Part shown: piece after piece, positions 1 through 37,881 of the stretch
Layout: every line of letters starts with the position of its first letter
Numbering within the stretch: position 1 is the first letter of the stretch
Virus record (IMG/VR): IMGVR_UViG_3300030060_002616
Span: 1 to 37,881 of that record
Length of the DNA stretch: 37,881 bases
Direction: 5' to 3' (one strand)
From: a virus
Program-made: the position numbers and the translations under genes
The notes under the pieces: generated by a model
What the model was told of the DNA's origin: nothing
What the model saw: only the letters and a program-made list of their open reading frames with translations
Database searches by the model: none

Positions 1-89
1 AAGAGCTTATATATTGGGCTGCATACTATGAAGTTAAATATGAAAACGAAAAAATAGAATCTAATCGTCAAAAAGCAAATAGAAGGTAA
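1..89 (+). CDS. Tail assembly chaperone, T-like C-terminal part (partial, left copy)
   Basis: The end of the frameshift-extended tail chaperone. It reads in frame from base 3 to a TAA at 87-89 and duplicates 37706-37792. Twenty-eight residues are seen, including the WAAYYEVKYENE stretch typical of the T-like extension of lambda-type G/GT proteins. At base 55 this copy encodes Ile (ATA), whereas the right-hand copy encodes Arg (AGA). It is partial only because the window is cut here. Confidence 0.85.
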   Translation, partial: ELIYWAAYYEVKYENEKIESNRQKANRR

Positions 90-178
90 GATATAAGAAA
101 GTCTTTTTTTATTTGTGGCACAGGCTAATGTAAAACTTACTGTAAATGCAACGCAAGCCACAAGCGCATTAAAAGGCG
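1..178. repeat. Terminal direct repeat, left copy
   Basis: These 178 bases recur at 37704-37881 with one difference: T at 55 here, G at 37758 there. The repeat covers the end of the tail chaperone gene and the start of the tape measure gene, so the two ends join into one continuous gene order. This is what a circular or circularly permuted genome looks like after linear assembly. It does not look like a true packaging repeat, because it falls inside a tail operon and shows no end-processing sequence. Confidence 0.95.
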
Positions 179-2235
179 TACAGAATCAAACTAAACAAAC
201 AAACGCAGGCATTAATAAATTAAAAACAGCTATTGCAGGGATTGGCATAGGTGTTTTAGCAAAGCAAGCTATAAGTACATCTGCAAATTTTGAAAAATTA
301 AATGTCAGATTAGGATTATTAACAAAAGCTTCAGGTACTTTTGCAAGATCTCAAGAATTAGCGGCTCAAGCGCAAAGAGCCTTTGGATTAAGTGCAACAG
401 AAGCACTTGAAGGAATAACAGATATAACAGCAAGATTACAACCTTTAGGAGTGGGTGTTGAAGATATTAAAACAACATTTTTCGGTTTCAATACGGCAGC
501 TAAATTAGCGGGAGCCTCCGCGATAGAAAGTTCTAATGCTTTTAGACAATTAGCGCAGGCATTAGGTTCTGGAAGGTTACAAGGTGATGAATTTAGAAGT
601 ATCTCAGAACAAATACCAACAATTTTAAAACCAGTTGCAGATGAACTTGGAACAACTGTCGGCGAACTTAAAAAATTTAGTAGTGAAGGTAAAATTACAA
701 GTGGCGTTGTTATAAGAGCATTAAAGAAAATTGAAACAGAGGGGGGCGCATCATTAGCAGCTTTGTTAAAAAATGATCCAACGCAAGTATTTAAAAATTT
801 AAGTAATGAAACAGAAAACCTTTCAAGAGCTTTTGGAGATCGTTTAGCCCCTGCTATTTTGCCTGTTATAAGAGCAATTACAAATCTGACAAAAGCAACT
901 ACAGAGTTTGTTAATTCTGGTGCGGGTCAGGTGACTTTAACTCTTTTAGCTGCTACTGCTGCAATAAAAGGAATAAGCATTGTAGTACCAATTTTATCAG
1001 CACAAATAATAGCATTAAAAACTAATTTTATAGGCATGCAACTTGCCGCCGCTTTTGCCAAGGGTCAACTGACGGCAACGACAACAGCGACTTTATTAAC
1101 TACTGGTGGATTTGCAAAAGCAACAGCGGCAGCCGTAGCATTTAAACTTGCACTCGCAAAAACAGGTATTGGATTAGTTGTCATTGCTTTAGGTACATTA
1201 GCGGCAAAATTTATTGACAATAAAAATGCTGCTGAAGCTAGTGCAAAAGCTGCAAAAGAATTTGATAATAATATTAAAGGAATTACAGAATCAGCAAAAG
1301 AATCTACTTTAGAGTTGCTTAATCAAACCCTTGCAACCAAAGAAAATGCTTTAGCAGAAGTAGAAGCATCAAAAGCGATGGGCAACGCAAAAAGAGGTAG
1401 AGATAGAAAAATAAAAGCTTTAAAAGAAGAAATAAAACAAGCGAAAATTAATATAGGTGTTGAGAAAAGAAGACAATCGTTAAACAAAAAAGATAAATTT
1501 AATGAATTAATAACTAATAATTTAAAAGAACAATTTAAACTTCAAGAATTAATTAATGGAAAAACAGAAGAAGAAGTAAATTTAGAACAACAAATTTTGC
1601 AGATTAAAAAAGATTTTGAAGCTAAAGATGCCGCAGAAATAATCACACAATTAAAAATTACAAATGGTTTAAAAGAAAAATTAGATTTAATTAAAAAAAG
1701 CAAAGATGAAGCCAAGAAACTACAAGAAGCATTTGAATCAATCGGCCAAGAAATAGAAACTAGTATTAAAGATAATTTACGCGGAGCTATAACAGGCGCA
1801 CAATCATTCGGGCAAGCAATGACAAATGTATTGAATAGAATTAGAGATAAAATTATTGATGCTCAACTTGATAGATTATTAAGTGGTTTTGGAGATAATT
1901 TTAAGAAAAGTGGTGGAAAAGGTTTAGGCGGTTTCTTGGGTGGTATTATTGGCGGATTGTTTGCTAATGGTGGTCGCCCGCCTGTCGGTAAAGCTTCAAT
2001 TGTGGGCGAAAGAGGGCCGGAACTATTCGTTCCTAAAGTTGCAGGCACTATAATTCCAAATGATAATCTCGGCGGGGGTTCTGTTAGTAATATGGTTACA
2101 GTAAACGTAGATGCTTCTGGCTCTTCTGTTTCTGGAAACAATGCAGACGCGCAAGCTTTGGGCGCTGCTATCGGTGCCGCTGTTCAGGCTCAACTCATCA
2201 AAGAAAAAAGGCCGGGAGGTATTTTAACAAGGTAA
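115..2235 (+). CDS. Tail tape measure protein
   Basis: This protein sets tail length and fills the tail tube before DNA ejection. It has 706 residues, with a tape-measure N-terminal domain at about residues 55-210 (stretches such as LGSGRLQGDEFRSISEQIP). Ala/Gly-rich hydrophobic segments follow at about 275-365, then a Lys/Glu-rich helical region at 390-560. The C-terminus is Gly-rich (GGFLGGIIGGLFANGG) and resembles the last part of lambda-like tape measures. At the usual 1.5 angstrom per residue the tail would be roughly 100 nm. The start is a GTG with no clear Shine-Dalgarno. The gene lies just after the G/GT chaperone and is followed by M-, L-, K-, I- and J-like genes, the lambda order. 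Confidence 0.93.
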   Translation: MAQANVKLTVNATQATSALKGVQNQTKQTNAGINKLKTAIAGIGIGVLAKQAISTSANFEKLNVRLGLLTKASGTFARSQELAAQAQRAFGLSATEALEGITDITARLQPLGVGVEDIKTTFFGFNTAAKLAGASAIESSNAFRQLAQALGSGRLQGDEFRSISEQIPTILKPVADELGTTVGELKKFSSEGKITSGVVIRALKKIETEGGASLAALLKNDPTQVFKNLSNETENLSRAFGDRLAPAILPVIRAITNLTKATTEFVNSGAGQVTLTLLAATAAIKGISIVVPILSAQIIALKTNFIGMQLAAAFAKGQLTATTTATLLTTGGFAKATAAAVAFKLALAKTGIGLVVIALGTLAAKFIDNKNAAEASAKAAKEFDNNIKGITESAKESTLELLNQTLATKENALAEVEASKAMGNAKRGRDRKIKALKEEIKQAKINIGVEKRRQSLNKKDKFNELITNNLKEQFKLQELINGKTEEEVNLEQQILQIKKDFEAKDAAEIITQLKITNGLKEKLDLIKKSKDEAKKLQEAFESIGQEIETSIKDNLRGAITGAQSFGQAMTNVLNRIRDKIIDAQLDRLLSGFGDNFKKSGGKGLGGFLGGIIGGLFANGGRPPVGKASIVGERGPELFVPKVAGTIIPNDNLGGGSVSNMVTVNVDASGSSVSGNNADAQALGAAIGAAVQAQLIKEKRPGGILTR

Positions 2236-2236
2236 T

Positions 2237-2806
2237 ATGGCAACTTTCCCTTCAATCAGCCCTAGTTATGGGATGAGAAAAACAAGCGCACCGCGAATCA
2301 GAACAACTAACCTCGGCGATGGTTACGAGTTCAGGGCGCTTTTTGGTTTACCTTTAACACAAGATCCAAAAGTTTATGATCTTGTTTTTGCTAATATTTC
2401 CGAAGAACAATCTGACGTAATAGAAGGATTTTTAAGAAGTCGCGTCAACGATCAGGAGAGTTTTACATTTACACCGCCCGGCGAAGGGTTTGTTAAAACA
2501 GGCACATATTCACAGTCAGGAACAACAGTCACAATAACAATTTCAAATCATGGCCTTGCAATTGGTGATGTCGTAACAATTGATTATACTTCTGGTTCTG
2601 CTGTTGATGGTTCTTTTGTTATTGCAACAACGGCGGACGATAATACATTCACTGTAACGGCTGCCGCAAGCGCTACAAACAGCGGAAACGTTTCTGTGAC
2701 TTTATCAGGCGCAGGCAAGTTTGTTTGTCAATCATGGACAAAAACAATACCATTCAATAACAGGGCAACATTAAATTGCACCTTCAGAGAAGTATTCGAA
2801 CCCTGA
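2237..2806 (+). CDS. Minor tail protein, lambda gpM-like, with an inserted beta domain
   Basis: A 189-residue homologue of lambda minor tail protein M, part of the tail tip. The family signature lies at the two ends: PSYGMRKTSAPRIRTTNLGDGYE near the N-terminus in split form, and WTKTIPFNNRATLNCTFREV-like residues at the C-terminus. Between them, residues about 88-160 form an inserted module with HGLAIGDVVTIDYTSG and VDGSF that recurs in the J-like protein. The gene starts two bases after the tape measure stop and ends in TGATG, overlapping the next start by one base, so translation is probably coupled. Confidence 0.85.
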   Translation: MATFPSISPSYGMRKTSAPRIRTTNLGDGYEFRALFGLPLTQDPKVYDLVFANISEEQSDVIEGFLRSRVNDQESFTFTPPGEGFVKTGTYSQSGTTVTITISNHGLAIGDVVTIDYTSGSAVDGSFVIATTADDNTFTVTAAASATNSGNVSVTLSGAGKFVCQSWTKTIPFNNRATLNCTFREVFEP

Positions 2807-3384
2807 TGGCTTTACCTACAGAAGAACTTCAAAAATTATCTAATAAGTCAATTATTGAACTTTATACATTGACTTTAGTTTCTGCTTTGCATGGTTCAAC
2901 AGATGTCACAAGATTTCATTCTGGGGTCGGGATGAACAGCAACGCTTCAATTATTTGGCAGGGTAACACTTATACAAAATTCCCAATATCAGCGGAAGGG
3001 TTTGAATATTCTGGACGTGGCTCTTTACCACGACCCACCATAACAGTTTCTAATATTTTAGGAACCATTACGGCATTGATGGCAACAGTAAACGCCACAA
3101 CGCCATTCAACGACTTACAGGGGGCAAAATTTGTACGCATCAGAACCTTAAGTCAATTTTTAGACGCAGCTAATTTTCCTTCAAATCAAAACCCTTTTGG
3201 TACACCTGATACAACAGCAGAACTTCCACAAGAAATTTATTTTATTGATCGTAAAATTGTTGAAAATAGAGACATTGTACAATTTGAACTTGTTTCCGCT
3301 TTAGACTTAATGAATATAAGAGCGCCGAAGCGTCAAGTTACGCGCAAAAATTTTCCCGGCGTAGGTACTTTTGTTAATCAATGA
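2806..3384 (+). CDS. Minor tail protein, lambda gpL-like
   Basis: A 192-residue tail-tip protein placed exactly where lambda L sits. The ATG at 2806 is chosen because it overlaps the upstream TGA in TGATG. Reading upstream from 2776 would only add shadow sequence from the M gene. The segment SNKSIIELYTLTL near the N-terminus, followed by WQGNTYTKFPISAEGFEYSG, matches the gpL family pattern in which a target field is named and oriented. No clear iron-sulfur cysteine set is visible, unlike lambda gpL. It ends in ATGA, overlapping the K-like gene. Confidence 0.82.
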   Translation: MALPTEELQKLSNKSIIELYTLTLVSALHGSTDVTRFHSGVGMNSNASIIWQGNTYTKFPISAEGFEYSGRGSLPRPTITVSNILGTITALMATVNATTPFNDLQGAKFVRIRTLSQFLDAANFPSNQNPFGTPDTTAELPQEIYFIDRKIVENRDIVQFELVSALDLMNIRAPKRQVTRKNFPGVGTFVNQ

Positions 3385-4088
3385 CTTGGAAAGATGAAGC
3401 TATTAAACACATTGAACAATGTATGCCGAAAGAATCTTGCGGCCTTTTGGCGATAATAAAAGGAAAAGAAACTTATTGGCCTTGTAAAAATATTTCAGAA
3501 AGTGGATTTGAATATTTTGTTATTGACCCTGATGATTGGGCAGAATGTGAAGACACAGGCGAAATTATTGGCATCGTTCATAGTCACCCTGTTGGTTCTT
3601 GTTATCCTTCAGATAATGACAAAGCAAGCTGTGAACATCTTGGCTTGCCTTGGTATATATACAGCGTAGAAAATAAAGAATGGCATAATTTTGAACCGAG
3701 TGGATATAAAGCACCCTCTTTGATTGGTCGTAGTTTTATTTGGGGCGTTTATGATTGTTGGTCAATTATTCACGATTGGTACAAAGAAACAAAAAATATT
3801 GATTTGAAAACTTGGGAAAGACCAAAAAAAATAAAAGATTTTTTAAATGATCCATTATTTGAACGTGGTTTACCGATAACAGGCTTTGTAAAACAAGATA
3901 ATTTTGACGATATACAAATAGGTGATGTTTTATTATTTGAAACTGTCACAAAAAATTTAGATCATGTTGCTGTTTATATAGGTGATAATATGATTTTGAA
4001 TCATAATATTAGAAGATTGAGTTGCCGCGAATTATTTGATTTAAAATATCAAAAAGCGCTTAGAGGGGTTTACAGATATGCAGCTTAA
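3381..4088 (+). CDS. Tail assembly peptidase, JAB/MPN plus NlpC/P60 (lambda gpK-like)
   Basis: A two-domain hydrolase of the tail tip. Residues 1-105 are a JAB/JAMM metalloprotease-like domain: H67, H69, S77 and D80 fit the H-x-H-x7-S-x2-D zinc motif in HSHPVGSCYPSDND, and a glutamate lies in KESCGLL. Residues 112-235 are an NlpC/P60 domain with C126 in YDCWS, H195 in LDHVAVYIGD and H208 in ILNHN as the likely catalytic set. In this family the NlpC half may cut peptidoglycan during DNA entry, and the JAB half may process the neighbouring ubiquitin-like gpI; both roles are inferred. The ATG overlaps the L stop by four bases. Confidence 0.92.
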   Translation: MTWKDEAIKHIEQCMPKESCGLLAIIKGKETYWPCKNISESGFEYFVIDPDDWAECEDTGEIIGIVHSHPVGSCYPSDNDKASCEHLGLPWYIYSVENKEWHNFEPSGYKAPSLIGRSFIWGVYDCWSIIHDWYKETKNIDLKTWERPKKIKDFLNDPLFERGLPITGFVKQDNFDDIQIGDVLLFETVTKNLDHVAVYIGDNMILNHNIRRLSCRELFDLKYQKALRGVYRYAA

Positions 4089-4728
4089 AAAAATAAGAAT
4101 TTATGGAAGATTAAGAAAATTTTTAGGACAACCATATTTTGAAGCGGCTGTTTCTAGCCCTGCTGAAGCTGTTCGTTTTTTATTGGCAAACTTTCCTGAA
4201 GTTGAAAGACATATGGCCGATCAATTTTACAAAATAAAAATGAATAATTTAGAGGTTGATCTTGATTTTATTGGCATGAAAGGACAGGGAGATATTCAAA
4301 TTATTCCGATGGCTTCTGGTTCCTTGCCTGCTGTCGGGGCTGTCGTTGGTTCTGTATTTAGTGCAGGGGCAGCGGTGGCAAGTGCAGCCGTTGGAGCCGC
4401 AACAGCTATCGGTGGCGCGGCAATAGCAGCGGCGGGGGCTATAAGTGCAATCCCTGTTGTCGGTTCTATTGCAACAGCTTTTGCGACTGATCTTGTTATT
4501 GGTGGTATTACTTCATTGATTGCGCCAACTCCTTCAGTTCCTACAGGAAATGTTTCTGATAGTTTTTCGCAGAATGACCCTGAAGCCGCCGCATCGTTTG
4601 GATTTTCTGGGATTTCTAATGTAAGTGTTGCCGGCGTTGCAGTTCCTATTATTTATGGAGAAGTTTTTACAGGTTCCGTTGTAATAAGTTCTGGAATTGA
4701 TACTGTTCAAGTAGAGGGAGCAAATTAA
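4078..4728 (+). CDS. Tail assembly protein, lambda gpI-like, ubiquitin-like N-terminus
   Basis: A 216-residue protein between K and J, as in lambda. Residues 1-75 (KKIRIYGRLRKFLGQPYFEA onward) fit the beta-grasp, ubiquitin-like fold assigned to gpI proteins. Residues about 80-150 are Gly/Ala-rich and strongly hydrophobic. The C-terminus carries the conserved AVPIIYGEVFTGSVVISSG. It overlaps the K gene by 11 bases and is followed directly by J in a TAATG junction. It is needed for assembly of the tail tip and is probably not itself a major virion component. Confidence 0.88.
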   Translation: MQLKKIRIYGRLRKFLGQPYFEAAVSSPAEAVRFLLANFPEVERHMADQFYKIKMNNLEVDLDFIGMKGQGDIQIIPMASGSLPAVGAVVGSVFSAGAAVASAAVGAATAIGGAAIAAAGAISAIPVVGSIATAFATDLVIGGITSLIAPTPSVPTGNVSDSFSQNDPEAAASFGFSGISNVSVAGVAVPIIYGEVFTGSVVISSGIDTVQVEGAN

Positions 4729-7700
4729 TGATATTTCCTATAGGACAATTTGCTGACGCATTAGGTTTAATTAATGATCCAAATTTGCCTGAAGATGTTC
4801 TTGCGTCTAAACAGTTTCAAACACTTGTTGAACTTTTAGGCGAAGGCGAAATTGAAGGTTTCCCTTCTGCTACAGGTTCACAGGGTTCGGCAGAATATAA
4901 CCAAAGTAGCCTTAAAGACGTCTTTCTTAATGGAACTCAAGTTCTGCAACAATCAGCAGGCACTAGCCCAAGCGATACAGATTTTAATTTTAAAAATATA
5001 ACTTTTGAACCTAGATTCGGCACTTCAGATCAAACAGCAATTCAAGGTATTTCTGAAATAGAAACAGAAAATGCAGTCGGTGTTGTAGTTACTCAAAGCA
5101 CACCTGTTTCAAGATCAATTACAAATACTTCAATAAATGCTGTCAGGGTAACAATAGGTTTTCCACAATTACAAAAATTTGAAGATAACGGCGATATCAA
5201 TGGTTCAGAAGTAGCTCTTACAATTCAAACAATAGAAAACGATGGAACAACTACAACTGTTATATCTGACACTGTAAAAGGTAGAACTGCAAGTACATAT
5301 TTTCGTGATTACAAAATAAATTTAAAATCTTCTACTTCTTTTCCTGTCACTATAAGAGTAAATCGAACAACGGCAGACAGTACAGAATCGACTCATGTTA
5401 ACGCCTTTCAATGGTCATCTTTTACAGAAATAATTAATGAACAGAGAGCATACGCAAACTCGGCTCATGTTGCTTTACGCTTTGACGCTGAAACCTTCCC
5501 AACACAGCCCCGCCGGATGTACCGGCTACGCGGAACAAAAATAAAAATTCCTCATAATGCAACTGTAAGATCTGACGGCTCACTTGAATATTCTGGAACA
5601 TTTAATGGATCTTTTAAAGCTGACAAGGCTTGGACAAATGACCCCGCGTGGATTTTATATGATTTATTGACTACTTCAAAAGGATTTGGAGATCATATCG
5701 CAGAAAGTCAACTTGACGTTTTTAGTTTTTTTGCAGCTAGTCAATACGCATCAGCGCAAGTTGATGATGGATCAGGAACAGGAGCTACTGAACCAAGATT
5801 TGCTTGTAATGTCGTAATAAATACTAGAAAAGAAGCATACAACTTAATAAATGAACTTTGTTCTGTAATGCGTGTTATGCCTTTTTATTCAGCGGGTTCT
5901 ATTTCAATCTCGTGCGATAAACCAACAGACGCTTCTTATTTATTCAATTTATCAAACGTAACGCCTGAAGGTTTTACTTACAGCAACACAAGCAAATCAA
6001 CAAAACATACTGTTGTTAATGTTGCTTATTTTGACAATGAAACTCAAACGATTGATTATGAAACTGTTGAAGATACAGCTTTACAAGCTAAATATGGACA
6101 AGTTGTCAAAAATTTAAGAGGATTTGCAACGACATCAAGGGGGCAGGCTTCAAGGCTTGGCAAGTGGTTTTTATATACACAATCCAATGAAGCGCAAACT
6201 GTAACTTTTACAACAACACTTGAAGCGGGAACACTGGTCAGACCCGGCGCCGTTATCAATATACAAGACCCAATGCGGGCAGGGGTTCGCAGGGGTGGAA
6301 GAATTAAAACAGGAGTTTCTACAACACAGATTATAGTTGACGATGAAAATAATACAGATTTAGCAACAACTGATTCTGCAACTTTATCTGTAATTTTATC
6401 TAACGGCTCTTTGGAAACAAAGACAATAAGTGACGTCACAAATTCAACCATAACTGTGGATTCAGCTTTTTCATCTGTTCCGCAGGCAAACAGCGTTTGG
6501 GTTATAGAAAATACATCACTACAACTACAAATTTTTAGAGTTATATCTGTTACAGAAGTAAGTCAATTAAATTATCAAATTGTCGGGGTTTCTCATAATC
6601 CAGATAAATATGCTTTTGTAGAAGATGGTGCAACGTTACCAACAAGAACAATAACAACCTTAATTACTATTAAGGATTCACCCAGTAACTTGCAGGGAAC
6701 AGAACAAATTGTTGTTTTAAATAATAGGGCTGTAAGTAAATTATTTATTCAATGGCAACCTGTCAGCGGTGTCACTGAGTATATGGTTCAATATAGATTC
6801 AAAAATGAAAACTTTATTTCTGAACGTGTAACAAGATCCGATTTCACAATATTTGAAACTTTAGAAGGAAGTTATGAAGTAAGAGTCTTTAGTTACAACG
6901 CATTAGGAAAGCCAAGTATTACACCCGCAACAACAACATTCACAACTGTTGGAAAAACGGCTTTACCTGATGATGTGCAGAATGTACAAATAGAACCTTT
7001 GTCAGACCAGTTTGTAAGATTACGTTTTGATAAATCAACTTCGGTTGATGTGGTGCATGGTGGAAACGTGGTCATTCGTAGTTCAAACCTTACAACAGGT
7101 GCAACTTTCACAAATGCAATTGATGTTATCCCTGAACTTTCTGGAAATATTAGCGAATCAATTGTGCCTAATATTGTAAATGGAACTTATCTTCTTGCAT
7201 TTAGGGATGATGGAGGACGACTAAGTGCAAATGCAGCATCAATAAAAAATATAAATACTATACCTGATGTTTTTCCAAAACTAACAATTTTAGAAGATAG
7301 GGAAGATTTAGACAGCCCACCTTTTCAAGGTGTCAGGGATGATTGTTTTTTCTCTGATGAAGTTAATGGTTTAGTTTTAGGATCAACAACACTACTTGAT
7401 GATGTAACAGATTTTGATGCAATTGCTGATTTTGATTTTCTTGGTAATGTTGATTTTTTAACAGGTGGTCAATACTTCTTTAAATCAACTCTTGATCTTG
7501 GAGGAAAACAACCTTTAAAACTAAGAAGACACTTTGTAACTCAAGGTTTTCTACCTAATGATTTAATTGATAAAAGAACTGCAAATGTTGATACGTGGAC
7601 AGATTTTGACGGGGCGACCGCCTTTAATGTGAACGCCACCTTATCAGTCGCCACAAGTGACTCTGATCCTGATTTATCAGTATCGGCTGATGGATACACA

Positions 7701-8351
7701 ATAAATAATGGTTCTGGAGGTGCAGGCACAATAATCACAATCACAAAAACATCACATGGTTACAGTGTCGGAAGTCTTGTAACTCTTGATTTTACCTCTG
7801 GAACTGGTGTTGATGGTGACTATATTATTCAATCTGTACCAAATGCAAACACTTATACTTTAACCTCTGCAACTTCTTTAAATACAAGCGGAAACTGTAC
7901 TTATTCAGCAGAATTTGAACCTTATCAAAAGTTTGTAAATGGTACTTATATTGGAAGAGGTTTTAAATTTAAATGCGATTTATTATCGATTGACCCAGCC
8001 CAATCAATAGAAATAGACCAACTTGGATATTTTGCAGAGCTAGACAGTAGAACTGAAACAAGTCTTGGTAATGCAGCCGCATCAAGTGGTGGATTTATAG
8101 CAAGCGGTACTTCTACAAAATCTGTAACTTTTACAGATAGCTTTTTTACGGGTCAGTCAGGAACAAGTGTCGCTGCCAATTCTGTTTTGCCATCAATAGG
8201 AATAACAATAGAAAATCAATCTCAGGGTGATTTCTTTACTTTGTCAAATATTACAGGCAGTGGCTTTGATATAGATATAAAAGATTTAAACGGAAGTAAT
8301 GTTAACAGAAACTTTAAATATGCTGCTACAGGCTTTGGGCGTGGTAGTTAA
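4728..8351 (+). CDS. Tail tip / host specificity protein, lambda gpJ-like
   Basis: The 1207-residue baseplate hub and receptor-facing protein. The N-terminal half has the phage tail protein J pattern (ALRFDAETFPTQPRRMYRLRG-type segment near residue 250, AWILYDLLTT near 310, then KEAYNLINELCSVMRVMPFY). Fibronectin type III-like sequence lies at about 645-760 (SKLFIQWQPVSGVTEYMVQY). Residues about 995-1065 repeat the HGYSVGSLVTLDFTSG / VDGDYI module also inserted in the M-like protein. The last ~120 residues vary and may face the host. The gene closes the M-L-K-I-J set. Confidence 0.93.
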   Translation: MIFPIGQFADALGLINDPNLPEDVLASKQFQTLVELLGEGEIEGFPSATGSQGSAEYNQSSLKDVFLNGTQVLQQSAGTSPSDTDFNFKNITFEPRFGTSDQTAIQGISEIETENAVGVVVTQSTPVSRSITNTSINAVRVTIGFPQLQKFEDNGDINGSEVALTIQTIENDGTTTTVISDTVKGRTASTYFRDYKINLKSSTSFPVTIRVNRTTADSTESTHVNAFQWSSFTEIINEQRAYANSAHVALRFDAETFPTQPRRMYRLRGTKIKIPHNATVRSDGSLEYSGTFNGSFKADKAWTNDPAWILYDLLTTSKGFGDHIAESQLDVFSFFAASQYASAQVDDGSGTGATEPRFACNVVINTRKEAYNLINELCSVMRVMPFYSAGSISISCDKPTDASYLFNLSNVTPEGFTYSNTSKSTKHTVVNVAYFDNETQTIDYETVEDTALQAKYGQVVKNLRGFATTSRGQASRLGKWFLYTQSNEAQTVTFTTTLEAGTLVRPGAVINIQDPMRAGVRRGGRIKTGVSTTQIIVDDENNTDLATTDSATLSVILSNGSLETKTISDVTNSTITVDSAFSSVPQANSVWVIENTSLQLQIFRVISVTEVSQLNYQIVGVSHNPDKYAFVEDGATLPTRTITTLITIKDSPSNLQGTEQIVVLNNRAVSKLFIQWQPVSGVTEYMVQYRFKNENFISERVTRSDFTIFETLEGSYEVRVFSYNALGKPSITPATTTFTTVGKTALPDDVQNVQIEPLSDQFVRLRFDKSTSVDVVHGGNVVIRSSNLTTGATFTNAIDVIPELSGNISESIVPNIVNGTYLLAFRDDGGRLSANAASIKNINTIPDVFPKLTILEDREDLDSPPFQGVRDDCFFSDEVNGLVLGSTTLLDDVTDFDAIADFDFLGNVDFLTGGQYFFKSTLDLGGKQPLKLRRHFVTQGFLPNDLIDKRTANVDTWTDFDGATAFNVNATLSVATSDSDPDLSVSADGYTINNGSGGAGTIITITKTSHGYSVGSLVTLDFTSGTGVDGDYIIQSVPNANTYTLTSATSLNTSGNCTYSAEFEPYQKFVNGTYIGRGFKFKCDLLSIDPAQSIEIDQLGYFAELDSRTETSLGNAAASSGGFIASGTSTKSVTFTDSFFTGQSGTSVAANSVLPSIGITIENQSQGDFFTLSNITGSGFDIDIKDLNGSNVNRNFKYAATGFGRGS

Positions 8352-8497
8352 AAAATGCTGTTTGACTTGGATTTTTTAAAGAATACAAGTAAAATGAGTT
8401 TAAATATTAATTTATTTTTATTTGTCATTACTTAATCCTTGTAATTTACTCTTAAAAATATAATTAAATAACTCTTAAATCCATTGGTATAACTAAG
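8352..8497. other. AT-rich spacer between J and the fibre gene
   Basis: This is the largest spacer in the tail half. It holds AT-rich sequence and one 26-codon open frame from 8354 with no ribosome site. I see no strong terminator hairpin. The fibre gene start is preceded by TATAAC, which could be a weak -10 element, and has no Shine-Dalgarno site. Confidence 0.35.
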
Positions 8498-10363
8498 ATG
8501 TCTCCACAACATGACTATGTGATCGATAATTCCACAGGCGCGAATGTCCGTTCAGACATCAATAGCGTTTTGCAGGCGATAGCAAGTAATAATTCTGGAT
8601 CTTCCGCACCTTCTACAACTTACGCTTTCCAATTATTTGCTGATACGACAAATAATGTAATGAAGATTAGGAACGCAGCAAACAATGCATTTATAGAACT
8701 GTTTCAACTTGATGGTACGCTAACGCTTGAAGATGGGTCTGCAAGCACCCCTGCATTAGCTTTTAGAGATGATTTAAACACAGGTATTTTTAGTTCTGCT
8801 GCTGATATTTGTAATATTTCTGCTGGGGGTGTTGAACGGGCAAAATTTGGATCTGCTGGTGTTGTTATTAATGATGATGGTGCAGACGTAGATTTTAGAA
8901 TTGAAGGCGATTCAAAAGTTAATTTATTTTATCTTAACGCTGGAACTGATCGGATTGGAATAAATGAAAATTCCCCATCAGCATTGTTTCATGTCGCTGG
9001 TACTGATGGACAAACAGTCGGCACAATAAGTTCCAGTTTACCTTTGCTAGTAAGTAAAGATGCTAATGCTGGTATTGGAATACTTGCAAGAAGTGATTCA
9101 AAATCAATAATTGCATTTGGCGACCCAGATGATTCTGATATTGGGAAAATTGAATATATTCATTCTGAAAATGCACTTACTTTTACAACAAATACTACTG
9201 AAAGATTCAGAATTGATAGTTCTGGTCGGTTGCTTTTTGGAATTAGTTCATCAACAAGAGAAACAAGTTTAGTACTACAAGGGAACAGTAATAACTACAC
9301 AACAAACCCCGCTGTTATTGAATTACATCAAGGTCAGCAAGCATCTAGTGCAAGTACATTAGGACAAATAATATTTGGTTGCACAGGTAACCGTTTAGGT
9401 GCTGTCATATCTGGAATAGCTCAAGGGGATTATAATTCTGGTTCTTCTCACCCAACAAAAATTACTTTTAAAACTTGTAATCAGAGTTCTACAACTTTAG
9501 AGGAAAGAATGGCTATCACTAGAGACGGAAGTGTTGGTATAGGTATTTCAACTCCAGCAAGAGGGCCACTGCATGTTCACGAAAACTCAGGGAGTGACTG
9601 TCAAATTCATCTAACAAATGATGATACAGGTGCTACAAGTGGTGATGGATTAACAATATTTACTGATACAGATGACGCTGGTATCTGGAGTCGAGAAAAT
9701 GTACCTTTTTTATTTGCAACTAATAATGCAGAAAAAATGAGATTATCAGCCACTGGAATGTTATCTATTAATTCAAGTTCTGGTGCTTTAGGAGGAGAAA
9801 AACTTCGTGTCGTGAATGGTGGTTCATCTGCCAACGTAGCTGGATTTTTCTTTAACAACACTCAAGATAGAACAAATTTAATTATTAAACATGACAGGGC
9901 AACAGGTTCAACGGCTGCAATAATGATTGATTTTATAGACCAACTTGACGGTAGTTCTGGTTCAATACAATCAAATGGAAGTTCAACTACTTATAGCACA
10001 TCTTCAGATTACAGATTAAAGGAAAATGCTGTTGCAATATCTGATGGAATCACAAGATTAAAAACATTGAAACCATATAGATTTAATTTTAAAGTTGATC
10101 CTACAACTACAGTAGATGGGTTCTTTGCACATGAAGTAACAGCAGTACCAGAGGCAGTATTAGGAGAAAAAGATGCTATGAAACCTTTAAGTTTTTATGA
10201 AGAAGGCGATACTATCCCATCTGGAAAACAGGTTGGCGATGCAAAAACATTTTCTGAAACTGAAATAAAACCACAAACAATAGATCAAAGCAAACTTGTT
10301 CCTTTACTTGTGGCTGCTGTACAGGAACTTATAGGCAAGGTTGAAGCTCTTGAAGCTGCTTAG
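8498..10363 (+). CDS. Tail fibre with C-terminal S74 intramolecular chaperone domain
   Basis: A 621-residue fibre. The body (residues ~50-490) has repeated beta-rich segments such as GTLTLEDGSASTPALAFRDD, common in phage fibres and adhesins. The C-terminal ~120 residues begin at SDYRLKENA (about residue 503), the hallmark of the endosialidase-type chaperone of peptidase family S74. This domain folds the fibre trimer and then cuts itself off at a conserved serine near this motif. LKPYRFNF and DGFFAHEV also fit. It follows J and is therefore likely the side or central fibre that binds the host. Confidence 0.92.
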   Translation: MSPQHDYVIDNSTGANVRSDINSVLQAIASNNSGSSAPSTTYAFQLFADTTNNVMKIRNAANNAFIELFQLDGTLTLEDGSASTPALAFRDDLNTGIFSSAADICNISAGGVERAKFGSAGVVINDDGADVDFRIEGDSKVNLFYLNAGTDRIGINENSPSALFHVAGTDGQTVGTISSSLPLLVSKDANAGIGILARSDSKSIIAFGDPDDSDIGKIEYIHSENALTFTTNTTERFRIDSSGRLLFGISSSTRETSLVLQGNSNNYTTNPAVIELHQGQQASSASTLGQIIFGCTGNRLGAVISGIAQGDYNSGSSHPTKITFKTCNQSSTTLEERMAITRDGSVGIGISTPARGPLHVHENSGSDCQIHLTNDDTGATSGDGLTIFTDTDDAGIWSRENVPFLFATNNAEKMRLSATGMLSINSSSGALGGEKLRVVNGGSSANVAGFFFNNTQDRTNLIIKHDRATGSTAAIMIDFIDQLDGSSGSIQSNGSSTTYSTSSDYRLKENAVAISDGITRLKTLKPYRFNFKVDPTTTVDGFFAHEVTAVPEAVLGEKDAMKPLSFYEEGDTIPSGKQVGDAKTFSETEIKPQTIDQSKLVPLLVAAVQELIGKVEALEAA

Positions 10364-10369
10364 TATAAT
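10341..10369 (+). promoter_or_regulatory. Sigma70-type promoter upstream of the 10391 gene
   Basis: TTGAAG at 10341-10346 and TATAAT at 10364-10369 are separated by exactly 17 bases. The -35 element lies inside the end of the fibre gene. It could give the small downstream genes their own transcript. Confidence 0.55.
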
Positions 10370-10390
10370 ACGTTTACATATCAAATTTTT

Positions 10391-10585
10391 ATGACCCCAC
10401 AGGAACTCTACGAAGAAACAAAATCTATTCTTGATTCTGATATACAACAAGCACAACAGATTCAAAGTGACATTCAAGCAAAACAACAACAGTTAAATCA
10501 ACTGACAACTAAAATAATTGGTAATCAAAAACTGGTTGAAGGTCTAAAAAAAGTTGACGGTGTTTCAATAGAAGAAAACACTTAA
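10391..10585 (+). CDS. Small coiled-coil protein, function unknown
   Basis: A 64-residue hydrophilic protein with a Gln-rich heptad-like middle (QQAQQIQSDIQAKQQQLNQL) and no signal or membrane segment. It sits between the S74 fibre and the 105-residue protein. A consensus-like promoter lies just upstream. Small coiled coils after fibres may act as assembly helpers, but nothing here shows that. No Shine-Dalgarno is visible. Confidence 0.7.
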   Translation: MTPQELYEETKSILDSDIQQAQQIQSDIQAKQQQLNQLTTKIIGNQKLVEGLKKVDGVSIEENT

Positions 10586-10614
10586 TATATAATCAAAGTA
10601 TTTAAAAAATTATT

Positions 10615-10932
10615 ATGGCTGTAACTTGGAATGTTGTTTCTTTAGATGCAACGAAAACTGTAGGAAGTTTATCTAATGTCGTAACTACTGTTCACTGGAC
10701 TGCAAGTGATTCAGATGGAGATCATACTGGTTCTTCTTATGGTTCTGTAGGACTTGCTGAAGCTGATGGTGGGTCATTTACTGCTTATGCAGATATAACA
10801 AAAGATAATGCTGTAGCTTGGGTTAAAGCTGCTTTAGGTACTGATGAAGTTACAAGTATAGAAACATCTATTGCTGCACAGATAACAGAATCAAAAACAC
10901 CGACAACAACTACTGGCATTCCTTGGTCTTAA
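10615..10932 (+). CDS. Conserved phage protein next to the fibre genes, function unknown
   Basis: A 105-residue protein of a family I recall from many phages near fibre or lysis genes. Marks include TWNVVSLD at the start, VVTTVHWTASDSDGDHTGSSYG, FTAYADITKDNAVAWVKAALG and a C-terminal PTTTTGIPW. It is predicted to be beta-rich and soluble. No enzymatic motif is visible. The upstream stop codon merges with an AT-rich TAATATAT motif that resembles those before other virion genes. Confidence 0.8.
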   Translation: MAVTWNVVSLDATKTVGSLSNVVTTVHWTASDSDGDHTGSSYGSVGLAEADGGSFTAYADITKDNAVAWVKAALGTDEVTSIETSIAAQITESKTPTTTTGIPWS

Positions 10933-10971
10933 TTAGTCTTATGTTGCATTTGCCTTGTCATAAGGCTCATA

Positions 10972-11000
10972 GTGACATATAAGGGCGATAAACCTATAAT
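10972..11000 (+). promoter_or_regulatory. Promoter for the 11059 and 11260 genes
   Basis: GTGACA at 10972-10977 and TATAAT at 10995-11000 are separated by 17 bases. A GTG start at 10972 would fall on the -35 element, so the coding start must be downstream. A short imperfect hairpin (GCCTT/AAGGC) lies just upstream at about 10952-10966. Confidence 0.6.
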
Positions 11001-11058
11001 TAAAAATAATATAGCTATGCTCATCACTGACATGGCTTTAATTATGGCAAGTTTAATC

Positions 11059-11256
11059 ATGGCTCGTATTTCTCAACTCTTATCAATTTTAAGCTTTATT
11101 ATCAGTGCGTCAATGTTGGGCGCGGGCGTTTATGGTTACAAGATGGTAACGAGTGATGATTTTAAACAAAAAATGATAAATGAAGTAATCAGTAATATTA
11201 ACCTTCCAGAAGTTCCAAAACTTCCAAATAAAACAGGAAACGTTTTACCATTCTAA
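11059..11256 (+). CDS. Small membrane-anchored protein (cyanophage-like)
   Basis: The protein begins MARISQLLSILSF, has one hydrophobic segment at about residues 5-27, and a polar tail ending PNKTGNVLPF (65 residues). I chose the ATG at 11059 because it directly precedes the membrane segment. Other ATGs at 11017, 11032 and 11044 are in frame, and none has a ribosome site. Similar short proteins occur, as I recall, in marine cyanophages next to a Pro-rich membrane protein like the next gene. Its role is unknown. Confidence 0.65.
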   Translation: MARISQLLSILSFIISASMLGAGVYGYKMVTSDDFKQKMINEVISNINLPEVPKLPNKTGNVLPF

Positions 11257-11259
11257 ATT

Positions 11260-11991
11260 TTGGAAATAAAAGAAATTAATATTCCAAGTATTGAATTATC
11301 AGAACCTTTACAGATAGCCCCGCCGATAGTCGTAGACATACCAATAACAATTGATAAGGGTGTTCCTCTCATCGATGCGCCTTGCGCTGTTGTACGCGAT
11401 TCTGTGACAGGTGGAAAAGATCATTTCACAAACGATCCTGATGGCAACGTTGCTCTTTGCGATCACACAGCACCATTTTATTTTGCGCCTGATTTCACAC
11501 CAAATACAAAAATAATTACACCAAAACAAAATACAAAAACAGAAGCGCCAGAATTAACAAAAGTAAAGCCGCCAGATATTCCAAAGCTGAAAGAAAATAA
11601 TGATGATACAACAAAACCAGTAGAAGAAATAGATTGCCCTGCAAAAAATCAACAATACAGAATTGGCGATTTACGTAATTCAGAAGCTAAAGAAAAAGTA
11701 GTCGGTTTTGAAATTATTGATGGTCAATGCGTGGAATTATGGGCTAGTACAAATATAGTTGACAAATATTTACCTTCAGGATCAGTTGCAGCTACTACAT
11801 TCGGAGTAACGATTGTTGCAACAACAGCGGCAACATTGACTCCTTGGCTTACAAAACTTTTAAAGCCTGTCTTTAAACAAATCATATCTAGATTAAAGAA
11901 ACTTATAGGTAAAAAGGACAAAACCATATTTAGTTCTAAGGTTCGTTTGAAGAAACAGAAGCTTTTGAGTTCAAAGAATGTTGATGATTAA
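11260..11991 (+). CDS. Pro/Lys-rich protein with C-terminal membrane segment (cyanophage-like)
   Basis: A 243-residue protein. The N-terminus is rich in Ile, Pro and Glu (IPSIELSEPL, IAPPIVVDIP), the middle is charged and Pro-rich (about 85-130), and a hydrophobic segment lies at about 173-197 (SVAATTFGVTIVATTAATL), followed by a basic tail (KQIISRLKKLIGKK). The layout resembles proteins I recall from marine cyanophages that end in an ATATVSVVATL-type segment plus a KP..K..K tail. It starts with TTG and overlaps the end of the convergent gene 11936-12643 by 56 bases. Its function is unknown, and a virion or envelope role is only a guess. Confidence 0.75.
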   Translation: MEIKEINIPSIELSEPLQIAPPIVVDIPITIDKGVPLIDAPCAVVRDSVTGGKDHFTNDPDGNVALCDHTAPFYFAPDFTPNTKIITPKQNTKTEAPELTKVKPPDIPKLKENNDDTTKPVEEIDCPAKNQQYRIGDLRNSEAKEKVVGFEIIDGQCVELWASTNIVDKYLPSGSVAATTFGVTIVATTAATLTPWLTKLLKPVFKQIISRLKKLIGKKDKTIFSSKVRLKKQKLLSSKNVDD

Positions 11992-12643
11992 TTAAAGTAT
12001 TACTTGGATTTGTTAATTCGATATCTTCGCATAATTTATAATATTTTGATGATTTTTTAAAATTGTAACCTTTGCTCAAAAGATCACCGCATGTTTTAAG
12101 ACGCCCTAATTCAAGAGCATACATATTGTCATTTACTCTTGCCTGTATTAAATCAGATTGTCTTTGTTGCGCTTCTCTGCATAATCGCACCGCTTTACGA
12201 TCCAAAGAAATATTCCAAGATAAACTAATTCCCGGTGAAATATTATAAGTATCTTTCTGCGCTGTTCTTATTGTTCTATAGCCTATAATTTGCCCTGCAT
12301 TGTCAGGGTCGCCGTCACCGATTGAATTTCCGTTTGCATCAAATGCGCCTTCTGTATCTTTTACTGAATAAATTGGATCTAAATAAAAATCTTGATAAGG
12401 TTTTGTAAATGATGCTGATGAAGTCACAAACGGCTGTATAACCATTGTGTCAGATTGACAAACAACAGTTTGTATTCCAACCTGATTTTGGAATTGTCTT
12501 GTCGGCATATTCATCACCCCCAAATTGGTCACAGAACCAGATGAATTTGATACGGGATTATTTGTCATATTTGTATTTCCATAACTTGGAAACTGAACAG
12601 AAAAAAATAATATTACGCCTGCAAATTTTAATTTTTTTATCAT
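11936..12643 (-). CDS. Secreted structural-type protein with signal peptide (cyanophage cassette 3)
   Basis: A 235-residue protein. Residues 1-22 (MIKKLKFAGVILFFSVQFPS) look like a signal peptide. The body has NPVSNSSGSVTN, PTRQFQNQVG, and a C-terminal half with SPGISLSWNISLDRKAVRLC and LELGRLKTCGDLLSKG. The paired cysteines of the C-terminal half could be disulfide-bonded. From memory, this pattern matches a protein family found with the two upstream genes in T4-like cyanophages. Its start overlaps the upstream stop in ATGA, so the cassette is probably translationally coupled. A virion or host-surface role is inferred. Confidence 0.78.
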   Translation of the reverse strand: MIKKLKFAGVILFFSVQFPSYGNTNMTNNPVSNSSGSVTNLGVMNMPTRQFQNQVGIQTVVCQSDTMVIQPFVTSSASFTKPYQDFYLDPIYSVKDTEGAFDANGNSIGDGDPDNAGQIIGYRTIRTAQKDTYNISPGISLSWNISLDRKAVRLCREAQQRQSDLIQARVNDNMYALELGRLKTCGDLLSKGYNFKKSSKYYKLCEDIELTNPSNTLINHQHSLNSKASVSSNEP

Positions 12644-13245
12644 TGCGTAAACGTTGACGTTGACTCGGTGACAGATTGCACTTCAATGGATCTGTCTATA
12701 TGGACATAAGAATTTAAACCCGGCCCAATATATGATTCATGAAATTGTGTCGCCGCCCCTGCTGTTGTTTGTTTCCATTGGGGCTTTGTTTGTAAATTTA
12801 TACCTGTTGTCGTTGATGTTACGCCATTAATTGTTTGAGTCGCCCCTGCAATCGCTTCAGGGCTTATTGTTCCGTTTGCGGTGACCGCTTCGATGTTGCT
12901 GCCGCCTGTGGTGTATTGATAGCCAGTTGAGTAAGAATAAGATTGAATAATTTCTCGCGTACTTTGAGAACTGGTCGTTCGAGAAATACTACTGCCGGCT
13001 GAAAAATTTGGAATTACAGGCACCGCGTAGCTTGGGTTATTTATTACGAAAAAAAAAGACAAGCCTAATAATTTAAAAATTCTATTTAATAAACTTTTTT
13101 TGCGTTTATATTCTTGCTCATGTGTAATAAATTTATAACCGCAATTTTTACAGATTCTTATTCTTCTAATATGATTTTTTTCAGGAACATATCTTGTAGA
13201 TAATACTTCTGTTCTTGTTTTACATTTAAGGCAATATTTAGCCAT
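12640..13245 (-). CDS. Zinc-ribbon / membrane segment / secreted-domain fusion (cyanophage cassette 2)
   Basis: A 201-residue protein with an odd layout. Residues 1-43 form a zinc ribbon (C5-x2-C8 and C32-x2-C35) whose IRRIRICKNCGYKFITHE resembles the N-terminal ribbon of NrdR. Residues about 50-75 are a basic then hydrophobic segment like a signal peptide or anchor (LLNRIFKLLGLSFFFVI). The rest (VPVIPNFSAGSS, YSYSTGYQYTTGGSNIEA, AGAATQFHESYIGPGLNSYV) matches the secreted middle gene of a cyanophage cassette, as I recall it. No ATG exists between the ribbon and the hydrophobic segment, so the fusion appears genuine. It starts in a TAATG junction with the upstream gene. Confidence 0.78.
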   Translation of the reverse strand: MAKYCLKCKTRTEVLSTRYVPEKNHIRRIRICKNCGYKFITHEQEYKRKKSLLNRIFKLLGLSFFFVINNPSYAVPVIPNFSAGSSISRTTSSQSTREIIQSYSYSTGYQYTTGGSNIEAVTANGTISPEAIAGATQTINGVTSTTTGINLQTKPQWKQTTAGAATQFHESYIGPGLNSYVHIDRSIEVQSVTESTSTFTQ

Positions 13246-13754
13246 TAATCAATCTCAATTGTACTTGTTATTGATCCTGTTACGCTTGAACCCGCAGCGC
13301 CGGGGCTTAAAGTAATTGTTCCGCCTGCAACAGATGTTATTCCTATTGATTGACCTGAACTTGATCCGCCTGAATATGTAATTGTATCACCTGTAACAGG
13401 TAAAGAAGAAACAACGCCAGAAGAAACACTTGCGCTTGTTACTACTGCATCACCTTGAACGAATGATTCCGAAAAACTCGTTGCGGCGCCGGCAGTGGTT
13501 TGAGTGTAAGACCCTGAGCCATGTGTCGCTGCAACGCCTGTTAATACTGAACTGTTGTCTAGTGCGGGCGAATCTAAATGCCCCATTGTTCCCGCAGTGA
13601 TTCCCGTCGAACTCATCGAGTAAGTCGAACCAATTCGTTTAGCCTGCGAATAACTACCATCGACCACACCTTGCGCCGAAGCTGAAATTTTATGAATGTA
13701 GCCCGCTTGTAAAGGAAGCGGAAATATTAAAAACAAAAATAGTAATTTTTTCAT
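13245..13754 (-). CDS. Secreted Ser/Thr/Gly-rich protein with signal peptide (cyanophage cassette 1)
   Basis: A 169-residue protein. Residues 1-17 (MKKLLFLFLIFPLPLQA) are a clear signal peptide. The mature part is Ser/Thr/Gly-rich and probably beta-rich, with AKRIGSTYSMSSTG and TTAGAATSFSESF. The TTAGAAT-x-F-x-ES stretch is also present in the next gene, so the two proteins share a fold or descent. The start overlaps the upstream stop in ATGA. It is likely exported and may coat the virion or the cell, but this is inference. Confidence 0.78.
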   Translation of the reverse strand: MKKLLFLFLIFPLPLQAGYIHKISASAQGVVDGSYSQAKRIGSTYSMSSTGITAGTMGHLDSPALDNSSVLTGVAATHGSGSYTQTTAGAATSFSESFVQGDAVVTSASVSSGVVSSLPVTGDTITYSGGSSSGQSIGITSVAGGTITLSPGAAGSSVTGSITSTIEID

Positions 13755-14023
13755 TTGATACCTACTTTCGAGTTTTTGTTGTCTACTATATCTACTTTAC
13801 CTTTTAACTTTTTTTTGTCATTATTCTTACTTTTCAGGTCAACCCCAAATTGCGTAAGGACGCCCGAAAGCAAGCCTGCGGCAAAGGTCGTATCAATTTG
13901 CCTTACGGGATTCGGGTTGTAGTACGACCAAGAAATGACCGCTAACGACCAACCAAGAACCACAAGCTGAACGAAAGTTGCAACAATATTCGGCCTTTGT
14001 TTTTCTTCCTCTAATTCCTCCAT
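13751..14023 (-). CDS. Two-span membrane protein, candidate holin
   Basis: A 90-residue protein with a charged N-terminus (MEELEEEKQRP), a hydrophobic segment at about 13-34 (VATFVQLVVLGWSLAVISW), a second weaker one at about 46-61 (TFAAGLLSGVLTQFG), and a Lys/Asp-rich tail. Size, two spans and the charged tail are holin-like. It heads the four-gene minus-strand cassette of secreted proteins. It is the best lysis candidate in the genome, yet no endolysin lies beside it. AAAAAGG upstream may serve as its ribosome site. Confidence 0.7.
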   Translation of the reverse strand: MEELEEEKQRPNIVATFVQLVVLGWSLAVISWSYYNPNPVRQIDTTFAAGLLSGVLTQFGVDLKSKNNDKKKLKGKVDIVDNKNSKVGIK

Positions 14024-14086
14024 AAAAAGACCTTTTTGCTAAAACTAGCAAACTTGTCTAAAGTTGGGAAGAAATATAACAAAAAA

Positions 14087-14248
14087 ATGATTAGAGTTAT
14101 CAAGCCAGTATTACGATTCTTTGTCAAATCAAACGCAATAAAATCGTTGGTGATTTCATTATTAGAAGACTACGCTAAGTCCACCGATACAAATATAGAC
14201 GATGAAATTGTAAAGCTAGTTAAAGCAAAACTCTTTCCAGTTACTTAA
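14087..14248 (+). CDS. Small amphipathic protein, function unknown
   Basis: A 53-residue protein (MIRVIKPVLRFFVKSNAIKS onward) with a basic, hydrophobic N-terminal half and an acidic C-terminal half ending VKLVKAKLFPVT. I chose the ATG at 14087, preceded by GGGAAGAAA. An in-frame TTG at 14036 would add 17 residues. It is divergent from the holin candidate. Similar small proteins with a KTD-type stretch followed by an acidic helix occur in cyanophages, as I recall. Confidence 0.65.
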   Translation: MIRVIKPVLRFFVKSNAIKSLVISLLEDYAKSTDTNIDDEIVKLVKAKLFPVT

Positions 14249-14301
14249 TCTTTAGTTAAGGTTTGATTATAAGGGTTATTTGTTAATCCTTCTCTTCAAA
14301 T

Positions 14302-14337
14302 AATAGGCTATCAAATGATCCCCAAGGATAGCCTATT
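14302..14337 (+). terminator. Strong inverted repeat upstream of the 14362 gene
   Basis: A perfect 11-bp inverted repeat (AATAGGCTATC / GATAGCCTATT) with a 14-base loop lies between two plus-strand genes. It is followed by TTTACATTTT and then the Shine-Dalgarno AGGAGGT of the next gene. It may end transcription weakly or protect the downstream mRNA 5' end. The U-tract is poor, so terminator activity is uncertain. Confidence 0.5.
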
Positions 14338-14361
14338 TACATTTTAGGAGGTCATTTAATT

Positions 14362-14655
14362 ATGGCTTGGGATGATTGGCTAACGATAACAGAAACACTT
14401 GAAAGTGAATTATATTTGAATGTTCAGGCGCGTATGATTTTTGAAATAAAAGACATGGATTATCTGCAAGAAGTCGCGATAAATTATCAAAGGCAAAATT
14501 GGGAAAAAGACGAAGTTATAAAAAACTGTATAGAAAAAATAGGCGATCTTGAAAGCGAACTAATAAAAATCAGTTTGGCTCAAGAACGCTTAGAAAAGAA
14601 AAAAAATAATTGTATTACTTCAAGAATCAAAAAGGTATTTCATCGGAAGAATTAG
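14362..14655 (+). CDS. Small conserved protein, function unknown (cyanophage-like)
   Basis: A 97-residue helical protein: MAWDDWLTITETLESEL at the start, then ARMIFEIKDMDYLQEVAINY, a coiled-coil-like middle, and a basic tail. It has a strong AGGAGGT ribosome site 10 bases before the ATG. I recall the MxWDDWL start and the DLDYIxxVAIN pattern from small cyanophage proteins. Its last 29 bases overlap the end of the convergent SSB-like gene. Confidence 0.78.
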   Translation: MAWDDWLTITETLESELYLNVQARMIFEIKDMDYLQEVAINYQRQNWEKDEVIKNCIEKIGDLESELIKISLAQERLEKKKNNCITSRIKKVFHRKN

Positions 14656-14953
14656 CACCTTCTATAAATTTTGGGTATAGATTGCCAAAGTCTCCATCTT
14701 GGCCTTCTTTGCCTTTTGCATTTATCCATACACCCTCGACTTCAATTTCTTTTTTGTTTTCATAATCCCAAACTTTAGCGGTTTTAGTTTTTGTATCTGC
14801 GAGTTTCATTAAATGTTCGGCAAGCGGTGTTATTGATGCAACAGGCACAAACCAAGACATTGATTTTGGATATTTGTCGGCATCTTCAAAAGTGTTGTCA
14901 CTTGTTGAATATTTGATCGGATGGGGTAAAGCGGGTTTGAATGAATCAGACAT
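14627..14953 (-). CDS. Candidate single-stranded DNA-binding protein
   Basis: A 108-residue protein whose last residues, SSDEIPF, match the acidic SSB tail (DDDIPF in E. coli) that recruits partner proteins. The body is beta-rich with aromatic residues (MSWFVPVASI, AKVWDYENKKEIEVEGVWIN) and is short for an OB fold. It is the last gene of an operon holding a nuclease, RusA and a Rad52-like annealing protein, which fits an SSB role. The call rests on the tail and the context. It overlaps the upstream gene by eight bases. Confidence 0.6.
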   Translation of the reverse strand: MSDSFKPALPHPIKYSTSDNTFEDADKYPKSMSWFVPVASITPLAEHLMKLADTKTKTAKVWDYENKKEIEVEGVWINAKGKEGQDGDFGNLYPKFIEGANSSDEIPF

Positions 14954-15152
14954 GATTAAAATGGTTTGTTAAAAGTTGTTTGAAAAAATCAGTAAGAGAA
15001 ATTTTATGCTTGGCGCAATATTCTCTTATTAGGGCGGCTTGTGAATCATCAGTTCTAAAATAAAATTTGTTTCGGTTATAAAAAGAAATACGCCTTGACC
15101 GCAGTTCTTGAATTATTTGTTTGCCTGCGAAATCGGCTTGCTCTTCTGTCAT
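14946..15152 (-). CDS. Small protein of the recombination operon, function unknown
   Basis: A 68-residue protein (MTEEQADFAGKQIIQELRSR onward), mostly helical, with FYNRNKFYFRTDDSQAALI in the middle. The ATG at 15152 shares its A with the upstream TGA (TGATG), which decides the start. It lies between the annealing protein and the SSB-like protein, so a helper role in recombination is possible, but there is no motif to support one. Confidence 0.65.
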   Translation of the reverse strand: MTEEQADFAGKQIIQELRSRRISFYNRNKFYFRTDDSQAALIREYCAKHKISLTDFFKQLLTNHFNHV

Positions 15153-15871
15153 CAACTTTTGTCTTTTAGTTTTTCCATAGTTAAGCGTAAAAATCTTCCA
15201 TGTTCAGATAATGTAATATTTGCGGGTGTAACTTCTTTAACTTGCAATTTAAAGTGACTTTTAAACTCTTTTAAAATTTGATCTTTAAAAGGTGATTTTC
15301 TTAATTCAGTTACAATTAATTCTTTTGCATCAGAATTAATTTCTTTAGGCAATAAATAATTTTCGTCTGGTTTCTCGTCTGGTTTTTCTGGTGTATGTGA
15401 ATAACCTTCTCTTTCTGGCAGCTTTTTAGATTCTTCTTCTTTGTTTGCTTCTTTTACTTCAAGATTCGCCCATAATTCAAAAGCATCACCAAAGGAAAAA
15501 CAAGCGCAGGCGCAAAGGCATCTACGATGGGCTAATTGTATATCAGTTGTGGAAATCTCTTTATATGGAATACCTTTATTCCAGTTATTTGTTACTGAAT
15601 AAACATATAAAGGTAATTTAACGCCTGTTTCTATGTTTTGAAAATAGCCCATCAAATAACCTGTATTGTCAGGAGCCATCCAAACAAGTTGCCCATTTGG
15701 GTCAGGTTCTAAATTAAAAAACCAATTTGGCGCGTTTTCTCTTATTCGTTGCGCTGTTTTAGCCCATGAACAAAATGGAAGTTTGCCTTTATAATAAAGA
15801 TCATCTTTTGTTATAAGACCGCCCAGATTTGGAATTTGTATTGATTCAGTTGGTTCAGGTTGGTTTGACAT
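15152..15871 (-). CDS. Rad52-like single-strand annealing protein (DUF1071/Sak-type)
   Basis: A 239-residue protein. Residues about 40-140 fit the DUF1071-type annealing proteins of the Rad52 superfamily: APNWFFNLEP, GYLMGYFQNIETGVKLPLYV, and the conserved segment TTDIQLAHRRCLCACACFSFG. In such proteins a DIN-x-A-x-x-RCL-x-KA block packs the core. A Glu/Lys/Pro-rich linker (140-175) and a helical C-terminus follow. It would pair complementary strands during phage replication or repair. Neighbours are RusA upstream and an SSB-like gene downstream. Confidence 0.7.
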   Translation of the reverse strand: MSNQPEPTESIQIPNLGGLITKDDLYYKGKLPFCSWAKTAQRIRENAPNWFFNLEPDPNGQLVWMAPDNTGYLMGYFQNIETGVKLPLYVYSVTNNWNKGIPYKEISTTDIQLAHRRCLCACACFSFGDAFELWANLEVKEANKEEESKKLPEREGYSHTPEKPDEKPDENYLLPKEINSDAKELIVTELRKSPFKDQILKEFKSHFKLQVKEVTPANITLSEHGRFLRLTMEKLKDKS

Positions 15872-15918
15872 CTTAGTATTTATCTGTATTCTTTAGTCTA
15901 CCAATTTAATTAATTTTG

Positions 15919-16365
15919 TCAAAAAGTCTTTATATTTATTTTTGCCCCTGCAAGTTCATAAACATCCGCATATCGTTTTAAAGCCTGTAAACAAACAACC
16001 AAAGAATCATCAGTCAAAATACATCCGCCAGAAGTCAAACTTAAAGCATCTAGTGTTGATCTTACAACTTTATCAATATCTCCATTGCTTTTACTTGTGC
16101 AATATCTAGGGGCGCTATGTTTTAACTTTTGACTATTACGCCCTGTTCCATAATGCCCTTTAGGGCGTGGAAATATAAATTCAACAGAAACACACACAGG
16201 CTCATCGAAAGGCTTGCCAGAATACGCTTCAAGCGCCGCGTGGATTATATCCTGTCTCCAAGGTTTAACTTTTTTACTTGATTCCATCAACGCCCCATAT
16301 CGCGTTAAAGTTTTTGAACCCTGCGGCGCCGGCAAACCTACAACACGAAATTCAAGTTTTTTCAA
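15919..16365 (-). CDS. rusA: RusA-family Holliday junction resolvase
   Basis: The enzyme cuts four-way DNA junctions made by recombination or replication. It has 148 residues from a TTG at 16365. Family marks are FRVVGLPAPQGSKT at the N-terminus, SVEFIFPRPKGHYGTGRN, and the catalytic aspartates in GDIDKVVRSTLDAL and CILTDDS. I chose the TTG because it overlaps the upstream nuclease stop (TTGA) and is preceded by AGGAA. An ATG at 16422 would add 19 residues inside that gene. Confidence 0.88.
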   Translation of the reverse strand: MKKLEFRVVGLPAPQGSKTLTRYGALMESSKKVKPWRQDIIHAALEAYSGKPFDEPVCVSVEFIFPRPKGHYGTGRNSQKLKHSAPRYCTSKSNGDIDKVVRSTLDALSLTSGGCILTDDSLVVCLQALKRYADVYELAGAKINIKTF

Positions 16366-16991
16366 AATGTTTCCTGTTTTGCTTGAAACTTTTCCCAAGC
16401 CTGACGCCATTCCCTCGTGCAAAGTTCAACTTCTTGATCTTCTCCAATCACGCATTTATTCGGCTTTGCCCAGATTGTTTTACATACATCAGGTTTTATA
16501 TCCCGATGAATTTTCAAAGCGTCTACATAGCTTCCAAGCTGCGCGTTTGTTGAATATGGCTTTGCGTATTTGTTTCCTTGAGTTTTCAAATCAATAAGCA
16601 TAATCTTTTTTTCTTTGTTGTCATACCCAAGAAGATCTAGTTGACCGCCGACAGATTTTTCAAGATCGCAAAGCATAAATTCAACGCCCCAAGGTTCAAA
16701 GTTTTGCCAAAAATCCAAACTTAAAAGCGGTTCAATCCAATCTTTATAATCGCCCATGTCAGGCTTATCATTACCTAACATTTTTTGCTGTAAACAATAA
16801 TGCGCTGTTACGCCGCGCGGTTCCCATTTATGACGCCACCTTTCAATATTTTCTAACTGTTCAGGTGTTTTTGTATTACAAACCTGAGTTGTTGAATAAG
16901 CAAGAATTTCGCCTGTAGGTTCCCAAATATATTTATGGGTTTTTTCGATGCGTCCTATTGGAAGCGGTTTAATTAATGATTTTGTTTTCAT
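16362..16991 (-). CDS. PD-(D/E)XK exonuclease, RecB/Cas4-like
   Basis: A 209-residue nuclease. The core motif is D119 in GGQLDLLGY, then D134-L-K136 in MLIDLKTQG, followed by the QxxxY signature in NAQLGSYVDAL (about 148-155). E104 in GVEFML could be an extra metal ligand. This matches the RecB-like exonuclease family, which in phages generates single-stranded tails for the annealing protein. The next genes are RusA, the Rad52-like protein and the SSB-like protein, forming one recombination module. Confidence 0.82.
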   Translation of the reverse strand: MKTKSLIKPLPIGRIEKTHKYIWEPTGEILAYSTTQVCNTKTPEQLENIERWRHKWEPRGVTAHYCLQQKMLGNDKPDMGDYKDWIEPLLSLDFWQNFEPWGVEFMLCDLEKSVGGQLDLLGYDNKEKKIMLIDLKTQGNKYAKPYSTNAQLGSYVDALKIHRDIKPDVCKTIWAKPNKCVIGEDQEVELCTREWRQAWEKFQAKQETF

Positions 16992-17085
16992 TTGTTTTTT
17001 TTGTTTTTTGCCAAAAAGTAATTAAAATTTTTAATTCTTCAATTCTTTTTTTGGCGTTTTCTGTTTGTTCTGTTTTGTAACTCAT
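16969..17085 (-). CDS. Very small Lys-rich protein
   Basis: A 38-codon frame (MSYKTEQTENAKKRIEELKI onward) with a short helix. Its ATG overlaps the upstream TGA by four bases (ATGA), and its end overlaps the nuclease start by 23 bases. Overlaps of this kind run through the whole operon, which supports it, but the gene is short and Lys-rich and may be chance. Confidence 0.42.
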   Translation of the reverse strand: MSYKTEQTENAKKRIEELKILITFWQKTKKTNENKIIN

Positions 17086-17354
17086 TGCTTATCAAAGTCT
17101 CTTGGATCATTTATTTGAACTTTTTCTTCAATAAGATTTTCTCTTGCAAGGTTTCGATGTTTTACACCTTGATAGCCTTTCGGGAAAAGTGATTTTTCAC
17201 TATTACATTCATCCTCGACTCTTTGCCATCCCTGACTTTTTTTATCAAGATCAGTCAAAGTCCACATCGGAAAATTTGGATTAGTAGGGTTTTTCTTAAG
17301 TAGTCCTTTTTTTAATGTCAAAATGACAGAAGATAAATTTGTTAGTCTTTCCAT
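17082..17354 (-). CDS. Protein of the early operon, function unknown
   Basis: A 90-residue soluble protein, basic in the first third (SSVILTLKKGLLKKNPTNPN), with FPMWTLTDLDKKSQGWQRVE in the middle and a charged tail. I do not recognise it. It starts at the last base of the previous gene's stop and leads into the recombination genes. Confidence 0.65.
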   Translation of the reverse strand: MERLTNLSSVILTLKKGLLKKNPTNPNFPMWTLTDLDKKSQGWQRVEDECNSEKSLFPKGYQGVKHRNLARENLIEEKVQINDPRDFDKQ

Positions 17355-17635
17355 TATTTAGAACCTTTTGTTTTAAGATAATCTTCATAACACTCTTGTA
17401 AATATTGCCCGTAATAATCTTGAATTGCAAGAAATATATTTTTTGTTAAAGAATTAGTATCTTTAAAATCAAAATTAATTAATTCATCAATATCAAGCAA
17501 ACAACCATATTTTTGGTCATCGCCATCATTTTTGTATGTAAGTTCAAATCTAGGAAGACCATCAGACCATGAAAATGGATTTGCTTCAAGACAAATACTT
17601 ACTTTTTGTTTTTCGTGATAAAGCATATTAGTCAT
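17354..17635 (-). CDS. Protein of the early operon, function unknown
   Basis: A 93-residue acidic protein (MTNMLYHEKQKVSICLEANP onward), with DIDELINFDFKD and IQDYYGQYLQECYEDYLK in the C-terminal half. I do not recognise it. The ATG at 17635 overlaps the upstream stop by eight bases. An in-frame TTG at 17644 is less likely. Confidence 0.68.
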   Translation of the reverse strand: MTNMLYHEKQKVSICLEANPFSWSDGLPRFELTYKNDGDDQKYGCLLDIDELINFDFKDTNSLTKNIFLAIQDYYGQYLQECYEDYLKTKGSK

Positions 17636-18260
17636 TTTTAACAACCTTTAATGAAGGCCAGTTTTGTTCGCTTGCCTTGAATACTTTTGACTGTGGGTGA
17701 TTCATCGGCTGTTCTTTGTTGTATTCGTTATTAGGTTTATATACATCCTTGTAGCCCCTGATAATTGCCATTTCTAGCGCCTTGATTTGCTCCTGATGCG
17801 TAAACCTCCGCAACTTTCTAAATATGCGCTCTGCGACCGCCTGCGTACAAGTAGCTTTTTTCTTATGTCTTATCGGCCACCATTCAACAATTAAATCCGC
17901 ATGCATTTGTAAATCTTGCGGGATATATTCTTTTTTAATGTTAGGACTGGCAAACAAATCTTTTTTTGATTTTTTTATCGTTTTTTTCTTCTCTTTATCC
18001 TTATATATAATAGTAGAGAATTTATCTGCGCTTTGTTCTTTGTTTTTCTTCTCTTCTTGTTCTTTTTTTAAATTGTTTGTCTCAAGTGAACTTTGTTCGC
18101 TTGATAAATTCAGGGTAACATATGGAGTCAACCCCCCTGCGGCCTGAGATAGTATTTCGTTGATAAATGCAGTCATAGATAGATGTTTTGGTTTAATTTC
18201 GTTTAGTTGGTTCATGATAGGTACCATAATTTGTACACGCGATGGACGTTTTGTGGTCAT
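17628..18260 (-). CDS. Ribbon-helix-helix protein with replication-initiator-like C-terminus
   Basis: A 210-residue protein. Residues 4-42 (RPSRVQIMVPIMNQLNEI, then HLSMTAFINEILSQA) fit a ribbon-helix-helix DNA-binding domain. Residues ~55-110 are a Glu/Lys-rich linker. Residues 123-180 (LIVEWWPIRHKKKATCTQAV, then RIFRKLRRF) resemble the compact helical domain at the end of some phage replication initiators. Three TTGTACA sites exactly 33 bp apart straddle its promoter and start, so it is probably self-regulated, or binds an origin there. I chose the ATG at 18260, which abuts the middle site. This is the only replication-initiator candidate in the genome. Confidence 0.65.
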   Translation of the reverse strand: MTTKRPSRVQIMVPIMNQLNEIKPKHLSMTAFINEILSQAAGGLTPYVTLNLSSEQSSLETNNLKKEQEEKKNKEQSADKFSTIIYKDKEKKKTIKKSKKDLFASPNIKKEYIPQDLQMHADLIVEWWPIRHKKKATCTQAVAERIFRKLRRFTHQEQIKALEMAIIRGYKDVYKPNNEYNKEQPMNHPQSKVFKASEQNWPSLKVVKND

Positions 18261-18304
18261 AAATTGTACATAAAGTAAACATATCATGGCAGTAAATTGT
18301 ACAT
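18227..18304. promoter_or_regulatory. Three phased TTGTACA sites (operator or iterons)
   Basis: TTGTACA occurs at 18231, 18264 and 18297, each step exactly 33 bp, about three helical turns. The flanks also agree: roughly GGYCATAAA before each core. One site lies in the spacer between -35 and -10, one at the start codon, and one inside the first codons. Repeated sites on one helix face suit a ribbon-helix-helix repressor or a replication initiator. Confidence 0.75.
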
Positions 18305-18310
18305 TGTCAA
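18282..18310 (-). promoter_or_regulatory. Promoter of the ribbon-helix-helix gene
   Basis: On the minus strand, TTGACA (18305-18310) is followed after 17-18 bases by ATGATA/TGATAT. A TTGTACA site occupies the spacer, so binding there should block RNA polymerase. Unlike the nine strong early promoters, its -10 is not consensus. Confidence 0.6.
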
Positions 18311-18340
18311 TATTTACAGTTTTACAATCTGTTATATTTT

Positions 18341-18475
18341 CTATTCTTTTTTAAAATCGCATTTGTGTTCTTTTAAATCGACATCGACCCAATATGCGCC
18401 GTTATAAACAACCCACATTTGCCTTTCTTTATCAAATTCAATTTGACCCGCTTTTGGTTTTTTTTCTTCCTTCAT
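18341..18475 (-). CDS. Small Trp/Tyr-rich protein, function unknown
   Basis: A 44-residue protein (MKEEKKPKAGQIEFDKERQM onward) with WVVYNGAYWVDVDL. The ATG overlaps the upstream TGA in ATGA, consistent with coupling. It lies between two ribbon-helix-helix genes. No known motif. Confidence 0.6.
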   Translation of the reverse strand: MKEEKKPKAGQIEFDKERQMWVVYNGAYWVDVDLKEHKCDFKKE

Positions 18476-18654
18476 TCAACCTGATAATCTTCTGCTGTTT
18501 CTTTTTCGAACTTATCTCTTAAAAAACAACTTAAGGTTTTGTTTTCTATTGTTGCTCTGATTTTAAGTTCTTTCTTTACTGCGGGTCTTACGGCAACCTG
18601 TATTACTTCTGAATAAAGGTTCTCGCGTTCTGTTCCCTTTTCCCTGTTAGCCAT
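18472..18654 (-). CDS. Ribbon-helix-helix regulator (CopG/Arc type)
   Basis: A 60-residue protein. Residues 17-50 (VIQVAVRPAVKKELKIRA, then NKTLSCFLRDKFEKE) show the strand-helix-helix pattern of CopG/Arc regulators. It has a good ribosome site (AGGAGGT) upstream and is the third gene of the operon from the 19154 promoter. It may control the early genes. Confidence 0.7.
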   Translation of the reverse strand: MANREKGTERENLYSEVIQVAVRPAVKKELKIRATIENKTLSCFLRDKFEKETAEDYQVE

Positions 18655-18840
18655 TTACTGAACCTCCTGTAAAGTGTAAGTAAGTGTTTGTGTTTGCAAG
18701 TATCCTTGCCATCTATCCTCTAAAACTTTTGTAATTTTGTAGCCAAGTCTCCACATTGCGTGACGATCTTGAATTTCAAAAATTGCACCATCAGTAAATG
18801 TATGATCGTAAGTTTTAACAATAGTTTTTGTTTTTTCCAT
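18655..18840 (-). CDS. Small protein, function unknown
   Basis: A 61-residue protein (MEKTKTIVKTYDHTFTDGAI onward), probably a small beta-barrel, with RWQGYLQTQTLTYTLQEVQ at the end. It has a strong AAGGAGG ribosome site and is second in the operon. Confidence 0.7.
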   Translation of the reverse strand: MEKTKTIVKTYDHTFTDGAIFEIQDRHAMWRLGYKITKVLEDRWQGYLQTQTLTYTLQEVQ

Positions 18841-18853
18841 TGTTTAATCCTCC

Positions 18854-19096
18854 TTAAAAATCAATTGCCATTGCTTGAGCAAGATGTCTCAAGAAATGAT
18901 GAATGTCGCCGTTTAAGCAATCAATCTGTCTGATGATACCCTCGATTTTTTTAGCTTCATCAGCTTGTGTTCTCTTGATCTTGGCAACAACCATTTCAGT
19001 CTCGATCAAATTCATTGTTCCGTTAGGAGCGGCAACTTCATAAACCTGATTATCAAGCTGTTTTTCGTTAAAGTATGTGTTGAAGAAAGTGTTCAT
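18854..19096 (-). CDS. First gene of the long early operon, function unknown
   Basis: An 80-residue helical protein (MNTFFNTYFNEKQLDNQVYE onward) with ADEAKKIEGIIRQIDCLNGD. It follows a consensus promoter and the C/A-rich leader AAACAAACCAAACCAA, with no Shine-Dalgarno site. It heads the operon that runs down to the SSB-like gene at 14627. Confidence 0.75.
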   Translation of the reverse strand: MNTFFNTYFNEKQLDNQVYEVAAPNGTMNLIETEMVVAKIKRTQADEAKKIEGIIRQIDCLNGDIHHFLRHLAQAMAIDF

Positions 19097-19125
19097 TTGG
19101 TTTGGTTTGTTTCGCTTACATTCTT

Positions 19126-19154
19126 ATTATAATAAAATTAAATTGATTTGTCAA
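19126..19154 (-). promoter_or_regulatory. Consensus early promoter (family of nine)
   Basis: TTGACA (19149-19154), 17 bases, TATAAT (19126-19131), both exact on the minus strand. It drives the 19096 gene and probably the long early operon down to 14627. Confidence 0.85.
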
Positions 19155-19170
19155 CAATTATATTAAGATT

Positions 19171-19192
19171 AAAAGGGCTAATTATTTAGCCC
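19171..19192 (-). terminator. Intrinsic terminator after the 19351 gene
   Basis: On the minus strand GGGCTAA-4-TTAGCCC (19175-19192) is followed by TTTT. The hairpin overlaps the stop codon of the 57-residue gene and precedes the next promoter. Confidence 0.7.
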
Positions 19193-19351
19193 ATATTTTT
19201 CACATAATTTTTGAAGTTTTTTACTTGGTCGATATGTATATTTTTCAACATATCCATTTTCATAAAGATTTTCAATACGAACTCTGCCGTTTTTAAGTGG
19301 AGTTCTTTTTTCTTCGATGATGACAATTTTTTCGCCGTTTTTAAATCTCAT
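19178..19351 (-). CDS. Small basic protein in its own promoter-terminator cassette
   Basis: A 57-residue protein (MRFKNGEKIVIIEEKRTPLK onward) with ENGYVEKYTYRPSKKLQKL in the second half, likely a small beta fold. It has its own consensus promoter, the C/A-rich leader ACAAAACCAATAAAACCA, and a terminator at its stop. It is too short to be picked up by size-based gene calls. Confidence 0.68.
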   Translation of the reverse strand: MRFKNGEKIVIIEEKRTPLKNGRVRIENLYENGYVEKYTYRPSKKLQKLCEKYGLNN

Positions 19352-19377
19352 TGGTTTTATTGGTTTTGTACAATCTT

Positions 19378-19406
19378 ATTATAATAAAATTAATCTAAGT
19401 TGTCAA
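19378..19406 (-). promoter_or_regulatory. Consensus early promoter (family of nine)
   Basis: TTGACA (19401-19406), 17 bases, TATAAT (19378-19383). It lies 7 bases from the T-run of the preceding terminator and drives the 19351 gene. Confidence 0.85.
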
Positions 19407-19412
19407 GCTACT

Positions 19413-19434
19413 AAAAAACCCCCTAAAAAGGGGG
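19413..19434 (-). terminator. Intrinsic terminator after the 19769 gene
   Basis: On the minus strand CCCCC-6-GGGGG (19419-19434) is followed by six T (19413-19418). It separates two cassettes. Confidence 0.85.
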
Positions 19435-19442
19435 CGATTAAT

Positions 19443-19769
19443 TTAGTCATAGCTGTCATATATTTTTGCTGTTCCATCCCAAGGTTCAATTATTCCCCAA
19501 TAATTTTCGAATGCATATTCCTGATCTTTCCAGTTTTTAACGCGTTTATGAAATACACCGCCTTTTGCAATATCAACGGGAATTTTACGACCCGCTTGGC
19601 CGTAGCCATCATGTTCGATTAATTGGCTTTCTATTTCTTGTAGCCATACAGTTTTGTTTGTTCTTCTCATAACTTTATAGAAAGTTGGAATTTGCATTGT
19701 GCAACCGCCGTTACAATATGCAATTTGCCCGACTTCGAATCTTGTTGGTTGAATTACTTTTGTTTCCAT
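19443..19769 (-). CDS. Conserved phage protein, function unknown
   Basis: A 108-residue protein. TFYKVMRRTNKTVWLQEI near residues 29-46 resembles a family of phage and mobile-element proteins with a YDQTNVDFYQVVKRT-type core. Two cysteines in YCNGGC could bind metal. It is beta-rich. I chose the ATG at 19769, directly after the C/A-rich leader; the longer frame from 19796 would start inside the -10 element. It has its own promoter and terminator. Confidence 0.72.
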   Translation of the reverse strand: METKVIQPTRFEVGQIAYCNGGCTMQIPTFYKVMRRTNKTVWLQEIESQLIEHDGYGQAGRKIPVDIAKGGVFHKRVKNWKDQEYAFENYWGIIEPWDGTAKIYDSYD

Positions 19770-19795
19770 TTGTTTGATTGGTTTGGTACATATCA

Positions 19796-19824
19796 ATTAT
19801 ATTATAATTAAATTATATTGTCAA
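19796..19824 (-). promoter_or_regulatory. Consensus early promoter (family of nine)
   Basis: TTGACA (19819-19824), 17 bases, TATAAT (19796-19801), driving the 19769 gene. Leader: ACCAAACCAATCAAACAA. Confidence 0.85.
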
Positions 19825-19885
19825 CAATCTTACTAAGATTAATTTTTATTATTTGCTAAACTTATAAAATCCTTACCTTTTCAAT

Positions 19886-20104
19886 ATGCCAGAACTTGTC
19901 GGGCAACGTTATCAACTAGGCCAACGCGTCAAAAAAGTTTCTTTCACTTCTTCAAATATTCCCAAGCGATACACAAGCGGAAAAATTATAGAAGTATTTA
20001 CAAAACAAAATAGTCTAGGTTTCAAGCATCAGTACTATAGGGTTCAATGGGATGACAAAAGAACATCAGAACACGCGCAACACACATTAAAGCCTTTGGA
20101 ATAA
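19886..20104 (+). CDS. Small SH3-like protein, function unknown
   Basis: A 72-residue plus-strand protein (MPELVGQRYQLGQRVKKVSF onward) ending YYRVQWDDKRTSEHAQHTL. The alternating strand pattern with GKIIEV suggests a small barrel. It is a lone plus-strand gene between minus-strand early genes, and its end overlaps the convergent 20323-20087 gene by 18 bases. The start has no Shine-Dalgarno. Confidence 0.65.
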   Translation: MPELVGQRYQLGQRVKKVSFTSSNIPKRYTSGKIIEVFTKQNSLGFKHQYYRVQWDDKRTSEHAQHTLKPLE

Positions 20105-20323
20105 TTCTTGCGGGATTCTATTTAATTGAATTGTTTTAAAATATCTAAATCTTTTGCGTTCAATATCTCTCAACATTTCAGCTTTACTAACTGTCTCTTT
20201 AAATTCTGTTATCCCATTAAATGTTCCTATACGAAAGAAAAGATCAGGCTGACCTTTTATTGGGAAGAAGTCAACCTGATATGAACCGCAAGGAGAAAGC
20301 AAAGAAGGGGTTTCAATAATCAT
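20087..20323 (-). CDS. Small protein, function unknown
   Basis: A 78-residue protein (MIIETPSLLSPCGSYQVDFF onward) with a charged middle (KAEMLRDIERKRFRYFKTI). The ATG shares its A with the upstream TGA (TGATG), so coupling is likely. No known motif. Confidence 0.65.
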   Translation of the reverse strand: MIIETPSLLSPCGSYQVDFFPIKGQPDLFFRIGTFNGITEFKETVSKAEMLRDIERKRFRYFKTIQLNRIPQELFQRL

Positions 20324-20640
20324 CAATAATGGCAAGGGCTATATTTGCAATTCCAATCTAATTCATCGCCTTCTTCCATCAACAAATCTTCAGGGATCAT
20401 GTAATTTGGATTGCTACAGAATTTATCGCCATCCCATCCTTCAACAACATTATCAAATTTTTTAATGCCCTCTAATTTCATCAAAAAATCAATTGCTTCA
20501 AGTCTTATTTCATAGTGAATGTTGCCATATTTCATTTCGACAAAGTATCCAAACTCATCACCTTTTTTGTATTCAAAGTAATAGTTTGTGTTGTTTAGAT
20601 TATCGCCGAATTTAATTGTGAAAGTTTTTTGAAATAACAT
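20323..20640 (-). CDS. Early protein, function unknown
   Basis: A 105-residue acidic protein (MLFQKTFTIKFGDNLNNTNY onward), beta-rich at the start, with YEIRLEAIDFLMKLEGIKKF in the middle and a Cys pair near the end (WNCKYSPCHY). It follows a consensus promoter and the leader GCAAACCAAACAAACCA. Confidence 0.72.
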   Translation of the reverse strand: MLFQKTFTIKFGDNLNNTNYYFEYKKGDEFGYFVEMKYGNIHYEIRLEAIDFLMKLEGIKKFDNVVEGWDGDKFCSNPNYMIPEDLLMEEGDELDWNCKYSPCHY

Positions 20641-20667
20641 TGGTTTGTTTGGTTTGCTTACAAATTA

Positions 20668-20696
20668 ATTATAATATAATTGATTAGTATTGTCAA
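20668..20696 (-). promoter_or_regulatory. Consensus early promoter (family of nine)
   Basis: TTGACA (20691-20696), 17 bases, TATAAT (20668-20673). Its -35 begins right after the stop codon of the small membrane protein gene at 20697. It drives 20640 and 20323. Confidence 0.85.
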
Positions 20697-20828
20697 CTAT
20701 CTTTTTATATCTTTTCTATATCTATTTATGTAATTATTCCCTTTTTGCAAAAAGAATTTATATAAAGCAAAAGAACAAATTAAATAAATAATAATTGCAA
20801 TCAAAGATGCAAAAAGTGCAAAAATCAT
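20697..20828 (-). CDS. Single-span membrane micro-protein
   Basis: A 43-residue protein with one membrane segment at residues 2-25 (IFALFASLIAIIIYLICSF) and a basic tail (NRYRKDIKR). Its ATG overlaps the upstream stop in ATGA, which supports expression. It lies last in the operon from the 22390 promoter. Such proteins often modify the host membrane or help lysis, but nothing here fixes the role. Confidence 0.62.
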   Translation of the reverse strand: MIFALFASLIAIIIYLICSFALYKFFLQKGNNYINRYRKDIKR

Positions 20829-21187
20829 CTTTTATTTTCCCAATCGTTATATTCTTCAAACAAATATCCATCAGAATTTGCACCCTCTGTAATAGCAGCA
20901 AGCGCCGCATCCCTAATATTCCCCTCAACCATTTCCGCCAGTATTTTTAAACTTCCCAAACTTTCCAGTTTTCTTTGTATCTGTGAAATTTTTTTTGATG
21001 CGTCTTCATAGCCATCTTGCAAATCTCTTGTAGCTTCCTGAAGTTCCTTATCAGCAATTATTTTTTCAGCGTGATTAACGCGATTCAAAGGAGCGCTTTT
21101 TAAATGTTCAGTTTGTCTTGCAATACGCCCACCAATAACCAAAGCCAATAATTGATTAATTGCTTTTAACTGTTCCTGATCTTTCAT
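20825..21187 (-). CDS. Helical early protein, function unknown
   Basis: A 120-residue, mostly helical protein (MKDQEQLKAINQLLALVIGG onward), with coiled-coil-like KKISQIQRKLESLGSLKI and an acidic C-terminus (YLFEEYNDWENKR). It overlaps the coiled-coil gene upstream by four bases and the membrane micro-protein downstream by four bases. Confidence 0.7.
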   Translation of the reverse strand: MKDQEQLKAINQLLALVIGGRIARQTEHLKSAPLNRVNHAEKIIADKELQEATRDLQDGYEDASKKISQIQRKLESLGSLKILAEMVEGNIRDAALAAITEGANSDGYLFEEYNDWENKR

Positions 21188-21924
21188 GAATCCTCCTTTT
21201 GTAAAATGTTTTTCAAGCCTGATTTAATCAAGCCTTCTTTATAAACTTCTGCCCTTTTATCAATTTCTTCTTGCATCGCATCTATCGTTTTTAATTTTTC
21301 TTGTAAGTCATATTTTTCTCTTTCTAATATATGTATTCGTTCCTTCATATCTTCAAGAATATTTTGGTTTTCGTCATGTTTATTTTTATAATGATTTAGT
21401 TGTAAAACGTGTTGCCGAAGTAACTTATCATAATTTTTTGATAAAGCTTCGCGACTATTTTTTATAGCCTTCTTATTTTCAACTTTTAGTAATTTAAGAC
21501 GTTTTTTATATTGCTCTCCTTGTGCTTTTAATCCTTTTTTTTCTCTATTTTTAAGCATTATATTTTCCTCTCTTGTATATTGGGCTAACAGTTGATAATG
21601 TCTTATATCTTTTTCTTTTACGACCCTGTGATACCATTTCACCGCCATTTCTTTCTGTTCTCCCTCTTCCATAGAAACAAACATACAATCAATTACATTT
21701 ACAGTTTGACTTCCAGTTTTAAAGTTATGAATCCATTTACTGAGAAAAAACTTAAATTTCTTTAACTGTAAATTAGTTAACTCTTCTCGAACTATTTCAA
21801 GATTACTTTCCCATTCCTGATATTTTTCTACATCATGATCTGGTTCTCTTAGTTTCTTTTCTAAGAACTTAATTCTCATCTTTAAATTAAATTCTTGATC
21901 TTTATAGTCATATCTTTTGTTCAC
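21184..21924 (-). CDS. Long coiled-coil early protein, function unknown
   Basis: A 246-residue protein, almost wholly charged coiled coil (LEKKLREPDHDVEKYQEWES near the start; ILEREKYDLQEKLKTIDAM near the end), interrupted at about 65-90 by a more ordered stretch (IHNFKTGSQTVNVIDCMF). The GTG at 21924 is chosen: it overlaps the stop of the small membrane gene (GTGA) and is preceded by GAGGTG. A farther ATG at 21966 would run back over that gene. No known family. Confidence 0.7.
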   Translation of the reverse strand: MNKRYDYKDQEFNLKMRIKFLEKKLREPDHDVEKYQEWESNLEIVREELTNLQLKKFKFFLSKWIHNFKTGSQTVNVIDCMFVSMEEGEQKEMAVKWYHRVVKEKDIRHYQLLAQYTREENIMLKNREKKGLKAQGEQYKKRLKLLKVENKKAIKNSREALSKNYDKLLRQHVLQLNHYKNKHDENQNILEDMKERIHILEREKYDLQEKLKTIDAMQEEIDKRAEVYKEGLIKSGLKNILQKEDS

Positions 21925-22052
21925 TTCAACACCTCGCAAGCCGCTTGTACATTCCCAACGCGGCAATCGTATTCAGTCATACCTGTCAAAGCATCGCTGA
22001 AGCCCAGATAAAATACACCTGAAGCTGCAAGCATCATTAGAAAATTGCTCAT
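21921..22052 (-). CDS. Small membrane or exported micro-protein
   Basis: A 43-residue protein (MSNFLMMLAASGVFYLGFSD onward) with a hydrophobic N-terminal segment at 3-18, then a polar part with two cysteines (DCRVGNVQAACEV). It has a good ribosome site (AAAGGAG) and an ATGA overlap with the gene before it. It could be a membrane-anchored or exported peptide with one disulfide. Confidence 0.65.
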   Translation of the reverse strand: MSNFLMMLAASGVFYLGFSDALTGMTEYDCRVGNVQAACEVLK

Positions 22053-22333
22053 TGTGCTAACTCCTTTGTTCTTCTTGTCCAATCATGTTCGCACCAAGGT
22101 TTGTCTGTTCCCATCCCTCTATATGGAATAACGTGCTTGGGCATATATTGAAGAATTGCAATCCACTCCTTCAATAAATCATCATTAGTTTGATTTTTAA
22201 AATCATAGTGATAATCTAAAATGCCTTTCTCTTTTAATATCTTTCCAACCTTCATATATGTCTTTGGATAAAAAGCGGCAATACCTCTTAATTCATGTCG
22301 AAATTCATGGTGGTGCCAATAAGCGTTTTTCAT
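22049..22333 (-). CDS. First gene of the 22333-20697 early operon, function unknown
   Basis: A 94-residue His/Tyr-rich protein (MKNAYWHHHEFRHELRGIAA onward) with several His that could bind metal (HHHEFRH, CEHDW), and DLLKEWIAILQYMPKHVIPY in the middle. It follows a consensus promoter and the leader AAACAAACCAATTAAACCAA. No family recognised. Confidence 0.72.
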   Translation of the reverse strand: MKNAYWHHHEFRHELRGIAAFYPKTYMKVGKILKEKGILDYHYDFKNQTNDDLLKEWIAILQYMPKHVIPYRGMGTDKPWCEHDWTRRTKELAQ

Positions 22334-22361
22334 TTGGTTTAATTGGTTTGTTTACAATTTA

Positions 22362-22390
22362 ATTATAATATAATTATTTTAAGATGTCAA
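22362..22390 (-). promoter_or_regulatory. Consensus early promoter (family of nine)
   Basis: TTGACA (22385-22390), 17 bases, TATAAT (22362-22367). It drives the five-gene operon 22333-20697. The divergent plus-strand gene at 22420 begins 30 bases away. Confidence 0.85.
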
Positions 22391-22419
22391 CTCTTAAATT
22401 AATGATATATATTTAAAAT

Positions 22420-23589
22420 ATGACTTCAATAAACGATTTACATAACGATCCTAAAAATGCTCGTAAACGTACTGATCGATCTGCAAAGCTTATAAAACAA
22501 AGTTTAGAACAATATGGTGCGGCAAGATCAATAGTAATTGACGAAAACAATCGCATCCTCGCAGGCAATGGAACAATCGCAGGGGCAAAAGCCGCAGGAA
22601 TTAAAAATTTAAAAATAATAGAAGCAAATGGCGATGAAATAATAGCGGTAAAAAGATCAAACCTTACAGAAGATCAAAAAGTGGGACTTGCAATAGCAGA
22701 TAACAGAACTGGTGACTTGTCAGAGTGGGATATAGATATGCTTGAACAACTATCAGATGAGCATGATTTAAACGATTTCTTTAATAAAAAAGAGCTTGAT
22801 GACATATTTTCTAAAAAAGAAGTTTTACCAACAGAAGGTTTAACAGACCCAGACGAAGTTCCAGAAGTTCCAGAAAAACCAATAACAAAAGAAGGTGATT
22901 TATATATTCTTGGTGATCACAGACTTTTATGTGGTGACTCTTTTATTATAAAAAATGTAGATTTTTTATTAAATGGAACAAAACCAGAGTTGCTTTTTAC
23001 TGACCCACCTTATGAATTACAGACAGAAGGCGGTGGAATTTTAAAAAAGAGCAATTCAATGAAACAAATAAAAACCAATAAAGTTGATAAATTTAACCCT
23101 CTTGATTTAATCCTTTTTGCTGAAACTAATATTTTTTTTCATAATAAACCTTTAATAAAACAATATATAGATTTAGCCGAAAAAAATAAAAAAAATTATG
23201 ATTTATGTTTCTACAAGAAGGAAAATATTGCACCTAATTATGGAGGTCATATGATGACTGACGTTGAATATATTGCATTAATAGGTAAACAAAATCCAAA
23301 CAAAGGTTTTCAGAAAGAGGATTATTCAAAAGTTTTTATTGGAAAAAAAGATTTTGATAATAAATTAAGTTATTCAAAACCTGTTGCTATCTGTGAAAAA
23401 TTTATAAAATTATATTCTAATTCAAATATTTTAGATTTATTTTCGGGTTCTGGTTCTTCATTAATTGCAGCCGAAAGATTAAATAAATTGTTTTTTGGAA
23501 TGGAAAAAAATCCTGTTTTCTGTGATGTAATAGTTAAAAGATGGGAGGATTTTACAGGCAACACAGCAAAACGTGTATCATCTAGTTAA
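22420..23589 (+). CDS. ParB-like domain fused to a DNA methyltransferase
   Basis: A 389-residue protein. Residues 1-110 are a ParB/sulfiredoxin-type domain (LHNDPKNARK, IVIDENNRILAGNGTIAGAK). Residues ~160-389 form a methyltransferase with motif IV TDPPYE (about 193-198) before motif I LDLFSGSGSS (about 337-346), the order of beta-class adenine-N6 or cytosine-N4 enzymes. The 200-330 stretch is divergent. This fusion is common beside phage terminase genes; it may protect phage DNA or mark it for packaging, but the target site is not known. It ends in TAATG, joining the small terminase. Confidence 0.88.
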   Translation: MTSINDLHNDPKNARKRTDRSAKLIKQSLEQYGAARSIVIDENNRILAGNGTIAGAKAAGIKNLKIIEANGDEIIAVKRSNLTEDQKVGLAIADNRTGDLSEWDIDMLEQLSDEHDLNDFFNKKELDDIFSKKEVLPTEGLTDPDEVPEVPEKPITKEGDLYILGDHRLLCGDSFIIKNVDFLLNGTKPELLFTDPPYELQTEGGGILKKSNSMKQIKTNKVDKFNPLDLILFAETNIFFHNKPLIKQYIDLAEKNKKNYDLCFYKKENIAPNYGGHMMTDVEYIALIGKQNPNKGFQKEDYSKVFIGKKDFDNKLSYSKPVAICEKFIKLYSNSNILDLFSGSGSSLIAAERLNKLFFGMEKNPVFCDVIVKRWEDFTGNTAKRVSSS

Positions 23590-23909
23590 TGGGTAAAAAA
23601 GGAACTCAAGCTGAAACTGTCGTAAGGTCACAGAAATTTGCTCGTATTATTGCAAATGGTGGCCGTAGATCAGACTGTGTTCGCTATGCCGCCGAAAATT
23701 GGGGGGTTGGGGAAAGAACTGTAGATAAGTATTTAAACATAGCCAGAGCCGAGTTAAAGAAGGATTGGGACATGGAACGACCTCAAATGATAGCTGATCT
23801 TTTGGCGCAATGTAGCACCTTACAGATGGAAGCTAGAAGGTCTGGTCAATATCATATTGCTTTAGGTGCTATAAATACAGCTGCAAAATTAGCACATCTT
23901 TGTTCATGA
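23589..23909 (+). CDS. terS: Terminase small subunit
   Basis: A 106-residue DNA-recognition subunit. Residues ~15-60 hold a helix-turn-helix (ANGGRRSDCVRYAAENWGVG followed by ERTVDKYLNIAR), then a helical oligomerisation part. It lies directly before the large terminase, overlapping it in ATGA. Confidence 0.82.
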   Translation: MGKKGTQAETVVRSQKFARIIANGGRRSDCVRYAAENWGVGERTVDKYLNIARAELKKDWDMERPQMIADLLAQCSTLQMEARRSGQYHIALGAINTAAKLAHLCS

Positions 23910-25246
23910 GTTTTTTAACTGATGTAAAGCAAGGTTATGTTTTACACCCTGAAAATTTTACAGATTCTTTAAATATAAATTTAACCTTACAAAGAATAAA
24001 AAAAGATTTACATATAGGACAGCTTAATTTTGTAAACGATACAAAAACTCAAATTTTAGGTTTATGTGCAGGCTATGGATCAGGCAAAACTAGATCATTA
24101 TTAGCAAAATGTTTTTACCTTTCTGTCTTAAATCAAGGCTTTACTGGAATAGTTTTAGAACCTACTCAACCTTTGGTTCGTGATCTCTTCGTGGCTGAAT
24201 TTGAAGAATTTTTGTTGAATTACGAAATTCCTTACAGTTTTAAATCTTCTCCTCTTCCCGATTTTATTCTTCATCTTCCCAAAGGTGACACCCGCATAAT
24301 GTGTCGAAGTTTTGAATCATGGCAAAGGATCATAGGAATTAACGCGGCTTGGTGCTGTGCGGACGAAATCGACACAGTTGCAAAATCTATTTGTGATAGA
24401 GCCTTTCCAAAAATACTTGGACGTCTTCGCGCGGGTAAGGTTCGTCAGTTCGCGGCGGCGTCCACTCCTGAAGGTTATAAATGGTTCTGGGAAACATTCG
24501 GCTCTGATGAAGCCAAAGATAAAACAGATAGAAAGTTAATAAGAATGAAAACAACAGACAATCCACATTTGCCCGCTGACTTTATTGATAGAATGAAATT
24601 GAACTTTGACCCGAATTTACTCAAGGCTTACCTTGAAGGTCAGTTCATATCTTTAACAACTGGCGCTGTCTTCGATCGCTTCGACAGAGAAAAACATATA
24701 ACAACAGACATCCCAAACTATTCAGACGAAATTATAAGACTTGGAATCGACTTTAATATTGGCAAGATGTCTTGCGTTTGCGCGGTAATTAAAGATAACA
24801 AGCTTTTTATTTTTGATGAGATTCGCGCACATGACACCGACCAACTGGCAAAAGAAATCAAATCAAGGTTTGTACACAACAGACTTTATGGATATCCTGA
24901 TTCTTCAGGCGGAGCAAGATCAACAAACGCTACGAAGACCGACATCCAGATTCTCGAAAGTTATGGAATATCCAATCAATCGGGCGCGTCTAATCCATCC
25001 ATTAAAGACAGCGTTAATAATGTTCAGCGCTTGTTATGCAATGGTAAAGAAGAAGTTAGTCTCTTTGTACATCCGCGTTGTAAAAATGTTATTGAATCGC
25101 TTGAACTTCAAAGTTATACGGAAGCGGGCGAACCAGAAAAAACAGGGTTAGATCATTTCTCTGATTGTGTTCGTTATCTTTGTTGGCGTTGCTTCAATCC
25201 CTTACATTTGGGGGCAGGGCGCAAAACAGGCATTAGAATATATTAA
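23906..25246 (+). CDS. terL: Terminase large subunit (packaging ATPase and nuclease)
   Basis: A 446-residue DNA-packaging motor. The ATPase has Walker A AGYGSGKTRS at about 54-63 and Walker B AAWCCADEID at about 147-156. The nuclease domain (280-446) has acidic residues in LGIDFNIGKM, FDEIRA and LDHFSDCVRY near its end, fitting the RNase H-like metal site. I chose the ATG at 23906, which overlaps the small subunit stop; a TTG two codons earlier is unlikely. The packaging type (pac or cos) cannot be told from this alone. Confidence 0.94.
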   Translation: MSFLTDVKQGYVLHPENFTDSLNINLTLQRIKKDLHIGQLNFVNDTKTQILGLCAGYGSGKTRSLLAKCFYLSVLNQGFTGIVLEPTQPLVRDLFVAEFEEFLLNYEIPYSFKSSPLPDFILHLPKGDTRIMCRSFESWQRIIGINAAWCCADEIDTVAKSICDRAFPKILGRLRAGKVRQFAAASTPEGYKWFWETFGSDEAKDKTDRKLIRMKTTDNPHLPADFIDRMKLNFDPNLLKAYLEGQFISLTTGAVFDRFDREKHITTDIPNYSDEIIRLGIDFNIGKMSCVCAVIKDNKLFIFDEIRAHDTDQLAKEIKSRFVHNRLYGYPDSSGGARSTNATKTDIQILESYGISNQSGASNPSIKDSVNNVQRLLCNGKEEVSLFVHPRCKNVIESLELQSYTEAGEPEKTGLDHFSDCVRYLCWRCFNPLHLGAGRKTGIRIY

Positions 25247-25283
25247 AAAGTGTATTACTATTAAATTAAGCTAGGGGTCAAAC

Positions 25284-26708
25284 GTGTATTCATCTTTTAA
25301 TCATTACGACAGAGAGAGATCAAGTAAAGCCGTAGAAGTACAAGACCCAAGCAACGCTTATGTAAATATGGAGCCGAATTGGATATTGATTGAAGATTTA
25401 ATTACAGGTACTTATGGAATAAGAAAAAGACATCGAAAATACCTCCCCCAGATGCCGCGCGAACAGGACGAGAGCTACGATAACAGGCTCGCCACTTCGG
25501 TTCTAGCACCTCTATATGTGAGAATCGAGAGATTGCTTGCGGGTATGCTTACACGCAAACCTGTTCGACTAAACGAGGTATCAGAACGAGTTACGGAAGA
25601 TTTGTTCGATGTTGATTTGATGGGTAACGATCTTACTAGTTGGACTTATGAGACAGCAAAAATAATGTTGAGATATGGTCATGTCGGCGTTCTAGTAGAT
25701 GCCCCATCTAATTCTACAGGACGCCCATATTGGATTACATATTCACCGCGCGAGATTCTCGGATGGCGTACAGAAACGATTGATGGTCAACAGAAGCTAA
25801 CACAATTAAGACTTCTTGAAAGAGTTACAGAACCAGATGGCGATTATGGACAGAAAGAAGTTGAACAGGTTCGACTACTAACGCCGGGAGCCTTTGAAGT
25901 TCACAGGAAAAGCCGTCAGGGAAAATATGTCAAAGTTGATGAAGGAACAACTTCTCTTGATTACATACCTTTTGCAATTGCATATTCAAATAAAGTTGGC
26001 TTTTTAGAATCACGCCCACCGATGCAAGACATAGCAGAATTAAATTTATTGCATTATCAAAAAACATCTGACTTTGATAATCAATTAAGAATATCTTCTG
26101 TTCCTTTGCTTTGTTTATTTGGTTTCCCGCAGGCGTCCGAAGAAGTAAGCGCGGGGCCGGGTGAAGCGATTGCCTTTCCTGAAGGTGCAAGGGCTGAATT
26201 TGTAGAAATAAAAGGGCAATCTTTTCAATATCAACGCGACAGAATAAAAAATATTGAAGATCAAATTAATACTTTGGCACTTGCCGCGATCCTTGGTCAG
26301 AAACTTGTAGCAGAAACAGCACAATCACAGGAAATACAAAGAAGTCAAGGAGATTCAACACTTAAAATAGTTGCTCAACAATTGCAAGACATGATTGATA
26401 ATTGTCTTGTTTTTCATGCTAATTATTTAAATATTTCAGAAATTGGAAACGCTTTTGTTAATCGTGATTTCTTAGGTCAAAAACTAGCACCGCAAGAAAT
26501 ACAAGCAATGCAGGGTTTATGGTCTTCTGGTGCTATATCTCAGGAAACATTACTAAAACAGTTGGCAGAAGGGGAAATTCTTGGTGATGATTTCGATGTC
26601 GATATGGAAATCGAATCGACTCAAATGGGTGATATGCAAGAAACAGATGAACCAACACCCGAAGCTGAACCAGATGAACCAACAGAAGACCCAGAAGATG
26701 ACGATTAA
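25284..26708 (+). CDS. Portal protein (DUF4055-like)
   Basis: A 474-residue head portal through which DNA enters. Family marks include YVNMEPNWILIEDLITGTYG near 27-46, RKYLPQMPRE, YDNRLATSVLAPLYVRIERL and the long helix FQYQRDRIKNIEDQINTLAL with AETAQSQEIQRSQGDS downstream. The C-terminus is very acidic (EPDEPTEDPEDDD). It starts with GTG preceded by AGGGG. It lies between the terminase and the MuF-type gene, as usual. Confidence 0.88.
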   Translation: MYSSFNHYDRERSSKAVEVQDPSNAYVNMEPNWILIEDLITGTYGIRKRHRKYLPQMPREQDESYDNRLATSVLAPLYVRIERLLAGMLTRKPVRLNEVSERVTEDLFDVDLMGNDLTSWTYETAKIMLRYGHVGVLVDAPSNSTGRPYWITYSPREILGWRTETIDGQQKLTQLRLLERVTEPDGDYGQKEVEQVRLLTPGAFEVHRKSRQGKYVKVDEGTTSLDYIPFAIAYSNKVGFLESRPPMQDIAELNLLHYQKTSDFDNQLRISSVPLLCLFGFPQASEEVSAGPGEAIAFPEGARAEFVEIKGQSFQYQRDRIKNIEDQINTLALAAILGQKLVAETAQSQEIQRSQGDSTLKIVAQQLQDMIDNCLVFHANYLNISEIGNAFVNRDFLGQKLAPQEIQAMQGLWSSGAISQETLLKQLAEGEILGDDFDVDMEIESTQMGDMQETDEPTPEAEPDEPTEDPEDDD

Positions 26709-28849
26709 TGACACAAACGCCGATACGTGTTCCGTCTGATGTTTCCAAGCTTGGGGCATCTATCCCTTACCCTGAATTAATACCAGAAGAATATTTTCGT
26801 AATAGTTTAGATTTAAATAGATTTTCTAATAAAATATCGCGTGAAATCGTCCAATCTTATAATCGAATAATAATCAGGGCAGTTGATAAATTAGAAGCCA
26901 TAGAGCGCCTTCCAAGAGCTAATCAGCCTAAGTATACCGCTGCGCGTTTGCGTTCTTTGTTAGTTCAGACAAAAGAAAGTTTAAAAAAATGGGATGCCAA
27001 ATCAACAAAAAATATGCAGCTTGTTTCTGAAGCTGTTGCAAAATTACAAACAGAATTTGCAACAGATCAATTAGAAAAAGCATTGCCCGCAGGCATTAGA
27101 TCTTCAATAAGAACTGTCGAGGTTACACCCGCATTTGCAAAGGCTGTTGTTAATACAAGCGCTTCACAATTAAATGTTCAGATATTAAGCGACTCATTAA
27201 ATACTATTGCAGGCGGGGCAGGCGTTAAATTTTCTTTAACTGCAAAAGAAGGTGAATTAATAGAATTACCAAATGGCGAATCAATCAGAAAATCTTTTCG
27301 AGGGATAACAAATAAAAGTGCTGAAAAATTAGGGCGTGAGATTCGCGATGGATTATTGGCAGGCGATACGACAAAACAAATCAGATCAAGATTAATAGGT
27401 TCATTAAGGTTTAATTCAAAAGGTAATGTAAGACAAATTGCAGCGGCAGGCGGTAACGCTACAAAAACCGCTAATCATCAAGTTATGACCATTGTCAGAA
27501 CTTCTTTAAATCAAGTAAGCAATGTCGCAGCGCAACAGGTTTACAAAGCAAACCCAAATGCAACCAAAAAATATAGATACTTGGCAACCTTGGACAGCAG
27601 AACCAGTTCCCGTTGTCGTTTGTTAGATCAACAAGTGTTTGAATATGGAAAAGGGCCGGAGCCGCCACAGCATTTTAATTGTCGATCAAGAACAGTTGCC
27701 GAAATAGATTATGAGAATTTAAGCCGCGTTTTCGGTCGTAAGATAGAAGCGCCCAGACGCAGAGGTTTCAGGCCATCAGAAAGCGGTCTAGTACCCGCAG
27801 GCGAAAGTTATGGAACTTGGCTTGCTAAACAATCGCCCGCAGTAAAGGCGAAAGCACTTGGCGCAAGTAAAGTTAGATTTTTTGATAGATTATCTAAAAA
27901 ATTTGGCGGCGATCAAGCTATAAGAAAATTTGCTTCGATTGATGGTTCTGAAAAAACTTTGGCGCAACTTCAGGCAGCTTATGGAAAAAATGCAAATAAA
28001 ATTAAAATAGTTCCTGATGTTGTAAGAGAAAGAAAAAGCGCACCTTATACATGGCAAAGATATTCTGACGGATCTCTTGCGAAGAAGGCAGAGCCGTCAA
28101 ACCTTACAAAGTGGACGCCAGAACGTCAAAAATTACACGATCAAATCGTTGAAGATATCATTGCAGAAAATAATCCAAGAGCGCAGAAGAATCCAATTTT
28201 TTATATGACAGGCGGCGGATCAGCTTCAGGTAAATCAATCATGTTGAAAAAGTCACCATTAAGAAAAGGAACTGTTGTTATTGATTCTGATGAAATTAAA
28301 AAACGTTTACCAGAATTTAAGGCAATGCAGGCAAAGGGCGGAAAGATAGCAGAAGCGGCAGCGGGATATGTTCACGAAGAATCAAGTTGGATCAGTAAAC
28401 GATTAATGAGAGAGTGCGCCCAAAGGCGTTATCACACAATGCTTGATGGAACTGGTGATGGAAGTTTAAAAAGTTTATCAGGCAAAATTAAAATGATGAC
28501 TGATCGAGGAATGACAGTTAGGGCTAAATATGCAACAGCGGAAATTGCAACAGCACTTGAAAGAAACTATCAAAGATATATAAAAACAAAGCGATTGGTT
28601 CCGCCTACTTATGTTCGAAATGTTCATAGGGAAGTTTCCAAAGTAGTTCCGCAGGCTATTAGGGCAAATGTTTTTGATGACTTTGAACTTTACGACATGA
28701 ACAAAACAGGCGAAGCAATTAAGGTCGCTACTTATACAAAGAAAGATGGTTTAAAAATATTGAATAACGATTTATATGGAAACTTCTTGGCGAAGGCCGA
28801 TCAACCCGACAGTTTGTTTACTAAATGGACAGATAAGAAAAAGCGGTGA
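26708..28849 (+). CDS. MuF-type head protein fused to a zeta-toxin-like kinase
   Basis: A 713-residue protein. Residues ~170-340 carry the SPP1 gp7/Mu F head-morphogenesis domain (VRTSLNQVSNVAAQQVY, then TLDSRTSSRCRLLDQ and PPQHFNCRSRTVAEI). Residues ~470-700 form a P-loop kinase like zeta toxin: Walker A GGGSASGKS (about 502-510), DSDEIKKRLPEF, and HEESSWISKRLMRECAQ. Zeta toxins phosphorylate UDP-N-acetylglucosamine and poison cell wall synthesis. Here the domain would be packaged in the virion and delivered with DNA. No antitoxin of the epsilon type is recognised nearby. Confidence 0.88.
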   Translation: MTQTPIRVPSDVSKLGASIPYPELIPEEYFRNSLDLNRFSNKISREIVQSYNRIIIRAVDKLEAIERLPRANQPKYTAARLRSLLVQTKESLKKWDAKSTKNMQLVSEAVAKLQTEFATDQLEKALPAGIRSSIRTVEVTPAFAKAVVNTSASQLNVQILSDSLNTIAGGAGVKFSLTAKEGELIELPNGESIRKSFRGITNKSAEKLGREIRDGLLAGDTTKQIRSRLIGSLRFNSKGNVRQIAAAGGNATKTANHQVMTIVRTSLNQVSNVAAQQVYKANPNATKKYRYLATLDSRTSSRCRLLDQQVFEYGKGPEPPQHFNCRSRTVAEIDYENLSRVFGRKIEAPRRRGFRPSESGLVPAGESYGTWLAKQSPAVKAKALGASKVRFFDRLSKKFGGDQAIRKFASIDGSEKTLAQLQAAYGKNANKIKIVPDVVRERKSAPYTWQRYSDGSLAKKAEPSNLTKWTPERQKLHDQIVEDIIAENNPRAQKNPIFYMTGGGSASGKSIMLKKSPLRKGTVVIDSDEIKKRLPEFKAMQAKGGKIAEAAAGYVHEESSWISKRLMRECAQRRYHTMLDGTGDGSLKSLSGKIKMMTDRGMTVRAKYATAEIATALERNYQRYIKTKRLVPPTYVRNVHREVSKVVPQAIRANVFDDFELYDMNKTGEAIKVATYTKKDGLKILNNDLYGNFLAKADQPDSLFTKWTDKKKR

Positions 28850-28850
28850 T

Positions 28851-28879
28851 TTGACAAATTGATTTAATTATATTATAAT
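28851..28879 (+). promoter_or_regulatory. Consensus early promoter (family of nine)
   Basis: TTGACA (28851-28856), 17 bases, TATAAT (28874-28879), starting one base after the MuF-kinase stop codon. It opens the block of early-type genes inserted in the head operon. Confidence 0.85.
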
Positions 28880-28937
28880 AAGATTGATGGGGTTCGCCTC
28901 AGCACCTAGAAAACCAAACAAACCAACAGGAGGATTT

Positions 28938-29153
28938 ATGAAAAAGCCTAAATCTTGGGCGGAACTTCTTAAGCATCCAGACATACATTCAATTGATGAT
29001 GGACGTAAAGAATTTCCAGATTCACCAGATATGGAAATTTACATTTCTATTAAGGATGAAATTGAAAACCCAGTAACAGGCGAAAAAGGTGGCGGCTTTT
29101 ATGTCGGTTCCTTCAAAGACGCTTTGGATCATTTCCGATGTGATTGGAATTAA
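28938..29153 (+). CDS. Small early-type protein, function unknown
   Basis: A 71-residue protein (MKKPKSWAELLKHPDIHSID onward) with GGGFYVGSFKDALDHFRCDW at the end. The ATG at 28938 is preceded by AGGAGG and by the C/A-rich leader, which fixes the start. The longer frame would begin beside the -10 element. No known motif. Confidence 0.72.
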   Translation: MKKPKSWAELLKHPDIHSIDDGRKEFPDSPDMEIYISIKDEIENPVTGEKGGGFYVGSFKDALDHFRCDWN

Positions 29154-29158
29154 TAATC

Positions 29159-29172
29159 GCCCCTTCGGGGGC
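29159..29172 (+). promoter_or_regulatory. Intercistronic UUCG hairpin
   Basis: GCCCC-TTCG-GGGGC is a very stable short hairpin with the UUCG tetraloop, between two genes. No T-run follows, so it is more likely an RNA-stability or processing element than a terminator. Confidence 0.5.
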
Positions 29173-29202
29173 TTCAAACAAATCAAACAAAAAGGAGGAA
29201 CA

Positions 29203-29415
29203 ATGTTAAGTTTTGAAAACTGGCTCGAAACCAGACAAGGAAAATTTTTCCAAGAAAAAATTGGAAAAGAAAAATGGCATCTATCAGAAGATGAACTTAA
29301 GAAAATTTATGTAATTTTTAAAAAGCATCAATTTGCAAGACTAACAGGTGTAGCAATTGGCGAATGTTGGCATCTTCAAAATAAGGATGGTTCGACAGGT
29401 ATTCCGAACGATTAA
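29203..29415 (+). CDS. Small early-type protein, function unknown
   Basis: A 70-residue protein (MLSFENWLETRQGKFFQEKI onward), helical, with IYVIFKKHQFARLTGVAIG. The ATG at 29203 follows AAGGAGGA and a C/A-rich leader. Upstream in-frame starts would run back over the previous gene. The gene ends just before a strong terminator. Confidence 0.72.
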   Translation: MLSFENWLETRQGKFFQEKIGKEKWHLSEDELKKIYVIFKKHQFARLTGVAIGECWHLQNKDGSTGIPND

Positions 29416-29422
29416 AAAACAG

Positions 29423-29444
29423 CCCCCAGAAATGGGGGTTTTTT
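29423..29444 (+). terminator. Intrinsic terminator
   Basis: CCCCC-6-GGGGG followed by six T. It ends the first early-type unit and is followed six bases later by the next consensus promoter. Confidence 0.88.
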
Positions 29445-29449
29445 ATTAC

Positions 29450-29478
29450 TTGACAAATAAGATTAATCTTATTATAAT
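29450..29478 (+). promoter_or_regulatory. Consensus early promoter with palindromic spacer
   Basis: TTGACA (29450-29455), 17 bases, TATAAT (29473-29478). The spacer is filled by a perfect 18-bp palindrome (AATAAGATT / AATCTTATT) at about 29457-29474. It drives 29505 and 29761. Confidence 0.85.
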
Positions 29479-29504
29479 AAAATTGTACGAAACCAAACAA
29501 ACCA

Positions 29505-29768
29505 ATGACACATCCGCAAAAAGAATTTATTGATTATGTTTTTGACTTTTATGGTAAAAATGGAATCTATGACATGGGCGCAACAAAAGATCAGATTGCA
29601 ACAGCTACAAATGCCAGATTAAAAAATCTTAAGTATGCAAAATTGCCTTTTGATGGCGATACTATCGACAGAGAAATTGTAAGAGACATACTTATCGAAA
29701 AATTTGCTCTTAAATTTCCTCAAGCAAATTACACTTTGACAGAAAACGGAGTTCAAAAAAATGTTTAG
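29505..29768 (+). CDS. Small early-type protein, function unknown
   Basis: An 87-residue protein (MTHPQKEFIDYVFDFYGKNG onward), mostly helical. It follows the leader CGAAACCAAACAAACCA without a Shine-Dalgarno. It overlaps the next gene by eight bases. Not recognised. Confidence 0.72.
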   Translation: MTHPQKEFIDYVFDFYGKNGIYDMGATKDQIATATNARLKNLKYAKLPFDGDTIDREIVRDILIEKFALKFPQANYTLTENGVQKNV

Positions 29769-30120
29769 ACCTTACACAGTTCCCGCCGATCACAAAGACT
29801 TTCAGGTCGGCGATCAGGTAAACATCTGTTATTACACAGACGTTGATCCTTTCACAGTTATCGAAAGAAAAGGCAAGCGCATCAAGATTCAACAGGCAAA
29901 CGCCAAGCTTGACCCCACTTGGAAACCTAAACAGATCATCGGAGGATTTGCCGCGCATTGCACAAACAACAATGAGCAAAGATGGATTATCACAGAAAAT
30001 CCTAAAGGCGCTATCCAAGAAGCATATCTTGGCAAAGACAACGAATGGTACTTGAAAGGAAGCAATAGGCGCACAGTTATCAATCAAGGATGGCGCAAGT
30101 TTCACGATTACAACTTTTAA
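29761..30120 (+). CDS. Conserved phage protein, function unknown
   Basis: A 119-residue protein (MFRPYTVPADHKDFQVGDQV onward), beta-rich, with the core IIGGFAAHCTNNNEQRW. I recall a PGGFxGHCxNQxEQ-type signature from phages of many hosts. No catalytic motif is evident. It is followed by a weak hairpin. Confidence 0.75.
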   Translation: MFRPYTVPADHKDFQVGDQVNICYYTDVDPFTVIERKGKRIKIQQANAKLDPTWKPKQIIGGFAAHCTNNNEQRWIITENPKGAIQEAYLGKDNEWYLKGSNRRTVINQGWRKFHDYNF

Positions 30121-30125
30121 AATAC

Positions 30126-30155
30126 TGCCCCTTAAATATGGGGCAAATTAATTTT
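30126..30155 (+). terminator. Possible intrinsic terminator
   Basis: TGCCCC-8-GGGGCA with a mixed AT-rich downstream tract (AATTAATTTT). Weaker than the others but in the same position, between a gene and the next consensus promoter. Confidence 0.55.
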
Positions 30156-30165
30156 AATAAAATAC

Positions 30166-30194
30166 TTGACAAGTTCAATTAATCTTATTATAAT
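30166..30194 (+). promoter_or_regulatory. Consensus early promoter (family of nine)
   Basis: TTGACA (30166-30171), 17 bases, TATAAT (30189-30194), driving the 30222 gene. Confidence 0.85.
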
Positions 30195-30221
30195 TAAAGT
30201 ATAAACAAACCAATCAAACCA

Positions 30222-30395
30222 ATGTTCAAAATCGCAACTATCGACCAAATCGCAAACGGCATCATCGACAAAGCTATTCTCGGCGAAACATTCACAAGAA
30301 CTCAAATCGTTGAAGTAATTACTTTCAACTGCTACGCTCAACACGTTGCTGAAAAAGTTGCTGATGCTGTAATGATTGAACTAGCAAAAATCTAA
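30222..30395 (+). CDS. Small helical protein in its own cassette
   Basis: A 57-residue protein (MFKIATIDQIANGIIDKAIL onward), helical, with two Cys-free amphipathic stretches flanking FNCYAQHV. It has its own consensus promoter, the leader AAACAAACCAATCAAACCA, and ends one base before the GGGG arm of a terminator-promoter overlap. It is too short for size-limited gene calls. Confidence 0.68.
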   Translation: MFKIATIDQIANGIIDKAILGETFTRTQIVEVITFNCYAQHVAEKVADAVMIELAKI

Positions 30396-30415
30396 GGGGC
30401 TTGACAACCCCTTTT
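30396..30415 (+). terminator. Terminator hairpin with the next -35 box in its loop
   Basis: GGGG (30396-30399) and CCCC (30408-30411) pair around the loop CTTGACAA, followed by TTTT. The loop contains the TTGACA -35 element of the next promoter. Confidence 0.65.
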
Positions 30416-30429
30416 AATTTTATTATAAT
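30401..30429 (+). promoter_or_regulatory. Consensus early promoter overlapping a terminator
   Basis: TTGACA (30401-30406), 17 bases, TATAAT (30424-30429), driving the 30458 gene. Confidence 0.85.
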
Positions 30430-30457
30430 AAGATTGTTAAACAAACCAACTAAACAA

Positions 30458-30910
30458 ATGACAACTACAACAACACAAACAGAACAAGTTCAAAAGTTAG
30501 CTGAACAGCTTTGCGAAACTCTCACAGAAGCTAGAGCGGGATGGATGAAAAAGATTCGTTTTGATAAAGAAGACGGAAACTACAGCGATCTTTATTTAGA
30601 TGAAAATGGCAACTACAAGCCAGAAGATCATCCTGATTATTTCACTTTCATCATCGGTAAAAGATATTTGAAAGTTGTTGTTATGGAATGGAAAGACGAT
30701 GCACAATATGGCAGAATCAACGCCGCCCCTGCGGGATATGTTGCCGCTAGTGTTCACGCTTTCATCGACAAAAAGACAGGTGATGTTTTTAAGGCCGCAG
30801 CTTGGAGCAGCCCCGCGAAAGGCGTAAGATATAACATCCTTACCCAGACAGAAACAGTTTTACAACGCGCAGGCAATGACGGAGGATTTGGATATTATTT
30901 ATATCGCTAA
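30458..30910 (+). CDS. Conserved phage protein, function unknown
   Basis: A 150-residue protein. The N-terminus is Thr-rich; the core has IIGKRYLKVVVMEW, then VHAFIDKKTGDVFKAAAWSS and GVRYNIL, a pattern I recall from many phage hypotheticals where a short strand-rich domain ends in a GDVYKPAxWxxPAKG-type motif. The ATG at 30458 follows the C/A-rich leader; the frame from 30401 would start on the -35 box. A strong terminator follows. Confidence 0.78.
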   Translation: MTTTTTQTEQVQKLAEQLCETLTEARAGWMKKIRFDKEDGNYSDLYLDENGNYKPEDHPDYFTFIIGKRYLKVVVMEWKDDAQYGRINAAPAGYVAASVHAFIDKKTGDVFKAAAWSSPAKGVRYNILTQTETVLQRAGNDGGFGYYLYR

Positions 30911-30930
30911 TCCTTTTTTGAATTTTACAG

Positions 30931-30950
30931 CCCCCGAAAGGGGGTTTTTT
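30931..30950 (+). terminator. Intrinsic terminator
   Basis: CCCCC-GAAA-GGGGG with six T. It closes the early-type block on the plus strand and faces the end of the convergent minus-strand gene. Confidence 0.9.
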
Positions 30951-30955
30951 AGTAT

Positions 30956-31135
30956 CTATATCTGTGGAAATTCTGGCGTGTAATCTACATACCAACCTTC
31001 AAGGTTTTTTTCTTTTGCTATTATTTCCGCGTTCTCAATATCTTGAATTATTCCCTGTCTAAACTTTTTCGCTTCTGCTGATTCGTTAGGTTCTGGCGCG
31101 ATGTTTAAAACAACTTCATTCATTATTGTTTGCAT
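30956..31135 (-). CDS. Small protein, function unknown
   Basis: A 59-residue acidic protein from the ATG at 31135 (MQTIMNEVVLNIAPEPNESA onward) with EGWYVDYTPEFPQI at the end. The ATG at 31123 is an alternative with AAGGA upstream. It is the only minus-strand gene in the right-hand half of the genome. Confidence 0.6.
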   Translation of the reverse strand: MQTIMNEVVLNIAPEPNESAEAKKFRQGIIQDIENAEIIAKEKNLEGWYVDYTPEFPQI

Positions 31136-31183
31136 CCTTTTTGCAGATAACAATGTTTTTTACCTCATTCAAGGTTATTCTAG

Positions 31184-31198
31184 TATAAGTTACTTATA
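31184..31198. promoter_or_regulatory. Perfect dyad between divergent genes
   Basis: TATAAGT-T-ACTTATA, a 7-1-7 dyad, lies 11 bases before the 31209 ATG and upstream of the divergent 31135 gene. Each arm resembles a -10 box for one direction. Operator or back-to-back promoters. Confidence 0.4.
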
Positions 31199-31208
31199 AA
31201 TGTAAGTC

Positions 31209-31283
31209 ATGCCCAAGGGAATCGGTTACGGCTCATCTATGAAGCCTAAAAAGAAAAAGAAAAAAAAAGGAGGTAAAAAGTAA
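31209..31283 (+). CDS. Lys-rich micro-protein
   Basis: A 24-residue protein (MPKGIGYGSSMKPKKKKKKK onward) of a type I recall from marine phages, where short MPKGxGYG-Lys proteins stand beside head genes. Its stop and the next start form TAATG. It is likely DNA- or RNA-binding or packaged with DNA, by charge alone. Confidence 0.6.
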   Translation: MPKGIGYGSSMKPKKKKKKKGGKK

Positions 31284-31378
31284 TGGCTAAAGGTTTATTT
31301 GAAAAACTGAACGATATGAAAGGTTCAGAATCAAAACCAAAGGAAAAGAAGTCAAAAGCTAAATCTGAAGAGTCCTAA
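31283..31378 (+). CDS. Charged micro-protein
   Basis: A 31-residue protein (MAKGLFEKLNDMKGSESKPK onward), Lys/Glu/Ser-rich. It has AGGAGG 12 bases upstream, inside the previous micro-gene, and shares TAATG with both neighbours. Function unknown. Confidence 0.6.
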   Translation: MAKGLFEKLNDMKGSESKPKEKKSKAKSEES

Positions 31379-31623
31379 TGCCCCGCAGACGCTTCAGAAA
31401 AGTCGCTAAGGACAAAAAGACAGGAGTCCCGAAAAAGTATCTTTCAGGGGCAAAGAATAAAGGTGCAAAGGCGGCAGAAATTAAAAGAACTTCTGAAGCC
31501 TACAAGCGCGGTGAGTTTATTGATATTAAAGCTGTTCAAAAATCAAGAGTAAATCAAGATGGCACCAAAAAAAAGAAAACCCGCCGCAAAACCACTAAGC
31601 GCCGCAGTAGAAAAAAATCTTAG
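31378..31623 (+). CDS. Basic small protein, DUF5872-like
   Basis: An 81-residue protein (MPRRRFRKVAKDKKTGVPKK onward) with a YLSGAKNKGAKAAEIKRTSE core and a Lys/Arg tail. It resembles a small family (DUF5872 as I recall) seen in aquatic phages and giant viruses. Its last 65 bases overlap the next gene in another frame. The charge suggests nucleic acid binding. Confidence 0.7.
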   Translation: MPRRRFRKVAKDKKTGVPKKYLSGAKNKGAKAAEIKRTSEAYKRGEFIDIKAVQKSRVNQDGTKKKKTRRKTTKRRSRKKS

Positions 31624-31816
31624 AGAAAAAGCTAAAAATTCAAGATTCACCCTTACTCAGCTAAAAGCTGTATATAGACGCGGACAGGGTGCTTATTTAT
31701 CAGGCGGATCAAGAAATGTTTCAATGGCGGCTTGGGCAATGGGTCGCGTTAATAGTTTTATTTCAGGTAAAGGCGGCGCAAGAAAAGCTGATGCTGATAT
31801 TATGAGAAGAAGATGA
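31559..31816 (+). CDS. Basic small protein, DUF5824-like
   Basis: An 85-residue protein with RFTLTQLKAVYRRGQGAYLS and NVSMAAWAMGRVNSFISG, a well-conserved pattern I recall from marine phages and large eukaryotic viruses. It begins inside the previous gene and ends overlapping the next by four bases (ATGA). No enzymatic motif. Confidence 0.78.
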   Translation: MAPKKRKPAAKPLSAAVEKNLREKAKNSRFTLTQLKAVYRRGQGAYLSGGSRNVSMAAWAMGRVNSFISGKGGARKADADIMRRR

Positions 31817-31968
31817 AATTAACAACACGCCAGAAAAACACTTTAAAAAAGCATCAGGAAACACATGGGCATACAAAGGCGCACATGGATTACATGAAAA
31901 GAAAGATGCGCGAAGGTATGAGTTTTACACAGGCTCACAGAATGGCTATGAGTAAAAAAGGCAAATGA
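31813..31968 (+). CDS. Small His/Met/Lys-rich protein
   Basis: A 51-residue protein (MKLTTRQKNTLKKHQETHGH onward) with HMDYMKRKMREGMSFTQAH, a pattern familiar from small phage proteins in this neighbourhood. Both ends overlap neighbours by four bases. Function unknown. Confidence 0.72.
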   Translation: MKLTTRQKNTLKKHQETHGHTKAHMDYMKRKMREGMSFTQAHRMAMSKKGK

Positions 31969-32252
31969 GCAAAGACCCACGACTAAAAAGATATGGATTA
32001 ACAGCTTTTAACAAACCTAAAAGAACGCCTTCGCATCCTACAAAATCACATGTTGTACTTGCTAAAGAAGGTGACAAAGTAAAACTAATTAGATTCGGAC
32101 AGCAGGGCGCAGATACAAAACCCCCAAGGAAAGGAGAATCAGACGCAGATAAAGCAAAAAGAAAAAGTTTTAAAGCAAGACACGCGAAAAATATTGCAAA
32201 GGGAAAAATGTCGGCGGCCTTTTGGGCTGACAAAACTAAGTGGTCAAGGTAA
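31965..32252 (+). CDS. Basic small protein, DUF6321-like
   Basis: A 95-residue protein (MSKDPRLKRYGLTAFNKPKR onward) with SHVVLAKEGDKVKLIRFGQQ and KRKSFKARHAKNIAKGKMSA, matching a strongly conserved small family (DUF6321 as I recall) of phages and some giant viruses. Likely binds nucleic acid. It is the last of five overlapping basic genes before the scaffold gene. Confidence 0.82.
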   Translation: MSKDPRLKRYGLTAFNKPKRTPSHPTKSHVVLAKEGDKVKLIRFGQQGADTKPPRKGESDADKAKRKSFKARHAKNIAKGKMSAAFWADKTKWSR

Positions 32253-32270
32253 GATATATTTAAATTAATC

Positions 32271-32283
32271 AACCCTGCGGGTT
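32271..32283 (+). promoter_or_regulatory. Short hairpin at the scaffold gene start
   Basis: AACCC-TGC-GGGTT ends one base before the ATG at 32285. It may tune translation of the scaffold gene. A similar TGC-looped hairpin (GGGC-TGC-GCCC) lies at about 33060-33070 before the capsid gene. Confidence 0.4.
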
Positions 32284-32284
32284 T

Positions 32285-33004
32285 ATGTCAGAAGAACAAA
32301 ATCAGGAGCTTGCGGCGCCTGAACAAACAAACGCCAAAGAACAAGAACTTCTAAACAGAATAGAAGCATTAGATAGAAAAAATAGAGAATTATTGGACGA
32401 AAAGAAAAAATTTCAAAAGGTCGATAAAACACTTCAAAGCCTTCCTGAAGGTGTAGATGTTCAAGCCTTAATTGATTTTAAAAATAATGCTGAACAGGCA
32501 AATCTTGAAAGACAAGGAAAATACACCGAAGCAAAAAATCAACTTGAAGAACAGTTTCGCGAAAGAAGCGCAGCAAAGGACAAGGAGATTGAAGAGCTTA
32601 AGGCAAGGATAAGCGAACTGGAATTGGTTTCACCCGCTATACAGGCGCTTGCAGAGGTCACACATAATCCAAAACTTGTCTTTGATAACTTTTTAAAAGG
32701 TAGAACAGAGTTAAGGGATGGAAAACCTGTCGTTATTGATGGTTATGATCGTCACAATGTTACAGAATGGGCAAAAAATTCTTTGGCAAAAGATCACGCT
32801 TATTTGTTAAAAAGTCAACCCGCACAGGGAACAGGCGCACCGATCGCCAGAACAGGCGGAACCCCTGCAACTTCAGGAGAGTTTGACCCTGAGTTAATAC
32901 GAAGATTAGCAAATGGCGAACACACTGTTGAACACGTAATATTTAAAAGATACGGCCGCGAAGGTTGGTTAAAGGCAAAAGAGATCGCAAAGAATTACAA
33001 ATAA
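32285..33004 (+). CDS. Capsid scaffold protein
   Basis: A 239-residue, Glu/Lys-rich, mostly coiled-coil protein (EQELLNRIEALDRKNRELLD near 20-40; SAAKDKEIEELKARISELEL near 95-115) with a C-terminal helical part (LIRRLANGEHTVEHVIFKRY). Such a profile directly before the major capsid gene is typical of scaffolds that shape the procapsid and then leave. There is no protease domain here. Confidence 0.82.
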   Translation: MSEEQNQELAAPEQTNAKEQELLNRIEALDRKNRELLDEKKKFQKVDKTLQSLPEGVDVQALIDFKNNAEQANLERQGKYTEAKNQLEEQFRERSAAKDKEIEELKARISELELVSPAIQALAEVTHNPKLVFDNFLKGRTELRDGKPVVIDGYDRHNVTEWAKNSLAKDHAYLLKSQPAQGTGAPIARTGGTPATSGEFDPELIRRLANGEHTVEHVIFKRYGREGWLKAKEIAKNYK

Positions 33005-33016
33005 CAAAAATCAGGG

Positions 33017-33030
33017 TAATATATAAATAA
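33017..33030 (+). promoter_or_regulatory. T4-late-type octamer before the capsid gene
   Basis: TAATATATAAATAA includes TATAAATA at 33022-33029, the T4 late promoter consensus. The capsid ATG is 72 bases downstream. A -10-only promoter or chance in AT-rich DNA are alternatives. Confidence 0.45.
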
Positions 33031-33101
33031 CTATTCAAAGCTGCGCTGAGAATACCAAGGGCTGCGCCCATACTGCTAAACAATTTTTATAGGAGTTATC
33101 T

Positions 33102-34124
33102 ATGGCGGTTTTACGCTCAGATATTATAATTCCTGAAATTTTCACGCCATACATTATTGAACAGACAACCGCAAGAGATGCTTTCTTGGCGAGCGGTGTG
33201 GTTCAACCTTTGGCGGAGCTTAACGCTACTGAGGGGGGAGATTTCGTAAAAATCCCATTTTACTCAGCGAATCTTTCAGGAGACTTTGAAGTACTTTCTG
33301 ATTCTTCATCACTAACACCCGGCAAAATTTCTACCGATCAACAAATCGGAGTAATTTTACATAGAGGTCGCGCATTTGAAGCAAGAGATCTTGCAGCACT
33401 TGCGGCGGGTTCTGATCCTATGGCTGCAATCGGTCAAAAGATCGGCGCTTACATTGCAAACCAGAGACAGAAGGATTTATTCTCTTGTCTTTCAGGTGTA
33501 TTTGGTTCTATTAATGCAAACGACAGCAACTCAGCTTTCTTTGGCTTAACTATTGATTCAGAATCAGGGGACAGCCCAACACCTTTATCACCTCGTCATA
33601 TTGCAAGAGCAAGAGCGATTCTTGGAGATCAGGGCGAAAAGCTTACAGCTTTAGCAATGCACTCAAACGTTTTTTATGACTTAGTTGAAAGAAATGCGAT
33701 TGATCGTATTTATGACAACAATGGTGATGCTGATACAGCCGCAACTTCTGGTACAACAGCAAATGCGTTTGGTAGCCCTTCAGTTCCTACATTTATGGGA
33801 CTTCGAGTTATAGTAAGCGATGACGTGCCAACCACAGGAAGCGGAAGTTCCACAGAGTACTCCACGTTTGCATTTTCAGCGGGAGCTTTAGCATCGGGCG
33901 AGCAGGCAGGGATTCAAACTGAAACTGACAGAGACATTCTTGCAAAGTCTGATGCGATGTCTATTGATTTGCATTACACATATCACCCTGTCGGTTCTAA
34001 GTGGGCTGTAACAACTACAAACCCAACAAGAGCGCAACTCGAAACTGTAGGAAACTGGTCGAAAGTTTTTGAGACAAAGAACATCGGAATCGTAAGGATT
34101 ACGAATGTAAGTAACCAAGATTAA
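33102..34124 (+). CDS. Major capsid protein
   Basis: A 340-residue protein. The N-terminal part (RSDIIIPEIFTPYIIEQTTA) and middle (GGDFVKIPFYSANLSGDFEV, LHRGRAFEARDLAALAAGSD) match capsid proteins of siphoviruses with a separate scaffold. A long helix (IGQKIGAYIANQRQKDLFSC) and LTALAMHSNVFYDL fit the HK97-like fold expected for this position. It has a good ribosome site (AGGAG). Confidence 0.9.
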   Translation: MAVLRSDIIIPEIFTPYIIEQTTARDAFLASGVVQPLAELNATEGGDFVKIPFYSANLSGDFEVLSDSSSLTPGKISTDQQIGVILHRGRAFEARDLAALAAGSDPMAAIGQKIGAYIANQRQKDLFSCLSGVFGSINANDSNSAFFGLTIDSESGDSPTPLSPRHIARARAILGDQGEKLTALAMHSNVFYDLVERNAIDRIYDNNGDADTAATSGTTANAFGSPSVPTFMGLRVIVSDDVPTTGSGSSTEYSTFAFSAGALASGEQAGIQTETDRDILAKSDAMSIDLHYTYHPVGSKWAVTTTNPTRAQLETVGNWSKVFETKNIGIVRITNVSNQD

Positions 34125-34136
34125 GGAGAATTTATC

Positions 34137-34499
34137 ATGCCATCACAATTTGAAGCGGTTGCGGGTTCTGCACTTGGTTATTCTGACGATGACACAGGTT
34201 CAGTAACACAGGCAACAAACAAAGGTACAGGAGTTACCCTTAATAAGCCTTCAGGTCTTATAACAATGAATGACGCGGCTCTTGCGGCTGCGGCTGAAGT
34301 TTCTTTTGCTGTTACAAACTCAACTTGTACAGCAAATGACAGTATTATTGTTAATCACCAAAGCGGAGGAACAGCAGGCTCTTATTTAGCGCAAGCGAAT
34401 ACAGTTGCAGCGGGTTCTTTTGCAATCACAGTTACTAACGTTTCTGGCGGTTCATTAAGTGAAGCCATTGTTCTTAAATATGCAATTATTAAGGGATAA
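34137..34499 (+). CDS. Head decoration-like virion protein
   Basis: A 120-residue beta-rich protein with GLITMNDAALAAAAEVSFAV, IIVNHQSGGTAGSYLAQANT and GGSLSEAIVLKYAIIKG, a pattern I recall from phage virion proteins that follow the capsid gene. It has a good ribosome site (AAGGAG). A decoration or capsid-stabilising role is inferred from position. Confidence 0.72.
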   Translation: MPSQFEAVAGSALGYSDDDTGSVTQATNKGTGVTLNKPSGLITMNDAALAAAAEVSFAVTNSTCTANDSIIVNHQSGGTAGSYLAQANTVAAGSFAITVTNVSGGSLSEAIVLKYAIIKG

Positions 34500-34652
34500 A
34501 TGGGTTTATTTGCTTTTAAGCGAATAAGGGAAAAAGAAGCCGTTGAAAAGGCGGCTTCTATTCCTACTAAAACAAAAAAACGTAAATCTAAAACTAAGGT
34601 CGAAAATGGCGATAACAATAGTCGCAACAGCAGGCAGCGCAACCGCAAATAG
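34500..34652 (+). CDS. Small basic head-region protein
   Basis: A 50-residue protein (MGLFAFKRIREKEAVEKAAS onward) ending in a Lys/Arg/Asn-rich tail. It starts at the last base of the decoration gene stop (TAAATG-type junction) and overlaps the connector gene by 47 bases. I recall similar MGLFAFKRxRE proteins at this spot in related phages. Function unknown. Confidence 0.65.
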   Translation: MGLFAFKRIREKEAVEKAASIPTKTKKRKSKTKVENGDNNSRNSRQRNRK

Positions 34653-35166
34653 TTATTTAACTCTCGATGACGCTAACGCAATAATTGAAGGGTTAGTTCT
34701 TGATGATGATGTTGCGGCTTGGGATGGTTCGACAACAGATAATAAAAACCGCGCCTTATACACAGCTACAGTTCGTATAGATCGCGAAAGATTTCTTGGA
34801 GCAAGGGCAACAGATACACAGGCTTTACAATGGCCGCGAACAGGAGTCAGGAAACCTGATACTTATGTAAATACTTACGCAGTTGGTTTTCCTTTTCGCA
34901 TTTCAACAGATTATTTTACAGATACAGAAATTCCAGATCAGGTTAAAAGAGCGCAAGCAATATTGGCTGTTTACTTGAATAATAATCGGGATGGATTAGG
35001 TTTAAGTGGTCTTGAAGATTTTTCTAATGTTCAAGTTGGATCTGTAAATGTAACGCCAAACTTTTTCGGATCAACTGGCGCTGATCGCGTTCCGCCATTA
35101 TTTGAACGCTATTTCACAGGCTTGCGAATCAGTGGGCCGGGCAATGTTTCCATCAAAAGGAGTTAA
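34606..35166 (+). CDS. Head-tail connector (DnaT-like)
   Basis: A 186-residue protein. MAITIVATAGSATANSYLTL, then DDANAIIE and ALQWPRTGVRKPDTYV, followed by IPDQVKRAQAILAVYLNN, match the family often labelled DnaT-like, which in phages is the connector ring under the portal. The ATG at 34606 is chosen from the conserved N-terminus. It overlaps the previous small gene. Confidence 0.82.
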   Translation: MAITIVATAGSATANSYLTLDDANAIIEGLVLDDDVAAWDGSTTDNKNRALYTATVRIDRERFLGARATDTQALQWPRTGVRKPDTYVNTYAVGFPFRISTDYFTDTEIPDQVKRAQAILAVYLNNNRDGLGLSGLEDFSNVQVGSVNVTPNFFGSTGADRVPPLFERYFTGLRISGPGNVSIKRS

Positions 35167-35168
35167 TT

Positions 35169-35405
35169 ATGTACAACGCAGACCCAGATTATGCACTAGG
35201 CGGTGAACTAATCACAGACACAGCCGCACACACAGGCAGATTTAAAAGTATTTTTTTCAAGGAAGATACAGAAGTTAATACCGCTTCACATAATTACACA
35301 GGAAATAGTATTGACGGCGAAACCTTTAAAGCGGGTCAAACAATTTTTGGATTATTCACAAGTATTACTTTGACAAGTGGTGCTTGCATTGCTTATAAAG
35401 TCTGA
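35169..35405 (+). CDS. Small head-tail region protein
   Basis: A 78-residue protein (MYNADPDYALGGELITDTAA onward) with THTGRF-like sequence, FKAGQTIFGLFTSITLTSGA and a short beta-rich end. It has an AAGGAG ribosome site. This family often follows the connector, role unknown. Confidence 0.75.
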   Translation: MYNADPDYALGGELITDTAAHTGRFKSIFFKEDTEVNTASHNYTGNSIDGETFKAGQTIFGLFTSITLTSGACIAYKV

Positions 35406-35755
35406 TGGGAATATCTTCTGCACTTAAAAAAGTTTTAACAAATAAAAAGCTTGCGGCTGATATAACCTTTAGATCTGTTTCAGCAGGGTCGTACAACACG
35501 ACTACAGGGGTCATTGCAGAGACAAACACAGATACATCAATAAAGGGTGTTTTGGAAGATATAAATTTAAGAGAAGTAAACGAATTAATTGAAGCAACAG
35601 ACAAAAAAATTCAAATTGCCGCAGCAAGTCTTTCTTCTACTCCTACAACCAAAGACAAAATTATAGTTGGTTCTGTTACTTATTCAATTATTAGAATAGA
35701 AACAAATCAACTTGCAAATGATAAATTAACTTTTGTTTGTTATTTAAGAACATGA
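35405..35755 (+). CDS. Head-closure / head-tail adaptor protein
   Basis: A 116-residue protein: SALKKVLTNKKLAADITFRS, SYNTTTGVIAETNTDTSIKG, then DKIIVGSVTYSIIRIETN. The pattern of a small barrel that rewrites as VGSVTYSI fits head-tail adaptor (stopper) proteins, and it lies where one is expected. It starts in a one-base overlap and ends in ATGA. Confidence 0.78.
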   Translation: MGISSALKKVLTNKKLAADITFRSVSAGSYNTTTGVIAETNTDTSIKGVLEDINLREVNELIEATDKKIQIAAASLSSTPTTKDKIIVGSVTYSIIRIETNQLANDKLTFVCYLRT

Positions 35756-36204
35756 GACAAATTCGATTAGATCAAATTGGCGATTATTCAGAAGAACAAA
35801 TAAACACTTTATTGTCTGCTGTTGTTTTAACTGCTGATCGAATAGTCAAAGAGGGGTCGCCAGTAGACACAGGAAGGCTTGCGGTTTCTTGGCAGATAGG
35901 AGAAAATGCAGAGAATGGCGCACCCGCCGCAGAGGGCGATTATGGATCAAAAGGACTTGGCACTGTTGTTAAAAAAGCCAAAACAATTAATTATCAATTA
36001 GGAAAAGAAAAATTTAAAAATAAATATCATATTCATAATAATGTTCCCTATGCTGAACCCGTCATGATGGGAACAAGTTTACCGCCTTCTTGGGGTCAAA
36101 CATATAGGAGCAATCAAGGATTAAAAGCAAAACATCTTGATTTACTTGCAAGAGAAGTTCAAGGCGAAGTTCAAGATCTTTACAAACAAATCAGGGGTAA
36201 ATAA
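35752..36204 (+). CDS. Tail completion/neck protein, HK97 gp10-like
   Basis: A 150-residue protein with ADRIVKEGSPVDTGRLAVSW and a C-terminal part (NVPYAEPVMMGTSLPPSWGQ), the HK97 gp10 pattern in which VDTGRL and YA-x-PV are conserved. These form the neck or tail-completion ring. The ATG at 35752 is preferred because it overlaps the previous TGA. Confidence 0.85.
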   Translation: MRQIRLDQIGDYSEEQINTLLSAVVLTADRIVKEGSPVDTGRLAVSWQIGENAENGAPAAEGDYGSKGLGTVVKKAKTINYQLGKEKFKNKYHIHNNVPYAEPVMMGTSLPPSWGQTYRSNQGLKAKHLDLLAREVQGEVQDLYKQIRGK

Positions 36205-36623
36205 TGGCCGCATTAGATTTAAATACAGTTAGAGCAACTATTGAAGCCAGAATTGCAACAGAGCTAGCTAGTAGCCCCGCAATCCCTGTTGTTTTTCATA
36301 ATATGTCGTTTGATAGCAATACAGTTACATCTTTTGTTCAATGCCTTACAAGCTTCGGGGCGGGGTCATATTTAACTCATGGTGATGCAAGCGGAACTAA
36401 TAGTCTTGTCGGGATTGTTGTAATGAATATTTTCACACCGCAGGGAATCGGTTCAGGTGATAATTACACAATTGGTAAAAGATTAAGAGACTTATATAAT
36501 AGGATTACAGTTTCAAATGTTATTTTTGATTCACCGATTGGGCCGGAAGTGGTAACATCTAGCCCAGAAGGTCAATTTCAAACACAATTAAGAATGACCT
36601 TTGAAATATTCGAGGAACTTTAA
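36204..36623 (+). CDS. Tail terminator protein
   Basis: A 139-residue protein with LNTVRATIEARIATELASSP, VVMNIFTPQGIGSGDNYT, FDSPIGPEVVTSSPEGQFQT, fitting the tail terminator (lambda gpU-like) that caps the tail tube. It lies between the neck protein and the major tail protein. Confidence 0.78.
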   Translation: MAALDLNTVRATIEARIATELASSPAIPVVFHNMSFDSNTVTSFVQCLTSFGAGSYLTHGDASGTNSLVGIVVMNIFTPQGIGSGDNYTIGKRLRDLYNRITVSNVIFDSPIGPEVVTSSPEGQFQTQLRMTFEIFEEL

Positions 36624-36626
36624 ATC

Positions 36627-36779
36627 ATGGCAAAACTTGAAATTACAGAAGAAATGCTTGACGCAATCGAAGCTGTAAAAGGTAGAAGGGAAGCAAATTA
36701 TTGGGATCCTGAATGTCGTAAATATTATGAGAGTCAACAAAAAACAAAAAAAGATGTAAAAAAAGCTGAAAAGAGTTAA
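36627..36779 (+). CDS. Small charged protein before the major tail gene
   Basis: A 50-residue helical protein (MAKLEITEEMLDAIEAVKGR onward) ending in Lys-rich KKDVKKAEKS. It has no obvious ribosome site. Its stop codon begins the TAATATATTT motif before the major tail gene. Function unknown. Confidence 0.65.
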   Translation: MAKLEITEEMLDAIEAVKGRREANYWDPECRKYYESQQKTKKDVKKAEKS

Positions 36780-36793
36780 TATATTTATAAATA
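36777..36793 (+). promoter_or_regulatory. T4-late-type octamer before the major tail gene
   Basis: TAATATATTTATAAATA includes TATAAATA (36786-36793), 15 bases before the ATG at 36809. Together with the capsid copy it suggests a late promoter family. Confidence 0.45.
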
Positions 36794-36808
36794 TTTCTTT
36801 TTGTTGTT

Positions 36809-37228
36809 ATGGCTGCTGTTAAAGGTGATGTAGGAAAAGTTATGTTTCACAATGCGGCGGGAACAGAAGCCGACATTGCGGGAACTAGATCTTGGTCTTT
36901 ATCTATTACGAAAGACACAATGGAAACAACAGTTCAGAATGACACATCAAAAACTTTTGTAGGTGGTTTGATTTCTGGTGAAGGTTCCGCAGAACTTATA
37001 TATGATCCTTCTGGTAACTCAGATTATCAAGCCTTTATTGATGATGTTTTAACAACAGGTGATGCGGCTGACGCTCTGTTTGAATTATTTCCTGATGGTG
37101 GCACAAGTGCAAAGAAAATTAGTTTTTCAGGAATTATTACAGGTGCAGAATATGGGGCAACTTTAGGTGAATTAGAAATTGTTAATATAAGCTTCATTAC
37201 AAGTGGTGCCATCACAAGCGCTATCTGA
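36809..37228 (+). CDS. Major tail (tube) protein
   Basis: A 139-residue protein: GTRSWSLSITKDTMETTVQN, FVGGLISGEGSAELIYDP, then FSGIITGAEYGATLGELEIV. The DTMETT followed by a SGSGS-type turn and FSG is the mark of the phage tail tube (TP901-1/lambda V-like) fold. It precedes the G/GT chaperone as expected. Confidence 0.9.
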   Translation: MAAVKGDVGKVMFHNAAGTEADIAGTRSWSLSITKDTMETTVQNDTSKTFVGGLISGEGSAELIYDPSGNSDYQAFIDDVLTTGDAADALFELFPDGGTSAKKISFSGIITGAEYGATLGELEIVNISFITSGAITSAI

Positions 37229-37262
37229 TACATTGTATTTATTAGTCAACTAATAAAACCAA

Positions 37263-37616
37263 ATGGCAACAAAAAGAACAATTGATCTCCTTACAGAAAC
37301 ATTTAAGGAGGAAATGACGACTAGAAGAAAATACGAATTTAAAAATAATAAAGGAGAAAAAATAGTTGATTTATATTTTCCACCTTTAACTAGACATGAT
37401 AGAAAACGCGCACAGGAGCTTGCAGGCACAGACGAAGCCTTAACAGTATCAACACAATTACTTTGTCAAATGGCAGAACTAGAAGATGGTACAAAGGCTT
37501 TCAGCATGGCAGACGCGCCAAACCTACAAAGAGAATTACCTGAAAAAGTTTTAAATGAAATTGAATTATTTTTACATGATATAAAACTTGATTTAGATAC
37601 AGCAAAAAAAGAATAA
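37263..37616 (+). CDS. Tail assembly chaperone, G-like (unshifted product)
   Basis: A 117-residue chaperone that binds the tape measure during tail assembly. It has a charged N-terminus (TKRTIDLLTETFKEEMTTRR), PPLTRHDRKRAQELAG in the middle and an acidic C-terminal helix. It ends in the slippery run of seven A (37604-37610), three bases before the GAA TAA end. A -1 shift there gives the longer GT product. Confidence 0.9.
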   Translation: MATKRTIDLLTETFKEEMTTRRKYEFKNNKGEKIVDLYFPPLTRHDRKRAQELAGTDEALTVSTQLLCQMAELEDGTKAFSMADAPNLQRELPEKVLNEIELFLHDIKLDLDTAKKE

Positions 37617-37792
37617 GAGGGGATAACTGGCTAAACTTCGAGTTTTTCCTCGCAACAGAACTCAGTAAAACATTATATGAACTAAGAACTTCTTTATCAG
37701 AAGAAGAGCTTATATATTGGGCTGCATACTATGAAGTTAAATATGAAAACGAAAAAAGAGAATCTAATCGTCAAAAAGCAAATAGAAGGTAA
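37263..37792 (+). CDS. Tail assembly chaperone, GT-like (-1 frameshift product)
   Basis: In-frame A-AAA-AAA followed by G (37604-37610) is a perfect slippery heptamer. Shifting back by one base skips the TAA at 37614-37616, and the reading continues to a TAA at 37790-37792, giving about 176 residues. The extension (GDNWLNFEFFLATELSKTLY then ELIYWAAYYEV) closely resembles the T half of lambda-type GT, where NWL and WAAYY are typical. Both products are needed in a set ratio for tails. Possible GAGG/CCTC pairing lies just downstream and could act as a stimulator. Confidence 0.9.
37604..37610 (+). promoter_or_regulatory. Slippery site for -1 programmed frameshift
   Basis: The in-frame heptamer A AAA AAA fits X XXY YYZ and lies two codons before the G-like stop. 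The -1 frame then stays open for 60 codons, encoding a recognisable T-like domain. Confidence 0.88.
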
Positions 37793-37881
37793 GATATAAG
37801 AAAGTCTTTTTTTATTTGTGGCACAGGCTAATGTAAAACTTACTGTAAATGCAACGCAAGCCACAAGCGCATTAAAAGGCG
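37704..37881. repeat. Terminal direct repeat, right copy
   Basis: The same 178 bases as the window start, apart from G at 37758 (T at 55). It shows that the two ends join. Confidence 0.95.
37818..37881 (+). CDS. Tape measure protein, start (partial, right copy)
   Basis: GTG at 37818 and the next 21 codons duplicate the start of the tape measure gene at 115; the rest lies at the left of the window. It is not a second gene. Confidence 0.9.
   Translation, partial: MAQANVKLTVNATQATSALKG

Follow-up and report, generated by a model that had tools for sequence, protein, structure and literature searches.

Ribbon-helix-helix (RHH) proteins use a strand to read DNA, and in MetJ, an RHH autorepressor, the DNA boxes are adjacent to one another. 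In lambdoid phages, the immunity regions exemplify DNA-binding specificity and operators that are exchanged jointly between mosaic genomes. The plasmid RHH protein PrpA binds iterons (PMC7848731), and the replication origin of phage lambda is located centrally within gene O (PMC7466680). Here, we analyze a phage gene whose product appears to join an RHH domain to an O-like initiator domain, a combination for which a limited search of the literature yielded no description.

Genome and probable host

The window, meaning the whole 37,881-nucleotide stretch of IMG/VR record IMGVR_UViG_3300030060_002616, carries a direct terminal repeat, with 177 of 178 positions identical between 1-178 and 37704-37881; the two ends are not exact copies. 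This repeat suggests that the record probably represents an entire genome of ~37.7 kb. Siphovirus-like particle genes are encoded (tape measure, tail fibre J, portal, and major head protein), and the nearest relatives of the tail and terminase genes belong to Prochlorococcus phages MED4-184, P-HS2, and MED4-117 and to Synechococcus phages, an affinity that points to a marine picocyanobacterium, probably Prochlorococcus, as the host. P-HS2 has been reported as lytic (PMC7852597), and KBS2A is without integration genes (PMC3751600). A minus-strand block has matches to exonuclease, RusA, and, weakly, a Sak-like annealing protein. No polymerase, helicase, or integrase was recognized among the scanned open reading frames (ORFs), which were a part of all ORFs, and no relative was found among cellular genomes (genome_contigs).

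Elsewhere in the genome, positions 22420-23589 (plus strand) encode a DNA methyltransferase whose N-terminal part is ParB-like. Near-identical promoter-leader cassettes of the form TTGACA-N17-TATAATaagATTGTAnnnAAACCAAaCAAACCAATG precede many genes, both here and in relatives; in the window they lie at 19131, 19383, 19801, 20673, and 22367 on the minus strand and at 28874, 29473, 30189, and 30424 on the plus strand. Such cassettes may aid recombination among early genes or let these genes be read as a set.

An O-like protein with a putative RHH domain

The gene under study (17628-18260, minus strand) encodes 210 amino acids, divided into a putative RHH domain (residues 1-43; 18132-18260), a disordered linker, and an O-like C-terminal domain (residues 101-196; 17673-17960). 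Its start is the ATG at 18260, as in the type 1 and type 2 relatives, which have the start ATGACCACAAA in common; a longer ORF starting at 18287 was rejected, as relatives start at the position equivalent to 18260. A match to phrog_678, "replication initiation O-like," covers the C-terminal part (residues 62-201; E=1.7e-8), and the same match is found in 7/7 RHH-type relatives tested. Cyanophage KBS-S-2A protein CPKG_00028 (phrog_678 E=1.2e-17) has the same C terminus behind a winged helix. This winged-helix N terminus, usual in the O-like family, is absent here, and an RHH-like N terminus seems to occupy its place.

The N terminus seems to be an RHH domain, on the modest support of weak sequence matches and monomer predictions. 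AlphaFold predicts an extended stretch followed by helices at residues 13-22 and 29-42 (pLDDT of 86 for the domain modeled alone), whereas residues 44-97 are predicted to be disordered and residues 115-168 to form three high-confidence helices. A profile search of solved structures returned AvtR weakly for the RHH region (E=0.0055). Compared as a profile with small proteins encoded by these phages, among them one that clears the Pfam RHH_3 cut-off, the region gave E=1e-4 with a probability of 56%. The window's own N-domain gives no match to Pfam RHH families, and neither a PDB sequence search with the full protein nor Foldseek searches of PDB with both models returned anything significant. In a search of viral structures, the best match carries no name, and a weaker one is a DNA replication protein of a Lactobacillus phage. 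The pairing of an RHH domain with an initiator-like C terminus, proposed earlier from the letters alone, is thus upheld by the phrog_678 match, the predicted helix pattern, and the weak RHH profile matches. We regard the protein as a likely O-like initiator in which the winged helix has been replaced by swappable RHH-plus-operator cassettes.

Beyond the RHH domain, codons 51-57 (AATTTATCAAGCGAACAAAGT) are identical in 20/20 type 1 and type 2 sequences, and codons 51-58 (18087-18110) may be a cassette junction zone or a DNA-level signal. Separately, the 12-mer TTTGTTCGCTTG has two copies in the genome, both inside this gene (17663-17674 and 18092-18103), 429 bp apart and each coding for Ser-Glu-Gln.

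Three sites over the promoter and start codon

As the earlier note had described, TTGTACA occurs on the plus strand at 18231, 18264, and 18297, with a spacing of exactly 33 bp. On the minus strand, along the gene, repeated symmetric TGTACA boxes are present on the gene's own promoter at 18303, 18270, and 18237, each opening a shared 11-bp word, TGTACAAWTTA, so that the longer common flanks noticed before are real. The sites read, in gene order, TGTACAATTTA, TGTACAATTTA, and TGTACAAATTA. The exact 11-mer has only these three copies on both strands of the 37.9-kb record, and two equally spaced 7-mer triples (steps up to 60) were observed, whereas first-order Markov sequences gave 0.27 on average.

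The overlaps with promoter spacer, start codon, and early codons also hold. Site 1 (18293-18303) begins one base past the TTGACA assigned as the -35 element (18305-18310) and lies in the promoter spacer. Site 2 (18260-18270) covers the leader and reaches the start codon, where its final base is the first letter of the ATG (18258-18260). Site 3 (18227-18237) covers codons 8-11 and codes for Arg-Val-Gln-Ile. The TTGACA is found 48-52 bp ahead of the ATG in 10/11 N-domain types; no good -10 element was seen in this promoter, in contrast to the near-identical TTGACA-N17-TATAAT cassettes of this phage's early promoters. The view that all three sites share about one helix face is roughly right, with 33 bp amounting to 3.14 turns at 10.5 bp per turn, but the sites drift by ~50 degrees with each step, so "one face" is an approximation only.

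Of the three sites, site 3 carries the most doubt. All 18 second-type relatives have its TGTACA although sites 1 and 2 are missing from them, so this copy may owe its presence to coding. The triple in an initiator gene is known from two related genomes only, the window and L002. An IMG/VR search for three TGTACA boxes at 33 bp returned 24 stretches, most of which resemble coding tandem repeats, and yielded no new one with an initiator.

A regulon governed by such sites was considered and rejected, as the genome holds no other exact 11-mer. TTGTACA follows the -10 of an early promoter at 19366 and TTGTACG that of another at 29473; these were dismissed as type-specific signals, as type 2 phages have similar words there.

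Exchange of operator and RHH domain

IMG/VR provided 34 relatives for the whole protein and 178 for the C-terminal alignment; 80 of the latter were kept. The C terminus is retained among these viral relatives while N-domain types number at least 11. Only one other genome of the window's type was found, L002, and it keeps all three sites. In the second type (TTNKPIRVQIKPQI), the promoter spacer holds a pair of TGCCAT boxes spaced 10 bp apart; type 8 has the upstream pattern TTAGTGT-N9-ACACTAA, and type 3 has ACAACT-N5-AGTTGT in 2/3 genomes.

Upstream and N-domain types agree closely. Across 58 genes clustered at 85% identity, AMI was 0.92 for upstream and N-domain types, compared with 0.56 for upstream and C-domain and 0.58 for N- and C-domain types, and the partial correlation of distances was 0.67 for upstream and N-domain given the C-domain and 0.22 for upstream and C-domain given the N-domain (0/2000 permutations reached either value), measures that still contain shared ancestry and simple linkage. 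The operator and N-domain are adjacent, and some co-inheritance is expected through linkage alone. We therefore give more weight to pairwise profiles.

In the pair L078 and L083, identity is 86-100% at -420 to -121 and 70-80% at -120 to -61, falls to 26-56% at -60 to +150, and then returns to 86-100%, with a final partial bin at 75%. The window and L003 are 90-96% identical at -270 to -91 and 46-76% at -90 to +120, beyond which identity is mostly 90-100% over the next 270 bp. L003 and L019 present the reverse case, with C-domains that differ by 26%, N-domains by 4%, and upstream regions by 3%. From these islands of divergence and the reverse case, the exchanged unit is the operator plus the RHH domain, swapped as one cassette of about 200 bp. 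N-domain groups with the common strand KVC(V/I)WL have one upstream type, as expected if the strand reads DNA.

Model of autorepression and alternative explanations

We propose that the initiator's own RHH domain represses its own gene, a reading to which we assign a probability of roughly 75%. The three sites would be operators recognized by the RHH domain that this very gene encodes, with RHH dimers binding the TGTACA boxes. Bound dimers would block RNA polymerase between the -35 element and the start codon, limiting synthesis of the replication initiator as negative autoregulation, and the O-like C-terminal domain would, by analogy with lambda O, help recruit the replicative helicase. With operator and RHH domain passing between phages as a unit, each RHH type would retain its own operator. 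The earlier suggestion of an autorepression switch thus finds strong comparative support in the co-variation of operator and N-domain and in the clean cassette swaps. Lost sites in relatives had been named as evidence that would count against it; losses are seen, but only alongside a changed RHH domain, which is the pattern predicted by an autorepressor.

Could the sites be bound by a different RHH protein, for instance the small neighbor encoded at 18472-18654? Small neighboring genes look RHH-like here and in relatives, yet L078 and L083 share the same small RHH neighbor and differ in operator and initiator RHH domain, and between the window and L003 the flank across the neighbor's region is 90-96% identical while the operator has changed. 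The operator therefore follows the initiator's own domain, and we consider binding by a neighbor very unlikely. Nor do we favor an array without regulatory role, arising as a short duplication whose third copy is fixed by coding and which is linked to the N-domain. The finding of site 3 in relatives that are without its partners, the restriction of the array to two genomes, and the abutment of operator and N-domain fit this account, but the 11-mer occurs nowhere else in the genome, more than one pair has swapped islands that stop just beyond the operator and RHH domain, and other types carry patterns of their own at the same place (the type 8 and type 3 patterns and the TGCCAT direct repeat), all of which make it improbable. 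As to the small genes themselves, the proteins encoded at 18472-18654 and 14946-15155 (minus strand) look RHH-like by eye, with weak NikA-like and DUF6290 matches only, and L083, L078, L075, L109, and L101 have a divergent small RHH gene upstream, facing away across an AT-rich region, one of whose products passes Pfam RHH_3.

Whether the array or the entire gene doubles as a replication origin is a question apart from autorepression, and we think it possible but somewhat doubtful. The 33-bp repeats could act as iterons, or the linker could hold a lambda-like opening site. In favor are the O-like C terminus and the three regularly spaced direct repeats. Other types, moreover, have a purine-rich 32-mer and a TA-rich tract ahead of the initiator gene, and the strongest match of the present genome to a motif from that region falls in the initiator linker. 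Opposed to this, the array is missing from other types, Lys and Glu codons abound in the linker, the tested genomes are related, and type 3 relatives give the linker motif only P=0.02-0.07. Skew at 18.2 kb, one of the checks offered with the earlier proposal of an origin at the array, has no break; GC skew and third-position skew follow the gene strand and are alike on both sides of 18.26 kb, and skew was set aside as origin evidence. DnaA boxes are not in excess (25 matches versus 32 expected), there is no AT-rich tract at 18.2 kb, where AT content is ordinary, and apart from the phased repeats origin-like features are absent from 18.23-18.31 kb.

Candidate origin elements in the linker and upstream regions

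A lambda-like origin in the linker near 18.0 kb appears likelier than one at the 33-bp array. The candidate element TATAAGGATAAAGAGAAGAAA (17985-18005, minus strand) is the best match in the genome to the upstream motif of other types, with a search matrix built solely from the upstream copies in those types. Its score is 23.3, whereas 40 second-order Markov genomes reached no more than 17.6, and synonymous-codon randomization gives P=0.002; the corresponding elements of L002, L003, and L005 have P=0.0015-0.006, values that, given related genomes and a Lys/Glu-rich linker, provide a lead and not a demonstration. The linker is A/T- and purine-rich and has the motif in common with relatives; lambda-like iterons were not found there. 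In L012, from 7974 onwards, the initiator is frameshifted by a linker deletion between similar GAGAAGAAAAA words, with loss of the candidate element, which is either real or an assembly collapse.

In types 4-11, the upstream purine-rich 32-mer has at most one mismatch in 15/15 genomes, the TA-rich stretch reaches 77-89% A+T across the 200 bp examined, and the element AAGGATA..GARAAGAA is present upstream in most. The order in L094, L104, L078, L075, L109, L101, L085, and others is the 32-mer AAGAAAAAGAAAAGAACCAAAAGAAAAAGAAT, the TA-rich tract, and then AAGGATA..GARAAGAA, an arrangement that lies ~80-300 bp upstream of the initiator. This region looks like an origin in those relatives.

Discussion

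A broader reading is that widespread, apparently lytic marine phages carry one-protein "repressor-initiators," in which the RHH domain serves both to repress the gene encoding it and to target the origin, with cassettes setting compatibility groups. We hold this reading as a whole to be unlikely. If true, a resident phage would keep a superinfecting phage of its own type from replicating, like plasmid incompatibility. The favored model of autorepression with exchanged cassettes would itself show a route by which an initiator can change its DNA-binding specificity, as a ~200-bp cassette moves and the rest of the protein stays. The at least 11 natural pairs of RHH type and operator offer a test set for how RHH proteins read DNA, and the same pairs can be used to ask whether phages have incompatibility types.

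Joint exchange of specificity and operator is the same as in lambdoid immunity regions, but the specificity domain of this locus is part of a probable initiator, and the phage has no recognized integrase and no relative found in genome_contigs. The lambda O-type initiators (phrog_678; KBS-S-2A CPKG_00028) have a homologous C-terminal domain and a linker within the gene that may carry origin DNA, as may be the case here; their N terminus is a winged helix, whereas the N terminus here is RHH-like, with putative sites on the gene's promoter and start. The RHH autorepressors (Arc, MetJ, and CopG, and antitoxins such as RelB) have a similarly small RHH domain and palindromic boxes over their own promoters, to which the TGTACA boxes would correspond, while the fusion to an initiator-like domain and the placing of boxes 33 bp apart rather than adjacent are different here. 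Finally, the plasmid RHH copy-number regulators (CopG of pMV158 and PrpA) are similar in that an RHH protein controls replication, but in plasmids the RHH protein and the initiator are separate, and in this phage both would be one protein.

What the first reader, a model, noticed from the sequence alone, without database searches (positions are those of the whole stretch)
26708..28849. Zeta-toxin-like kinase fused to a MuF head protein
The C-terminal ~230 residues keep the Walker A GGGSASGKS and the following DSDE motif. MuF-linked toxin domains are known in phages of Firmicutes, but a zeta-type kinase on the MuF protein of a probably marine phage points to a virion-delivered effector acting on cell-wall precursors, or to a role in superinfection exclusion.
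Basis: partly seen in the sequence, partly recalled or inferred. Interest (0 to 1): 0.7.

Follow-up and report, generated by a model that had tools for sequence, protein, structure and literature searches.

The report
Phage head protein carrying swappable kinase
A marine cyanobacterial virus carries, fused to a protein of its head, an intact-looking zeta-type kinase that is swapped between related viruses together with a small partner gene which looks like its antidote, so the virus probably injects the enzyme into cells along with its DNA.

Summary
ORF 26708-28849 (713 aa) is an intact MuF head protein fused to a zeta-type kinase, with the P-loop Lys, catalytic Asp and both phosphate-binding Arg conserved, a confident zeta-fold model (pLDDT 88.5) and strong purifying selection. 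The window is an essentially complete integrase-less cyano-siphophage.

The C-terminus is a swappable cassette. Phages with 96-100% identical MuF cores carry a zeta kinase or a putative metallopeptidase; about 60 relatives have nothing there. Beyond the finding I found a 65-aa gene on the other strand (30956-31153) that is present in 25/25 zeta-bearing loci tested and 0/43 zeta-less ones, occurs even beside zeta domains on unrelated MuF proteins (P-SS2 type), and moves with the kinase as one ~1.1-kb unit. It is the best candidate for a cognate antitoxin. Its P-SS2 homologue, and the P-SS2 MuF-zeta protein, were both detected in purified virions (published mass spectrometry).

Not supported: a cell-wall substrate. 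Three of five known UDP-GlcNAc contacts are changed, and the fold matches the NAD kinase AvrRxo1 equally well. MuF toxins and MuF-zeta fusions are already described; new here are the partner family, the cassette exchange in apparently virulent cyanophages, and the virion link.

The parts
26708..28849 (+). MuF-zeta fusion protein, 713 aa
   Evidence: intact ORF; Pfam Phage_Mu_F and Zeta_toxin; close IMG/VR relatives
26708..27997 (+). conserved MuF head-morphogenesis core, residues 1-430
   Evidence: 43-51% identical to whole MuF proteins of S-H1 and KBS-S-2A and to the N-terminal part of the MED4-184 MuF protein; Pfam Phage_Mu_F at 208-329
28031..28801 (+). zeta-type P-loop kinase domain, residues 442-698 (the swapped effector)
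   Evidence: Pfam; profile match to zeta 1gvn 7e-19 and PezT 5e-16; AF2 pLDDT 88.5, VIA Z about 20 to AvrRxo1, zeta and PezT
28211..28237 (+). Walker A GGGSASGKS, residues 502-510, K509 = zeta K46
   Evidence: Lys invariant in 24 aligned sequences
28280..28303 (+). IDSDEIKK, D528 = zeta D67 catalytic base
   Evidence: invariant in 24 of 24; mapped by profile alignment to 1gvn
28373..28387 (+). HEESS motif, residues 556-560
   Evidence: His, second Glu and both Ser invariant in 19 sequences; H-x-E-S-S also appears in the AvrRxo1 alignment
28445..28459 (+). DGTGD, residues 580-584, T582 = zeta T118, D584 at the zeta R120 position
28574..28594 (+). R623 and R629 = zeta R158 and R171
   Evidence: 24/24 and 22/24 Arg
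30956..31153 (-). 65-aa partner gene, candidate cognate antitoxin or immunity protein
   Evidence: 25/25 zeta-bearing and 0/43 zeta-less loci; homologue beside P-SS2-type zeta proteins; coding by dN/dS; co-transferred with zeta
31182..31210 (-). promoter-like site upstream of the partner gene (weak, 9 of 12 matches)
   Evidence: consensus match only
30929..30946 (+). terminator-like hairpin just beyond the partner gene's stop; called on the + strand, where it would end the rightward transcript
   Evidence: consensus match only
25284..26708 (+). portal protein
   Evidence: PHROG 145, 6e-106
23900..25246 (+). terminase large subunit
   Evidence: PHROG 2
32285..34124 (+). head scaffold (32285-33004) and major head protein (33102-34124)
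   Evidence: PHROGs 206 and 247

Best explanation
This is a phage-borne polymorphic effector system. The MuF core places the protein in the head at the portal; its C-terminal zeta-type kinase rides in the virion, enters the next cell with the DNA, and phosphorylates a small nucleotide-type metabolite there, poisoning or redirecting metabolism. The 65-aa gene on the opposite strand makes a cognate inhibitor (antitoxin or immunity protein) that protects the producing cell or keeps the kinase off in the particle, and probably neutralises kinase from the phage's own kind. Effector domain and small gene are exchanged as one cassette. Shown here: intact fusion, conserved catalytic residues, fold, selection, cassette exchange, strict association and co-transfer of the partner. 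Shown by others for the homologue P-SS2: both proteins detected in purified virions. Inferred: injection, kinase activity, substrate, inhibition by the partner, biological benefit.
For: Intact fusion and families. Catalytic residues K509, D528, T582, R623, R629 conserved. Fold: AF2 pLDDT 88.5, VIA Z 20.8 AvrRxo1, 20.3 zeta, 19.4 PezT. Purifying selection. Swap: MuF cores of L139, L039, L040, L042 are 96-100% identical but bear zeta or unrelated tails; at DNA level L139 and L039 match at 91.5% up to L139:3976, do not match over 3977-5099, and match again at 95.7% from 5100. Unit transfer: L138 and L139 are about 67-68% alike in most alignable stretches but 83% exactly over 3992-5021, which is zeta plus partner. 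Partner 25/25 versus 0/43, tracks zeta (partial r 0.95), not MuF (-0.72). P-SS2 virion mass spectrometry: ORF030 (MuF-zeta) 96.5 peptides, ORF033 (partner homologue) 2.5 (PMC2784084). Other MuF toxins with adjacent immunity proteins are experimentally shown (Apk2, Bxa; PMC11699363).
Against: No toxicity, kinase or inhibition was tested. P-SS2 peptide positions are not given in the main text, so presence of the zeta part itself in virions is inferred. In the window the partner lies about 2.1 kb from the kinase gene, not adjacent. The partner's predicted fold (two helices) matches no solved antitoxin. The 25/25 versus 0/43 count is not corrected for relatedness, although it includes several distinct MuF backbones.
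Confidence: 0.63

Rival explanations
1. The kinase phosphorylates UDP-GlcNAc and weakens the wall of the infected cell to help DNA entry or lysis.
For: Zeta/PezT are the best profile matches (7e-19 and 5e-16); the catalytic base D67 and the phosphate-binding T118 are conserved; PMC5512222 proposes this for MuF-fused zeta kinases.
Against: E100, R120 and T128, which contact UDP-GlcNAc in zeta, are K, D and K. AvrRxo1 lacks the same set and does not use UDP-GlcNAc (PMC5491322). Other zeta toxins do use UDP-sugars in another way (PMC5923241), so it is not excluded.
Confidence: 0.3
2. The kinase phosphorylates NAD or another nucleotide cofactor, as the structural neighbour AvrRxo1 does, and the small partner is its inhibitor or chaperone, like AvrRxo2/Arc1.
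For: Top structural match by VIA Z (20.8, tied with zeta at 20.3); shared W-x-P-E-R-x-x-L-H and H-x-E-S-S motifs; same logic of effector plus small inhibitor (PMC5087710).
Against: H-x-E-S-S also occurs in stand-alone phage zeta proteins L156 and L158, so it may be generic; profile similarity to AvrRxo1 is weaker than to zeta (3e-8 versus 7e-19).
Confidence: 0.25
3. Weapon between phages: the injected kinase disables co-infecting or resident rivals, and the early-expressed partner confers immunity on the phage's own kind (superinfection exclusion by toxin and immunity).
For: Swapping cassettes with dedicated small genes; the partner lies on the opposite strand with a possible promoter of its own; no integrase in window, G001, G002 or G003, so lysogen protection is an unlikely reason for an immunity gene.
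Against: No direct evidence; the timing of partner expression is unknown; its P-SS2 homologue is itself in the virion, which fits a bound inhibitor as well.
Confidence: 0.25
4. Toxin-antitoxin maintenance module that stabilises a lysogenic or plasmid-like phage, as proposed for zeta genes in oxygen-minimum-zone viruses (PMC8940887).
For: A toxin-like kinase with a candidate antitoxin.
Against: The kinase is fused to a late head protein between portal and scaffold genes, and no integrase or resolvase family was found.
Confidence: 0.05
5. The domain is a catalytically inert structural appendage of the head.
For: Nothing specific; about 60 related MuF proteins lack it, so it is dispensable for assembly.
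Against: Catalytic residues invariant and dN/dS as low as in MuF; swapped with unrelated putative enzymes.
Confidence: 0.04

Closest known systems
MuF polymorphic toxins (Zhang 2012; Jamet 2017; Apk2 and Bxa)
   Same: N-terminal MuF domain, late-gene location, variable C-terminal effector, small cognate gene
   Different: Zeta is not mentioned in the main text of Jamet 2017; Jamet finds MuF toxins only in temperate phages, here no integrase; the partner gene is on the opposite strand and of a family with no Pfam or PHROG match
MuF-fused zeta-toxin-like kinases among polyvalent proteins (Iyer 2017, PMC5512222)
   Same: Same domain pair, reported in one sentence
   Different: That text names no cyanophage, and the passage on these kinases describes no partner gene, cassette exchange or virion data
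Cyanophage P-SS2 ORF030 and ORF033
   Same: Zeta domain 47% identical; homologous small partner 3' of it; both detected in virions
   Different: Unrelated MuF backbone, 1,500-aa protein with a further C-terminal region, integrase present (PMC2784084)
Epsilon/zeta and PezAT toxin-antitoxin systems
   Same: Kinase fold and catalytic residues; small inhibitor-like partner
   Different: UDP-GlcNAc contacts changed; partner not recognisably epsilon; carried on a head protein
AvrRxo1 with its inhibitor AvrRxo2/Arc1
   Same: Fold (Z 20.8), motifs, small co-encoded partner
   Different: Type III effector, not phage-borne; about 20% identity; substrate of ours unknown

Membership tests
MuF polymorphic toxins | N-terminal Phage_Mu_F domain | tested here: met
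   Pfam 1.3e-11, above cut-off
MuF polymorphic toxins | gene lies in the head module by portal and terminase | tested here: met
   TerL 23900, portal 25284, MuF 26708, scaffold 32285, MCP 33102
MuF polymorphic toxins | variable C-terminal domain on a conserved N-terminus | tested here: met
   96-100% identical cores with zeta or other tails; sharp DNA breakpoints
MuF polymorphic toxins | cognate immunity gene | tested here: inconclusive
   Strict association and co-transfer of a 65-aa gene; neutralisation not testable here
MuF polymorphic toxins | carried by temperate phage (association, not definition) | tested here: inconclusive
   No integrase or resolvase family in window, G001, G002, G003; other modes of lysogeny not excluded
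MuF polymorphic toxins | C-terminal domain is toxic | not testable with these tools
   needs expression
zeta/PezT UDP-GlcNAc kinases | P-loop Lys, catalytic Asp, two Arg | tested here: met
   K509, D528, R623, R629
zeta/PezT UDP-GlcNAc kinases | zeta fold | tested here: met
   VIA Z 20.3, rmsd 3.8 over 232 residues to 1gvn
zeta/PezT UDP-GlcNAc kinases | UDP-GlcNAc contacts D67, T118, E100, R120, T128 | tested here: not met
   Only D67 and T118 kept; E100K, R120D, T128K by profile alignment
zeta/PezT UDP-GlcNAc kinases | epsilon or PezA antitoxin partner | tested here: inconclusive
   Partner matches no Pfam family and no fold; small helical protein
AvrRxo1-type NAD 3'-kinases | fold and shared motifs | tested here: met
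   Z 20.8, rmsd 3.6 over 255 residues; motif alignment
AvrRxo1-type NAD 3'-kinases | NAD 3'-phosphorylation | not testable with these tools
   needs enzyme assay
Virion-injected (polyvalent) effectors | present in the virion | tested here: inconclusive
   Published for homologue P-SS2 ORF030, 96.5 peptides (PMC2784084); not for this phage

The most novel reading that the evidence does not exclude
Apparently virulent marine cyanophages carry exchangeable head-packaged effector and antidote cassettes, used in conflict between phages or as a self/non-self check at infection; the zeta member modifies a metabolite other than UDP-GlcNAc and is held off by a new family of two-helix antitoxins that travels in the particle.
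Probability: 0.25. Interest if true: 0.85.

Novelty: new variant of a known kind. Interest (0 to 1): 0.64.

Why it matters
It extends MuF polymorphic effectors to ocean cyanophages without an integrase, whereas the published survey found MuF toxins only in temperate phages. It supplies a candidate antitoxin family that predicts which phages carry the kinase, and a cultured model (P-SS2) in which both proteins were already seen in virions. The open question of what MuF toxins are for becomes testable. It also warns that 'zeta toxin' genes counted as toxin-antitoxin auxiliary genes in marine viromes may be head-protein effectors.

Tried and rejected
Assembly or frameshift artefact: rejected, many separate contigs. 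Inactive domain: rejected, residues and dN/dS. Immediately downstream genes 28884-29768 as immunity: rejected, not conserved even in the 98-99% identical relative L010. DUF7717 gene 30401-30910 as immunity: less likely; missing from zeta-bearing L135-L138 loci and G008, divergent in G002. Partner as epsilon or Arc1 homologue: no Pfam, PHROG, PDB-sequence or fold match; the fold absence is inconclusive for so small a helical model. Bacterial chromosomal origin of the cassette: genome-contig scans gave nothing, then one phage contig; Myxococcota scans gave only that contig and a few weaker hits without the partner; plasmids gave nothing. Partner beside more distant phage zeta proteins (L155-L162, L167, L168): none found, so the pairing is specific to one zeta sub-clade.
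Full report
Observation. The window is an IMG/VR virus record of 37,881 bases whose two ends overlap by 178 bases with one mismatch, and a close relative (portal 98% identical) runs continuously across that junction, so it is an essentially complete, circularly permuted genome. ORF 26708-28849 is intact, 713 aa, with Phage_Mu_F at 208-329 and Zeta_toxin at 490-666. It sits between portal (25284) and scaffold/major head protein (32285/33102). Nearest cultured relatives of the N-terminus are Synechococcus phages S-H1 and KBS-S-2A (47-48%) and Prochlorococcus phages P-HS2/MED4-184 (41%); the zeta part is nearest cyanophage P-SS2 (47%). The phage is therefore a marine cyano-siphophage (inference from relatives; 36% GC).

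The kinase domain. A profile of 19 relatives matches zeta (1gvn, 7e-19), PezT (5e-16) and AvrRxo1 (3e-8) in the PDB. The AF2 model of the domain has pLDDT 88.5; VIA-align gives Z 20.8 (rmsd 3.6, 255 residues) to AvrRxo1, 20.3 (3.8, 232) to zeta and 19.4 (4.5, 224) to PezT, well above the next group at 13. Mapping on zeta and counting over 24 sequences: K46, D67 and R158 are kept in 24/24, T118 and R171 in 22/24. The UDP-GlcNAc contacts E100, R120 and T128 named in PMC3062530 are K564, D584 and K593 here and are hardly ever kept in the set. AvrRxo1, which also lacks these contacts, is an NAD 3'-kinase that does not use UDP-GlcNAc (PMC5491322; PMC5087710). A gonococcal zeta acts on several UDP-sugars at another hydroxyl (PMC5923241).

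Selection. Across 31 relatives with distinct sequences, pairwise dN/dS against the window is about 0.01-0.17 in the zeta domain and 0.03-0.17 in the MuF core where synonymous sites are not saturated: both halves are maintained.

Cassette exchange. Of the relatives fetched with the MuF core, about 60 end 1-5 residues after the core. Others carry zeta, a tail with HExxH similar to MED4-184 (weak anthrax-lethal-factor-type Pfam matches below cut-off), or a second tail type. L139, L039, L040 and L042 have 96-100% identical MuF cores but different tails. At DNA level L139 and L039 align at 91.5% to L139:3976, do not align over 3977-5099, and align again at 95.7% from 5100. The exchanged 1.1 kb holds the effector domain and one small gene. 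L135-L139 show the converse: MuF 47-55% but zeta about 77% identical to the window.

The partner gene. Comparing zeta-bearing with zeta-less genomes singled out a 65-aa ORF on the minus strand at 30956-31153. Its homologues lie beside the zeta-MuF genes of this sub-clade, including P-SS2-type proteins on unrelated MuF backbones (L144, L146-L149, P-SS2; E 1e-21 to 1e-31) and L151, L152, L154 (E 3e-6 to 5e-4; L150 weakly, 0.015), on either strand. In loci with this MuF core and at least 2.5 kb downstream it is present in 25/25 with zeta and 0/43 without (Fisher 4e-19, not corrected for relatedness). A search started from the partner alone returned 38 loci; 28 hold at least part of the zeta domain, and in the other ten the held DNA ends within about 2.9 kb on the side where zeta would lie. 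It is protein-coding (dN/dS 0 to 0.2 in all but one pair of near-identical sequences). Its divergence follows zeta (partial r 0.95), not MuF (-0.72). L138 and L139 share 53% in MuF, 90% in zeta and 89% in the partner; their DNA is about 67-68% alike in most alignable stretches but 83% over exactly 3992-5021, zeta plus partner. The partner has no Pfam, PHROG or PDB relative and is predicted as two helices (pLDDT 88). The MED4-184 and L039 metallopeptidase-like tails have their own small downstream genes, 52% identical to each other. In the window 2.1 kb of variable small genes lie between kinase gene and partner; in L139 the two genes abut tail to tail.

Virion evidence. P-SS2 ORF030 (17648-22147, 1,500 aa), called 'major capsid protein' in PMC2784084, is the MuF-zeta protein. 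It averaged 96.5 peptides in purified virions, second only to the tape measure protein (102) among the table rows I read. Only 29 fully cleaved tryptic peptides of 6-35 residues lie in its first 384 residues, 99 in the whole protein, so if the counts are distinct peptides they probably reach beyond the MuF part; if they are spectra this does not follow. P-SS2 ORF033 (22567-22767), the partner homologue, was also detected (2.5 peptides). The positions match GenBank GQ334450.

Lifestyle. Integrase and resolvase families are absent from the window and from G001, G002 and G003, all zeta-bearing. A survey found MuF toxins only in temperate phages (PMC5576092). KBS2A, a relative, was also reported without integration genes (PMC3751600 abstract).

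Mechanism. Most likely: packaging on the MuF core, ejection with DNA, metabolite phosphorylation in the recipient cell, and restraint by the partner in the producer and perhaps in the particle. Packaging is supported by the homologue; ejection, activity, substrate and inhibition are inferred. The analogy with Apk2 and Bxa, whose adjacent small proteins neutralise the toxin (PMC11699363), is the basis for reading the partner as immunity or antitoxin. Whether the benefit is host takeover or exclusion of rival phages is open.

Known versus new. MuF polymorphic toxins (PMC3482391, PMC5576092) and MuF-fused zeta kinases (one sentence in PMC5512222) are known. I found no report, in the open-access papers searched, of the partner family, the effector and partner cassette exchange in cyanophages, or the P-SS2 reinterpretation.

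Noticed in passing
L039:3001-5289, L040:3001-5295, L042:1030-3327, L004:3995-6280: Other effector tails on the same kind of MuF core: putative metallopeptidases (HExxH in L004, L039, L040), followed by small genes of their own (52% identical between L004 and L039); likely further effector and immunity pairs.
   Followed up: partly
L144:2756-7975 (also L192): A 1,740-aa P-SS2-type MuF protein with two tandem zeta domains; a contig of the same length (PBTG01000079.1, 74,693 bases) is binned in a Myxococcales MAG, probably phage contamination.
   Followed up: no
L149:2750-8002: 1,751-aa protein with MuF, zeta, Rho_N/SAP-like and ADP-ribosyltransferase-like matches: a large polyvalent head protein.
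   Followed up: no
L029:3149-7648 versus L001:3858-8358: P-SS2 ORF030 is labelled 'major capsid protein' in the paper's table but is a MuF-zeta protein; GU071090 annotates the same region as two overlapping ORFs (923 + 598 aa), so one of the two records likely has a frameshift error.
   Followed up: partly
L006:3995-6281: In MED4-117 the MuF and metallopeptidase protein is annotated as two overlapping ORFs, where the very similar MED4-184 has one; likely a sequencing frameshift.
   Followed up: no
window 30394-30429: A perfect sigma-70 consensus (TTGACA, 17 nt, TATAAT) overlaps a hairpin and the TTG start of ORF 30401-30910 (DUF7717), so the real start codon is probably further downstream.
   Followed up: no
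window 30401-30910; L112:3211-4117: DUF7717 (PF24835) gene between kinase and partner; present as two divergent tandem copies in L112.
   Followed up: partly
window 22420-23589: Protein with ParB-like N-terminal part and DNA methyltransferase C-terminal part (PHROGs 620 and 498, Pfam N6_N4_Mtase) just before the terminase genes.
   Followed up: no
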